Below, piece by piece: positions 1 to 48,434 of a stretch of DNA of 48,434 nucleotides. The notes beneath the pieces are model-generated. The model made no database searches, was not told where the DNA came from, and saw only the letters and a list, made by a program, of their open reading frames with translations. The position numbers were made by a program, and so were the translations under genes. The stretch comes from Sedimenticola sp. (GTDB lineage: Bacteria; Pseudomonadota; Gammaproteobacteria; Chromatiales; Chromatiaceae), in NCBI GenBank assembly GCA_026989135.1, contig JALSJZ010000133.1, forward strand, positions 1-48,434, written 5' to 3'. Position 1 is the first letter of the stretch, and every line of letters starts with the position of its first letter.

Positions 1-54
1 TTACCCGTCGGTTGTTAATGGTTTCTGCTGGACAACAACAGACCATCAAGACAC

Positions 55-80
55 AAAAAAGCCCGCTGTTACACGGGCTT
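55..80 (-). terminator. Rho-independent terminator downstream of tRNA-Met
   Basis: Read on the minus strand, a 7-bp perfect stem (AAGCCCG / CGGGCTT) closes an 8-base loop and runs into a T tract. It lies about 35 bases beyond the 3' end of the tRNA gene, as expected for the end of that transcript. Bases 1-54 hold nothing I can identify. Confidence 0.8.
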
Positions 81-113
81 AGGGACTATTTTGGATTTTA
101 CTGGATAATGAAA

Positions 114-190
114 TGGTAGCTACGGGTGGACTTGAACCACCGACCCCAGCATTATGAATGCTGTGCTCTAACCGACTGAGCTACGTAGCC
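114..190 (-). tRNA. tRNA-Met (anticodon CAT), elongator type
   Basis: The minus strand folds into a full cloverleaf of 77 bases including an encoded CCA end. The acceptor stem GGCTACG pairs with CGTAGCT, with one G-U pair at the first position. The anticodon stem CAGCA/TGCTG encloses the loop TTCATAA, giving anticodon CAT. The T arm carries the usual GGTTCAA loop start. The body resembles the E. coli elongator tRNA-Met. A mispaired first base pair, typical of initiator tRNA, is absent because G1-U72 still pairs, so I call it elongator. A tRNA-Ile2 (lysidine-modified CAT) is the main alternative. Confidence 0.95.
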
Positions 191-273
191 ATGAAGGTTG
201 GCGAATGTACCGGAAACTCTGCCCAGATTCAAGTTCTGACGCAGAAAAACCGCTACGACCCGCTCTCCCCGGA

Positions 274-1365
274 TTACACATTAAAGCGAAAATGGATCAC
301 GTCGCCATCCTGTACTATGTAATCCTTCCCCTCCAGCCGCAGTTTGCCGGCCTCTTTTGCCCCCTGCTCACCACCACAGGCGATAAAATCATCGTAAGAG
401 ACGATCTCGGCACGGATAAATCCGCGCTGAAAGTCGGTATGGATGACACCCGCTGCCTGCGGGGCGGTCGCGCCTGCCGGTATTGTCCAGGCGCGCACCT
501 CTTTTTCCCCTGCGGTAAAATAGGTCTCCAGATTCAGCAGGCGGTATCCGGCTCGCACTACCCGGTTCAAGCCCGGCTCATCCTGCCCCAGATCCGCCAG
601 AAAATCGGCCTTGTCCTCTTCATCCAGCTCAGCTATTTCAGCCTCGATGGCGGCACACACCGGGACGACTTCAGCGCCTTCTGAGGTTGCAAGCGCCATT
701 ACAGCATCCAGTGCCGGGTTATCGGCAAAGCCACGCTCATCCACATTGGCAATGTAGAGTGTGGGTTTGATCGTCAGCAGATGCAGATCTCGCAGGGTCA
801 ATAGCTGCTCTTCATCCAGCTCCATCGAACGGACGGGGTTCCCTGCATCCAGGTGATCCCGCACACGCTCCAGCAGGCTCTTCTGTACCAGGATTTTTTT
901 ATCGCCTGTTTTGGCTTGTCGGGCAACCTTGTCCAGCGCCTTCTCTACCGACTCCAGGTCAGCCAGCCCCAGTTCGGTGTTGATCACCTCAATATCGGCC
1001 AGTGGGTCGACCTTGCCGGCCACATGCACCACATCGTCATTATCAAAGCAGCGCACGACATGGCAGATGGCGTCAGTTTCGCGGATGTTGGCCAGGAATT
1101 TATTGCCCAGCCCTTCACCTTTGGAGGCTCCCGCCACCAAACCCGCAATATCCACAAACTGCATGGTGGTGGGGATGATGTTCTGCGGTTTTACGATTTC
1201 AGCTATCTTGTCCTGACGGGCATCCGCCACCGGCACAACGCCGACATTAGGGTCAATCGTGCAAAAGGGGTAGTTTTCGGCTGCGATTGTAGCCTGTGTC
1301 AACGCATTGAATAGCGTGGATTTACCAACATTTGGCAAGCCCACAATGCCACATTTAAAGCCCAT
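274..1365 (-). CDS. ychF: YchF/EngD-family ribosome-binding ATPase
   Basis: This is an Obg-related P-loop NTPase of 363 residues, the normal length for the family. The Walker A loop GLPNVGKS is at residues 9-16, with a DIAGL switch motif further on. The base-specificity motif reads NVDE instead of NKxD, which explains why YchF proteins prefer ATP over GTP. A central coiled-coil region is followed by a C-terminal TGS domain of about 85 residues. YchF binds ribosomes and is linked to stress responses and translation quality control in other bacteria. It stands alone between manC (83 bases upstream) and the tRNA-Met gene. The start at 1365 fits the conserved N-terminus MGFKCGIVG. Confidence 0.97.
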
Positions 1366-1447
1366 CTGAAGTGCCTCGGAATAAAATCGAACAAGAGGGT
1401 GGAGAGGCGGGGATTATATCCTGTTCGCTCGACAACTTGTAATCTTG

Positions 1448-2917
1448 TTAGTCTGAGGTTTTGCGGTTGTAGTGATCCTCGAAACGGACAATGTCATCCT
1501 CTCCCAGATAGCTGCCTGACTGCACCTCTATCAGCTCCAGGGGGATAACACCGGGATTCTCCAGTCTGTGGGTGGCTCCCAGAGGGATGTAGACGGATTC
1601 ATTTTCACTCAGCATCAGCACCTCGTCGTTGCGCGTTATCTCTGCGGTGCCGCGCACGACGATCCAGTGTTCTGCACGGTGATGATGCATCTGCAGCGAA
1701 AGCGAGGCCCCCGGCTTTACCGTCAGTCGTTTGACCTGATAGCGGTCGCCTTCATCAATCGGCTCGTAATCGCCCCAGGGGCGATGCACCCGGCGGTGGA
1801 ATTGTGATTCACTGCGCTGATCCTGTTTCAGCTGTTCGGCTATGAACTTTACATTCTGGGCATGCGCCTTGTCAGCCACCAATACGGCATCAGGCGTTTC
1901 GACCACAACCAGATTGCTCACCCCAACCGTTGCCAGCAGACGATGTTGTGCGATCAGAAGGTTGTCTGTGGAGTCATGCACCAATACATCCCCTTCGATG
2001 ACATTGCCTGATGCATCCGCCTCTCTGACCTCCCACAGTGCTGACCAGCTCCCCACATCAGACCAGCCTGCGGATAGCGGAAGCACTGTGGCTCTGCCGG
2101 AGTCGCTCTTCTCTGCGCAGAGTTTCTCCATAACCGCATAGTCAATGGAGTCTGAAGGGCAGCTTTCAAAACTTTTGGCATCCACCCGAAAGAAGTCGCC
2201 ATCCTGCTCGGCACTGGCAAAGGCTGCCCGGCAGGCTGCTGCAATTTCGGGCTGATGCTGCTCAATCAGCTCCAGCCATACGGAGGCGCGCATCATGAAT
2301 ATCCCACTGTTCCAAAGATACTCTCCGCTATCCAGGTAGCGCTGCGCCTGGTTTCGGTCGGGCTTTTCAACAAAGGCCTGCAGTTTGAATGTCTCACTAT
2401 TGGCGGAGGCTTCGCCTCTCTTTATATAGCCATAGCCTGTCTCTGGTGAGGTTGGCACGATGCCGAAGGTGACTACGGCTCCTTCTGATGCCAGCGCCGC
2501 TCCATGAGCCACTACACCTCTAAACATCGCTTCATCTGAGATAAGGTGGTCAGCAGGCATGACAATCAGCACCGGGTCGGCACTGTTCTGAACTGCCTTC
2601 ATGGCGGCGATGGTTAATGCCGGTGCGGTGTTGCGCCCTGCTGGCTCAAGCATGATGGAGGCGGGGGAGTGATCCAGCAGGCGGAACTGCTCTGCAACCA
2701 AAAAGCGGTGGGACTCATTGCAGACGACAATGGCATCCGCCAGCGTGATCCCTGACTCTGGCTGCTCCTGCTCAAGTGTTGCAAGCCTCAAAAGGGTCGA
2801 TTGAAACAGCGAATGAGGGCCTGAAAGGGGCAAAAACTGTTTGGGGTAGGCGCCTCGCGATAGCGGCCAAAGGCGGGTTCCGGATCCTCCGGAAAGTACT
2901 ACAGGCTGAAGATTCAT
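1448..2917 (-). CDS. manC: Mannose-1-phosphate guanylyltransferase / mannose-6-phosphate isomerase
   Basis: This 489-residue bifunctional enzyme makes GDP-mannose from mannose-1-phosphate and GTP, and its C-terminal cupin interconverts fructose-6-P and mannose-6-P (ManC/AlgA/XanB type). The nucleotidyltransferase signature GGSGTRLWPLSR is near residue 10, followed by YPKQFLPL. The central part contains FVEKP and the WNSGIF motif. The cupin isomerase domain carries the metal-ligand cluster MHHHRAEHW at about residues 410-418. GDP-mannose feeds surface polysaccharide synthesis. No polysaccharide genes adjoin it, so the end product is unknown. The coding part starts about 100 bases from the end of the chemotaxis operon, so it probably has its own promoter. 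Confidence 0.95.
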   Translation of the reverse strand: MNLQPVVLSGGSGTRLWPLSRGAYPKQFLPLSGPHSLFQSTLLRLATLEQEQPESGITLADAIVVCNESHRFLVAEQFRLLDHSPASIMLEPAGRNTAPALTIAAMKAVQNSADPVLIVMPADHLISDEAMFRGVVAHGAALASEGAVVTFGIVPTSPETGYGYIKRGEASANSETFKLQAFVEKPDRNQAQRYLDSGEYLWNSGIFMMRASVWLELIEQHQPEIAAACRAAFASAEQDGDFFRVDAKSFESCPSDSIDYAVMEKLCAEKSDSGRATVLPLSAGWSDVGSWSALWEVREADASGNVIEGDVLVHDSTDNLLIAQHRLLATVGVSNLVVVETPDAVLVADKAHAQNVKFIAEQLKQDQRSESQFHRRVHRPWGDYEPIDEGDRYQVKRLTVKPGASLSLQMHHHRAEHWIVVRGTAEITRNDEVLMLSENESVYIPLGATHRLENPGVIPLELIEVQSGSYLGEDDIVRFEDHYNRKTSD

Positions 2918-3019
2918 GGCGCAATCCTGATCGACGAATAGTCCGCCAGATTAAATTAACTGTGTAACAGCGTCAAATTCAGCCTTGGGATCAGGTTGAA
3001 GCCATATTGCAGGTGTCGC

Positions 3020-3322
3020 TTACGCTATGCTAAACAGCTTATCAAAATTTGCTATGCGCAGAATTTCACGAATGCCATCATTGCCATTGATGAGGCGGAC
3101 ATCCGTGTTGCTTTTACTATACTCCCGAAGCTGTAACAACATCCCCATTGCCGAGCTGTCTATATAATCAGCCCCTTTAAGATCCACAATAAAAGCGACC
3201 TCCCCTTTAGGGTGCTCTTTGTATGCGCCAATAAAATCCCGGTGGGTGGAAAAATCAAAGCGCCCCGTCAGATAGATAGTTACCTCACTTTTATCCGATG
3301 ATACCGTGGTTTTAACACTCAT
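3020..3322 (-). CDS. STAS-domain protein, anti-sigma-factor antagonist type (last gene of the che operon)
   Basis: A single STAS domain of 100 residues. The core DYIDSSAMGMLLQL contains the serine at the position phosphorylated in SpoIIAA-type antagonists. It lies nine bases after a second, related STAS gene and both follow a chemoreceptor gene, so all three are likely co-transcribed with the chemotaxis genes. STAS proteins usually act through partner switching with an anti-sigma/kinase protein, but no such kinase is encoded here. Its partner and role in chemotaxis are therefore unknown. Confidence 0.85.
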   Translation of the reverse strand: MSVKTTVSSDKSEVTIYLTGRFDFSTHRDFIGAYKEHPKGEVAFIVDLKGADYIDSSAMGMLLQLREYSKSNTDVRLINGNDGIREILRIANFDKLFSIA

Positions 3323-3331
3323 ATTGTCACC

Positions 3332-3640
3332 TTAATCACTAAGTTTAAAAAGTTTATTCAAACGGGTTATATCCATAATCTGCCGCACAGATGGCTGACA
3401 TGACTTCAAAATGATTTTAGCACTGTCTCCACCAGCACGTTCTCTCAGTACCAGCAACATACCAAGAGCTGCACTATCAATATATTCAGTCCTTGCAAAG
3501 TCAACGATAATCTCAAGCTGACCGAGGTCAAGCGACCGATAGGTATCACGAAATTCATCATGACATGAGAAATCAAAGCGATCATCCAATGCAATTATCA
3601 ACTTTTTTTCATGTTCTATAAGTTTTGAGCTGATGCTCAC
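3332..3640 (-). CDS. STAS-domain protein, anti-sigma-factor antagonist type
   Basis: A STAS domain of 102 residues, paralogous to the next gene downstream. The shared pattern is FDFS near the N-terminus, then a YIDSAALGMLLVLRE core with a conserved serine. The two tandem copies have diverged substantially, so the duplication is not recent. It starts 24 bases after the short chemoreceptor gene and belongs to the same transcription unit. Function is inferred only from the fold. Confidence 0.85.
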   Translation of the reverse strand: MSISSKLIEHEKKLIIALDDRFDFSCHDEFRDTYRSLDLGQLEIIVDFARTEYIDSAALGMLLVLRERAGGDSAKIILKSCQPSVRQIMDITRLNKLFKLSD

Positions 3641-3664
3641 AGTATGCTCCCGATAAAATTCTGC

Positions 3665-4891
3665 CTAAAAAAGTTCTACTTCACCTTCGCTCATATCTCT
3701 CTGAGAGACAGGGTTATGCAGCTTAGCCTGTGTTGCCTCATCCAGCGCCGCAATCCGTTTACAGAGATCCTCCAGCCCCTTGATATACGCATCTATTCCG
3801 TCATCTGAATTCAGACGCAAATCCTTAATGCCATCATCAATGCTCTGAATCATGCTTTCTACGCGCCCTAAATGGCCACTGGTGAATTCAGTTAACTGCG
3901 CCACAATATCTTCGAATTGCAACGAACGAACGGCATCACCCACATAACCATCAATAGAGCCGGTTATGGCAGATATTTCTGCGATATGTGCCTCGGTTTT
4001 TTTATTTACCGTGCCGAGGTGCTTCATCATTTCATCCACACGGGATTTTGATTTAAGCGCAAAGTTCATATCTTTTGATGCCAGCTCTCCAACTGTTGCA
4101 CGCGCATCGCTGACATTTTGCTGCGCAGCAGCCAACACTGTGCGGATCTCATCATTAAATCTGGTAGATCTTTGTGAGAGCTTGCGCACCTCATCTGCAA
4201 CTACAGCAAAGCCCCGGCCTGAGTCACCCGCCCTGGCTGCCTCGATTGCTGCATTCAGTGCCAGAAGGTTTGTCTGGTCTGCAATGGCTTTGACATCATC
4301 CAGCAGATTGTTGACCTCATCCATACGATCGGACATATCATCTATCTGCCCAACCATATTCATGCTGCCTGCACTGAGACTGACCACATAGTCAATAAAA
4401 TAGCGCAGCACATCATCTGTATGTTCTGTAAATGCGGCAAATGAACTCTTGTCGCACTGTTCATCCCCAGCATCTCTCATCCCGCTAACCAGCTCATTCA
4501 CAATGGCTTGCTGCATGTTAACCTGCTGGTTTAACCCTTCAAAACTCTGCTGTAATGTCTTTACCGCATCAGAAACCAGGTTTCGAATTGATGTCAGCTC
4601 TCCACGCATTTGATGAGCCACACCCGTAAACCCCGCATCCAGACCAAGAACCAGTCCGTGAACAGCATCGTCCAGGCTTTCCCGTTCCGCTTTATCCTTA
4701 AAGCAAAGAGGTTCAGATGCTGCATCTTCCTGACCTGAACGTATAGTCACGAAAACCCAAAGACAGAGCACCAGCAGACCACTCAATGCAGCCGCAGGGG
4801 AGAGAACAAACCCCGAAACCAGCAATACGGCAACACTGGCTACCAATGGCATCCAATGCTTGGTCAAATATGCTCCATTCAGGATTTTCAT
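3665..4891 (-). CDS. Methyl-accepting chemotaxis protein without a sensory domain
   Basis: This 408-residue receptor has two adjacent hydrophobic segments near residues 13-50 separated by only a few residues, so there is essentially no periplasmic domain and no HAMP. The rest is a cytoplasmic coiled-coil signalling region. Its hairpin tip, [18 protein letters not shown]...[16 protein letters not shown], is the standard CheA/CheW-binding site. [10 protein letters not shown] helix follows. The protein ends in EGEVELF, nearly identical to the EGEIELF end of CheD from the same operon. It may be tuned by a cytoplasmic or membrane cue, or act as an array scaffold. The gene lies 77 bases downstream of cheB. 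Confidence 0.9.
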
Positions 4892-4968
4892 TTGCCGCCT
4901 CTACAATTGTTTTTTGTACATTGATTATCGGAAAATTATGTGAAAACTTGAGCTTGCTGTTGTTTTTG

Positions 4969-6027
4969 CTACCTTGCCAGTGATATTAGCCTGTGTGCAA
5001 TTTTATGCAGTGGCAACACCTCATCAGCAAACCCACGCTTAACCACCTCACCAGGCATGCCCCAGACAACACTGGTTTTTTCATCTTGCACAATAATTGG
5101 GGAGCCCGTTTCTTTCATCTCACCCATCCCTTCTGCACCATCAGCTCCCATTCCAGTCAGCATGAGGCCTATCGCATTCGAACCTGCATTTTGCGCCAAT
5201 GATCGAAACAGCACATCAACCGATGGTTTGTGCCGATTAACCGGCGGCCCGTCATTTAGTGTGCATACATATCGAGCACCATCACGCTCAACCAGAAGAT
5301 GCTGGTCACCCGGCGCTATATAGGCATGCCCAGGAAGAATCTGCTGACCATTAACTGCCTCAGAGACGGCCACTTTGCACATTGCATTTACCCGGTTAGC
5401 AAAGGGTTTGCTAAATGCAGCGGGAATATGCTGGCAGATGACGATTCCTGGCATATCTGGGGGCAAACTGGCTAACACACTTTTTATCGCCTCTGTTCCA
5501 CCAGTAGATGAGCCGATGCCTATGATTTTATCCGTGGTACGAAAGTGTCTGGCTTTGGTTTGCTTTGACAATACGGCATCAGCAGAGTGTTTTTCTTCTA
5601 TCTTTTTGGGCGGACTTTGCACTGCGCGCACACGGGCACCCGCCGCACCTCTCACTTTTGAAATTATCTCCTGCGCATACTCGTCCAGCCCCTGAGCAAC
5701 ATCCATCTTTGGCTTTGGTACAAAATCAACCGCGCCTAACTCCAACGCCTGTAAAGTAACGTCTGCCCCCGCTTCGGTCAGGGTAGAGATCATGACGACT
5801 GGCATAGGTCGCAGGCGCATTAAATTACCCAGGAAGGTAATGCCATCCATGCGCGGCATCTCAATATCAAGCGTTAGCACATCAGGGCTTAATTTTTTGA
5901 TCTTTTCACGCGCAGCAAAAGGATCAACCGCTGTGCCAACCACTTTAATGCCCGGTGCCTTGTCAAGGATCTCCGTCAGCAGTTGCCGCACCAGCGCTGA
6001 ATCATCAACTATCAGAACTTTAATCAT
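4969..6027 (-). CDS. cheB: Chemotaxis response regulator protein-glutamate methylesterase CheB
   Basis: CheB removes methyl groups from receptors and deamidates glutamines when phosphorylated by CheA. Residues 1-120 form a receiver domain with acidic pocket DD near 8-9 and phospho-acceptor Asp54 ([12 protein letters not shown]). A linker leads to the catalytic domain, in which the expected triad is visible: Ser174 (GSSTGG), His200 (CQHIP) and Asp296 ([10 protein letters not shown]). Length, 352 residues, is normal. A 224-base gap containing a MITE separates it from cheD upstream, so its expression may differ from that of the promoter-proximal genes. Confidence 0.97.
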
Positions 6028-6059
6028 GATCTATAGCTCAGATTTGTGTTTGTTATCAC

Positions 6060-6233
6060 GTAACTATTCAGTTCACCCCTGAAACCCGCCATTTCGGTGT
6101 TACAAAATGATCATTTACACTTGTAAACTCACATCGCCTAAAGCACCTGCTTTTGGTTTGCGCCTTGAACTGACGGATTTCAGGGGCAATCTGAACAGTT
6201 ACAGGCGATTTTGTGAGGGTGCTGAATAGTTAC
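6060..6233. mobile_element. Non-autonomous MITE-like element with 8-bp target duplication (IS66-like ends)
   Basis: A 174-base segment between cheD and cheB has perfect 12-base terminal inverted repeats, GTAACTATTCAG (6060-6071) and CTGAATAGTTAC (6222-6233). It is flanked by an 8-base direct repeat with one mismatch: GTTATCAC (6052-6059) and ATTATCAC (6234-6241). A second, internal inverted copy of the left end lies at 6177-6202 (TTTCAGGGG...CTGAACAGTTAC). There is no coding capacity for a transposase. Ends starting GTAA and 8-base duplications are known for the IS66 family, so mobilisation by an IS66-type transposase elsewhere is likely but not shown here. Confidence 0.75.
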
Positions 6234-6251
6234 ATTATCACTTGGCCCAAC

Positions 6252-6890
6252 TTAAAATAGTTCGATCTCACCCTCTACCGGCTTTTGATCAAGGGTATGC
6301 TGGTACTCTTTTTCACGCTTAACAATCGTATCATTGTGCAGATCCTTTAATTTCTTCACCAAGACTCGTCCAGTTGCAGGAAAGTAGATCACCTTCCTTG
6401 GGTAGATGTCACCCAAATCCTCTCCTGTAACCTTTAATCTTTCCTGTGCAAGATAATCCTGCACAAATTTAATGTTTTTATTTCCAACGTTCGTCATGCT
6501 TGACATTATCTTGCCCCCACCAAACACCTTGACTTCAAGGTTACAGCGGAGCCCTCCATGGGTCAGAATATCATTAATCATGTGCTCCATTGCATAGTTG
6601 CCATATCGTGTTGCGGTACTTATTACACTCTCTGACCCACCCCAGTTTCCATCTTCTGATATGGGCAACATAAAATGATTCATGCCACCAATGCCTGTTC
6701 TTCTGTCACGTATACATGCAGATACACATGAACCTAGCACCGTGGTGATCATCTCATTTTGATTGGTTACGTAATATTCACCAGGCAGTATTTTTGCTGC
6801 TATGATTTTACGATGTTTGTCCCAATAGCGGTTAATATCTTCAAACCCGCTTATGGGTGGTGGAAATTCCGTTTTTTTAAGCATTGTCAT
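6252..6890 (-). CDS. cheD: Chemoreceptor glutamine deamidase CheD
   Basis: CheD deamidates specific glutamines of chemoreceptors. The family motif is clear: TTVLGSCVSACIRD with catalytic Cys55, followed by GGMNHFMLP with catalytic His72 (numbering from the ATG at 6890). I prefer this ATG over a GTG three bases upstream because the AGAG ribosome-binding sequence is then seven bases away. At 212 residues it is somewhat longer than minimal CheD. The extra C-terminal tail ends in EGEIELF, matching the end of the sensor-less receptor in this operon. The gene begins 10 bases after cheR. The MITE lies just downstream of its stop codon. Confidence 0.95.
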   Translation of the reverse strand: MTMLKKTEFPPPISGFEDINRYWDKHRKIIAAKILPGEYYVTNQNEMITTVLGSCVSACIRDRRTGIGGMNHFMLPISEDGNWGGSESVISTATRYGNYAMEHMINDILTHGGLRCNLEVKVFGGGKIMSSMTNVGNKNIKFVQDYLAQERLKVTGEDLGDIYPRKVIYFPATGRVLVKKLKDLHNDTIVKREKEYQHTLDQKPVEGEIELF

Positions 6891-6899
6891 CACTTGACT

Positions 6900-7742
6900 C
6901 TATTTTACCTTTTGGTAAATCGTATTTCCTATAAGCTCAAAACGATCTGTTATTTTATACAATGATTCAGAATGCCCAATGAAAAGATAACCGCCATCTT
7001 TCAGGTTATCTGCATAGCGATTTACCAGCCTGGTTTTAGATTCACGGTCAAAATAGATGATCACATTACGGCAGAATATTACATCTTTTATATCACCAGC
7101 ATTCCAGCTTTCCATTAGATTCAACTGGCCAAAATTAATCAGCGATCTTACTTCTGGCTTCACACGAACCGATCCGGCATTAGAGCCTTTGCCCCTCATG
7201 AACCATCTGTGCAATATTTTTTTTTGCATATCCTTCACTCTATCTTCCATATAGACGCCTTTGGATGCTTTCGCCAAAACATTTGAATCAATATCTGTGG
7301 CTAATATCTCTATATCCCAGTGCAGGTTTGCGGGCAAATTCTCTTTTAGTGTGATAGCCAATGAATAGGGCTCTTCGCCCGTTGAACACCCAGCTGACCA
7401 GATCCGTATTTTTTTTTCATCCCTGTTCTCTTTTAATAACTTTGGGAGCACCGTTTTACTTAAAAACTCAAAGTGGTGATTCTCTCTGAAAAATGCAGTT
7501 AGATTGGTTGTAACGGCATTGATGAGCTCAAGCACCTCATCTCCTGCACGATCGCTGGAGACGAAGTCACAATATTGACTAAAGTTGCTAAAACCAAGTG
7601 CGCGCACACGCCGGGATAAGCGCGCATAAAACATGTCAAATTTATCATCTGTAACAACGATGCCTGTGCGGGCATTGGAAATTTTACGCAAAAAATCAAA
7701 ATCTTTTTTTGTAAACTTAAATTCCCTATTTTGTGATGTCAC
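6900..7742 (-). CDS. cheR: Chemotaxis protein methyltransferase CheR
   Basis: CheR adds methyl groups from S-adenosylmethionine to receptor glutamates. The 280-residue protein has the family's N-terminal helical domain (about residues 10-85, with TNLTAFFRE). The SAM-binding domain follows, with IRIWSAGCSTGEEPYS at about residues 118-133 and the conserved DVIFCRNVIIYF strand. A GYLFIGHSESL motif closes it. The start is a GTG at 7742 with AGAGGA eight bases upstream. It precedes cheD by nine bases. The receptor at 9620-12238 ends in a WxxF-type pentapeptide that could dock CheR or CheB. Confidence 0.97.
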   Translation of the reverse strand: MTSQNREFKFTKKDFDFLRKISNARTGIVVTDDKFDMFYARLSRRVRALGFSNFSQYCDFVSSDRAGDEVLELINAVTTNLTAFFRENHHFEFLSKTVLPKLLKENRDEKKIRIWSAGCSTGEEPYSLAITLKENLPANLHWDIEILATDIDSNVLAKASKGVYMEDRVKDMQKKILHRWFMRGKGSNAGSVRVKPEVRSLINFGQLNLMESWNAGDIKDVIFCRNVIIYFDRESKTRLVNRYADNLKDGGYLFIGHSESLYKITDRFELIGNTIYQKVK

Positions 7743-7843
7743 ATTCTTATCCTCTAAAACCGCTCAGCATTATCATAAATATCTCTATTGGCCTTTTTTG
7801 CCAGTGGATAATGCACCATCTCCACGCCCCAGATAATCCGGGA

Positions 7844-8278
7844 TTACGCTGCCTGGCCTATCTCATTCAGTTGTAATGTTTCTGTTAACCCAAGTTGATC
7901 TGCAGCGCTGCACAATGTCTGTGAGGCTCCGCACCATTTAAGCGTAACGTGCATTCTTTCAGCTTCCAGGATGCAGGCTGCAAGCAGCTGCAATCCTGCA
8001 CCATCAATCTGTTCTATTTCAGCGCCATCAATAATAAGATCCTTACCACTTTGCAGCGTCTCTAATAAGTCGCCCCGAATGGCCTCTACCTCACTGATAA
8101 CCAGAGAACCACCTAAATCAATGGCATCGCTGTTTTTTTTACTGTCACTGATTATAGATTCAGTTATTACAGGCTCTTCCTCATGCAGCTCCTCTGGCAT
8201 AGAGAGCGGATCATGTTCTATAACTTTTTTAGGTGTGCGCTTTTTCTTGGTCGTCGTAGTTTTCTTTTGTATGGCCAT
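7844..8278 (-). CDS. STAS-domain protein of the chemotaxis operon, lysine-rich N-terminus
   Basis: This 144-residue protein starts with a basic stretch (KKTTTTKKKRTPKK), continues with an acidic linker, and ends in a STAS-like domain of about 90 residues. The loop that carries the phosphorylatable serine in antagonists reads QIDGAGLQLL, so the serine is replaced by glycine. This is a non-phosphorylatable STAS type of the kind seen in proteobacterial chemotaxis clusters. Its start codon overlaps the stop codon of the ParA-like gene by one base (TAATG), which implies translational coupling. Its role is unknown. Confidence 0.8.
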   Translation of the reverse strand: MAIQKKTTTTKKKRTPKKVIEHDPLSMPEELHEEEPVITESIISDSKKNSDAIDLGGSLVISEVEAIRGDLLETLQSGKDLIIDGAEIEQIDGAGLQLLAACILEAERMHVTLKWCGASQTLCSAADQLGLTETLQLNEIGQAA

Positions 8279-9033
8279 TAGTGGGTTCTCCTTTCAACCA
8301 GATCCTGGGCAAGCTGTGTGAAACCTTGTGCAGAGCTGCTTGTCCTGCGGAATTCAAAAATAGTTCTTCCAACTGCCGGGCACTCTGCCAGTGCTGCTGC
8401 CTCTTTGATTTCTGTTCTTAGCACGCGGTTTGGAAAATGGCCGATCAGTTTACTGCGCACCTCTTTGGACAGGCGGCGCCGGGTATGAAAGCGGCTCATG
8501 ACAACCCATCGTTGAAGTGTGGCTGAACGTAAGGCTTCAAATTTTTTTAATGTGGTCAGTAAATGGGCTACACCATTGAGTGATAGATAGTCACCACTTA
8601 CGGGTATCAGTACCTCATCTGCCGCCATAATGGCGTTTGCAGAGAGAAGACCAGAGGCCGGTGGACAATCAATCAGTATGAAATCCTGCTGCGGATTTTG
8701 TTGCTGAAGTGCAGCATCCAACAGTGTAGCCCGGCTTACACCGCCATTGTTAAGATGCTCTACCTCCATCAATTGACTACCTGCTGGCACCAACACTATA
8801 TTCTCCCTGGTATGAATCCCTACTGTTTTAAGCAGTGTTTGATCGAGTAATACCGTATCGATCCCCTTTTTTGGCAGACGGAATATGCCCAGACTTGTTG
8901 TCAATTGCGCTTGCGGATCCATGTCAATCAGCATGACCCGATAGCCTGCAATCTGAAGAGCATGACCTAAGTTTGCGGTAATTGTGGTTTTTCCAACCCC
9001 TCCTTTTTGATTGATTACCGCAATTATTCTCAT
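8278..9033 (-). CDS. ParA/Soj-family ATPase of the chemotaxis operon
   Basis: A 251-residue deviant-Walker ATPase of the ParA/MinD superfamily. The deviant Walker A motif KGGVGKTT is at residues 10-17, with LIDMDPQAQLTTSLG after it and the Walker B strand FILIDCPPA in the middle. In Vibrio and other gammaproteobacteria, a ParA homologue in the che operon (ParC) positions chemotaxis arrays at the cell pole. Its place between cheW and a STAS gene supports that role over plasmid partitioning, since no parB is present. It begins six bases after the distal cheW. Confidence 0.9.
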   Translation of the reverse strand: MRIIAVINQKGGVGKTTITANLGHALQIAGYRVMLIDMDPQAQLTTSLGIFRLPKKGIDTVLLDQTLLKTVGIHTRENIVLVPAGSQLMEVEHLNNGGVSRATLLDAALQQQNPQQDFILIDCPPASGLLSANAIMAADEVLIPVSGDYLSLNGVAHLLTTLKKFEALRSATLQRWVVMSRFHTRRRLSKEVRSKLIGHFPNRVLRTEIKEAAALAECPAVGRTIFEFRRTSSSAQGFTQLAQDLVERRTH

Positions 9034-9039
9034 GGTCTC

Positions 9040-9567
9040 TTATCCGCTTTCCACGCACTTGCCAACTGTTTCAGAGATCCCAATCTCTCGCAGGTCAAGT
9101 AATTTATTAACATCTAGCAGAATGAGCATTCTATCCTCGATGGTTATCATCCCTGTGATATATTGCTGGTTTATTGCCCCTCCAAGATTGGGCGCTTTTC
9201 GCACATTGCCCGGCGATACATCAAGCACATCAGAGACGCCATCCACCACTACACCAACCACTCGTTGCTGCTCGCCATGCTCTACTGACAACACAATGAT
9301 GACCGTGGTAGGCGTGTATTCACAGCTCGCCAGCTGAAAGCGCACACGAAGATCCACAATGGGTACAATGACACCGCGCAGATCCAGCACGCCTTTTATA
9401 TAGTCGGGCATGTCCGGCAGCGGGCGCACCTCTTCCCAGCCTTTAATCTCTCGCACTTTTAGGATGTCAACACCGTAGATATCCCCCGCAAGCTCAAAAC
9501 TCAGATATTGCCTCACAAGCTCTTCAAGGTTTGAAGCATCACCATCAACAGCCATTGCATCACTCAT
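9040..9567 (-). CDS. cheW: Chemotaxis coupling protein CheW (distal copy)
   Basis: CheW links receptors to CheA. This 175-residue protein has the full CheW fold. Key motifs are YGVDILKVREI, the receptor-contacting PDYIKGVLDLRGVIVPIVDLR, and a C-terminal MLILLDVNKLL strand. About 18 extra residues precede the domain. It is paralogous to the CheW at 12265-12792; the two flank the large receptor gene. Having two CheWs in one operon may allow different receptor-kinase stoichiometry. Confidence 0.96.
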   Translation of the reverse strand: MSDAMAVDGDASNLEELVRQYLSFELAGDIYGVDILKVREIKGWEEVRPLPDMPDYIKGVLDLRGVIVPIVDLRVRFQLASCEYTPTTVIIVLSVEHGEQQRVVGVVVDGVSDVLDVSPGNVRKAPNLGGAINQQYITGMITIEDRMLILLDVNKLLDLREIGISETVGKCVESG

Positions 9568-9619
9568 ACCCTGTCTCCTTCACTCGCCAGAATTGATCGT
9601 GACTTGTGAAAACAACCAC

Positions 9620-12238
9620 TTAAAATTCAGCCCATTCGCCGTCATCGCCATCATTACTGTTCACCGACGTTACTGTTGATGCGGATTGCGAAGCTGGCTT
9701 ATGTGCCGGAGCTGGCCTGGCAACGGCTCTGGGGGCAGCTGCTTGTGGTCTGGCCGTTGGAGCAGCAACCCCACCTGGCACGCTAAAGAAGTTCATCATC
9801 TCATTCATCTCCCGCGCTTTATCCGTCATGGAAGCCGATGCTGCTGATGTCTCTTCTGCTAATGCCGCATTTTGCTGGGTCAGTTCATCCATGCTGGTCA
9901 CCGCTTGGTTGATCTGGTCAATGCCTGCTGACTGCTCCTGACTTGCTGCCGTGATCTCTGAGATAATATCTCCTACCTTTTTAACGGCCCCCACAATCTC
10001 ATCCAGCGTTTCACCCGAGCTGTTGACCAGCTCGGCACCAATCCTTACCTTCTCTCCGCTGTCCTGGATGAGCTCTTTGATCTCTTTTGCTGCGGTTGCA
10101 CTTCGACCGGCAAGATTTCTGACCTCGGTTGCAACCACTGCAAATCCACGACCCTGCTCACCTGCCCTTGCCGCCTCAACCGATGCATTCAATGCAAGCA
10201 GATTGGTCTGGAAGGCGATCTCATCAATAACCCCGATAATTTCGGCAATCTTGTTACTGGCCACATTTATATCTTCCATGGCACCTACTGCCTTGCCAAC
10301 CACTTCGCCACCATGTTCGGCTGTCTGCCTGGCGGTTATGGCCACTTGATTGGCCTGATGTGCATTATCGGCATTGTTCCTTACGGTGCTTGTTAATTGC
10401 TCCATGCTTGATGCGGTCTCTTCCAAGGCGCTGGCCTGCTGTTCTGTTCGCCCAGAGAGGCTGTTGTTACCGGCTGAAATCTCTTCTGATGAGGTATTGA
10501 TCTGATCTGCAGATTCTCGCAGTTGCGAGATAATGTCTGCTAGATTTTCACGTGTTCCATTGACATCATTTTTAACCTCAGCAAACATGCCCTGGTATTC
10601 GCCGGTCATACTCTCTGTTAAATCACCTTTAGCCAATGCAGCCATTACACCGGCAATATCATTAAATACCAGGCTCAGCGTCTCGGTCAGGTCGTTGATG
10701 CCGACGCTCAGTTCACGGAAAAAACCCTGCTTATCATCAATGTTAATCCGGCGACCCAGGTCACCTGCACGTACACTATTGACCATGGCCTGAATATCAC
10801 CCTCTATCACCTCTCTGATCTTATTGATTGTGGCATTGGCATCCTGCTTGAGTTGATTAAATGACCCCTTGTAATCCTTTGTAATCGATTCACTTAAATC
10901 ACCCTGCGCCAAGGCACCAAATACACGCACAGTGTCATCAATCACGCTTTCACTGACCTCCAGCAGGTCATTGACACCCTCGCTTAGTTTTGCATAAAAC
11001 CCCTCTTTTCCTTCCATTGGAACACGCTGGCTTAGATCACCATTTCGTGCTGAATCCACAATCGACTGAATATCATTCTCAATAACCTCTGCAAGCCTGC
11101 TCTGCATTTTTACCATTGCCGCATAGGCGCCCACATGCTCTACATTGCTATCAATATCTAAATTCAGCTCACCATTTGCAATATTGTTGGCAATCTCTGC
11201 AATCTCTCCTGGCTCACCACCCATCTGCGCCCGGATACCACGGCCAATGACTGTACCCAAACCCACTGCCACCAAGAAACCAATCACCGCTAGAATGAGG
11301 CTAAGAATAAGATCACTTGTGGCACTCTTGTCCAGTAATTCAGCCTTTTCAGTCAACCCTTCTGCAAGGTGATCTTCAACCTTTTTCAATAGATTGATTT
11401 TTCCGGTTTGCTTTTTAAACCAGTAAACCGAATCAATACCAAAGCCACCCGTTGCTGCATTCTCAATTGCAATCTGGCGCATCCTCTCTGTTTCATCAAT
11501 AAATTCGCCTGTCATCGTCTGATGATAAAAATCAACCACCTCCTTTGAAGCCAGGGAGAGAAAGACATCAATGTAATTTTTTTGTGTTGTAACCAGTGAC
11601 ATAAACCTGTTGAACATGCCACCAAAATCATCTCTGGCAAACACATCGGAGAGCACAGCCCGCTCAATACCAGCACGCTCTTTGCCTTGCAGATAATTTG
11701 CATAGGCAGCTGTCATGATCGCAAGCTCACCATCTGGGCTAACCGTTGATAACTCCGATACCAGCCCAAGAAAGGATGCATTTATGCCCGTGTAGTAACC
11801 CAATGCATCCTTTACTTGGATGTTTTGTGTATCAACCGCATCCCGCTTTTGCTCAATCTGTTTCAGGCGGCCAAGTGCTTTATCCAGCTCACTTTTAAAA
11901 CTGTTACTCATTGATGAGAGGTCAAAGCCGGCTAAATACTGGTTCAACGCATCCACTTTCTCATCTGTTGAGCGACGCTGCCCTTTTATCTCAGAGCCAA
12001 ACTTGGCACCCTTGCTGCCAAGAAAGCCTGCCGTCATTCCGCGCTCTTTCTGTAGCTCATGTACAAGATTACTGGCGTGAACCCCTAGTGCTGTCATCTC
12101 TTCCAGTTTTATAGCTGTCTGTCGCATTGACAGTGCGGATGTTGCCTGTACCGCAGCAAACCCTAGCATGACAATAACTGGAATCATTACCATCAACAGT
12201 AACTTCTGTGACAACTTCATATTATTTAGAAAGCTCAT
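9620..12238 (-). CDS. Methyl-accepting chemotaxis protein with NIT (nitrate/nitrite sensing) domain and poly-HAMP
   Basis: An 872-residue transmembrane receptor. One membrane segment is at about residues 10-32. A helical periplasmic domain (about 40-305) follows, with NIT-family signatures: [18 protein letters not shown] near 60-77 and [16 protein letters not shown] near 185-200. The second membrane segment is at about 308-330. Several HAMP-like repeats follow to about residue 560; the pattern GDLS/GDLT plus INDL recurs. The signalling hairpin tip is [31 protein letters not shown]. The last residues, EWAEF, fit the WxxF pentapeptide that tethers CheR/CheB. NIT (PF08376) is reported to sense nitrate or nitrite in some proteins; the ligand here is inferred. 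Confidence 0.93.
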
Positions 12239-12264
12239 AGCCTTTTCCTCAAAAAAACATCAAT

Positions 12265-12792
12265 CTAATTTGCTGCTGCCTGTTCCTGTTCACTCTGCTG
12301 ATCCTGACCAAGCAATTTATCCACATCCAGAAGCATCACCATCTTATCTCCTGCAGAGATAAGACTAGCAATAAATTCAGTAGCCACACGGCCACCAAAA
12401 TCCGGGGCATTGACAAGACCACTGCTGTTGGCATTTAAAACATCTGAAACGGCATCCACAATAATGCCCATTATGCGCATGCCGGTATCACCATTAACAC
12501 GCAGCACTATTACCACTGTGTCTTTGGTATACTCCTGGCTCGATAAATCAAAACGCTCACGCAGATCAAATATGGGAACGATTGCACCACGCAGGTTTAA
12601 TACGCCTTTTACATAGGATGGTGTATTTGGAACCCGAGTCACCACATCCCAGCCCCGTATCTCCTGTACCCGCAGAATGTCGACACCATAATCCTCATCT
12701 GCAAGCTCAAAAGTAAGGTACTGAGCATTTTGCTCATCAGAGAACCCTTCGCTCTGTAGATTATTCAGTTCTGCTGCTTGTAATTCAGCCAT
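12265..12792 (-). CDS. cheW: Chemotaxis coupling protein CheW (proximal copy)
   Basis: A 175-residue CheW. Motifs are YGVDILRVQEIRGW, the receptor/CheA interface TPSYVKGVLNLRGAIVPIFDLRERF, and KMVMLLDVDKLL near the end. A 22-residue N-terminal extension and a Gln/Glu-rich C-terminal tail lie outside the domain. It sits 29 bases after cheA and 26 bases before the NIT receptor, so it is probably produced together with them. It is clearly paralogous to the distal CheW. Confidence 0.96.
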   Translation of the reverse strand: MAELQAAELNNLQSEGFSDEQNAQYLTFELADEDYGVDILRVQEIRGWDVVTRVPNTPSYVKGVLNLRGAIVPIFDLRERFDLSSQEYTKDTVVIVLRVNGDTGMRIMGIIVDAVSDVLNANSSGLVNAPDFGGRVATEFIASLISAGDKMVMLLDVDKLLGQDQQSEQEQAAAN

Positions 12793-12821
12793 GACTCATA
12801 CCTTATTAATAAAGCAACGAT

Positions 12822-14912
12822 TTATGCACTTTTCCTGACATCCTTACTAAATGCAGAGGATGCATTACCTGCCATGCGAATAAGCCCTGGAATGTCAAGA
12901 ATCAGTGCCACAGAGCCATCACCTAGAATTGTCGCACCTGACAACCCGCTAATCTTTCTGTAATTTGCTTCGAGTGATTTAATGACAACTTGCTGTTGCC
13001 CAAGCAGGTCATCTACAAAAAGGCCACACCGTCGCCCTTCACCCTCCACGACAACCAGCAGCCCTTCATTTAACTCTTTTGCTTTGGCATCATTAACGCC
13101 CAGGATCTCATGCAGCCGCACAATGGGCAGATACTCTTCTCTCAGTTTAAAGGTCTCGCCTTTGCCCGCCAGCATATTGACCATGTTTTCCTTGACCTGA
13201 ATGGATTCAATAATTGAAACCAGGGGCACAATATAGGTCTCACTTCCAATAGATACTGTCTGTCCATCCAGTATTGCCAGCGTTAATGGCAAACGAATAA
13301 TAAATGATGATCCAACTCCCATTTCAGAATGTATCTCAATGCTGCCACCCAGCTCATTGATGTTTCTTCGCACCACATCCATGCCAACGCCGCGCCCGGA
13401 GACATCACTTACTGTCTCTGCTGTTGAGAAGCCTGCGGCAAAAATCAGCTCATAAATCTGTTGATCACTCAATATTGCATCGGAGGGCACCAGGCCTCGC
13501 TCAATTGCCTTCTCCAGCAAGAGATCTCTATTAAGGCCTTTACCATCATCCTTGATTTCAATAATGATGTTGCCGCCACGATGATAGGCATTAAGCTCTA
13601 CTGTTCCCTGCTCTGGTTTTCCTGCTGCGACCCGCTCTTCGGGCATTTCAATGCCATGATCCAGGCTGTTGCGCACCAGATGAACCAATGGGTCACCTAT
13701 TTTCTCAATGACTGTTTTGTCAACCTCTGTTGTTTCACCCGTCATTTTCAACTCAATCTGTTTGCCCATTTTTGTGCTTAAGTCATGCACCAATCGGGGG
13801 AAACGACTGAAGGTAAAGCTGATTGGAAGCATCCTGATCTGCATGACGCTCTCCTGCATCTCACGCGTATGCCGTTCAAGCTGGGCCAAACCTTCACGCA
13901 GACGCTCTATCTGGCTGATGTCAAACTCTTCACCCATCATGCTCAACATGGACTGGGTGATAACCAGCTCACCAACCATGTTGATCAATACATCAATCTT
14001 GGTGATGTCTACCCGTATCGAGCTTGTCCCACCACCAGTTGCAGGTTTTTTAACACTGCCTCTTCGGTCTGATGTTCGGCGATCACCACCTTCGCGTCGC
14101 TCATCGGGGGCTGGTGCCGCTTTGATCTCTGTTTTTGGCGCTGGCTCGCTGGCTGTTTCAGGTGCAGCAGCCGGGGCTTTTTGTGCTGGGCAGATCGGGG
14201 CAATCGAGAGATCACAGTCATCTTCAACCCAATCAAAAATATCATCAATTTGCTCTTTGCTGATATCACCTTTCAGATGCAAATCCCAACTGAGGTATGA
14301 ATCTTCTGGTTCGTACTCTGATAGCGGGAGAAGTGATTCCAGATCCACTTCTACGCTCAGTTCACCCAGACTTCCCAGCTCACGAATAAGACGCAATGGA
14401 TCATTGCCTGTACGCATCATGTGGGAGTGGGGACGAAAGACGATATGCCAGCCTGTTTGCTCGCTGCTGGCGCATGCCTCTTCTGTGCTATCAGGCTCAG
14501 CGACTTCCACTGCTGCTGCGCCGCCTGCCAAAATCCGATCAAGCTCGGCTTTCTGTGCCTTGACTCTTTCAGGATCAACCTCGGCATCTTCACTGGTTGC
14601 TGTCAGCATTTCACGCAACACATCAACCGATGCAAGCAGGACATTGACCGCCTCAGCAGTTACCTGACGCCTGCCATCTCTCATTTCATCCAGCAGTGTC
14701 TCCATCACATGGGTGAAATCAGCTATGTTTGTGAACCCAAAGGTGCCGCTCCCTCCCTTTATGGAGTGAGCCGCCCGGAATATTGAGTTGATCTGCTCAG
14801 GGTCAGCACTGCCTGGATCCATCTCCAGCAGCCCTGATTCCATGATGTCCAGCCCTTCAAAACTCTCATCAAAAAAAACCTGATGAAATTGCGCCATATC
14901 TATGGTCATCAT
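12822..14912 (-). CDS. cheA: Chemotaxis histidine kinase CheA
   Basis: The 696-residue kinase phosphorylates CheY and CheB. Residues 1-110 form the HPt domain with phospho-acceptor His49 (FRAAHSIKGGSGTFGF). A middle region (about 155-245) resembles a CheY-binding domain. A charged, proline/alanine-rich linker follows. Next come the dimerisation helices, then an HATPase domain with N box LVRNSLDHGIE, G1 DDGKGL and G2 GRGVGMDVV. The C-terminal CheW-like domain includes LTLAILDGQ and ends near SVALILDIPGLI. Two adjacent ATGs exist at 14912 and 14909. The second has better spacing from the GGGGAG ribosome-binding sequence. Confidence 0.97.
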   Translation of the reverse strand: MMTIDMAQFHQVFFDESFEGLDIMESGLLEMDPGSADPEQINSIFRAAHSIKGGSGTFGFTNIADFTHVMETLLDEMRDGRRQVTAEAVNVLLASVDVLREMLTATSEDAEVDPERVKAQKAELDRILAGGAAAVEVAEPDSTEEACASSEQTGWHIVFRPHSHMMRTGNDPLRLIRELGSLGELSVEVDLESLLPLSEYEPEDSYLSWDLHLKGDISKEQIDDIFDWVEDDCDLSIAPICPAQKAPAAAPETASEPAPKTEIKAAPAPDERREGGDRRTSDRRGSVKKPATGGGTSSIRVDITKIDVLINMVGELVITQSMLSMMGEEFDISQIERLREGLAQLERHTREMQESVMQIRMLPISFTFSRFPRLVHDLSTKMGKQIELKMTGETTEVDKTVIEKIGDPLVHLVRNSLDHGIEMPEERVAAGKPEQGTVELNAYHRGGNIIIEIKDDGKGLNRDLLLEKAIERGLVPSDAILSDQQIYELIFAAGFSTAETVSDVSGRGVGMDVVRRNINELGGSIEIHSEMGVGSSFIIRLPLTLAILDGQTVSIGSETYIVPLVSIIESIQVKENMVNMLAGKGETFKLREEYLPIVRLHEILGVNDAKAKELNEGLLVVVEGEGRRCGLFVDDLLGQQQVVIKSLEANYRKISGLSGATILGDGSVALILDIPGLIRMAGNASSAFSKDVRKSA

Positions 14913-14952
14913 TCCTCTCCCCGGTCAGATCGTGGATTCAGCCATTCACTCT

Positions 14953-15315
14953 TTAACCGAGCACTTTTTTTACTGTATTCAATAGCTGATCTGGATTGAA
15001 AGGTTTAACAATCCAGCCTGTTGCCCCGGCAGCTCTTCCCTGCTGTTTCTTTTCAGGGCTTGATTCTGTGGTTAACATCAGCAGTGGTGTAAATTTGTAG
15101 CTGGGTAGTTTACGCAGCTCCCCTATCAGGGTAATCCCATCCATTCTGGGCATATTTACGTCCGTTATCACCAAATCCACTCCACGCGTTTTTGCAATAT
15201 CCAGCGCATACTGCCCATCAGTCGCCTCCACCACATCATAACCAGCGCCCTTCAAAGTAAATGCCACCATCTGGAGCATGGAAGCAGAGTCATCTACGGC
15301 TAATATGCTTGCCAT
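14953..15315 (-). CDS. cheY: Chemotaxis response regulator CheY
   Basis: A single receiver domain of 120 residues, the diffusible signal from CheA to the flagellar motor. The acidic pair DD is at residues 8-9, phospho-acceptor Asp52 lies in LVITDVNMPRMDG, the switch Thr is in MLTTES, and the conserved lysine is in the VKPF motif. It is the first gene of the operon; CAGGAG lies eight bases before the ATG. No cheZ phosphatase follows, so dephosphorylation must depend on another gene or on a second CheY acting as a phosphate sink. Confidence 0.96.
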   Translation of the reverse strand: MASILAVDDSASMLQMVAFTLKGAGYDVVEATDGQYALDIAKTRGVDLVITDVNMPRMDGITLIGELRKLPSYKFTPLLMLTTESSPEKKQQGRAAGATGWIVKPFNPDQLLNTVKKVLG

Positions 15316-15749
15316 TCTGTTTTCTCCTGAAAATTAGTAGATTTTCTCTAAAATTGGGTAACACTTAATTACCCACCCTTAGTGCATAAAGCTCTCTGCA
15401 GAGTAAGCAGGCAAATTTAATTAGGTTATAAATCTCTGCCTTACCTACTGAAATATAGAATAAGCTCAATACCCTTGTAGATGTTTTAACGGCGAAGGAA
15501 CGGCAATCTTTAGGAATTAAACTCGATAGGGAAATCAATAATCGTCAGCACCGCACGCACCGCCATGGTGCGCGGCTAACCAGCTGATAATAAATAAGTT
15601 TATAGATCTCAAGGGTTGGCTCAGCAATATCCTGGATTATGCCCATTTGTCGGCATATACCCACAATTGAACAGGGGGCTTTCAAGCGCACAAATACAGC
15701 GTAAATTCTGCCATCTGTAGATAAACCGGGGCGCTCGGCTTCACCAGAA
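15316..15749. other. Gene-free region upstream of the chemotaxis operon
   Basis: About 430 bases without a convincing gene. It must contain the che promoter, but I could not find a clear sigma-28 or sigma-54 consensus. Visible structure includes a small hairpin, GGGTAA/TTACCC, in the cheY leader (about 15356-15375), and a 6-bp hairpin CGCACC/GGTGCG at 15556-15572 without a T tract. Confidence 0.5.
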
Positions 15750-15974
15750 TCAGTCCAGTTTTTTCAAATGGATCAGTTTATTATTCCGACCCAGCTCAAG
15801 CTCGAATCGGCCCACAATGCCTTGTTGGCTCACGAAAGGACGCAAACTGCTGGCGGGCAGCTGCACACGCCGGCCATCATCTGCCTGCACCACAACAACT
15901 GAGGCCACCCCTTGATAATGCTGAAGAAATGCCTCAGGGGATATATTCAATGAAAACCGTATATGTTGCACCAT
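15750..15974 (-). CDS. DUF2835-family small protein
   Basis: A 74-residue soluble protein. It matches the DUF2835 pattern as I remember it: FSLNISPEAFLQHYQG at the start, then DDGRRVQLPASSLRPFV, and a C-terminal region with NNKLIHLKKL. The family is small, gammaproteobacterial and uncharacterised. The gene starts 19 bases after the flavoprotein gene and appears to be the third member of the glycerophosphodiester operon. That linkage does not establish a function. Confidence 0.8.
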   Translation of the reverse strand: MVQHIRFSLNISPEAFLQHYQGVASVVVVQADDGRRVQLPASSLRPFVSQQGIVGRFELELGRNNKLIHLKKLD

Positions 15975-15993
15975 TTGATCAACCCAGTACCCG

Positions 15994-17148
15994 CTATGGC
16001 AGGCGTAAGCATTTCACATCAGCCTGCTGCTCTCGCTTTGGTAGCAGATGCTTTACAAGTTTTATCACCCGCTCACCTGTTGCCCGATAGGCCGTCAGCT
16101 TTCCGCCGTAGACTGTAAATACCTGGGGATTTATGGCATCAGTGTGAATCATAATCTCCCTTGATCGGCTAAAGGCATCACCACCTGTTGGCAGGACACG
16201 CAATCCGGCAAAGGCTCGCTTAACATCCGAGCGGCAGATGAGGTTTTGAAAATAGTGATTGTAGACTTCAATCAAATATTCGATATCTGATTCTGGTGGA
16301 TCAACCTGATCCGGTGAGCCATGAAATGCTGTCTCTGTTGTGCCAATCATGATGCCGTCAGGCCGGGAAAGAACAAAGACCGCCCTTCGATCCTGTGGGG
16401 ACTCCATATAATACATGCCCTGCTCAAGGGAACCAGGAACAACAATATGTGTGCCCAGCACCAGATCCATATCGGCTGGCGGTGGCTTGGGGGTGATTCT
16501 TTGCAGCACCAGATTAGCCCATGGCCCGGCTGCATTAATAATGATTTTTGCTAAAATCTGCTTTTGCTCATCGCCCTGTTGATACACTGCCTTGCATAAC
16601 CCTGCACTACATTGTGCAGAGATCAGCTCAGCACTGGATATAAATTCAGCCCCAAGCTGCTGCGCAGAGCGCATGACTGATTCCGTAAGATGCTGGTCAT
16701 CTGTCTGCCCATCATGGTATTGATATACCGCAAGCAGATCCTCTGTTTTGAGACCATCCAATCCATCCCACTTTTCTTTTGGGATTTTGTTGAATCCTTT
16801 TCCACTGAGCAACGCGTATAACGCAAGACCAATCCAAATCATCCATGGCTTACGAATGCTGCTTTTATATACAGGTATATAAAAGGATTCAAGCGTTACC
16901 AGATGGGGGGCATTGCGTAACAGCAGGCTGCGCTCAGAGAGACATTCATGCACCAATTTGATCTGCGCAGTCTCCAGGTAGCGCAAGCCACCATGGATCA
17001 GCTTGCTGGATTTACATGAGGTGCCCAAACCTGGCCGGTCATACTTTTCCAGCACGGCAACCGAGTATCCGGCAGCTGCTGCTGCTTGTGCACAGCCTGC
17101 CCCCTGTATGCCACCACCAATAACAAGAATGTCGTAATCTGCACTCAT
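15994..17148 (-). CDS. FAD-dependent glycerol-3-phosphate dehydrogenase-like oxidoreductase, short form
   Basis: The N-terminal dinucleotide fold has GGGIQGAGCAQAAAAAGY close to residue 10, followed by the GlpD/GlpA-type motif LGTSCKSSKLIHGGLRYLE. The C-terminal part contains RDVKRAFAGLRVLP-like and VYGGKLTAYR motifs. GlpD enzymes are about 500 residues. This one is 384 and stops right after the FAD domain, so the C-terminal DAO_C domain is missing. I chose the ATG at 17148, which overlaps the stop of the upstream phosphodiesterase (ATGA), over a longer reading from 17232. The likely substrate is glycerol-3-phosphate or a related 2-hydroxy compound. Confidence 0.85.
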   Translation of the reverse strand: MSADYDILVIGGGIQGAGCAQAAAAAGYSVAVLEKYDRPGLGTSCKSSKLIHGGLRYLETAQIKLVHECLSERSLLLRNAPHLVTLESFYIPVYKSSIRKPWMIWIGLALYALLSGKGFNKIPKEKWDGLDGLKTEDLLAVYQYHDGQTDDQHLTESVMRSAQQLGAEFISSAELISAQCSAGLCKAVYQQGDEQKQILAKIIINAAGPWANLVLQRITPKPPPADMDLVLGTHIVVPGSLEQGMYYMESPQDRRAVFVLSRPDGIMIGTTETAFHGSPDQVDPPESDIEYLIEVYNHYFQNLICRSDVKRAFAGLRVLPTGGDAFSRSREIMIHTDAINPQVFTVYGGKLTAYRATGERVIKLVKHLLPKREQQADVKCLRLP

Positions 17149-17885
17149 GGTTTTAGAGCAAACAGCGGATGCTTCAGCATGCTGCAAATATCCCGCGTCT
17201 CGATTAGTGCAACATGGCCAGCATATTCGCAACAGCGTTCTGGATCTGTAATATCATACAGCATCCACTCCCAGTCACCTTCCCATGGCTTCTCACCTTT
17301 AACCAGTTTTGTATGGTTTACAATCAAATAGTCGGGGTTTAGCTGCTGCGCAAAACCACGGTGTTGCAGATCATATTTTTTCAGCACATAGCCGGTTTTA
17401 AGCGCGCTGTGATCTCTTACATATTTAATCGCCTCTTTGTGGAAAGAGATCACCACCGCCTGCTGCTCTATTGGTTTTATCTCCTGCAATAGCTGTTTAC
17501 AGATCGTATCAATACCAAACCGATCAACACTCTCATCCTTTATCTCTATAAAGGCCGTTGCATCGGGGTAGCACAGCAGCAAACCAACCATATCTTTTAG
17601 CGTTGGAATCGGCTCACTAAAAGTATCGCTTGGGAAACGATCTGGCTCACTCACACGGATTGCTTTGAGTTCCTCAAACCGCATCTCAAAGAGATTGCCT
17701 GCAACGCCTGTTACACGCTGCAATTCAATATCATGGAACAGAACCAACACACCATCAGCGCTGCTCTGCACATCAAATTCAATATTCTGTGCACCACATT
17801 TTAGTGCCGCCTCAAGACCCAGCAGACTGTTTTCCGGATAGCTCGCCATCTGCCCTCTATGGGCAACCAGTGCAGGCATGTTCAT
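17145..17885 (-). CDS. ugpQ: Glycerophosphodiester phosphodiesterase (GDPD family)
   Basis: The enzyme hydrolyses glycerophosphodiesters, such as deacylated phospholipids, to glycerol-3-phosphate and an alcohol. The GDPD active-site pattern is present: VAHRG near the N-terminus, PENSLLGLEAAL, then IEFDVQSSADGVLVLFHD with the metal-binding Glu/Asp and catalytic His. I use the ATG at 17885. Reading can extend upstream to a GTG at 17948, but the extra residues are not typical. No signal peptide is seen, so it is cytoplasmic. Its stop codon overlaps the start of the flavoprotein, which would oxidise the glycerol-3-phosphate released. Confidence 0.9.
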   Translation of the reverse strand: MNMPALVAHRGQMASYPENSLLGLEAALKCGAQNIEFDVQSSADGVLVLFHDIELQRVTGVAGNLFEMRFEELKAIRVSEPDRFPSDTFSEPIPTLKDMVGLLLCYPDATAFIEIKDESVDRFGIDTICKQLLQEIKPIEQQAVVISFHKEAIKYVRDHSALKTGYVLKKYDLQHRGFAQQLNPDYLIVNHTKLVKGEKPWEGDWEWMLYDITDPERCCEYAGHVALIETRDICSMLKHPLFALKP

Positions 17886-18082
17886 AATGGGGCACCCATC
17901 GCAAAGCACTTTAGATTTCAATATCTCAATATATTTTTTACAATGCACTATCTTTTATTGAGCGTGATACCGCTGGGGTTGGTGCCCAAACACTGCTTTT
18001 ACCCCAGACAGAAACCGTAGATCACTGTATTGCCAACACTTGGGGTCTACAGCACACCAACCCATCATTTTGGCTGCGACAA

Positions 18083-18098
18083 TTTGACGCAGGTCAAA
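18083..18098 (+). promoter_or_regulatory. FNR/DNR-type operator upstream of nosZ
   Basis: A perfect 16-base palindrome, TTTGAC-GCAG-GTCAAA, matches the TTGAY-N4-RTCAA pattern bound by FNR, ANR and DNR/NNR regulators. It lies about 270 bases before the nosZ start. A weak -10-like hexamer TATTAG (18117-18122) is 29 bases from the palindrome centre, near the spacing expected for class II activation. This suggests nos is induced by low oxygen and/or nitric oxide. Bases 17886-18366 otherwise hold no convincing gene. Confidence 0.75.
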
Positions 18099-18366
18099 CG
18101 ATGTAATAGGGTGCCGTATTAGCATGCAAATATATCCATGCGGGCTGGCCAAACGGCTGCTGCAGACTTGGATTCTGGCGCATTACCCAGAGAGAGAACA
18201 AGGGTACTCCAGGCTCTGGTGCAGCTGCCGACACATTCTGAGCAATATGCACAGCATAGCCATACTGCCGATTTAGCCACTGTTATTAACGATTTACCGA
18301 TTATCTTACATCCAGCAAACCACACTGCCTGGCACCCCCTTTGACTATTAATAAACCGAGGTTACC

Positions 18367-20235
18367 ATGACCGAGAAAAAAGACGACCACAAGGATGAAA
18401 TCGAAACTGGCGAAGCAGAGCCATCACGCAGAAATTTCTTCAAAACCACTGCTGCCGGCCTGGCTGGAGCCGGTGCCCTCTCCATGGGCATCCTGCCCTT
18501 TGGCACAGCCACCGATGCACAGGCCAGCTCGAAGTCTGGCCCTAAAGAGCATGTTGGCCCGGGCGAGCTGGACGAGTACTACGGTTTCTGGTCTGGCGGT
18601 CAGTCTGGTGAGGTTCGAATTATTGGCATACCTTCCGGTAGAGAGCTGAAGCGCATCCCCGTCTTCAACTGGGATGCCGCCTATGGCTGGGGCACGACCA
18701 ACTTCAGTAAAAGCGAGATGAAGGGTCGAATCTCTGGTGACACCCACCATTTTCACCTCTCCTACAAGGATGGCACCTACGACGGTAAATACGGCTTCGT
18801 CAACGACAAGTCGCAGGCTCGTCTGGCGCGCGTCCGCCTTGACATGCTGGTAACCGACAAGATCATTGACATTCCAAATTCATCAGGCACCCACGGCATC
18901 TTCCCTTCACGCCATAAAATCGATGCCGTCTACTGCAACTCTGAGTTCCGCATTCCGCTGCCCAATGATGGCCGCGACCTGGAAGACCCAACAAAATATG
19001 GCTGCCTGCACAGCTGCGTCGATGCCGAGAGCATGGAGGTACGCTGGCAGATCATGGTCGATGGCAACCTCGACCTCTGCGCCACCGATTATGAAGGCAA
19101 GTACTCCATGGCTTGCTGCTACAACTCTGAAGAGGGTGTCACGCTTCCTGAAATGATGGCCAAGGATCGCGATTGGCTGGTCGTCTTCAACCTGGAGCGC
19201 ATCGAGGCTGCCATCAAGGCAGGCAAAGGGATCAAGATTGGCGACTCCGATGTGCCGGTACTGGATGGCCGGGGTGACTCAGAATTCACCCTCTACATCC
19301 CTGTCCCCAAAAGCCCGCACGGCGTCAACGTAGACCCAACCGGCAAATACGCTGTCTGCTCCGGCAAGCTCTCACCCACCGTATCCGTTGTGGAGCTGAG
19401 CAAGGTTGATGAGGCCTTCGCAGGCAAGATCAAACCACGTGACTGCGTTATCGCTGAGCCAGAGGTTGGCCTGGGTCCACTGCATACCGCCTTCGACAAC
19501 CGAGGCAATGCCTACACCTCTATCTTCCTCGACTCTGTCGTCACCAAATGGAATATTGCCAAGGCAATAGCCGGTGAGAACCCGGTTATCGAGAAGGTTG
19601 ACGTGCACTACCAGATCGGCCACATCAACGCCTCCATGAGTGAGACCAAAGATGCCGACGGCAACTGGATGATTGCACTGTGCAAATTCTCCAAGGATCG
19701 CTTCCTGCCGGTTGGCCCCTTCCGCGCAGAGAACGAGCAGCTGTTCAATATCTCTGGCGAGAAGATGAAGATGGTGCATGAAGGGGCTGCTCACGCAGAG
19801 CCACATGATGCACTGATTGTCACACGCGACCTGATCCGCCCCAAAAAGGTATGGCCACGGGATGACAAGCGCTTTGAGTTCGAGCGCGCACTGGCCAAGA
19901 AGCACGGGGTTACGCTAGAGGCTGCCGCCAATGTTATTACCGAAGGCAACCACACCTATGTCTACATGGTAAGCATCGCGCCTGCATACTCTCTTCCCAA
20001 GTTTAATGTGCCACTGGGCAACACCGTCACCGTCATAGTGACCAACATGGACGGCGTAGAGGATCTCTCCCACGGCTTCTGCCTGACCCAGCACGACATC
20101 AACTTTGGCCTCTCACCCAAGGAGACTGCATCGGTCACCTTCAAGGCCGACAAAAAAGGCGTCTTCTGGTACTACTGCCCATGGTTCTGCCACGCCCTGC
20201 ATCTTGAGATGCGCGGTAGAATGATTGTCTCCTGA
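18367..20235 (+). CDS. nosZ: Nitrous oxide reductase NosZ (clade I, Tat-exported)
   Basis: NosZ reduces N2O to N2 in the periplasm. The 622-residue precursor starts with a Tat signal: SRRNFF near residue 20, then an Ala/Gly-rich hydrophobic stretch ending close to DAQASS. The seven-bladed propeller domain carries the histidines of the CuZ cluster, for example in GDTHHFHLS, KSPHGVNVDP, GPLHTAF and AEPHDA. The C-terminal cupredoxin holds CuA: His569, Cys604, Cys608, His612 and Met615 in the CPWFCHALHLEM motif. A Tat rather than Sec signal indicates clade I. GAGG lies six bases upstream of the ATG. Third positions are visibly GC-rich compared with the che genes, as in many highly expressed genes. 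Confidence 0.98.
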   Translation: MTEKKDDHKDEIETGEAEPSRRNFFKTTAAGLAGAGALSMGILPFGTATDAQASSKSGPKEHVGPGELDEYYGFWSGGQSGEVRIIGIPSGRELKRIPVFNWDAAYGWGTTNFSKSEMKGRISGDTHHFHLSYKDGTYDGKYGFVNDKSQARLARVRLDMLVTDKIIDIPNSSGTHGIFPSRHKIDAVYCNSEFRIPLPNDGRDLEDPTKYGCLHSCVDAESMEVRWQIMVDGNLDLCATDYEGKYSMACCYNSEEGVTLPEMMAKDRDWLVVFNLERIEAAIKAGKGIKIGDSDVPVLDGRGDSEFTLYIPVPKSPHGVNVDPTGKYAVCSGKLSPTVSVVELSKVDEAFAGKIKPRDCVIAEPEVGLGPLHTAFDNRGNAYTSIFLDSVVTKWNIAKAIAGENPVIEKVDVHYQIGHINASMSETKDADGNWMIALCKFSKDRFLPVGPFRAENEQLFNISGEKMKMVHEGAAHAEPHDALIVTRDLIRPKKVWPRDDKRFEFERALAKKHGVTLEAAANVITEGNHTYVYMVSIAPAYSLPKFNVPLGNTVTVIVTNMDGVEDLSHGFCLTQHDINFGLSPKETASVTFKADKKGVFWYYCPWFCHALHLEMRGRMIVS

Positions 20236-20255
20236 TACAATCTGGCAACGCCTAA

Positions 20256-20291
20256 ATGCAGCCCCTTCTTCTTCGGAAGAAGGGGCTGCAT
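20256..20291 (+). terminator. Strong hairpin after nosZ with UUCG tetraloop
   Basis: A perfect 16-bp stem (20256-20271 with 20276-20291; arm ATGCAGCCCCTTCTTC) is closed by a C(TTCG)G tetraloop. No T tract follows, so it is a poor classical terminator. It more likely stabilises the nosZ mRNA 3' end and attenuates transcription into nosR. Confidence 0.8.
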
Positions 20292-20400
20292 CACATTAGA
20301 ATATCAGCAAATACTAAAATTGCGGGTAGCAATTTAGCTCAAATTCCCTTAGTATTCCGCTTGGTTAATTTCAGGTTATTTGAGACAGATCTCTACCCAC

Positions 20401-22638
20401 ATGCCAAAAAACACACGCCTTCAGCCGCCTGCACCTCTCTTCTCAGGCTTCTCCAGCCTGTTGCGTAAACACCAATATCTCCCACTGCTGCTGATTTTAC
20501 TGCTGTTCAGCACCGCAGGCTGGGGTGCCAACGAACTTGTTCTAAAAGATGGGAAGCCCTTTTGTGAGGCCTACAAATGTAGCCACATACTGCCGGAAGC
20601 TGACCATTTTCAGCAATCAAAGGCGATTGCCCTGCCGGTTATTGAGGCGTTAAAAGGGGGCAAGGTCTTTGCCTATATCTTTCTCTCAACCGATCTGGTC
20701 GACATCCCGGCTTACTCTGGCAAGCCGATGGTGACACTCATTGCCATCAGCCCTGAAGGCACCATCCTGAATGCCGAGATCGTCCACCACAGCGAACCTA
20801 TTCTGCTGGTCGGCATCCCGGAATCTGTGCTTGGGGTCTTTATGGAGCAGTATATCGGCAAGCATATTGCCGATAAGTTTGAGATCACCTCCGGCGGGAC
20901 ACTCAGCCAGGGGGCGGATCAAACAGAAGACGTGTCCCAGCACAGCGATGCCTCAGCGATTGGCGGGAACGTCCCGATCGACATGATCACGGGAGCCACA
21001 GTAACCGCTCAAGTGATGGATCAGACCCTGATCACCTCCAGCCGCATGGTCGCACAGGCGCTGGGCATCCTGCCACCCGACGAGACCCGCATCGTCACTT
21101 GGCATGCAGAGTATCAACCCAAAACCTGGGATGATCTGCTCAAAGAGGGGAGCATCGGCCACCTCTTTGTACCCACCGCCGATCTTGTCCCGACCGCAGA
21201 CAAAAACGAGGCCTGGGTCGACATCTATTTTGCAGACATCACGCAGCCGGTCATCGGCATCAACATGCTGGGCGAGTCAAACTACAACTGGGCAAAGGAG
21301 AGCGCCGGAGAGGATGGCAAGATCTTCATTATTATCTCCAACGGCAAGGACAGCTACAAGGGGTCAGGCTTTGTGCGCGGCGGTATATTCGAGCGCTTCT
21401 ATTTCCAGCAGGGGTTCAATAAATATGTTTTTCGTGACCTCAACTACGAGCACCTGTATGGCTTAAAGATCGAAGGCGCCCCGGACTTCAAAGAGAGCGG
21501 CCTTTTTTTTCTGCGTGACAAAAAATTCGACTCATCCAACCGCTGGCAATTCTACTATATCGCCAGCCACCTGACGGGCGAAACCGCCACCTCAAAGATA
21601 TTCAAAACCTACAGCGTTGACTTTCAGTTCCCTGAAAAATATTTTGATCTAAAGATTATCGAAAAAGAGAAGGGCCCCACACTGATAGAGAAGATGTGGG
21701 CGATGAAGCTGTGGGATGTCACCCTGCTGGTACTCTTTCTCGCTGTCACTGCCTTTCTGTTTATTCGGCGCGACCTGATCAGAAGCTCGGCCAAGCGGCT
21801 GGATGCGGTACACATCACCATCCTGATACTCTCCGTGCTGATTGTGGGGCTGATACTGAAATCACCACCCTCCATGACCCATCTCTACCCGCTGCTGCAC
21901 AGCTTCGAGGATGGCTTCCAACTGAATCTCTACCTCTCCGATCCGGTTCAGTTTGTCTTTTGGATCGCCATCGCACTGAGCCTCATCTGGTTTGGACGCG
22001 GCTGGTTTTGTGGCTGGATCTGCCCCTATGGCGCACTGCTCGAACTAACTCACCGCCTGTCGCGACGCATACTGCCCAAAAAATATAACTACAATTTTCC
22101 GCCCAGGGTGCATGAGGTGTTGCGGAAGCTGCGCTATGTCATCTTTTTTGCCCTGGTTGGCATCTCTCTCTTCTCGGTGGAGATGGCCGAACGCCTCACC
22201 GAGGTGGAACCGTTCAAGACCACCTGGCTGGTCGGCATCTTCTCCCGCGACTGGTATCTGGTGCTCTACTGGTTTGCCCTGTTTGGCATCGGCATCTTTA
22301 TCTACCGTTTCTTCTGTCGCTATCTCTGCCCACTGGGTGCTGCATTCTCTATTGCCAGCTACTTCCAGATCGACCGGATCAAGCGCTACGACTTCTGCAA
22401 AAGCTGCAACGTCTGCGAGGTCAACTGCGACTCCATGGCGATCAACCGCGAAGGTGAAATCAACCGCTATGAGTGCTACTCCTGCTTTGAATGCGAGCAG
22501 GCCTACCACGATGAAGAGGTCTGCCCGCCACTGGTCTATCTGAAAAAGGGCAAGCTGGAGAAGATCAGCAAGGCGGATCTAAAGATGATCCAGGAGCGGC
22601 TAAAAGAGCAGGATAGCCGTGGGAAAGGTACGCATTGA
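20401..22638 (+). CDS. nosR: NosR, membrane flavo-iron-sulfur protein for N2O reduction
   Basis: NosR feeds electrons to NosZ and supports nos expression. A signal/anchor segment at the N-terminus precedes a periplasmic FMN-binding domain with the flavinylation motif DMITGATVT (Thr near residue 200). Several membrane helices follow, with the CGWICPYGA and CRYLCPLGAAF cysteine motifs typical of the NosR/NapH family. The C-terminus carries two ferredoxin-like cysteine sets, CKSCNVCEVNC and CYSCFECEQAYHDEEVC; the second is imperfect. I use ATG 20401 and not the TTG seven codons upstream. The stop overlaps the nosD start. The covalent FMN needs an ApbE/NosX enzyme, which is not in this window. 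Confidence 0.95.
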   Translation: MPKNTRLQPPAPLFSGFSSLLRKHQYLPLLLILLLFSTAGWGANELVLKDGKPFCEAYKCSHILPEADHFQQSKAIALPVIEALKGGKVFAYIFLSTDLVDIPAYSGKPMVTLIAISPEGTILNAEIVHHSEPILLVGIPESVLGVFMEQYIGKHIADKFEITSGGTLSQGADQTEDVSQHSDASAIGGNVPIDMITGATVTAQVMDQTLITSSRMVAQALGILPPDETRIVTWHAEYQPKTWDDLLKEGSIGHLFVPTADLVPTADKNEAWVDIYFADITQPVIGINMLGESNYNWAKESAGEDGKIFIIISNGKDSYKGSGFVRGGIFERFYFQQGFNKYVFRDLNYEHLYGLKIEGAPDFKESGLFFLRDKKFDSSNRWQFYYIASHLTGETATSKIFKTYSVDFQFPEKYFDLKIIEKEKGPTLIEKMWAMKLWDVTLLVLFLAVTAFLFIRRDLIRSSAKRLDAVHITILILSVLIVGLILKSPPSMTHLYPLLHSFEDGFQLNLYLSDPVQFVFWIAIALSLIWFGRGWFCGWICPYGALLELTHRLSRRILPKKYNYNFPPRVHEVLRKLRYVIFFALVGISLFSVEMAERLTEVEPFKTTWLVGIFSRDWYLVLYWFALFGIGIFIYRFFCRYLCPLGAAFSIASYFQIDRIKRYDFCKSCNVCEVNCDSMAINREGEINRYECYSCFECEQAYHDEEVCPPLVYLKKGKLEKISKADLKMIQERLKEQDSRGKGTH

Positions 22639-23987
22639 TCAGTCTGTCTCTCTCCCATCAATCGAAATCACGTTTTAATAATGCCACACTGACCAGCCTC
22701 AGCCCAAGCAGACTGGTCAGCATGCTCTTATGTCTGCTGCTCTTTTTCACTGACGCTGCTCTTGCTGCTGATCTTCAGGTTCCCAGCAGGCAGTTTCCCA
22801 CTATTAGTGACGCCATCAGCGCCGCCCGCAACGGTGACAGCATCCACCTTGCCCCCGGTGTTTTTCAAGAGAACATTACGTTTGATAAAGCACTCACGCT
22901 ACTTGGCAGCCCGAACAACAGGTCCATTGTTGATGGCTCAGGCAAAGGTACGGTTATCACTATAACCAGCCCAAATGTCCATATCTCTGGGGTAACGGTA
23001 CGCAATAGCGGTGACATTATTGAAGATTCAGATGCCTGTATCTATGCGACCAAAAAGGCCACCAATATAAAACTGGATGGCAATTCGCTCACTCAATGCG
23101 CCTTTGGCATCTGGATCAATGGCAGCCACAACCCCCTGGTGGCCAACAACACCGTTACGGGCTATCAAAAAAAACTCATCTCTGACCGTGGCAACGGCAT
23201 CCATCTCTGGAACATCCAGAACGGGCTGATCAAGGGAAACCGGGTATTTGGGGTGCGTGATGGCATCTATCTCTCAAATACCAGCCGGTCATCCATTGAA
23301 GATAATGTCATGGATTCCGTGCGCTTCGGCATCCACTACATGTATAACGACAACAACCGGGTTACCGGCAATACTACCTGCAACTCCACGGTTGGACAGG
23401 CGATGATGTTCTCAAAACGGCTGGTCATCAATAATAACGCCATGATCAACAACAAAGACCACGGCATGCTGCTGCGCGCCATCTATGACTCTAAAATTGA
23501 CGGCAACATCGCCTACGGTAATAACAGGGGCATCTTCATCAACGACTCCGACTTCAACGAATTCAGAGACAACTGGGTCGAAAACAATGCCATTGGCATC
23601 GCCGTCATGGCTGGCGCTGAAAACACCAGGATGGTTGGCAACAACTTTATATCAAACCCGGTACAGGTGCTCTTCTCCTGGCGCTTTTCACTCTATTGGA
23701 ACGATGAGAAGCAAGGCAACTACTGGAGCGACTATCTTGGCTGGGACTACGATAGCGATGGGATAGGCGACAGGATATACTACGCCTCAAACCGGATGGA
23801 TCACCTGATGCATCGCCACCCAAAGATGCGGCTGCTTGCACTGAGCCCGGTTATTCAGCTTTTACAATCCCTTGAGACCCGCTTTCCCGTACTTCGGTCG
23901 GCCAGTGTTATTGATAAAAAACCCGCTATGTACCCTACAACAGCAACCCCCAGCCAGATCACTGCCCCTGAAAAAGCATGCCTCTAA
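22635..23987 (+). CDS. nosD: NosD, periplasmic copper-cluster maturation protein
   Basis: NosD works with the NosFY transporter to assemble the CuZ cluster of NosZ. The 450-residue protein has an N-terminal signal peptide (LVSMLLCLLLFFTDAALA). A right-handed beta-helix of the CASH/parallel-repeat type follows, shown by repeated N-x-x-x-G-N and GI-type turns (VFGVRDGIYLSNTS, FGIHYMYND, DHGMLLRAIYDS). The NosD-typical segment FSLYWNDEKQGNYWSDYLGWD is near residue 350. The start is TTG overlapping the nosR stop (TTGA), suggesting coupling. An internal ATG at 22722 would give a very short signal peptide. Confidence 0.94.
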   Translation: MISLSLSHQSKSRFNNATLTSLSPSRLVSMLLCLLLFFTDAALAADLQVPSRQFPTISDAISAARNGDSIHLAPGVFQENITFDKALTLLGSPNNRSIVDGSGKGTVITITSPNVHISGVTVRNSGDIIEDSDACIYATKKATNIKLDGNSLTQCAFGIWINGSHNPLVANNTVTGYQKKLISDRGNGIHLWNIQNGLIKGNRVFGVRDGIYLSNTSRSSIEDNVMDSVRFGIHYMYNDNNRVTGNTTCNSTVGQAMMFSKRLVINNNAMINNKDHGMLLRAIYDSKIDGNIAYGNNRGIFINDSDFNEFRDNWVENNAIGIAVMAGAENTRMVGNNFISNPVQVLFSWRFSLYWNDEKQGNYWSDYLGWDYDSDGIGDRIYYASNRMDHLMHRHPKMRLLALSPVIQLLQSLETRFPVLRSASVIDKKPAMYPTTATPSQITAPEKACL

Positions 23988-24955
23988 AGATGCCACAGAG
24001 ACGAATAATAAACCACGGCCAGGGTGGAGGGGTAATCCTCTCTCTCTCTAGGATTCGTAAAGGCTTCCCCGGCAAAGAGGTATTAAAATCCATTGACCTG
24101 CAGGTTGCCCCCGGGCAGCTGGTAGCACTGGTTGGCAACAACGGTCAGGGCAAAACAACGCTGATGAAGTTGGTTCTCGGCCTGCTGGCACCTGATGCAG
24201 GCAAGATTCTGATCAATGGCAAAACCGTCGCTGCCACGCGAACCACCAGCCAAAAGGCGCTCTTTGGTTATCTGCCAGAGACCACTGCTTTTTACCCCAA
24301 CCTGACTGGCCAGGAGACGTTAAACTATCTCTCCTCTCTCAAGCAGGGGGAGCACTCCAGGGTTGCAGAGGCACTTGCAATTGTCGGTTTGCAGCATGCC
24401 GCGAAACAGCGGGTTAAAACCTACTCCAAGGGGATGAAGCAACGCCTTGGGCTGGCTCAGGCGCTATTGGGTGATCCAAAACTGCTGCTGCTCGATGAGC
24501 CAACCAATGGACTGGATCCTTCTGGCATCCACGAATTTTACCAGATCCTTGAGCAACTCAAGGGTGAAGGCGTTGCTATATTAATGTCCAGCCATCTGCT
24601 GGCCGAGATTGAACCCCGATCAGATGCCCTGGCACTGCTTAAAGATGGCATCATCAGCGCCTATGGCACAGTTGCTGAACTCATCAACGATGCCGAGCTG
24701 CCCAGCATTATTAAATTTCAAAAAGGCCAAAATTATAATCAACAGGCCTTGGATCAAATTTTGCAGCAACACACCACCGAGAAGAGATATATTGAGCAGA
24801 CAGAGACCTTTGTGCTCAGCTGTCACCCAAGCCACAAACAGGCACTGCTATTGGCACTGCTCACAACCGACAATCTGGTCGCAAAACTTATTGTTAACGA
24901 TCCCGGTCTTGAAGAGCTGTTTCTTCAGCTGAACAGCGGCCTGAAAATCACCTGA
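23978..24955 (+). CDS. nosF: NosF, ABC transporter ATPase for NosZ maturation
   Basis: The cytoplasmic ATPase partner of NosY. Walker A GNNGQGKTT is at residues 53-61, the ABC signature YSKGMKQRLGLAQAL is in the middle, Walker B LLLLDEPTNGLDP follows, and the H-loop is in SSHLLAEIE. At 325 residues it is slightly longer than simple ABC ATPases because of a C-terminal extension of about 90 residues, which is normal for NosF. It overlaps the end of nosD by 10 bases. A second possible ATG lies four codons in. Confidence 0.95.
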   Translation: MPLKMPQRRIINHGQGGGVILSLSRIRKGFPGKEVLKSIDLQVAPGQLVALVGNNGQGKTTLMKLVLGLLAPDAGKILINGKTVAATRTTSQKALFGYLPETTAFYPNLTGQETLNYLSSLKQGEHSRVAEALAIVGLQHAAKQRVKTYSKGMKQRLGLAQALLGDPKLLLLDEPTNGLDPSGIHEFYQILEQLKGEGVAILMSSHLLAEIEPRSDALALLKDGIISAYGTVAELINDAELPSIIKFQKGQNYNQQALDQILQQHTTEKRYIEQTETFVLSCHPSHKQALLLALLTTDNLVAKLIVNDPGLEELFLQLNSGLKIT

Positions 24956-24965
24956 CACCCAATTA

Positions 24966-25781
24966 ATGTCCACACTCACCATCTTACTTGCCATCGCACG
25001 AAAAGAGTTCATTGATCACCTGCGCAATGGCTGGATCATTGCCGTTGGCCTGGCCTTTGCCATCTTCTCACTCCTTATCACCTTTGTTGGCTTTGGCTTT
25101 ACCGGCTCTGTTGGTATTGGGCAGGAACAGAGCACACTCTTCAGCCTGATCAACCTGGTGATCTACCTCGTCCCACTGCTGGGACTGCTGCTAAGCTATG
25201 ACGGCATAGCGGGTGAACATGAACGCGGCACCCTTGACCTGTTAAGAAGTTATCCCTTCAATACCACTCTTTTGCTCTATGGCAAATGGCTTGGGTTGTT
25301 TCTGGTGCTTACAGCAACCTTGATCGTCGGATTGACCGCACCAGCGGCTATCTCTATTTACAGCGGACACACCCTGCAAGCCTGGACGCTGCTGCTCATA
25401 ACCTCAGTCTGGATCGGAGCCATCTTCATCTCCATCGCCATCATGTTTTCTGTCTTGATTCTGGATCGGGGAAAACTGATCGCCATCGCCATTGGCATCT
25501 GGCTGCTGTTTGTCGTACTGTTTGATCTTGGCGTTATCGGCATACTGGTCGCCACAGAGGGCGACGTTCCGATGGGCCTGGTGAATCTTCTCTTTTACCT
25601 GAACCCCGCCGCACTCTATCGGCTTCTCTCCATTGACCTTATGATGGACGACGCAATGATCACACAACTCGGGCTGATGGGGCAGATCCCTCCAACACCG
25701 GCACTTTTTGCAGCCATTACCGCCTGGACGATCATACCCGCAGCCATCGCCGGATGGCGCATCAGCACCTTAGGCAAATAG
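24966..25781 (+). CDS. nosY: NosY, ABC transporter permease for NosZ maturation
   Basis: A 271-residue integral membrane protein with about six hydrophobic segments, of the ABC-2 permease type. The motif RKEFIDHLRNGWII near the N-terminus and YDGIAGEHERGTLDLLRSYP around residue 78 are characteristic of NosY. With NosF it forms the transporter that works with NosD to deliver a sulfur-containing species for CuZ. The gene follows nosF by 10 bases. Confidence 0.95.
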   Translation: MSTLTILLAIARKEFIDHLRNGWIIAVGLAFAIFSLLITFVGFGFTGSVGIGQEQSTLFSLINLVIYLVPLLGLLLSYDGIAGEHERGTLDLLRSYPFNTTLLLYGKWLGLFLVLTATLIVGLTAPAAISIYSGHTLQAWTLLLITSVWIGAIFISIAIMFSVLILDRGKLIAIAIGIWLLFVVLFDLGVIGILVATEGDVPMGLVNLLFYLNPAALYRLLSIDLMMDDAMITQLGLMGQIPPTPALFAAITAWTIIPAAIAGWRISTLGK

Positions 25782-25808
25782 AACCGGACAAAAAGACGAG
25801 ACAAGAAG

Positions 25809-26381
25809 ATGAATAGATACCCCCTTGCTTTATTTTTATCACTGACACTGGCGCTCTCTTTCGGTTGTAGTGAAGATAGCAATAACAGCACCACAAGCAC
25901 GCCCAGGGATCTGACGCGGGATGCCGTATGCATGCTGGATGGCATGATACTGCTTGATCACCCCGGCCCCAAAGGGCAGGTCATCTTCAAAAACGGTGAG
26001 CCACACTTTTTTTGTGATACCAAAGGACTCTTCTCTGCGCTCTACGATCCCAACTACAAAACAAAAATCAAGCAGGCCTTTGTTCAGGATTTCAGCAAGC
26101 GCAGCTGGGGCAGCTATAACGACCGCTGGATTGAGGTAGAGCAGGCTTTTTTTGTAATGGACAGCAACCGACTTGGCGCTATGGGTCCTACCCTGGCCAC
26201 CTTTAGCCTCCGTTCAGATGCCGAAAACTTCGCAAAAGAGTTTGGCGGCTCAGTGCTGGCCTTTAATGAACTCGATGAAGAGAAATTTGAAGCCTATCAG
26301 GCACGCATTCGCCAACAGCTGCGAGACAGCATTGGCGCTATCTCAGCACCTGATAGCGAAGAGGCGCACCATCACCATTAG
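25809..26381 (+). CDS. nosL: NosL, copper-chaperone lipoprotein
   Basis: NosL delivers Cu(I) for NosZ maturation. The 190-residue precursor has a lipoprotein signal with the lipobox LSFGC at about residues 16-20. The conserved copper-binding segment CMLDGMILLDHPGPKGQ is near residues 42-60, followed by the FCDTKGLF strand. The last residues are EEAHHHH, a natural four-histidine tail that could bind metal. It is the last gene of the nosZRDFYL cluster and lies 27 bases after nosY. It converges on a minus-strand gene with only 10 bases between the stops and no terminator visible. Confidence 0.93.
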   Translation: MNRYPLALFLSLTLALSFGCSEDSNNSTTSTPRDLTRDAVCMLDGMILLDHPGPKGQVIFKNGEPHFFCDTKGLFSALYDPNYKTKIKQAFVQDFSKRSWGSYNDRWIEVEQAFFVMDSNRLGAMGPTLATFSLRSDAENFAKEFGGSVLAFNELDEEKFEAYQARIRQQLRDSIGAISAPDSEEAHHHH

Positions 26382-26391
26382 AATTCCAGAA

Positions 26392-26934
26392 TTATGGGTT
26401 AAACGGTGGATTCTCTTTTGGTGGCGCATGATTTCCACTGCGCCACTCCCATGGCATCACAAACTTAGCACGCCATAACCCCTGCCTTAGCTGGCGTGCA
26501 ACACCCTGAACACGCTTATATCGATCACTTTGCGCTGGGTCATACACTGCCCAACCACTCAGCACGGCCTGCTGATTAAGATCGATCCGCTGAGGTGCCT
26601 CGCCCACCCAGCAAGTCGCCAGCAGGCGCCCCTTGTCATCCGCTTCGGCACCCTCGCAGCTCAATGGGTTGTTGGCAATCAACTTTGTGAGCTTCTCTGC
26701 CGCAACCACACCACAGCGAAACTTGTAATGCTCCTTTTTAGTGAAGCAGATCTGATCCAGATCCGGGGCATCCATCTCCCGCATCACCACCTGCTGACCA
26801 TTGATCTCAAGGGTTCTGGCATCAATGACCTTGGCGTCACCTTTGACAATCCAGGTAACATCTGCAAATACCATACAAGGGGCAAGCAGCATGACCGCTA
26901 CAGCAACCCGCATCACACACAATGATCGAACCAT
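26392..26934 (-). CDS. Secreted thermonuclease-like (SNase-fold) protein
   Basis: A 180-residue protein with an N-terminal signal peptide ending near VFAD. The following segment resembles the staphylococcal-nuclease/OB fold: VIDARTLEINGQQVVMREMDAPDLDQIC, CGVVAAEKL, DKGRLLATCWVG and LSGWAVYDP. The canonical catalytic Arg/Glu set is not obvious, so nuclease activity is uncertain. Several cysteines suggest disulfides. It lies 42 bases downstream of the heme A synthase gene on the same strand and may be co-transcribed with it. Confidence 0.75.
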   Translation of the reverse strand: MVRSLCVMRVAVAVMLLAPCMVFADVTWIVKGDAKVIDARTLEINGQQVVMREMDAPDLDQICFTKKEHYKFRCGVVAAEKLTKLIANNPLSCEGAEADDKGRLLATCWVGEAPQRIDLNQQAVLSGWAVYDPAQSDRYKRVQGVARQLRQGLWRAKFVMPWEWRSGNHAPPKENPPFNP

Positions 26935-26976
26935 TATAAACCTCTGTAAAATTATTAAAGATTGAGTGCTCGGTAT

Positions 26977-28032
26977 CTACTCGCCACTCACTTGGGGTTT
27001 GGAAGCCATCGTCAGCTGATGCAATACGAAAAGTGCCGCCGTAAACAGCAAAAGCCCTCCTCCCTGGTGCGCCGAGGCCAAAGATATAGGGACATGAAGC
27101 AACAAAGTCGAAATACCCAGTGTGACTTGAAGCAGCAGTGCTCCCAGCAGGAGATAGATCCCCACGCGCACCCTTGAACTTAATTCAAATTTCCTTGAAC
27201 GCCACCAGAATATCGGAATCAGAAAAAACAGCAGCGTCGCCAAAACACGATGGTCAAACTGAACTGTTGCGATATTTTCAAAAAAGTTTGTCCATAGCGG
27301 CACAAGCCGGAAAATGCCATCAGGTATAAGTTGCCCATTCATCAGCGGAAAGGTGTTATAGGCAAACCCGGCTCTTAACCCTGCCACGAAAGCACCTGAC
27401 AGCAACGTAATAAAAATCAAGCCCGTAACAACACGTGAGAAGCCCAAAATCTGCCTGGCACCACCAGAATCACGCCCTGGCTCACGCTGAAAGAAGAGCC
27501 CCAGCGCCACCCAGAATATATAGCCATAAACCACCACCGCCAAACCAAAATGCGCAGCCAGGCGATATTGACTTACCTGCGGATTATCCACCAACCCACT
27601 TTTAACCATGTACCACCCCAGCAACCCTTGTAACCCACCCAGCACAAACATTGCGACCAGTTTAGGCGAGAGCTTACGGCTGACTTGGCGTGTAGCGATA
27701 AAAAAAAGCATGGGAAGAAGGAAGAGTATACCGATAAGCCGACCCAGGATACGGTGCAGATACTCGAACCAGAAAATTGACTTAAACTCCTCCAGGTTGA
27801 AATGGGAGTTTACCTTCTTATACTGTGGCGAGTGCTGATACAGCTCAAAAACCGCATTCCACTCCGCCTGATTCATTGGCGGAAACACGCCGGTAATTGG
27901 CTCCCATTTTACCATAGAGAGCCCGGAGCCTGTCAGGCGCGTAACGCCTCCGAGTATGACCATGGCAAAGATTGCGACACAACAGACGAATAACCAGATC
28001 GCAACAGGTCGCTGGTTTGTGGTAGATTTCAT
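26977..28032 (-). CDS. ctaA: Heme A synthase (CtaA/COX15)
   Basis: The enzyme oxidises the C8 methyl of heme O to a formyl group, producing heme A. This 351-residue protein has about eight membrane helices in two homologous halves. Visible signatures are GGVTRLTGSGLSMVKWEPITG near the N-terminus, the heme-ligand motif FWFEYLHRILGRLIG, and QFDHRVLATLL and SLASAHQGGGLLLF in the second half. It is divergent from the heme-copper oxidase cluster; the 409-base intergenic region contains an FNR-type box. Confidence 0.96.
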   Translation of the reverse strand: MKSTTNQRPVAIWLFVCCVAIFAMVILGGVTRLTGSGLSMVKWEPITGVFPPMNQAEWNAVFELYQHSPQYKKVNSHFNLEEFKSIFWFEYLHRILGRLIGILFLLPMLFFIATRQVSRKLSPKLVAMFVLGGLQGLLGWYMVKSGLVDNPQVSQYRLAAHFGLAVVVYGYIFWVALGLFFQREPGRDSGGARQILGFSRVVTGLIFITLLSGAFVAGLRAGFAYNTFPLMNGQLIPDGIFRLVPLWTNFFENIATVQFDHRVLATLLFFLIPIFWWRSRKFELSSRVRVGIYLLLGALLLQVTLGISTLLLHVPISLASAHQGGGLLLFTAALFVLHQLTMASKPQVSGE

Positions 28033-28161
28033 AGATCCTGCTCTGCCCTTGAGGCCGGGCTTACAATAACAAAGACCGACGATAGTACCAAATAGATCCC
28101 CAATGGCAAACTACCCCCACATAAAAACTGACATAAAAAGTGGGTTAAAATCTGCGGCAAA

Positions 28162-28210
28162 TTGACACAGATCAAAAGCAAACAGTGCGACCGATGATCT
28201 AATGCCGATG
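28162..28210 (+). promoter_or_regulatory. FNR-type operator and -10 element upstream of the heme-copper oxidase cluster
   Basis: TTGAC-ACAG-ATCAA (28162-28175) fits the FNR/ANR/DNR consensus. The hexamer TCTAAT (28198-28203, five of six bases of TATAAT) is centred 32 bases downstream, which is the geometry of a class II FNR-activated promoter with the box at -41.5 and a start near 28210. The leader to the first gene would be about 230 bases. This suggests induction under low oxygen or nitric oxide. The divergent ctaA gene could share the site. Confidence 0.72.
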
Positions 28211-28441
28211 AACCTGAAAATGGGTCGCTGTGACGCTAATCCCCCTTTACTTTTTAGGGGCTTTTCAGGCACTTACCGTAAAGACAACCGGCTCCAGCCA
28301 CATAGCTGAATCAAGTGGTAACAAAGGATGGGGAGCGGTATTGTTTTCCTCTGGATTCAGGCCAGAAGAGTACAGGGGGATCGCAGCGAAAATAAATTGC
28401 TGGTTTACACCATTTCACAACAACACTATAGGAGACAGCCC

Positions 28442-28615
28442 ATGGCTGATGAAAACAACACCGACGAGAGAGAGGAAGATGAAAACATCTCTCCGTGGCA
28501 ACAAATGATCGACAATCCATTTCTACTGCTTTTCATTGGCGTAGCAATGCCTACTGTGTTCTACACACTGTGGGGAGTCATGGAGATTGCTTCGATTCCT
28601 GTCGCTCCATACTAG
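28442..28615 (+). CDS. Small one-helix membrane protein, subunit IIa-like
   Basis: A 57-residue protein: a charged N-terminus (DENNTDEREEDEN), then one membrane helix with LLFIGVAMPTVFYTLWGVMEI. The start ATG is supported by AGGAGA seven bases upstream. It is the first gene of the cluster, 52 bases before subunit II. Small single-helix proteins in this position occur with B-family (ba3-like) heme-copper oxidases as subunit IIa. The assignment rests on position and shape. Confidence 0.8.
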   Translation: MADENNTDEREEDENISPWQQMIDNPFLLLFIGVAMPTVFYTLWGVMEIASIPVAPY

Positions 28616-28667
28616 GCTACACAGCTTAGTCACAGAATTTTCTTAAAATGATAGAGGGGAGTAACGC

Positions 28668-29210
28668 ATGACTTCATTATTGCCTCCAGCCCAGAAGAAC
28701 TGGTGGGCCGTGCCGGTAGGCCGCCAGGAGATCATCTGGATTGCAATTGCGCTGGTTTGGTGTCTGATTATGTTTTTCATGATGCCTTTGTGGCACATGT
28801 ATGGTAACCAGAACATCCCTACCGAAGCATACAAGGTCACACCGGCCAAGTATCAAGCAAAAGTTAACGAGATGATCGAGAAGTACAAGGTTCGTGAAGA
28901 GACGGCCATGAAAATACCCGTGGTTGCGCCACCTGATGGTGCTGATGTCTACCTGTTGGCGCGCCTTTGGCAGTGGTATCCAATGCTGGAACTCAAGAAA
29001 GACGTAACCTACCGTCTTCACCTGAACTCCATCGACTGGAACCATGGCTTTTCCTTGCAGCCTGTTAATATCAATATTCAGGTCGTCCCGGGCTATGAAA
29101 TGGTCCTGAACATAACGCCTAACAAGGCCGGTGAGTACACGATTGTCTGCAACGAATATTGCGGCATCATGCACCACGCCATGCTGGGTAAGATCTGGGT
29201 GAAGGAGTAA
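28668..29210 (+). CDS. Heme-copper oxidase subunit II with CuA site
   Basis: A 180-residue membrane-anchored cupredoxin. One helix at about residues 22-43 anchors it; the periplasmic domain carries a complete CuA site: His126 (DWNHGF), then Cys161, Glu163, Cys165, His169 and Met172 in VCNEYCGIMHHAM. It would accept electrons from cytochrome c or a copper protein and pass them to subunit I. The single helix and short length are typical of the B family. It lies six bases before subunit I. If the complex is an sNOR, this is the NorS-like subunit. Confidence 0.93.
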   Translation: MTSLLPPAQKNWWAVPVGRQEIIWIAIALVWCLIMFFMMPLWHMYGNQNIPTEAYKVTPAKYQAKVNEMIEKYKVREETAMKIPVVAPPDGADVYLLARLWQWYPMLELKKDVTYRLHLNSIDWNHGFSLQPVNINIQVVPGYEMVLNITPNKAGEYTIVCNEYCGIMHHAMLGKIWVKE

Positions 29211-29216
29211 TTAAAA

Positions 29217-30953
29217 ATGGCACAATTTAGACAATGTCCTGATACTGGACTATTTTTCCACAAAGAAGCAGAGAACCTGATGAAGGCTAACGCCGTTGCA
29301 GGTGTTGTCTGCCTGCTGATTGGCGGCATCCTTGCGCTGTTGGTTGTACTGACTCGCTGGCCTGCAATTCACCTGCTACCGGCTGATAGTTTCTACATGG
29401 TATTGACCGCTCACGGCGTCTGTGCGCTGATCTTCTGGATGATCTTCTTCGAGATGGCGATCCTCTACTTTGCAGGCTCCACCCTGCTGCGAAGCAGACT
29501 GGCGACGCCGCGCTGGGCATGGGCCGGCTTTGTGATGATGGTCATTGGTGCTGTCATGACACTGGCTGCTATCTTCGGCGGCAAGTCAAGCGTGATGATG
29601 ACTTCATACGTGCCTATGCGGGCAGAACCACACTTCTATCTGGGTCTGGTTATCTTCGCTGTTGGTGCATTGATCGGTTGCTTTGTCTACCTGGGTACCC
29701 TGGTCGTGGCAAAGAACGAGAAGACCTATGAAGGCTCTGTACCACTGGTCACCTTTGGTGCCACAACAGCCTGCATCATCGCCATCTTCACCATCGCCTC
29801 TGGCGCTGAGATTCTGATACCGACCTACCTGTGGTCCATTGGCTACATCAGCCATATCGATCCGGCCATGTACCGTCTTATCTGGTGGGCACTGGGTCAC
29901 TCCTCACAGCAGATTAACGTTGCTGCTCACGTAGCAGTCTGGTATCTGATTGCTGGCGTTATCTTTGGCGCCCGCCCAATGTCGGAGAAGGTCAGTCGAG
30001 CTGCCTATCTGCTCTACATCTTCTTCCTGCAGCTGGCCTCAGCTCATCACCTGTTGACCGACCCAGGCCTCAGTGTTGAGTGGAAGCTCTTCAATACCTC
30101 TTACGCCATGTATCTGGCAGTATTGGCCTCTATGATCCACGGTCTGACCGTTCCTGGTGCCATCGAGGTTGCTCAACGCAAGAAAGGGCTGACCAATGGC
30201 GCTTTCGAATGGCTGCGCAAGGCGCCCTGGGGTAACCCGGTCTTCTCCAGTATGTTTATCTCTCTGGTAGGCTTCGGCTTCCTGGGCGGTATCTCTGGTG
30301 TGGTCATGGGTACTGAGCAGATCAGCATCATCATCCACAACACCATCTATGTACCGGGTCACTTCCACGCTACTGTGGTAATTGGTACTACTATGGCCTG
30401 GATGGGGTTGACCTACCTGCTGATTCCGGTGCTGTTCCGTCGCAAGATGATCTTTCCACAGGCAGCTAAACTGCAGCCGTACATCTTCGCCCTCGGAATG
30501 TCCATGGTAGCTGTTTTCCATATGGCTGCTGGCACCCTGGGTGTTGCACGTCGCCACTGGGACATGGGTTTTGCAGGCAATCCGCTGGGCTTCGAATACC
30601 CAGCTACGGCCTATCTGCTGATGGGTATTGCCGGCATCGGCGGTGTCATCGGTGTTATTGGTGGTGCGCTGTTCTGCGTCATCGCCGTTGGCTCCCTGGT
30701 ATTTGGCGAGAAGCTACAGAAAGAGGCAGGCCTGTTGCAAAGCTTTGGTGTTCCTCTTGCAGATTCAGCCTATACCAACGAGAAACCTGCACGCCTGCCT
30801 ATGGCTCCAGCTGAAGCTGTAGAGGCGGATCACGGCGAATCCGGCTTTGAGGCTCCAGGAACCTTTATCCTGGCTATGGTCTTGCTGGTAAGCTTCGTGA
30901 TTTACTACTTCATTAACTGGAAGTATCTGTCTGAAGTTTGGGGTATCTCTTAA
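29217..30953 (+). CDS. Heme-copper oxidase superfamily subunit I, B-family-like, lacking the active-site tyrosine (possible nitric oxide reductase)
   Basis: A 578-residue protein with about 13 membrane helices. All metal ligands are present: low-spin heme His66 and His384, high-spin heme His382 (GHFHATVV), CuB His228, His277 and His278 (ASAHHLLTDPG). In A- and B-family oxygen reductases His228 would begin H-P-x-x-Y, with the Tyr cross-linked to it. Here the sequence is HSSQQ, so position +4 is Gln232. The C-family tyrosine position, six residues before the HH pair, is Leu271. Oxygen reduction of the usual kind is therefore doubtful. The neighbouring SCO gene and FNR-type promoter resemble the norSY-senC (sNOR) arrangement of ammonia oxidisers. 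A strong terminator follows. Confidence 0.9.
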   Translation: MAQFRQCPDTGLFFHKEAENLMKANAVAGVVCLLIGGILALLVVLTRWPAIHLLPADSFYMVLTAHGVCALIFWMIFFEMAILYFAGSTLLRSRLATPRWAWAGFVMMVIGAVMTLAAIFGGKSSVMMTSYVPMRAEPHFYLGLVIFAVGALIGCFVYLGTLVVAKNEKTYEGSVPLVTFGATTACIIAIFTIASGAEILIPTYLWSIGYISHIDPAMYRLIWWALGHSSQQINVAAHVAVWYLIAGVIFGARPMSEKVSRAAYLLYIFFLQLASAHHLLTDPGLSVEWKLFNTSYAMYLAVLASMIHGLTVPGAIEVAQRKKGLTNGAFEWLRKAPWGNPVFSSMFISLVGFGFLGGISGVVMGTEQISIIIHNTIYVPGHFHATVVIGTTMAWMGLTYLLIPVLFRRKMIFPQAAKLQPYIFALGMSMVAVFHMAAGTLGVARRHWDMGFAGNPLGFEYPATAYLLMGIAGIGGVIGVIGGALFCVIAVGSLVFGEKLQKEAGLLQSFGVPLADSAYTNEKPARLPMAPAEAVEADHGESGFEAPGTFILAMVLLVSFVIYYFINWKYLSEVWGIS

Positions 30954-30965
30954 GCGACCCTGCGA

Positions 30966-31003
30966 ACGGGGCGGATCCAGTTTGGATTCGCCTCGTTTTT
31001 TTT
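30966..31003 (+). terminator. Rho-independent terminator after oxidase subunit I
   Basis: A 13-bp stem with two G-T pairs (30966-30978 with 30984-30996; arm ACGGGGCGGATCC) encloses a five-base loop and is followed by eight T residues. It should separate the oxidase transcript from ctaB, which then needs its own promoter in 31004-31102. Confidence 0.92.
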
Positions 31004-31102
31004 CAGGTTTTTTAACGCAGATGTTCAGATAAAGCAGTACAATCGACTCTGTACAGAAACAGTAAATCAACCCCTGTAAACGGCAGCATTTCAGATTCCA
31101 AG

Positions 31103-31963
31103 ATGGTCAAGCAACTTATTAATCTATTAAAGCTACGTATCGGCATTGTAATGTCCGTTACTGCCGTTGTTGCAATGATCGTCACTCCTGGTCAGCCTGT
31201 GGCAGGCTGGGAAGTCGCAATCCTCGCATTGACTGTCCTTATTGCCGCTGGCGGAGCCGGTGCGTTCAATCAGTATTATGAGATTGATCTCGACATTAAG
31301 ATGAAGCGGACACGAGGACGCCCATTCATCAATGGTGATTTTCAGCATAACCGTCTCTGGCTCTTTTTTATCTCTGGCCTGGTACTGGCCGGAGTAGCAG
31401 GTGCTGGCTTTGCACTAAACGGCTTAACCGCCCTGTTCATCTTTCTTGGCGCCTTCTTTTACGCCATTGTTTATACCGTCTTACTCAAGCGTCGGACATG
31501 GCTCAACATCGTTATCGGTGGCGCGTCCGGAAGCTTTGCTGTACTGGCTGGAGCAGCCGTAGCCGACCCGAGTGGCATCGGCCCCATTCCGGCACTGCTC
31601 GCCGTTGTCCTTTTTCTTTGGACACCCTCACATTTTTGGAGCTTGGCCATCGCCCAGCATGACGATTACGCTGCTGCCGGCGTGCCTATGCTGCCGGTTG
31701 TTGTTGGCGATCAAATTGCTGCCAAGGCCGTGCTTTTTAATACACTCGCCTTGGTAACCGTATCCATTCTGCCCTTCTTTTTTGGGCTGAGCTGGATCTA
31801 TCTTTTTGGTGCCGTGACAGGCGGCGGCTACTTCATCTACCGTAATATACAGCTTGTAAATGATCCATCTCGCAAAGTGGCCATGAGCAGTTTCTTTGCC
31901 TCCCTTGTCCAGCTCGGTCTTTTACTAGTCTGTGCTACAGTTGATGTCAGCCTGCTCGGCTGA
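31103..31963 (+). CDS. ctaB: Heme O synthase (protoheme IX farnesyltransferase)
   Basis: This UbiA-family prenyltransferase adds a farnesyl group to heme B, making heme O, the substrate of the CtaA encoded at 26977. The 286-residue protein has nine predicted helices. The first aspartate-rich motif is NQYYEIDLDIKMKRTRGRP at about residues 55-73, and the second loop includes WTPSHFWSLAIAQHDDYAAAGVPM. Both are diagnostic for CtaB/CyoE. It is followed 74 bases later by a SCO gene. Its presence implies that at least one oxidase in this cell contains heme A or O. Confidence 0.97.
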   Translation: MVKQLINLLKLRIGIVMSVTAVVAMIVTPGQPVAGWEVAILALTVLIAAGGAGAFNQYYEIDLDIKMKRTRGRPFINGDFQHNRLWLFFISGLVLAGVAGAGFALNGLTALFIFLGAFFYAIVYTVLLKRRTWLNIVIGGASGSFAVLAGAAVADPSGIGPIPALLAVVLFLWTPSHFWSLAIAQHDDYAAAGVPMLPVVVGDQIAAKAVLFNTLALVTVSILPFFFGLSWIYLFGAVTGGGYFIYRNIQLVNDPSRKVAMSSFFASLVQLGLLLVCATVDVSLLG

Positions 31964-32037
31964 AACCTGATGGGTGGGGGCAACGCGCCCTCACTGCGCA
32001 GGACTGATACTTTAATTTCTGCCTCTGCCCTGAATCC

Positions 32038-32877
32038 ATGCAATCTATCAAGCTTATCACTGGTGTACTCTTTCTTGCCCTGAGCCTCTTAGCCTCTGTA
32101 CAGGCAGAGCCGCCTACGATCACCCCACAACCCGGCAGCTCGAGCTCAACTACTCCCGAGTTTGACTATAGAGAGTCATTGGAGACCAGCCAGCAGGCCA
32201 TCGGCAACAAGCTCAGCAACCACAGATTTATGTCCAGTACGGAAGGTGTTCTGTTCCTGCAGGAGCTGCAAGGCAAGCCTCTCGTCATCAGCATGGTCTA
32301 CACCAGCTGCTTTCACACCTGCCCCATGACTACTCGCCATCTGGCCAAGGTGGTTAAAAAAGCCAAAGATGCCTTAGGCGAACAGAGCTTTAATGTTGCC
32401 CTGATTGGTTTTGATGTCAAGAATGACACCCCTAGCGCAATGCGCTATTTTGGACGCCAAAATGATATTAATGGTGATGGGTGGAAGCTGCTCAGCACCG
32501 ATCAGGCGACCAGAGACCTGCTCATCAAAGAGCTGGGATTCATCTATTTCCCATCAATACGTGGGTTTGATCATCTGGTACAGGCCACTGTGGTTGATGC
32601 CGACGGCATTGTTTATCGGCAGGTGTATGGGGAGGTATTTGATACCCCGCTTCTCATAGAGCCCCTAAAAGATCTCGTGTTCGGGCGCACCTCATCGACA
32701 GACACCCTCATCGACGATCTAGTGAACCGGGTAAAGCTATTTTGCACCACATATGACCCGATCCGAGACGCCTATATCTTTGACTACTCCCTATTTGTTG
32801 GGATTTTTGTTGGTTTGTCCATACTCATCCCCATGCTGATCTTCATTATGCGTGAATGGAAACGCACTGCACGATAA
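32038..32877 (+). CDS. SCO1/SenC-family copper chaperone with C-terminal membrane anchor
   Basis: A 279-residue thioredoxin-fold protein. A signal peptide (to about VQAE, residue 23) precedes the domain. The copper-binding motif is Cys91 and Cys95 in TSCFHTCPM, with partner His179 in GFDHLVQ. Unlike most SCO proteins it has a membrane helix near the C-terminus (about 252-270). SCO proteins insert copper into CuA of subunit II. Being the second gene after subunits II and I, it probably serves that complex, as senC does beside norSY. Confidence 0.92.
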   Translation: MQSIKLITGVLFLALSLLASVQAEPPTITPQPGSSSSTTPEFDYRESLETSQQAIGNKLSNHRFMSSTEGVLFLQELQGKPLVISMVYTSCFHTCPMTTRHLAKVVKKAKDALGEQSFNVALIGFDVKNDTPSAMRYFGRQNDINGDGWKLLSTDQATRDLLIKELGFIYFPSIRGFDHLVQATVVDADGIVYRQVYGEVFDTPLLIEPLKDLVFGRTSSTDTLIDDLVNRVKLFCTTYDPIRDAYIFDYSLFVGIFVGLSILIPMLIFIMREWKRTAR

Positions 32878-33218
32878 GGCAATACGCTGTGGTCAAATAA
32901 ATAAGGTCTCCGCTCTCCCATAAAATCCGCCATCTATGCCCGCACGCTGGGTATTTATAGATCACAAAGTGGTTATCAGCCAATACCCTACGTAACAATC
33001 ATGTGAACCAATAGGACATCTGGGCTAAAACCCTGCTCATGCTTTCCAACTTGAAGCCATCAATTCAGAGGCTGTACCGCATTAGACCGGCGGAAATCAA
33101 TGACGAATTCATCAGTGAATGGTAATATACCCAACATTAAACCCAACTGAATTGGTCAACATTAATTCGGCGGCTTACCTGCCCACTATTTTGTACCGAT
33201 ACCGCGAGGATCAGACAA
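32878..33218. other. Gene-free region before the cytochrome b / ferredoxin fusion operon
   Basis: About 340 bases with no convincing gene. It includes an inverted repeat GGGTATT...AATACCC around 32949-32989. At 33051-33063 there is a near-FNR sequence, TTGAAGCCATCAA, whose spacer is one base too short. The promoter for the downstream operon should lie here but I cannot place it. Confidence 0.4.
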
Positions 33219-34787
33219 TTGAAATCAAGCGCTAACCCCATTAAACGCGTTTACCTCTATCTGGAAGAGTGGTTTAACCTCTCCTTTGGCAAAGAGTGGA
33301 ACCCCCTCTACCACCTTGGGCCACTCACCATCTTTTTCTTTTGGATAGCGCTCATCTCTGGCCTCTATCTCTACATCTTCTTCAATACCACCGTTGAACA
33401 TGCCCATGCATCACTGGAAAAGATTGTTCATGGTCATGTACTGGGGATTGGCAGCCTTATGCGCAGCCTGCATCGCTATGCTTCTGATGCAGCCATTGTG
33501 ACCATCCTGCTGCATGTTTTCAGGGAATTCTCGCAGGATCGCTACCGAGGCACGCGCTGGTACTCCTGGTTCACCGGCATCCCCACACTCTGGATGGTTG
33601 TACTGCTTGGCATAACAGGATACTGGATGGTATGGGATGAACTGGCACTCTATATCTCAATGAGCGCCTCTCACCTGCTGGATGCCTTGCCCGTCTTCTC
33701 TGATTCAATGGCTCGAAACTTTTTACCTGGCAACCTGAGCGACCGCTTCTCCACGCTGCTGGCCTTCCTGCATCTGCTTGGGCAGCCCATGTTTTTGGTA
33801 TTCATGCTCTGGTTCCATGTCAAACGCCTGACCCATGTTGAGATCAGTGCCCCAAAAGGGCTGGCCATCGGCTGCCTTATTGCGCTGACCGCACTCTCCA
33901 TCTATATGCCTGCTCTTAGCCATGCCCCAGTCAACCTTTCAAAGGTACCCACTGAGATCCATCTGGACTGGTTTTATCTGAATATTTTTCCTCTTTTGCA
34001 GTATTGGTCTCCTGGTGAGATCTGGCTGCTGGTCGCTGGCGTCACCACCTTTATGCTCTTCATGCCCTGGTTGCCAAAGAAGAATGAGGGTCTCCCTGCT
34101 GTTGTCAATCTGGAACACTGCAATGGCTGCGGTCAATGCGTTTTCGACTGCCCCTTTGATGCAATCAGCCTGCAAGCCCGTACCGATGGTGCCAAATGGA
34201 AGAGTGAGGTCATCGTGCACCCTGAGCTATGTGCCGCCTGTGGCATCTGTACTGGATCATGTCCCTCATCTACCCCATTCCGCAAGAAGAAGGAAGGGGG
34301 CAGCCTGAAAACCGGTATCGACATGCCAGAGCTTACGCTGGATACATTCAAGCAACAGACCGATGAGGTGCTGGGCAAATTAACCGGCGACAATAAGATC
34401 GTAGCCTTCGGCTGTAAGCATGGGTACGATATTGAGGCCTTCAGTGCAGCCAATGTAGGCACTGTGCATCTCTTTTGCACCGGCATGATGCCCGCCTCTC
34501 TTGCAGAGTACGCCCTCAAGAATGGTGCCGACGGAGTGGTCGTCTCCGGCTGCCGCTCTGGCGACTGTTACTACCGATTCGGCAACCACTGGATGGATCT
34601 CAGAATACATGGTGAGCGACAGCCAGCACTCCGCCCCAGAGTCGATAGAGAGCGGATCAAAATCCTTGGAGGCGCTGAGGTTGATGGCAAAAAACTGCAC
34701 CAGCAGTTTGCGCTCTTTCATGACTCCCTTGCACAAAAAAACACCACACCCTCCCCAACTACTGCCAAGGAGGTGAACCATGACTAA
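33219..34787 (+). CDS. Cytochrome b / two-[4Fe-4S] ferredoxin / MvhD-domain fusion protein
   Basis: A 522-residue fusion. Residues 1-285 form a membrane cytochrome b N-terminal domain with two histidine pairs on facing helices (His85/His99 and His185/His200), the bis-heme b pattern of cytochrome bc/b6. Residues 300-350 form a ferredoxin with Cys301, 304, 307, 311 and Cys338, 341, 344, 348. Residues 392-500 resemble MvhD, the iron-sulfur subunit of methyl-viologen hydrogenase that contacts heterodisulfide reductase: Cys399, Cys420 and the SGCRSGDCYYRFGN motif (Cys445, Cys450). It should move electrons between a cytoplasmic iron-sulfur donor and membrane hemes. The start is TTG with GAGGA eight bases upstream. 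It overlaps the next gene by eight bases. Confidence 0.88.
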   Translation: MKSSANPIKRVYLYLEEWFNLSFGKEWNPLYHLGPLTIFFFWIALISGLYLYIFFNTTVEHAHASLEKIVHGHVLGIGSLMRSLHRYASDAAIVTILLHVFREFSQDRYRGTRWYSWFTGIPTLWMVVLLGITGYWMVWDELALYISMSASHLLDALPVFSDSMARNFLPGNLSDRFSTLLAFLHLLGQPMFLVFMLWFHVKRLTHVEISAPKGLAIGCLIALTALSIYMPALSHAPVNLSKVPTEIHLDWFYLNIFPLLQYWSPGEIWLLVAGVTTFMLFMPWLPKKNEGLPAVVNLEHCNGCGQCVFDCPFDAISLQARTDGAKWKSEVIVHPELCAACGICTGSCPSSTPFRKKKEGGSLKTGIDMPELTLDTFKQQTDEVLGKLTGDNKIVAFGCKHGYDIEAFSAANVGTVHLFCTGMMPASLAEYALKNGADGVVVSGCRSGDCYYRFGNHWMDLRIHGERQPALRPRVDRERIKILGGAEVDGKKLHQQFALFHDSLAQKNTTPSPTTAKEVNHD

Positions 34788-35289
34788 GATTCCAGCCGTG
34801 CGCTACCTTTTACAGGCCTTTAATCTGTTTGTTTTCATGGCACTGATTGCTGCCTTCTCTGCTGGCCCTTCCGTCAGGCAACTGGACGATGGGCTGGCTG
34901 TGATCACACTGGCCTTCGGCCATGCTGGCCAGCCTGTGCGCGCCTGCCATGTGCGCACCCCTGATGAGCTGGCAGCACTGGCACCCAATATGCGCGCACC
35001 AATGGATTGCCCCAGGGAACGCTCCACCATCAAGGTTGAACTTGAAATGGATGGCAAAATCATCCTTGATCTCACCATCCCCCCCCCAGGGGCATTCAAG
35101 GATCAAGGCGTGGATGTTTATCAGAATGTCGAGGTTCCTGTGGGTCGGCATGAATTCACCGTTCGGATGAATGATAATGCACTGGTAGATGGCTACACCT
35201 ACACCGATAGCTATACAGTGGATCTGGCGCCTGCCCAGCTCCTTTTTATTGACTTCAATCAACGCATTGGCGGATTTACCTTTAATTAA
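34780..35289 (+). CDS. Membrane-anchored periplasmic protein of unknown function
   Basis: I do not recognise this 169-residue protein. One hydrophobic helix (about residues 8-27) is followed by a domain that looks rich in beta strands (IKVELEMDGKIILDLTIPPPG, EVPVGRHEFTVRMND). Two cysteines occur, in RACHVRT and MDCPRE. There is no CuA or heme-binding CxxCH motif. It takes the place a subunit II would have, between the cytochrome b fusion and a heme-copper oxidase-like subunit I. A perfect AAGGAGG ribosome-binding site precedes the ATG. Its stop directly abuts the next start, so co-translation is likely. Confidence 0.8.
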   Translation: MTKIPAVRYLLQAFNLFVFMALIAAFSAGPSVRQLDDGLAVITLAFGHAGQPVRACHVRTPDELAALAPNMRAPMDCPRERSTIKVELEMDGKIILDLTIPPPGAFKDQGVDVYQNVEVPVGRHEFTVRMNDNALVDGYTYTDSYTVDLAPAQLLFIDFNQRIGGFTFN

Positions 35290-36657
35290 ATGGCTGAATA
35301 TTACTCTCTTGATATATCGGCGGATCGTACGATCCATCGGCAAACTACTGCGTGGCTTATCCTTGCCCTTGCCTCACTGGTCATCGGCGGCCTGTTCGTC
35401 ATCCTTATCGTTCTCTCCCGAACGCCCGGCATTCAAGATATCATCCCCTGGGTAGATTTTTTCAAGACTGCCCTCGTGATACATGTCGATATGACAGTGC
35501 TGGTCTGGTTTCTTGCCTTTGCCGGTGTCTTCTGGAGCCTAAACAACAATGGCAGCTGTCTCTCCTGCGGTTGGGTGCCTATCTTTCTGGCTGCAACGGG
35601 CATGCTTGGGATTGCGGCATCCCCCTTCCTTGGGGCGGGAGACCCGCTGATGAACAACTATGTTCCTGTGCTGCAAGACCCCATATTTTTTGTAGCTCTG
35701 GGCATCTTTGGGCTGGGCTTTACGCTACAGATCTTAAATGGACTGATCCACTCTAAACCTGTGGGCAGGTTCATGGATGGCAGCGCGGCACTCCGCTTTG
35801 GACTCTACACCGCGCTGATTGCCGCACTTCTCGCCATGATGTCGATTGGCTGGTCCTACAGCATGATGCCAGCAGAGATAGAGGGGCAGCGCTATTATGA
35901 GCTACTGTTCTGGGGCGGCGGTCACGTCATTCAGTTCACACACACACAGCTGATGTTTGTTGCCTGGCTATGGCTGGCCGGAGCCTCCGGCATTGCCGTC
36001 AAAGCCAACCCGCGGCTGATTCTCATCCTCTTTGCATTGGGTACAATACCGGTTCTGTTTGCACCTCTCATCTACCTCACCTATCCGGTAGATGACCCAG
36101 GCTATGCCATCTCCTTCACCTGGCTTATGAAGTACGGAGGCGGCCTCGCAGCAGTACCCTTGGGGCTTATACTTGTCATCTCTATTATTACCAGCAGCAA
36201 GGTCTCTGACCTGTACCGTGCCGAGCGCTCTGCATTGATCTTCTCCATACTGCTGTTTGGTACGGGCGGGATCATCGGGTTTATGATTACCGGCAGTAAT
36301 GTACGTGTCCCTGCGCACTACCATGGCTCAATCATTGGCGTCACCTTGGCATTTATGGGCATTACTTATTACCTCTTGCCACGCCTGGGGTTTCGCAAAC
36401 CTATGGGAAAGTGGGCACTGCGCCAGCCCGCAATCTATGGCACAGGGCAGATGATCTGGGTGCTCGCCATGGCCTATACCGGTGGGCACGGTGTTCAGCG
36501 CAAGACAGCGGGGGCCGCTCAAGGGCTACAGTCTGTAGGCGAGCATATCGCCATGGGATTGATGGGAATCGGCGGAATTATCGCCATCACCGGTGGGGTC
36601 ATCTATCTTGTTGTGGTCTATAAGGCGATGCGCCCTGAAAAGAAGCTAACCACTTAA
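35290..36657 (+). CDS. Heme-copper oxidase-like subunit I lacking the paired CuB histidines
   Basis: A 455-residue protein with about 12 membrane helices that aligns by eye with the B-like subunit I at 29217. The low-spin heme ligands (His65, His345) and high-spin heme ligand (His343, in VPAHYHGSIIG) are present. One CuB-type histidine, His212, is in WGGGHVIQFTH, with Phe216 at the tyrosine position. The helix that normally carries the HH pair reads APLIYLTYPVDDPG and has no histidine. The metal site must be different or absent. A CLSC pair is at residues 90-93. NO reduction by a divergent NOR family, or a non-enzymatic cytochrome role, are both possible. A bidirectional terminator follows. 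Confidence 0.85.
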   Translation: MAEYYSLDISADRTIHRQTTAWLILALASLVIGGLFVILIVLSRTPGIQDIIPWVDFFKTALVIHVDMTVLVWFLAFAGVFWSLNNNGSCLSCGWVPIFLAATGMLGIAASPFLGAGDPLMNNYVPVLQDPIFFVALGIFGLGFTLQILNGLIHSKPVGRFMDGSAALRFGLYTALIAALLAMMSIGWSYSMMPAEIEGQRYYELLFWGGGHVIQFTHTQLMFVAWLWLAGASGIAVKANPRLILILFALGTIPVLFAPLIYLTYPVDDPGYAISFTWLMKYGGGLAAVPLGLILVISIITSSKVSDLYRAERSALIFSILLFGTGGIIGFMITGSNVRVPAHYHGSIIGVTLAFMGITYYLLPRLGFRKPMGKWALRQPAIYGTGQMIWVLAMAYTGGHGVQRKTAGAAQGLQSVGEHIAMGLMGIGGIIAITGGVIYLVVVYKAMRPEKKLTT

Positions 36658-36662
36658 AAAAT

Positions 36663-36694
36663 AAAGAGCCATGCAAAGATGCATGGCTCTTTTT
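36663..36694. terminator. Bidirectional rho-independent terminator
   Basis: A perfect 13-bp stem AAAGAGCCATGCA / TGCATGGCTCTTT (36663-36675 with 36680-36692) with an AAGA loop. T-rich sequence follows on both strands, so it can end both the plus-strand oxidase-like operon and the minus-strand small membrane protein operon. Confidence 0.92.
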
Positions 36695-36714
36695 CATGCT
36701 GCACAGTCGAAGCG

Positions 36715-36996
36715 CTAATCAACCGGCGGAAGTGTCGGTGATCGCAGAGGTTCTGATATTGGCTCAGATATTAATTCAGACTGTTCAGTTGCCGCAGGCC
36801 CATTGGGTAGCACATCAGAAAAGAAGTGCTGTATGCCTTCAAATGTTGTTACAGCAAGTATCATGATGATCATAAAAAAGACGATACTTCTGGCCGCAAA
36901 CGGCTTCCCTCGCCACCTCTCGAGTCCAACCAATATCCGATCTGAGACCACATAAAGCACAATTGCGGTCACCGTGTACATAAGGATTTGCTGCAT
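36715..36996 (-). CDS. Small two-helix membrane protein of unknown function
   Basis: A 93-residue protein, not recognised. The ATG at 36996 has AAAAGAGA just upstream; a longer reading would overlap the DUF420 gene and is unlikely. Two hydrophobic segments (ILMYTVTAIVLYVVSDRIL and SIVFFMIIMILAVTTFEGI) are followed by a Pro/Glu/Ser-rich tail. It is the last gene in a row with SCO, a small membrane protein and DUF420, which suggests a link to oxidase assembly. Confidence 0.75.
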   Translation of the reverse strand: MQQILMYTVTAIVLYVVSDRILVGLERWRGKPFAARSIVFFMIIMILAVTTFEGIQHFFSDVLPNGPAATEQSELISEPISEPLRSPTLPPVD

Positions 36997-37081
36997 AATC
37001 TCTTTTCGCCTCTCTGTTTCAGATCTGAGGGATGCAGATTTCACCCTGCAACCATTTTGTAAATAGTAACTATCGGCTATC

Positions 37082-37522
37082 TTACGACAGACCAGCCTGG
37101 GATGGATAGAGATGAAAAGCCATGAGATAGACAGCAACACCGCTTACGCAGACATAGATCCAGATTGGAAACGTCCACCGGGCAATGCGCCTATGGCGCT
37201 CGTAGCGGCCCCTCAACGCAAGAAATGCCGTGCTGATCACCATCGGCACAATGAGTCCGGCAAGGATGATATGAGTGGCAAGGATTGTGAAATAGAAGGG
37301 ACGCACCCCGCCATCCCCCGCAAACTTCACATTGCCCACCTGACTGTGGTAGGTCAGATATGAGACCATAAACAGCGCCGACACCACCAATGCCGCTATC
37401 ATAAACTGTCGATGCGCCTCGTGGTTTTCCCGACGAATATTATAGTAAGCGACGCTGATCAGACAGATCGTTGTGACATTCAAGCCCGCCTGCAGGTGGG
37501 GCAGTACCGGGATGATCTCCAC
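37082..37522 (-). CDS. DUF420-family membrane protein
   Basis: A 146-residue protein with four to five helices. The pattern LPHLQAGLNVTT, RRENHEAHRQFMIAAL, TYHSQVG and FYFTILATHIILA matches DUF420, with the histidines that are conserved in the family. In Gram-positive bacteria a DUF420 protein (CtaM) is needed for activity of heme A-containing oxidases. The start is GTG, overlapping the upstream TAG stop by one base (TAGTG), which implies translational coupling. With SCO next to it, a role in maturing a heme-copper enzyme is likely. Confidence 0.88.
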   Translation of the reverse strand: MEIIPVLPHLQAGLNVTTICLISVAYYNIRRENHEAHRQFMIAALVVSALFMVSYLTYHSQVGNVKFAGDGGVRPFYFTILATHIILAGLIVPMVISTAFLALRGRYERHRRIARWTFPIWIYVCVSGVAVYLMAFHLYPSQAGLS

Positions 37523-37794
37523 TACTTGCCCTCACACTTATCGTTCAATACCTGCCTGGTGGCCGTCTTGTGTTTGTTCCACTCTTTTCTTAACAGTACA
37601 AGAATCAGGGTTGCCATGGAGATGTTAAATATAATGGCCGCAATGATAAAACCAGACAGCCCCCCCGGCTCATCACCTGCGGTGGCAACGGCACCCCCCT
37701 CCCCCAAAACCAGTGAGCTGACCATTAAAAGAGCGGCAATAACGGATAGTCGTTGAAGACGAGGGTTAAACAACAAATCGACAACATGATGCAT
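37522..37794 (-). CDS. Small membrane protein of unknown function (SCO/DUF420 operon)
   Basis: A 90-residue protein. An N-terminal hydrophobic segment (LSVIAALLMVSSLVLG) may be a signal or first helix. A Gly/Pro-rich loop follows, then a second helix (GFIIAAIIFNISMATLILVLL) and a basic tail. It ends with the base that starts DUF420. The family is not recognised. Position suggests a role in oxidase assembly. Confidence 0.75.
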   Translation of the reverse strand: MHHVVDLLFNPRLQRLSVIAALLMVSSLVLGEGGAVATAGDEPGGLSGFIIAAIIFNISMATLILVLLRKEWNKHKTATRQVLNDKCEGK

Positions 37795-37882
37795 GGTTTC
37801 TACCTGGATAGATATCTGGTGGGGGATTATATCAAATACCCGATCTCTCTTTTTGCATCAAGCAAACAGCCAGGGAGAGGGA

Positions 37883-38527
37883 TCAACCCCGCAATTTCAC
37901 TACATCCAGATACTGCTCAATAATCACCTTAGGCCTGTGTGGTGGAGGGAAAGCACCATGCACGCGCTGTTTTGGACCAATCAGATAGATTGACCCTGTA
38001 TGGCTGACTTGGTAGGCGCCACCCTCTCCGGGCTCATCTTTGATGTAGCCTGCATGCATCTGCTTGGCAAAACCATCGATCGCCTCAAGTGAACCAGTAA
38101 TGCCGATAAAACGCTCATCAAAATAGGCTGCATATTCAGCCACATGCTTTGGTGAATCACGCTCTGGATCGACTGAAACAAAAACCACCTGTGTCTTTGC
38201 CTGAACATCAGGGTATTCAGCAAGGTCATCGTAAACCGCTTTCATAACGGAAAGCGCCATCGGACAGACATCTGGACAACTTGTATAGCCAAAAAACAGC
38301 AACGTCCATTTGCCCTCCAGATGAGAAAGATCAAACGCCTCCCCTTCCCCACCAGACAACTCAAAGTCAGATAGCTGTCGAGGCTCTGGCCAAAGCACTG
38401 CCTGCAACTCTGCGGGCACTGTCAATTTCTCAGGTGTTTTAAAGAAAAAAACAGACATGAAAAGTACAACTATAACGGCAACGCCAACCAATGCCTTGAT
38501 TGGGCTGCTTTTTGATTCAGCACTCAT
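37883..38527 (-). CDS. SCO1/SenC-family copper chaperone
   Basis: A 214-residue protein anchored by one N-terminal helix (about residues 10-29), with a periplasmic thioredoxin fold. The copper site is Cys84 and Cys88 in TSCPDVCPM plus His176 in QVSHTGSIY. VFVSVDPERDSP is the usual SCO strand. It is more typical in form than the SCO at 32038, which has a C-terminal helix. As first gene of this operon it is probably the general CuA assembly factor. Two SCO proteins suggest two different copper-enzyme clients. Confidence 0.94.
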   Translation of the reverse strand: MSAESKSSPIKALVGVAVIVVLFMSVFFFKTPEKLTVPAELQAVLWPEPRQLSDFELSGGEGEAFDLSHLEGKWTLLFFGYTSCPDVCPMALSVMKAVYDDLAEYPDVQAKTQVVFVSVDPERDSPKHVAEYAAYFDERFIGITGSLEAIDGFAKQMHAGYIKDEPGEGGAYQVSHTGSIYLIGPKQRVHGAFPPPHRPKVIIEQYLDVVKLRG

Positions 38528-38608
38528 ACTTAAGATATCTCACTATAAATTCATCAATAACACTGGCAGCACTTGTCCACACTCTCTGGATCATTCATAT
38601 CCAAAATA

Positions 38609-38879
38609 GTTCAACCTGGAATCTGCAGTTGGACAGGGTGGAGTGTGCGTTTGTGATGGTAGAGGGCACCAAAAGTAGGCGCTTTAGGCGAGGCGCAACG
38701 ACGCGGAATAGTTTTGCTATTCCAAGGAGTTGCAACGCCGCCATCTACCATCACAAGCGTGCAATCCGCTCTGTAGCGTTATTCGCCCAGCAGATGCGCT
38801 GGATAAAGGCGCAAAATATTATGCATATCAATATGTTGACATATCCTCAAAGCGGTCAACTGCAGATTCCAGGTTCAAC
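38609..38879. mobile_element. MITE-like palindromic element with 23-base terminal inverted repeats
   Basis: Ends at 38609-38631 and 38857-38879 are inverted repeats of 23 bases with one mismatch; the perfect 19-base core is AACCTGGAATCTGCAGTTG. Inside, TTGTGATGGTAGA (38651-38663) is inverted at 38744-38756. A central hairpin GGAATAG-TTTTG-CTATTCC lies at 38705-38723. The 271 bases could fold into a long multi-stem structure. No transposase is encoded. I see no clear target duplication outside the ends. It is inserted between two minus-strand genes. Confidence 0.75.
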
Positions 38880-38880
38880 C

Positions 38881-39186
38881 CTAACCATGTGTTCTCGCGA
38901 CATCTGCGCTTATTAAAATCAAAGCCGTAAACATCAGTACATTTTGTATAAAGGTTTTAATCAAAATGGATTTGATGTTGGCATCCAGCTCTTTGGTTGC
39001 AGCAGGCCGCTCTGATTCTGGTAACTCTTCAATCTTCCGATATTTTTCCTTTTTTATTCTTGTCTGATCTACCCCCTGTGTTATACAGACCACTAGCAGC
39101 GCCATGCCTATCCCTTCCGGGGTATAGACAAAAAAGTTTGGGCCAAAAAAGCCCATCAACGCATGCATTGCAAAATTCCACAACAT
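38881..39186 (-). CDS. Small membrane protein of unknown function
   Basis: A 101-residue protein that I do not recognise. It has an N-terminal hydrophobic region (ALMGFFGPNFFVYTPEGIGMALLVVCI), a charged middle (RIKKEKYRKIEELPESERP) and a C-terminal helix (FIQNVLMFTALILISADVA). A GGGAGCG ribosome-binding site precedes the ATG. It lies between the nar operon terminator and the MITE-like element; its stop codon is one base from that element's end. It probably has its own promoter. Confidence 0.7.
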   Translation of the reverse strand: MLWNFAMHALMGFFGPNFFVYTPEGIGMALLVVCITQGVDQTRIKKEKYRKIEELPESERPAATKELDANIKSILIKTFIQNVLMFTALILISADVARTHG

Positions 39187-39250
39187 AGTCGCTCCCGGTT
39201 TAGCTCTGTTCGTTGTTGAATTCTAACCTGTTTGATTATCTCAAGGCGAA

Positions 39251-39278
39251 AAAAAGCCCGCCTTCAGGCGGGCTTTTT
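39251..39278. terminator. Rho-independent terminator of the nar operon
   Basis: A perfect 12-bp stem AAAAAGCCCGCC / GGCGGGCTTTTT with a four-base loop, 17 bases beyond the narI stop on the minus strand. It is symmetrical and could work in both directions. Confidence 0.92.
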
Positions 39279-39294
39279 CATGGTTACAAAACCA

Positions 39295-39984
39295 TTAACG
39301 GCAAACTTGCTTCCTTGTGCGAACAATCTGGTAAGCACGGCCAATGTAGCTGATCGGAACACTCCAGACATGCACCATACGCGTGAATGGAAAGATCAGA
39401 ACCAGTGTCATACCAAAGAACATATGCAACTTATAGACAAAGCTCACATCCTTCAGCAGGGTTGGGTCTACACTCAGTGTCACTACGCTCTTCAGATACT
39501 CAGACAATGCAAGCATTGTTGAGGCATCCTGATGGCTTGCATGATACATGGAGGCAGGAACCGTCATTAGACCCAGAAAAGCTGTTGCAGCAATCCAGAG
39601 AATAACAAAGTTGTCCCGGCCGCGGCTAACCGCTTTGATCCGTTCGACTGTCAGGCGACGCCTGGCCAGCAGGCCAGCACCCACCAGTGCAGCGATGCCA
39701 AATGCTGAGCCCGCATAGATAGCAATATTCTGGTGTGCCAGATCACTGATCCCAAGTGCCAGGAACCAGCTATGTGGTGTCAGCAGGCCGACAAAATGCC
39801 CCAGAAAAATGCCTATTACGCCAACATGAAACAGATTGCTGTACAGGCGCATGTTGGTGTTATCAAGCAACTGACTCGAGTCAGCCTTCCAGGTGTATTG
39901 CTCACGATCAAATCGAATCCAGCATCCAACCGCGAAGATGGTACCCGCCAGATACGGGTAAGCTCCAAAGATAAAATCAGACAT
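39295..39984 (-). CDS. narI: Respiratory nitrate reductase gamma subunit NarI (cytochrome b)
   Basis: NarI takes electrons from quinol and passes them through two b hemes to NarH. The 229-residue protein has five helices. Heme-ligand histidines lie in FHVGVIGIFLGHFVGLLTPHSW and in KLHMFFGM...RMVHVW, as in other NarI proteins. I chose the ATG at 39984 (MSDFIFGAYPY) because AGGAG is seven bases upstream; a TTG at 39999 and an ATG at 39987 are alternatives. It starts 12 bases after narJ ends. Confidence 0.96.
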   Translation of the reverse strand: MSDFIFGAYPYLAGTIFAVGCWIRFDREQYTWKADSSQLLDNTNMRLYSNLFHVGVIGIFLGHFVGLLTPHSWFLALGISDLAHQNIAIYAGSAFGIAALVGAGLLARRRLTVERIKAVSRGRDNFVILWIAATAFLGLMTVPASMYHASHQDASTMLALSEYLKSVVTLSVDPTLLKDVSFVYKLHMFFGMTLVLIFPFTRMVHVWSVPISYIGRAYQIVRTRKQVCR

Positions 39985-39995
39985 CATTATGCTCC

Positions 39996-40511
39996 TCAAG
40001 CTGCCTGGGCTAAGCGCCCACGGTTTTCAATGATTCGAAGCACCCTTGCATAAGGGCTTTCGATTTTCTCTAGATTTTCAGCAATAACAGCGACGACCTT
40101 GCCAGCATCTCCCAAAAATACCCGCGCCTGCATATCATCCAGAGTCGATACATACTCCAGGATCAAGGGCAGGAAGTCAGGGATCTCCTTTGCATCAACC
40201 GCCAGACCATTGGCCTTGTAGTGCTCGTTAAGATCGATCAGTGCAGGCCCGCGTCCCCGGTCATCACCAAACAGGTGATGCGTAAGATGCAGGTCATGCT
40301 CAGGCGTCATATCAAACGTGTTGACATAGTTCTGCTGCAGACCAATCACGTCATGCACTTGCATCCATGCAATGAGATCCATCATCCCTTTGCGCTCTGT
40401 CTCTGTGATACTTGAATCAGCTTTGATCGTATCGATTATTGCCGAAAGGTTCTCAACGAGCTCTTCTGTCGGATAATCCAGCAAACGCGACAATATTGTG
40501 TATATACGCAT
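39996..40511 (-). CDS. narJ: Nitrate reductase molybdenum cofactor assembly chaperone NarJ
   Basis: NarJ is a cytoplasmic chaperone that binds apo-NarG and assists cofactor insertion and membrane targeting. The 171-residue protein has the TorD/NarJ helical pattern: LLDYPTEEL near the start and LTHHLFGDDRGRGPALIDL in the centre, followed by DFLPLILEYVS. It is a little shorter than E. coli NarJ. It lies 16 bases after narH. Confidence 0.95.
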   Translation of the reverse strand: MRIYTILSRLLDYPTEELVENLSAIIDTIKADSSITETERKGMMDLIAWMQVHDVIGLQQNYVNTFDMTPEHDLHLTHHLFGDDRGRGPALIDLNEHYKANGLAVDAKEIPDFLPLILEYVSTLDDMQARVFLGDAGKVVAVIAENLEKIESPYARVLRIIENRGRLAQAA

Positions 40512-40527
40512 TTATATACCCCTATAT

Positions 40528-42090
40528 TTACGCTTTGGATTTAGGCCGTTTCTGTATGCCCATCGGAGTTACCGTGCGCTTACGTGGAGCCGGGAAGAGG
40601 GTGTAATCATCCTGCCCAGGTTTCTCACCATGAGAGCTGATATTACCACCAGAGAAGCCATTCTGACCCTGGAACCCATAAGGATCATCATTACGAATCT
40701 CTTCATGGCTGGTTGGGATAACAAAACGATCTTCATAGTTGGCAATACCCAGGTAGCGGTACATCTCTTGTGCCTGACCCTCTGTCAAACCTACGTTTCT
40801 CAGAACCTCAAGATCAGCCTCCTGCTCAACATTGATCGAACGCTGATAGCTGCGCATGGCCAGCATGCGGTTGATTGCACTCAGGATTGGCGCCTCATCG
40901 CCTGCGGTCAGCAGATTTGCCAGATAGCGTACCGGAAAACGCAATGCCTCCGACTTGGGAATAACACCATCTGCCTCGGTAGGCAATGTACCCTGATCAA
41001 TCTGTGACTGCACCGGCGACAGCGGTGGCACATACCACATCATAGGCAAGGTACGGTACTCAGGATGGATTGGGAAGGCGATCTTCCAGTCAATGGCCAT
41101 CTTGTAGACGGGTGAGTTCTGTGCCGCATCGACCCAGCTCTGCGGTACACCATCTTCCAGTGCCTGCTCGATGACCAGCGGGTCATTCGGATTCAGGAAG
41201 ATGTCGGTCTGCGCGTTGTAGAGATCCTTGTCATTTTTGGTCGATGCCACGTCACTGATGCGATCCGCATCATAGAGCACAACACCCACGTAACGGATAC
41301 GACCCACGCAGGACTCAGCACAGGCAGGCGGCATTCCAGACTCAATGCGTGGAAAGCAGAGGATACATTTCTCTGACTTGCCTGACTCCCAGTTGTAGTA
41401 GACCTTCTTGTAGGGGCATGCGGTAACGCACATACGCCAGCCACGACAACGATCCTGATCGATCAGAACGATGCCATCCTCTTCTCGCTTGTAGATTGCA
41501 CCGGATGGGCAGGAGGCTACGCAGGCGGGGTTCAGACAGTGGTTACAGAGGCGAGGCAGATACATGTGAAAGGTCTTTTCAAACTCTTTGTAGATCTGCT
41601 TCTGCATGCCGTCAAAGTTCTGATCGACAGAGCGGTTTTCGAATTCACCCGCCAGATCATCTTCCCAGTTCGGCCCCCAATGGATCTTCTCCATATGCTT
41701 GCCGGTAATCTGGGAGACCGGGCGCGCAGTCGGAGCAGCCTCTGAAAGCGGCTTGTTCTGCAACTTGGCATAGTCGTAGTCAAACGGCTCGTAGTAGTCA
41801 TCAATCTGCGGCATATCCGGGTTGGCAAAGATGTTGAGCAGCTTGCTCAAGCGATTGCCTGCCTTCAGCTCCAGCTTACCATCAGAGAGTGTCCAGCCGC
41901 CTCTCCACTTATCCTGATTTTCCCACTCTTTTGGAAAACCGATACCTGGCTTACTCTCTACGTTGTTAAACCAGGCATACTCAACACCCTTTCTGTTGGT
42001 CCAGATGTTCTTACAGGTCACCGAACAGGTGTGGCAACCAATGCACTTGTCCAGGTTTAGAACCATTGCAATTTGTGCGCGTATTTTCAT
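40528..42090 (-). CDS. narH: Respiratory nitrate reductase beta subunit NarH
   Basis: NarH carries the iron-sulfur chain between NarI and NarG. The 520-residue protein has four cysteine groups: CIGCHTCSVTCKNIW at residue 16 onwards; CNHCLNPACVASCPSG; CRGWRMCVTACPY, in which Trp replaces a cysteine as expected for the [3Fe-4S] cluster; and CILCFPRIESGMPPACAESC. Length and order match the NarG-type enzyme rather than periplasmic Nap or eukaryotic types. The gene starts 87 bases after narG. Confidence 0.97.
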   Translation of the reverse strand: MKIRAQIAMVLNLDKCIGCHTCSVTCKNIWTNRKGVEYAWFNNVESKPGIGFPKEWENQDKWRGGWTLSDGKLELKAGNRLSKLLNIFANPDMPQIDDYYEPFDYDYAKLQNKPLSEAAPTARPVSQITGKHMEKIHWGPNWEDDLAGEFENRSVDQNFDGMQKQIYKEFEKTFHMYLPRLCNHCLNPACVASCPSGAIYKREEDGIVLIDQDRCRGWRMCVTACPYKKVYYNWESGKSEKCILCFPRIESGMPPACAESCVGRIRYVGVVLYDADRISDVASTKNDKDLYNAQTDIFLNPNDPLVIEQALEDGVPQSWVDAAQNSPVYKMAIDWKIAFPIHPEYRTLPMMWYVPPLSPVQSQIDQGTLPTEADGVIPKSEALRFPVRYLANLLTAGDEAPILSAINRMLAMRSYQRSINVEQEADLEVLRNVGLTEGQAQEMYRYLGIANYEDRFVIPTSHEEIRNDDPYGFQGQNGFSGGNISSHGEKPGQDDYTLFPAPRKRTVTPMGIQKRPKSKA

Positions 42091-42177
42091 TTTATGTTCC
42101 TCGAAGTTCTTTCACCACCGGGGCGAGTTGCGAGACCTCTGCCTCGCAACCCACACGTTGATATTTAATCGATAACC

Positions 42178-45100
42178 TTAGTTATTGATTCCCGGAGGAT
42201 TAAGTTGGGCTTCACGCTCAGGTGTCAACGGACGCTCTAACCAATCGATATCTGCATCTTCGATCTTATGCACGATAACGTGTTCGTCTCGCTGACAGCC
42301 CACCGTACCGTAATAGTTGAAGGCATATGAGAGCTGCGCATAGCCTCCTATCATGTTAGTCGGTTTGATGATCACCTTGGTCACACTGTTAAGAATACCG
42401 CCACGTTTGCCGGTGGTATTGGAACCCGGTACGTTTACGTTCTTCTCTTGAGCGTGATACATCAGTGCCATACCGCGTGGTACACGCTGACTGACCACAA
42501 CACGCGCTACAGTTGCACCGTTGGCATTAACCGCCTCTACCCAGTCATTATCTTTCAGGCCGATAGATTTGGCGTCATCCTCAGCCACCCAGAAGTAAGG
42601 CCCACCACGGAACAGGGTCAACATGCGCAGGTTGTCCTGATAGGTGGAGTGGATACCCCACTTGGAGTGCGGCGTGATCCAGTTCAAGGTCAGCGTCTTC
42701 TTACCTTGCAGCTTGCTTGCCAGCTCTTTAGGCAGATTCTTGTGTGCACCCAAATCCTGTGGCGGACGGAAGCAGCAGAGCCCTTCACCGAAGTCCAGCA
42801 TCCACTCGTGATCAAGATAGAATGAGGCACGGCCGGTCAGTGTACGGAACGGGATATACTCATGGATATTGGTGTAACCCGCGTTGTAGCTCACCTCTTC
42901 AGATTCGATACCCGACCAGGTAGGCGCGGTGATGATTTTGCGCGGTTGTGCCACGATATCATCATAGGTGATCTTGTCTTCGTGGCGACCTTCATAAAGG
43001 TGGCTGTGGTCGATACCCGTCTTTACAGAGAGTGCGCTCCATGACTTGTGCGCAACCTCACCACAGGTCTCAGGTGCCATCCGCAGCACGGTATCGCATA
43101 CCGCGATATCCTTCTCAAGCGAAGCCATTCCCTTTGAAATGCCCTCTTCCTTGATCACTCCGTTTAACACTTTAAGTTGTTCAATCTCAAGGTCGGTATT
43201 CCAATCCAGACCTTTGATGTTATTACCCAGCTTATTCATCAAAGGACCAAGAGAGGAGTACTTTTTGAAGGTATTAGGGTAATCGCGCTCAATCACCTTC
43301 AGCACGGGCAGGGTCTTGCCTGGTATTGGCTCGCATTCTCCGCGTTTCCAATCTTTAACCTGACCCAGGGGTTGCGCCAGCGCCATTGGGGTATCGTGCT
43401 GCATCGGCATTGCCACAACATCCTTGCGCGTGCCGAGATGGGTCTCTGACAACTCAGAGAACCTCTTGGCGATGGAGCGGAATATCTGCCAGTCCGACCT
43501 GGACTCCCAGGCAGGATCAACCGCCTTACCCAGAGGATGCACGAAAGGATGCATATCTGTGGTATTAAGGTCAGCCTTCTCATACCAGGTTGCAGTAGGC
43601 AGGATGATATCCGAGTAGGCGCCCGTAGAGTTGAGACGGAAGTTGATGTCGACCATCAGATCCAGTTTTCCAACCGGAGCCTCCTCACGCCACTTGATCT
43701 CTTTTGAGCGTTTTCCATCAATGCCTTCCTGCATCACGCCATTCTGTGCGCCAACCAGATGCTTCAGAAAGTACTCATGCCCCTTGGCGGAACAACCCAG
43801 CAGGTTGGCTCGCCAGACGAAAAGGTTACGCGGAAAGTTCTCCTCCGCATCAATATCTTCACAGGCAAAGGCCAGGTCACCACTCTTGAGCTGGTCGACC
43901 ATGTAACTGGCCACACCCGCTTCATCAGTAGCACCTGCCTTTTCAGCATCCGCAACAATATCAAGTGGATTCTGGTTGAAATGTGGCGCAGAAGGCAACC
44001 AACCCAGACGTTGAGAGACGACGTTGTAGTCAGCCAGCTGATAGCCTTTGTACTTGCCTTTAGCGGTAGCACCCATGACATCATCGGCTTCAACCTTCTC
44101 ATAACGCCATTGATCGGTATGAAAGTACCAGTAGGTGGTGCTGTTCATATGGCGTGGTGGGCGATGCCAATCAAGCGCAAAGGCAACAGGTGCCCAACCG
44201 GCCTGTGGCCGCAGCTTCTCCTGACCCACATAATGCGCCCAGCCACCACCGGTTTGACCCACACAACCACAGACATGCAGCAGATTCATGATGCTGCGGT
44301 AGCCCATGTCGTTGTGATACCAATGGTTGATCGCTGCCCCCATGATAACCATGGATTTGCCGCGGGTCTTGGATGCATTATCCGCAAACTCACGGCCAGT
44401 GCGCTCCAGCAGATCAGCTCTGACACCTGTGATCTTTTCACCCCAGGCTGGGGTATATGGAACAGAGGCATCGTCATAGCCGGTGGCAAGGTTATCACCA
44501 AGACCACGATCAATACCGTACTGTGCAATCGTCATATCATAGACAGAGGTTACCAGCACCTCTTCGCCATCAATCATCAGCTTACGCACAGGAACATTGC
44601 GCTCGATGGTATCGGCTTCTCCCGGCGCAAAGTGAGGAAAGGAGACGGTTACTACGTCATCGCTCGCCCCAATACTGGTCAACTCAGCTTCGATCTCTGA
44701 CTGGTCGGCAGCATTTTTAGGCAGGGTATTCCACCTACCCTCTTCACCCCAGCGAAAACCGACTGAACCATTTGGCACCACAAACGCTTTGGACTTGGCA
44801 TCATAGACAACCGTTTTCCAGTCCGGGTTATTGGTCTCACCCATGTTCTTGTCGAAATCTGACGCACGCAGGAAGCGATCTGAGATATAGCGGTCGCCAT
44901 CTTTGCGCAACATAACCTGCATTGGCAGATCCGTATAGGTGCGCGTATATTCCATAAAGTACGGATCTTGCTTCTTAACGTGGAACTCGTTCAGCGCCAC
45001 ATGTGTCATGCACATAAAGGCGGCAGAGTCCGTACCCTGCTTAACCGGCATCCAGAGATCTGCAAACTTTACGAACTCTGCATAATCAGGTGCCATGGAT

Positions 45101-45936
45101 ACAATTTTGGTGCCGTTGTAGCGTGACTCAATTGCAAAGTGTGCATCCGGGGTACGGGTCATCGGCAGGTTAGCGCCACAAATGATGATGTATTTAGAGT
45201 TATACCAATCAGCCGCTTCCGGCACATCGGTCTGCTCTCCCCAAACCTGCGGTGATGCCGCAGGCAGATCGCAGTACCAATCGTAAAAAGAGCCACAAGC
45301 GCCACCAATCAGTGAGAGGTAACGAGAGCCAGCCGCGTAGCTGATCATTGACATCGCAGGAATCGGAGAGAAACCGTAGATGCGATCCGGCCCCCATTTC
45401 TTGATGGTGTAGACATTTGCCGCCGCAATAAGCTCGGTCACTTCACTCCAGTCACTGCGAACAAAACCACCCAAGCCCCGAACAGCCGTATATTTCTTGC
45501 GCTTGGCAGGATCTGCCTGGATGGCAGCCCAGGCTTCAACCGGGTCTTGCCCGGCTGCACGCTCAGCGCGATACAGCTCCATCAAACGACCACGCATCAG
45601 CGGGTATTTAATGCGGTGCGGACTGTAGAGATACCATGAGAAGCTGGCACCACGCTGACAGCCACGAGGCTCGTGGTTTGGCAGGTCATCACGGGTACGC
45701 GGGTAATCGGTCTGCTGCATTTCATAGGCAACCAGACCGTTCTTGACAAAAATTTTCCAGGAGCAGCCGCCGGTGCAGTTTACACCGTGGGTAGAACGAA
45801 CAACCTTGTCGTGACGCCAACGATTGCGATAGGTATCCTCCCATGCCCTATCATCATTGGTCACTATGCCGTGCCCTTTGGAAAAGGTTTCGGGCGTCTT
45901 CGAAAAGAATCGTAGACGGTCAATGAAGTGACTCAT
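42178..45936 (-). CDS. narG: Respiratory nitrate reductase alpha subunit NarG (molybdenum catalytic subunit)
   Basis: NarG reduces nitrate to nitrite on the cytoplasmic face of the membrane. The 1252-residue protein has the FS0 cluster motif His50-x3-Cys54-x3-Cys58 (STHGVNCTGGCSW) and a fourth cysteine in EPRGCQRGAS. The bis-MGD binding domains include YNSKYIIICGANLPMTRTPDAHF, and the substrate region has the NarG-type GAINHWYHNDMGYR. There is no twin-arginine secretion signal with a cleavage site; the N-terminus MSHFIDRLRFFSK is the usual vestigial form. It is co-directional with narK, 125 bases downstream. Confidence 0.98.
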   Translation of the reverse strand: MSHFIDRLRFFSKTPETFSKGHGIVTNDDRAWEDTYRNRWRHDKVVRSTHGVNCTGGCSWKIFVKNGLVAYEMQQTDYPRTRDDLPNHEPRGCQRGASFSWYLYSPHRIKYPLMRGRLMELYRAERAAGQDPVEAWAAIQADPAKRKKYTAVRGLGGFVRSDWSEVTELIAAANVYTIKKWGPDRIYGFSPIPAMSMISYAAGSRYLSLIGGACGSFYDWYCDLPAASPQVWGEQTDVPEAADWYNSKYIIICGANLPMTRTPDAHFAIESRYNGTKIVSMAPDYAEFVKFADLWMPVKQGTDSAAFMCMTHVALNEFHVKKQDPYFMEYTRTYTDLPMQVMLRKDGDRYISDRFLRASDFDKNMGETNNPDWKTVVYDAKSKAFVVPNGSVGFRWGEEGRWNTLPKNAADQSEIEAELTSIGASDDVVTVSFPHFAPGEADTIERNVPVRKLMIDGEEVLVTSVYDMTIAQYGIDRGLGDNLATGYDDASVPYTPAWGEKITGVRADLLERTGREFADNASKTRGKSMVIMGAAINHWYHNDMGYRSIMNLLHVCGCVGQTGGGWAHYVGQEKLRPQAGWAPVAFALDWHRPPRHMNSTTYWYFHTDQWRYEKVEADDVMGATAKGKYKGYQLADYNVVSQRLGWLPSAPHFNQNPLDIVADAEKAGATDEAGVASYMVDQLKSGDLAFACEDIDAEENFPRNLFVWRANLLGCSAKGHEYFLKHLVGAQNGVMQEGIDGKRSKEIKWREEAPVGKLDLMVDINFRLNSTGAYSDIILPTATWYEKADLNTTDMHPFVHPLGKAVDPAWESRSDWQIFRSIAKRFSELSETHLGTRKDVVAMPMQHDTPMALAQPLGQVKDWKRGECEPIPGKTLPVLKVIERDYPNTFKKYSSLGPLMNKLGNNIKGLDWNTDLEIEQLKVLNGVIKEEGISKGMASLEKDIAVCDTVLRMAPETCGEVAHKSWSALSVKTGIDHSHLYEGRHEDKITYDDIVAQPRKIITAPTWSGIESEEVSYNAGYTNIHEYIPFRTLTGRASFYLDHEWMLDFGEGLCCFRPPQDLGAHKNLPKELASKLQGKKTLTLNWITPHSKWGIHSTYQDNLRMLTLFRGGPYFWVAEDDAKSIGLKDNDWVEAVNANGATVARVVVSQRVPRGMALMYHAQEKNVNVPGSNTTGKRGGILNSVTKVIIKPTNMIGGYAQLSYAFNYYGTVGCQRDEHVIVHKIEDADIDWLERPLTPEREAQLNPPGINN

Positions 45937-46013
45937 AATTTGTAACCTCTCATTTGACTATGCGCTTGTAGAAACATATTTTTCATGTGTGTTTTTCAGA
46001 CTCTAGAGCTGCG

Positions 46014-46047
46014 AAAAGCGGCAACAGTCGAGACTGTTGCCGCTTTC
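46014..46047 (-). terminator. Hairpin between narK and narG
   Basis: On the minus strand a 14-bp stem (arm AAAGCGGCAACAGT) with a four-base loop lies just after the narK stop, followed by only four T residues. It is probably a leaky terminator or mRNA-end structure that adjusts narGHJI relative to narK. Confidence 0.75.
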
Positions 46048-46061
46048 TTCAGCAGGTAAAA

Positions 46062-47672
46062 CTACGGGTTATCGTACTCCCGCTTAGGCCCGAGGTAGTA
46101 CCACCAGTTCAGACATAAGCAAACAAAGTAGAAGACGGCAAAGCCATACAGTGCATTCTCAGGTGTGGTGGCCTTGATCTGCTCACCAAATACCTTCGGA
46201 ATAACAAAGGCACCATAGGCTGCAACAGCCGATGTCCAACCCAATACCGGGCCGGCCTGCTCTTTATCAAACACCATCGCAATGGTACGGAAGGTAGAAC
46301 CGTTGCCGATGCCAGTTGCTGCAAACAGCAGCAGGAAGAGCAGGAAGAAGGGCCAGAAGAACTCTTCTGGTGTCGCAGAAGCGTAAGCCGCCTTCATGAA
46401 GTAGGCAACACCCAGTGCACAACCAATCATGGTGATTGAGACGTAATGGGTTACCTTGGCGCCACCAATCTTGTCAGAGAGCATGCCACCGAGTGGGCGA
46501 ATGAAAGCACCAATAAATGGCCCCATCCAGGCGTAGGTCAGTGCGGATGGGCCATTCGGGTTCTTCTGAGAGTGATCCATCACACCTGTTGCCGCATCTG
46601 CAATATGCTGGAAGCCGAAGACCACTTTAATAGAGAGTGGGAAGCCTGCTGCATAACCGATGAAGCTACCGAAGGTCATGATGTAGATAATACTCATGAT
46701 CCAGGTATGTTTATGATGGAAGATCTTAAACTGACGTGCCAGGTTCGGCTTGATGTCGCCCGGAACCATCTTCATCATCATAATCACGAAGAAGAGCACA
46801 AAGACTATCACCGGCCACTTGGCCCAGTTTGGCGCACCTAATCCAACCGGATCTGGCAGAATGATAAAGAGACCAGTAGCAGCACCGATAAAACCAATTG
46901 CCAGCAAACCTGTGATCTTGCCAAAAGCACTGATCGGCGAACCAATATGTGGTGAGACCTCCTCGGTACGGATGTTATTCATACCAAACCAGCCTGCAAT
47001 AGCCAGTGGGATCAGAAACACCAACCAGACAAAACCGGCATTGTGAAGATAGGTCTCTGTACCCGCTGGAATCTTGCCAATCAGCGTGCCAGAGGTACTC
47101 TGCAGTATCATGGGTTCACCACCAAAGATGCCCATGGTCATGGCCAATGGCACCAGAATCTGCATGGTAGTCACACCGGCATTACCCAAGCCTGCATTCA
47201 GACCAAGCGCCAGACCCTGCTTGCTTTTCGGAAAGAAGAAGCTGATGTTGGACATTGAAGAGGCGAAGTTACCACCACCAAAGCCAGAGAGAAAGGCCAG
47301 ACACTGAAACACCCAAAGCGGGGTATTTGCATCCTGCAGCGCGATACCAGTACCTGTAGCCGGTATCATTAATAGTGCAGTAGTAAAGAAGATAGTATTG
47401 CGTCCACCAGCAATACGGATAAAAAAACTACTGGGGATACGCAGTGTTGCGCCGGTAAAACCAGCAATAGCCATCAGTGTAAAAAGTTCAGCCTTCTCAA
47501 ATGGAAACCCAAGGTTAAGCATCTGTACTGTAATGATGCCCCAGTAGAGCCATACAGCAAATCCGCAAAGCAGACTTGGTACCGATATCCAAAGATTGCG
47601 ATTGGCAATCTTTTTTCCTTCCCGTTCCCAGAATGCTTCATCCTCCACATTCCATTCTTTAATGTCAGCCAT
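46062..47672 (-). CDS. narK: Nitrate/nitrite transporter NarK
   Basis: A major-facilitator protein of 536 residues with about 12 helices. The nitrate-signature segments are visible: GFGGGNFASSMSNISFFFPKSKQGLALGLNAGLGNAG in the first half and GSFIGYAAGFPLSIKVVFGF / RPLGGMLSDKIGGAKV in the second, with an arginine in each half for nitrate binding. The longer loops place it closer to NarK2-type nitrate/nitrite antiporters, but I cannot settle the subtype by eye. First gene of the narKGHJI unit. Confidence 0.96.
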   Translation of the reverse strand: MADIKEWNVEDEAFWEREGKKIANRNLWISVPSLLCGFAVWLYWGIITVQMLNLGFPFEKAELFTLMAIAGFTGATLRIPSSFFIRIAGGRNTIFFTTALLMIPATGTGIALQDANTPLWVFQCLAFLSGFGGGNFASSMSNISFFFPKSKQGLALGLNAGLGNAGVTTMQILVPLAMTMGIFGGEPMILQSTSGTLIGKIPAGTETYLHNAGFVWLVFLIPLAIAGWFGMNNIRTEEVSPHIGSPISAFGKITGLLAIGFIGAATGLFIILPDPVGLGAPNWAKWPVIVFVLFFVIMMMKMVPGDIKPNLARQFKIFHHKHTWIMSIIYIMTFGSFIGYAAGFPLSIKVVFGFQHIADAATGVMDHSQKNPNGPSALTYAWMGPFIGAFIRPLGGMLSDKIGGAKVTHYVSITMIGCALGVAYFMKAAYASATPEEFFWPFFLLFLLLFAATGIGNGSTFRTIAMVFDKEQAGPVLGWTSAVAAYGAFVIPKVFGEQIKATTPENALYGFAVFYFVCLCLNWWYYLGPKREYDNP

Positions 47673-47910
47673 CTCTTCAGCCTCGTAAATGTTATTAAGT
47701 TTCCACCCGGTCTTGGAGTGGATTAAAAATTATCAATTATTACATTGATACCCATTGCACTAGCAGGGACTCGCCATATCGATGAACGCCTGAGAGCCTC
47801 ACCAAACCGGAGATCCAACTGCATACTAATGATATCGACGAAATAAACCATTCAATATGACTCTTGCCCGGTCACTTGCAACAGCACAGACAACTTAACC
47901 TTGCCTGTAC

Positions 47911-47951
47911 TTTACACCCCATGGTCTATCTCAAAAAATGATCTAGATCAT
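47911..47951 (-). promoter_or_regulatory. FNR-type operator and -10 element upstream of narK
   Basis: ATGAT-CTAG-ATCAT (47938-47951) is a perfect palindrome matching four of five bases in each FNR half-site. On the minus strand the hexamer TGTAAA (47916-47911) is centred 31 bases downstream, as in class II FNR promoters. The predicted transcript starts near 47904, about 230 bases before narK. Confidence 0.65.
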
Positions 47952-48434
47952 AAAACTTAACTAGGGCAAAAAAAATCAGAACAGCCTAAATGCTTTCGAT
48001 ACCGACTACCCAGAAGATCTTGCTAGAGATTGCGCACAAAACAGCTTCACTCCATACCCACGCTGAAAACTGTTTTTTAGTTACTCTGTAAGCAGCAAAC
48101 AGCTTTTATGTTTATATGTAAGCAGATCCCCGCAGCTTACTTTTTGTGCCTCTCGTTGCAGGCCACCTTCTAGGATGAAAAATATTTCAGGTACTCTCTT
48201 GCTAAATCCAGCACATGACTCCGAACGGCTCAAGATCAGGATCAAGCTGATTACCACTCCCCTTGCAGCATCGGATGTACCATCCAACCCTTACACTAAA
48301 TTCTTATCTGGCATGCGACCCGGTTTACAAACACCACAGGGCAAGATACCTCGCTATTATCTATATAGAAGATGATTTACCAGTACTTAAAACTCAGCAA
48401 CCATTCGCCACACCTGCAATTTAAAGCCAACTCT
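47952..48434. other. Gene-free end of the window
   Basis: About 480 bases in which I find no supported gene. Short open frames of 66-68 codons occur on both strands (48081-48287 and 48175-48375) but show no family resemblance and overlap each other. The 9-base word TGTAAGCAG occurs twice about 30 bases apart near 48087-48125. Confidence 0.4.

Follow-up and report, generated by a model that had tools for sequence, protein, structure and literature searches.

The locus studied here raises the question of what three adjoining genes do together and which enzyme they serve. They lie within a 48,434-nucleotide stretch from Sedimenticola sp. (contig JALSJZ010000133.1; hereafter the window) and encode a cytochrome b fused to iron-sulfur and MvhD domains (gene 1), a membrane-anchored protein (gene 2, anch) and a protein resembling a heme-copper oxidase subunit (gene 3, COX1L). 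The original prediction held that the three proteins form one complex, a conserved module of nitrogen-oxide respiration in which electrons reach gene 3, the presumed terminal NO or O2 reductase, without a CuA subunit.

Results

Organization of the locus

The three genes were confirmed in their coordinates, domains and overlap or abutment (Table 1): genes 1 and 2 overlap by 8 bases, and gene 3 begins one base past the gene 2 stop. The order eNOR, cyoE, SCO, cytochrome b-FeS-MvhD and anchored protein was found to be widely conserved, and in a Defluviimonas record the gene at the cyoE position is annotated as heme o synthase. The locus is present in records of Curvibacter sp. PAE-UM and Defluviimonas sp. 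SAOS-178. A ctaA match was present in 26 of the 80 loci found by gene 2 alone. DUF420 was observed as a further assembly-gene neighbor besides ctaA, cyoE and SCO. Terminator-like hairpins occurred in the region at chance level (9 found, 9.0 expected). The hairpin that follows eNOR subunit I, together with the 341-base gap before gene 1, suggests caution in reading the cluster as a single transcript.

Table 1. Positions of the features of the cluster in the window.
Feature	Position	Strand	Remarks
ctaA (COX15-CtaA)	26977-28032	-	divergent from the eNOR genes; Pfam PF02628, 1e-111
FNR/DNR-type box TTGACACAGATCAA	28162-28175		in the ctaA/eNOR intergenic region
57-aa single-TM ORF	28442-28615	+	probable small eNOR subunit, putatively IIa-like
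eNOR subunit II	28668-29210	+	complete CuA ligands
eNOR subunit I	29217-30953	+	six His ligands; Gln replaces the active-site Tyr
terminator-like hairpin	30964-30998		directly after eNOR subunit I
heme O synthase cyoE	31103-31963	+	Pfam UbiA, 9.5e-49
SCO-type protein	32038-32877	+	Pfam SCO1-SenC, 1.6e-9; position conserved
gene 1, cytochrome b6-type + 2x[4Fe-4S] + MvhD/FlpD	33219-34787	+	522 aa, TTG start
gene 2 (anch), one TM + periplasmic beta-sandwich	34780-35289	+	169 aa
gene 3 (COX1L), heme-copper-oxidase fold	35290-36657	+	455 aa
terminator-like hairpin	36663-36692		between COX1L and a convergent gene

The reductase upstream of the three genes

The region upstream of the three genes (28442-32877, + strand) encodes a CuA-bearing reductase with the marks of eNOR, a nitric-oxide reductase that was named recently and is related to the B family according to the sections of PMC8756737 and PMC11388526 used here. 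The sections used of PMC8756737 also give Gln at the helix VI Tyr position as a criterion for eNOR and state that eNOR genes are often mislabelled as cytochrome c oxidases; in the plasmid records that we inspected, eNOR genes indeed carried cytochrome c oxidase-like names. In subunit I of the window, the motif GHSSQQ places Gln where oxygen reductases have Tyr, and Q231 and Q232 were invariant in 34 sequences, as were H66, H228, H277, H278, H382 and H384, so that three CuB and three heme histidines are all kept. A cupredoxin-type subunit II lies directly upstream, and its CuA ligands H126, C161, E163, C165, H169 and M172 were invariant in 19 sequences. The solved structures nearest by sequence were of the ba3 type (7deg_A, 2.6e-54, and Thermus ba3), as would be expected of a B-family relative. 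The 57-aa ORF gave no match in a Pfam search, and similar ORFs were found in four other loci (L038, L042, L057 and L168). As judged from sequence, the window reductase fits the named family eNOR, and genomic evidence supports its predicted NO reductase activity. The absence of a CuA subunit, which had been claimed for the operon, thus holds for the three genes but not for the conserved cluster, where a CuA subunit and a canonical reductase stand on the same strand (28668-30953); the notion of an electron route without CuA is not supported.

The source genome contained only three heme-copper genes (CcoN, eNOR and COX1L) and also carried cytochrome d1-family genes. Such genes (E<1e-100) were found in 31 of 34 eNOR genomes versus 9 of 34 eNOR-less genomes (p 6.5e-8), a comparison that is indicative only, the controls being hand-picked and not random (14 bear COX1L, and the other 20 are eNOR-less genomes taken from earlier lists). 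Two genomes with anch and no eNOR (G132 and G247) were removed before this count; both have cytochrome d1-family genes. Counts of genes near PF02239 matches are to be read as "at least", and this family covers NirS, NirF and NirN alike.

Gene 1 is a cytochrome b-FeS-MvhD fusion

Pfam searches of gene 1 revealed Cytochrome_B (1.1e-16), two 4Fe-4S stretches (Fer4, 3.6e-10) and FlpD/MvhD (2.8e-12), the last with 47.2 bits against a curated cut-off of 22.3. The four b-heme histidines, eight 4Fe-4S cysteines, four MvhD cysteines and the Qo-loop Asp-Trp were present in 82/82 aligned sequences, the window included; 95 loci had been tried, and rows were required to have sufficient length and the first Cys motif, which makes the count circular for that motif. 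H85, H99, H185 and H200, conserved in all 82, would give two b hemes with bis-His ligation. Like cytochrome b6/bc1, gene 1 has its four b-heme histidines at b6-like spacing and a conserved Gly, and it has Asp-Trp where the acid of the PEWY motif stands. In contrast to cytochrome b6/bc1, it carries fused cytoplasmic 2x4Fe-4S and MvhD domains, and neither a Rieske protein nor cytochrome c1/f was found among the annotated genes of the window cluster or in the Defluviimonas record. The MvhD domain resembles that of MvhD/FlpD in hydrogenase-Hdr complexes, including four invariant cysteines, but is fused here to a membrane cytochrome b, and no Hdr or hydrogenase genes were present among the annotated window genes.

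An NAD(P)H-reductase/cytochrome b fusion adjoined the pair formed by genes 1 and 2 in 36 of 80 loci. Betaproteobacterial titles account for 31 of these 36, and most loci with such titles had the fusion. This neighbor comprises a second cytochrome b, a 2Fe-2S domain and an FAD/NAD(P)H reductase (domains checked in two loci). We also observed a second, divergent gene 1 paralogue (51% identity) in the source genome, at a contig end and with no gene 2 beside it.

Gene 2 defines a family without a consistent database match

Gene 2 of the window matched nothing in Pfam or NCBIfam up to E 0.1. Across the family, there was no NCBIfam match and no PDB match by sequence, and Pfam returned only two single-member matches at chance level; anch defines a family without a consistent Pfam or NCBIfam match. 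C56, M71 and C77 were invariant and H48 nearly so. The structure was predicted with confidence (mean pLDDT 93.3). The model was most similar to 8jkv_A, titled only "membrane proteins" (Z-score of 9.6, 2.6 Å over 93 residues), and also resembled HGSNAT chains (Z-scores of 8.9-9.4); these best matches are generic β-sandwiches. No gene 2 relatives were found in viral contigs.

Genes 1 and 2 co-occur with eNOR

Among 369 genomes of the source organism's class, eNOR was found in 34, anch in 35 and gene 1 in 34. Both anch and gene 1 coincided with eNOR in 33 genomes (Fisher 1.5e-43 and 8.5e-45, respectively). In the other classes of the phylum, examined with looser cut-offs, each was present in 26 of 27 eNOR genomes. 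Taken together, the two Pseudomonadota samples contained both genes in 59 of 61 eNOR genomes, and in both exceptions (G296 and G457) the contig breaks off just past eNOR or SCO. Conversely, anch occurred in 2 of 335 eNOR-less class genomes, which are 73% and 77% complete. All eight genomes followed up from gene 2 loci hold eNOR; five had been picked for a long gene 2 locus without eNOR and two for a short contig, and one locus (L091) was already eNOR-adjacent.

The pair lay on one strand with eNOR, 2.4-4.4 kb apart, in 26 of 33 cases. When away from eNOR, it can sit near cytochrome cd1 genes (0.4 kb in L181, 7 kb in L185). Co-occurrence also held with the genes on separate contigs or far apart, which argues against a role of the pair in cytochrome biogenesis at large or in a different pathway, with mere hitchhiking in denitrification islands. 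The gene 1 paralogue that lacks an adjoining gene 2 would suit such a role, but the rarity of anch in eNOR-less genomes, both of them incomplete, also speaks against it, and we strongly disfavor this explanation.

The 80 loci found by gene 2 alone gave a gene 1 match in 79 (the FeS-MvhD part in 77) and a gene 3 match in 63. Contig ends explain some of the neighbors missing from these loci. The linkage of genes 1 and 2 is not due to chance, and the possibility that the genes would prove usually unlinked does not apply to these two. The claim of a conserved module tied to nitrogen-oxide respiration is supported. It had also been considered that the trio might already belong to a characterized NOR family with this accessory set. 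The neighboring reductase does fit such a family, but the accessory set is undescribed in the literature examined: we found no description of the pair or gene 3 in the sections used of PMC8756737, PMC11388526, PMC10734462, PMC13274419, PMC12569097, PMC10359470 and PMC4914600, a scope outside of which the main eNOR paper (Murali et al. 2024, PNAS) falls. Whereas the sampled Pseudomonadota eNOR is accompanied by the pair, no pair adjoined eNOR on the three Thermus and Thermomicrobium plasmids inspected.

The box in the ctaA/eNOR intergenic region is of the FNR/DNR type. Of 51 partly non-independent loci, 32 had such a box in the 650 bp preceding subunit II; of 5000 random windows, 262 did. In the 300 bp before gene 1, a box was present at 27 of 73 loci and in 105 of 5000 random windows; one of these 27 precedes the NAD(P)H-reductase paralogue. 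Such a box preceded SCO in 0/60, eNOR subunit I in 0/51 and COX1L in 1/57 cases. No exact box was present upstream of gene 1 in the window.

Gene 3 lacks the helix VII CuB pair of oxidases

Gene 3 matched Pfam COX1 at 4.6e-8 with 32.8 bits, slightly below the cut-off of 34.8, and shares the fold of heme-copper oxidase subunit I (Z-score of 31.0, 3.6 Å over 423 residues). The heme ligands H65, H343 and H345 (helix II His and helix X HxH) were conserved in 49/49 relatives, a count free of the filter on PAHYHG that makes conservation circular in the combined alignment. Unlike oxidases, the window protein retains H212 alone of the three CuB/FeB histidines. In a gapless alignment to the ba3 oxidase 7deg_A, the helix VII His pair falls on positions 258-259, and none of the 49 relatives has His at positions 250-264. 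The profile-profile alignment sets a later loop against the CuB pair instead; this loop has His at position 272 in 38 of 49 relatives and HH in 6, and an altered metal site is possible in those relatives, but the window has Tyr at 272 and no His pair either way. Position 216, aligned with Q232 of eNOR by profile-profile comparison, is Phe in 47 of 49 relatives and Ile or Leu in the other two, so gene 3 has no active-site Tyr, Glu or Gln in helix VI.

Gene 3 was matched in 54 of 61 eNOR genomes. It also turned up in 18 genomes of the class that gave no eNOR match (anch was likewise absent from 16 of them), and it lay within 0.2 kb of ctaA in 6/6 loci where genes 1 and 2 do not adjoin it. eNOR was checked in two of these six: one (G012) has no eNOR match, and in the other (L036, genome G041) a different contig carries both eNOR and the pair. 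A plasmid search gave no gene 3 match.

The overlapping or abutting reading frames and the frequent presence of gene 3 beside the pair and in eNOR genomes would favor a single complex with gene 3 as terminal NO or O2 reductase. Because the CuB pair is lost, and the gene occurs without an eNOR match and beside ctaA apart from the pair, this idea is poorly supported; the canonical reductase upstream also argues against it. We consider it highly improbable and have set it aside. Gene 3 is probably a biogenesis-linked oxidase paralogue; it occurs alongside genes for heme-copper-oxidase assembly, most notably ctaA.

Discussion

The near-perfect co-occurrence with eNOR in the sampled genomes, the usual linkage, the conserved redox ligands and the box that precedes gene 1 at roughly one locus in three lead us to propose that genes 1 and 2 encode dedicated accessory proteins of proteobacterial eNOR that act as a transmembrane electron wire, with gene 3 probably not the terminal enzyme. 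We put the chances of this proposal at about even. We infer that the wire would be assembled from the products of genes 1 and 2. The MvhD and 4Fe-4S domains would trade electrons with a carrier in the cytoplasm, or else with quinol at the sites of cytochrome b, and would connect to two stacked b hemes; the periplasm-facing anch would pass electrons toward the CuA side of eNOR, which would reduce NO to N2O. The neighboring fusion of NAD(P)H reductase and cytochrome b suggests that NAD(P)H is among the electron sources. The path through iron-sulfur domains and b hemes in the original prediction is supported as plausible. On the other hand, cytochrome c should be able to serve the CuA site as electron donor, which leaves no obvious need for a special one, and the many assembly genes nearby (ctaA, cyoE, SCO and DUF420) favor a role in maturation. 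The three plasmid eNORs without an adjoining pair and the lack of an exact box before gene 1 in the window also count against the wire.

The CcoG/CcoH (FixG/FixH) pair acts in the maturation of cbb3 oxidase. There too, a membrane Fe-S protein is followed by a single-TM periplasmic β-domain protein near a heme-copper enzyme. By analogy, genes 1 and 2 might form a reductive maturation system for eNOR, in which cytoplasmic electrons reduce periplasmic Cu(II) or a disulfide and thereby enable copper insertion; tentatively, the targets could be the SCO protein, CuA or the C56/C77 pair of anch. The two invariant cysteines of anch are consistent with this role, as is the position of the pair among assembly genes. 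However, gene 1 encodes a diheme cytochrome b, and the FixH domain was matched in none of 51 anch proteins up to E 0.01. Moreover, the pair at times lies apart from assembly genes and near cytochrome cd1 genes, often has an FNR/DNR-type box upstream and does not adjoin the three plasmid eNORs. The partial correlation of distance matrices between cytochrome b and SCO, 0.59 in 63 loci (0.60 for subunits I and II) and 0.52 in 39 loci (0.72), favors maturation in the pooled set but falls to 0.28-0.31 within each clade, where the correlation was 0.51 for cytochrome b and eNOR in the gamma set and 0.57 for cytochrome b and anch in the beta set; this measure did not discriminate among partners. We regard maturation as a possible but rather unlikely role.

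Less probable still, and in our view doubtful, is a Rieske-less quinol-oxidizing bifurcating complex, in which a Cu or dithiol center of anch (H48/C56/M71/C77) would replace the Rieske protein, so that one electron would reach CuA in eNOR and the other would run through the b hemes and the 4Fe-4S and MvhD domains to a cytoplasmic acceptor. If this were true, NO reduction would power the production of NAD(P)H or ferredoxin as low-potential reductant, with the betaproteobacterial FAD/NAD(P)H-reductase fusion as the outlet.

Nitric-oxide reductases produce the greenhouse gas N2O. The apparently obligate pair marks proteobacterial eNOR cleanly at the genetic level and points to an unrecognized electron route or maturation path into this enzyme. 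Where eNOR is the only NOR, denitrification should fail without the pair.

Identity of the upstream oxidase-like pair

Re-examination of the window bore out all three ORFs of the original prediction, their 8-base overlap, abutment and domains, and the window annotation gave the same surroundings, with the trio between the nos/oxidase and nar clusters. In gene 1, a b6-type cytochrome b whose tail resembles subunit IV is joined to two 4Fe-4S sites and to an MvhD/FlpD domain; the gene 2 product has one TM and is without family; gene 3 (COX1L) encodes a divergent protein of the heme-copper fold. A DUF420 gene (E 5.1e-42) convergent with gene 3 was matched in 30 of the 80 gene-2 loci; oxidase assembly factors are among the DUF420 proteins.

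What had been overlooked was eNOR. Judged from its sequence, the oxidase-like pair upstream of the three genes is a good match to this already known enzyme. Helix VI of subunit I reads GHSSQQ and the active-site Tyr is therefore replaced by Gln, the mark published for eNOR (PMC8756737). The six metal-ligand His residues of subunit I were invariant (34 sequences), and the CuA site of subunit II was complete in 19 sequences. The nearest solved structures by sequence were ba3-type oxidases, as expected of a B-family-related NOR (PMC11388526). A 57-aa ORF, with similar ORFs in four further loci (L038, L042, L057 and L168), is a probable small eNOR subunit.

Features of the window and of the compared loci (L-handles)
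Feature	Position	Strand	Remarks
FNR/DNR-type box	18084-18097		before nosZ; TTGACGCAGGTCAA
nos genes	18367-26381		upstream
FNR/DNR-type box	28162-28175		before eNOR genes; TTGACACAGATCAA
57-aa one-TM ORF	28442-28615	+	5' of CuA subunit II; DNPFLLLF...PTVFYTLWGVMEI
eNOR subunit II	28668-29210	+	oxidase-like pair
eNOR subunit I	29217-30953	+	oxidase-like pair
ctaA			upstream of the three genes
Gene 1	33219-34787	+	cytochrome b-FeS-MvhD fusion
Gene 2	34780-35289	+	anchored protein
Gene 3 (COX1L)	35290-36657	+	oxidase-like
DUF420 gene	37082-37522	-
narGHJI			downstream of the three genes
NAD(P)H-reductase/cytochrome b fusion	L069:7764-9746, L080:11928-13820		examples, plus 34 other loci
COX1L near ctaA	L030, L032-L036, L186, L187, L189-L191		within ~0.3 kb, L188 excepted
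Hemerythrin-family gene	L168:14523-14927		Defluviimonas plasmid NZ_CP156080.1
Gene-1 paralogue	L180:6177-7400		contig C188

The genome of the window is 98.9% complete. At E 0.001 it has only three heme-copper genes, CcoN, eNOR and gene 3; the search revealed no gene of the NorB type, and eNOR is therefore the sole candidate NOR among its heme-copper enzymes. This genome also contains cytochrome d1-family genes. Such genes (E <1e-100; the family takes in NirS, NirF and NirN) occurred in 31/34 eNOR genomes versus 9/34 chosen eNOR-less genomes; at least 13 of the 34 eNOR genomes have one located 25 kb or less from eNOR.

Co-occurrence of genes 1 and 2 with eNOR

Among 369 gammaproteobacterial genomes, eNOR was found in 34, gene 2 in 35, gene 1 in 34 and gene 3 in 46; eNOR occurred together with gene 2 in 33 (Fisher 1.5e-43), with gene 1 in 33 (8.5e-45) and with gene 3 in 28 (3.2e-24). 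Most eNOR/gene-2 pairs (26/33) lay on one strand at 2.4-4.4 kb, with two on opposite strands 13-16 kb apart and five on separate contigs. A sample of 200 genomes of the phylum contained 27 eNOR genomes of other classes, in which genes 1, 2 and 3 were each matched in 26 at looser cut-offs. Both samples combined, genes 1 and 2 were both present in 59/61 eNOR genomes and gene 3 in 54/61; the two exceptions for the pair were contig ends, 18 bases past eNOR (G296) and just past SCO (G457). Tracing from gene-2 loci found eNOR in 8/8 genomes.

The original prediction had proposed looking for conserved linkage of the three genes, and a conserved cluster was observed. A gene-2 scan of the genome collection gave 285 relatives; in the best 80 of these, where many contigs stop close by, gene 1 was matched in 79 (its FeS-MvhD part in 77), SCO in 65, gene 3 in 63, eNOR subunit I in 57, cyoE in 54 and subunit II in 51, usually in the order of the window. 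Among 72,556 plasmids, genes 1 and 2 occurred only in Defluviimonas, an alphaproteobacterium, whose plasmid keeps this order through gene 2 and has no gene 3 in its eNOR cluster; a hemerythrin-family gene follows gene 2 directly. In contrast to the proteobacterial eNOR, the eNOR-like genes (GHGAQQ; 42-43% identity, 99% query coverage) on three Thermus/Thermomicrobium plasmids had no adjoining pair in the plasmid records inspected. A second cytochrome b, fused to a 2Fe-2S ferredoxin and an FAD/NAD(P)H reductase, adjoins the pair in 36/80 loci (domains checked in two); the titles of 31 of these loci are betaproteobacterial. The window's own genome carries a second, divergent gene-1 paralogue (~51% identity) that is truncated where its contig stops and has no adjoining gene 2.

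Putative regulatory boxes

Three boxes of the FNR/DNR type were observed in the window (0.38 expected); the one inside gene 2 is probably a chance match, and the matching boxes before nosZ and the eNOR genes suggest joint control. A box was present in the 650 bp preceding subunit II in 32/51 loci (262/5000 random windows) and in the 300 bp preceding gene 1 in 27/73 (105/5000), 21 of the 27 at 70-110 bp; one of the 27 (locus L073) precedes the NAD(P)H-reductase paralogue instead, since long forms make up six of the 73 genes tested. The window has no exact box before gene 1. Counts were 0/60 for SCO and 0/51 for eNOR subunit I, where the upstream region is mostly coding, and 1/57 for gene 3; the pair therefore often resembles a separate unit with what looks like its own regulation.

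Structural features of gene 3

The predicted structure of gene 3 (mean pLDDT 88.8, pTM 0.91) matched oxidase subunits I (Z 31.0, 3.6 Å over 423 residues), and the His residues of the low-spin and high-spin hemes were invariant (49/49). The gapless alignment to the ba3-type oxidase 7deg_A places the helix VII His pair at positions 258-259, and none of the 49 sequences has a His at 250-264; in contrast, profile-profile alignment sets a later loop against this pair. Since position 272 of the loop (alignment A5) is His in 38/49 relatives and Tyr in the window, an altered metal or proton site is possible in those relatives. The Tyr/Gln position is Phe in 47/49. These residues argue against the terminal oxidase-like reductase originally proposed, and we infer that a biogenesis-linked diheme paralogue is a more probable identity for gene 3 than an NO- or O2-reducing enzyme.

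It is possibly a companion of ctaA, being within 0.2 kb of it in 6/6 loci lacking genes 1 and 2 beside it and within ~0.3 kb in 5/6 loci from other classes; in gene-2 loci, ctaA lay within 3 kb in 10/61. The COX1L loci near ctaA are mostly apart from genes 1 and 2, except L191, where COX1L follows the pair. Gene 3 was also present in 18/335 class genomes without an eNOR match.

Proposed role of genes 1 and 2

All 82 gene 1 sequences kept four heme His, the Qo-loop Asp-Trp, eight 4Fe-4S Cys and four MvhD Cys; in gene 2, C56, M71 and C77 were kept in 95/95 and H48 in 93/95. A CcoG/CcoH-like role in maturation would fit, though we regard it as less likely than an electron feed to eNOR, and the co-evolution tests did not tell the two apart. 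The passages of the literature consulted, those of PMC8756737 and PMC11388526 among them, gave no description of the pair or of the gene-2 family. As an electron wire, which the kept ligands fit, the pair would run from the cytoplasmic face across the membrane to the periplasmic protein, with a presumed direction, donor and acceptor; that it feeds electrons to eNOR is the favoured reading, in our estimation about as likely as not.
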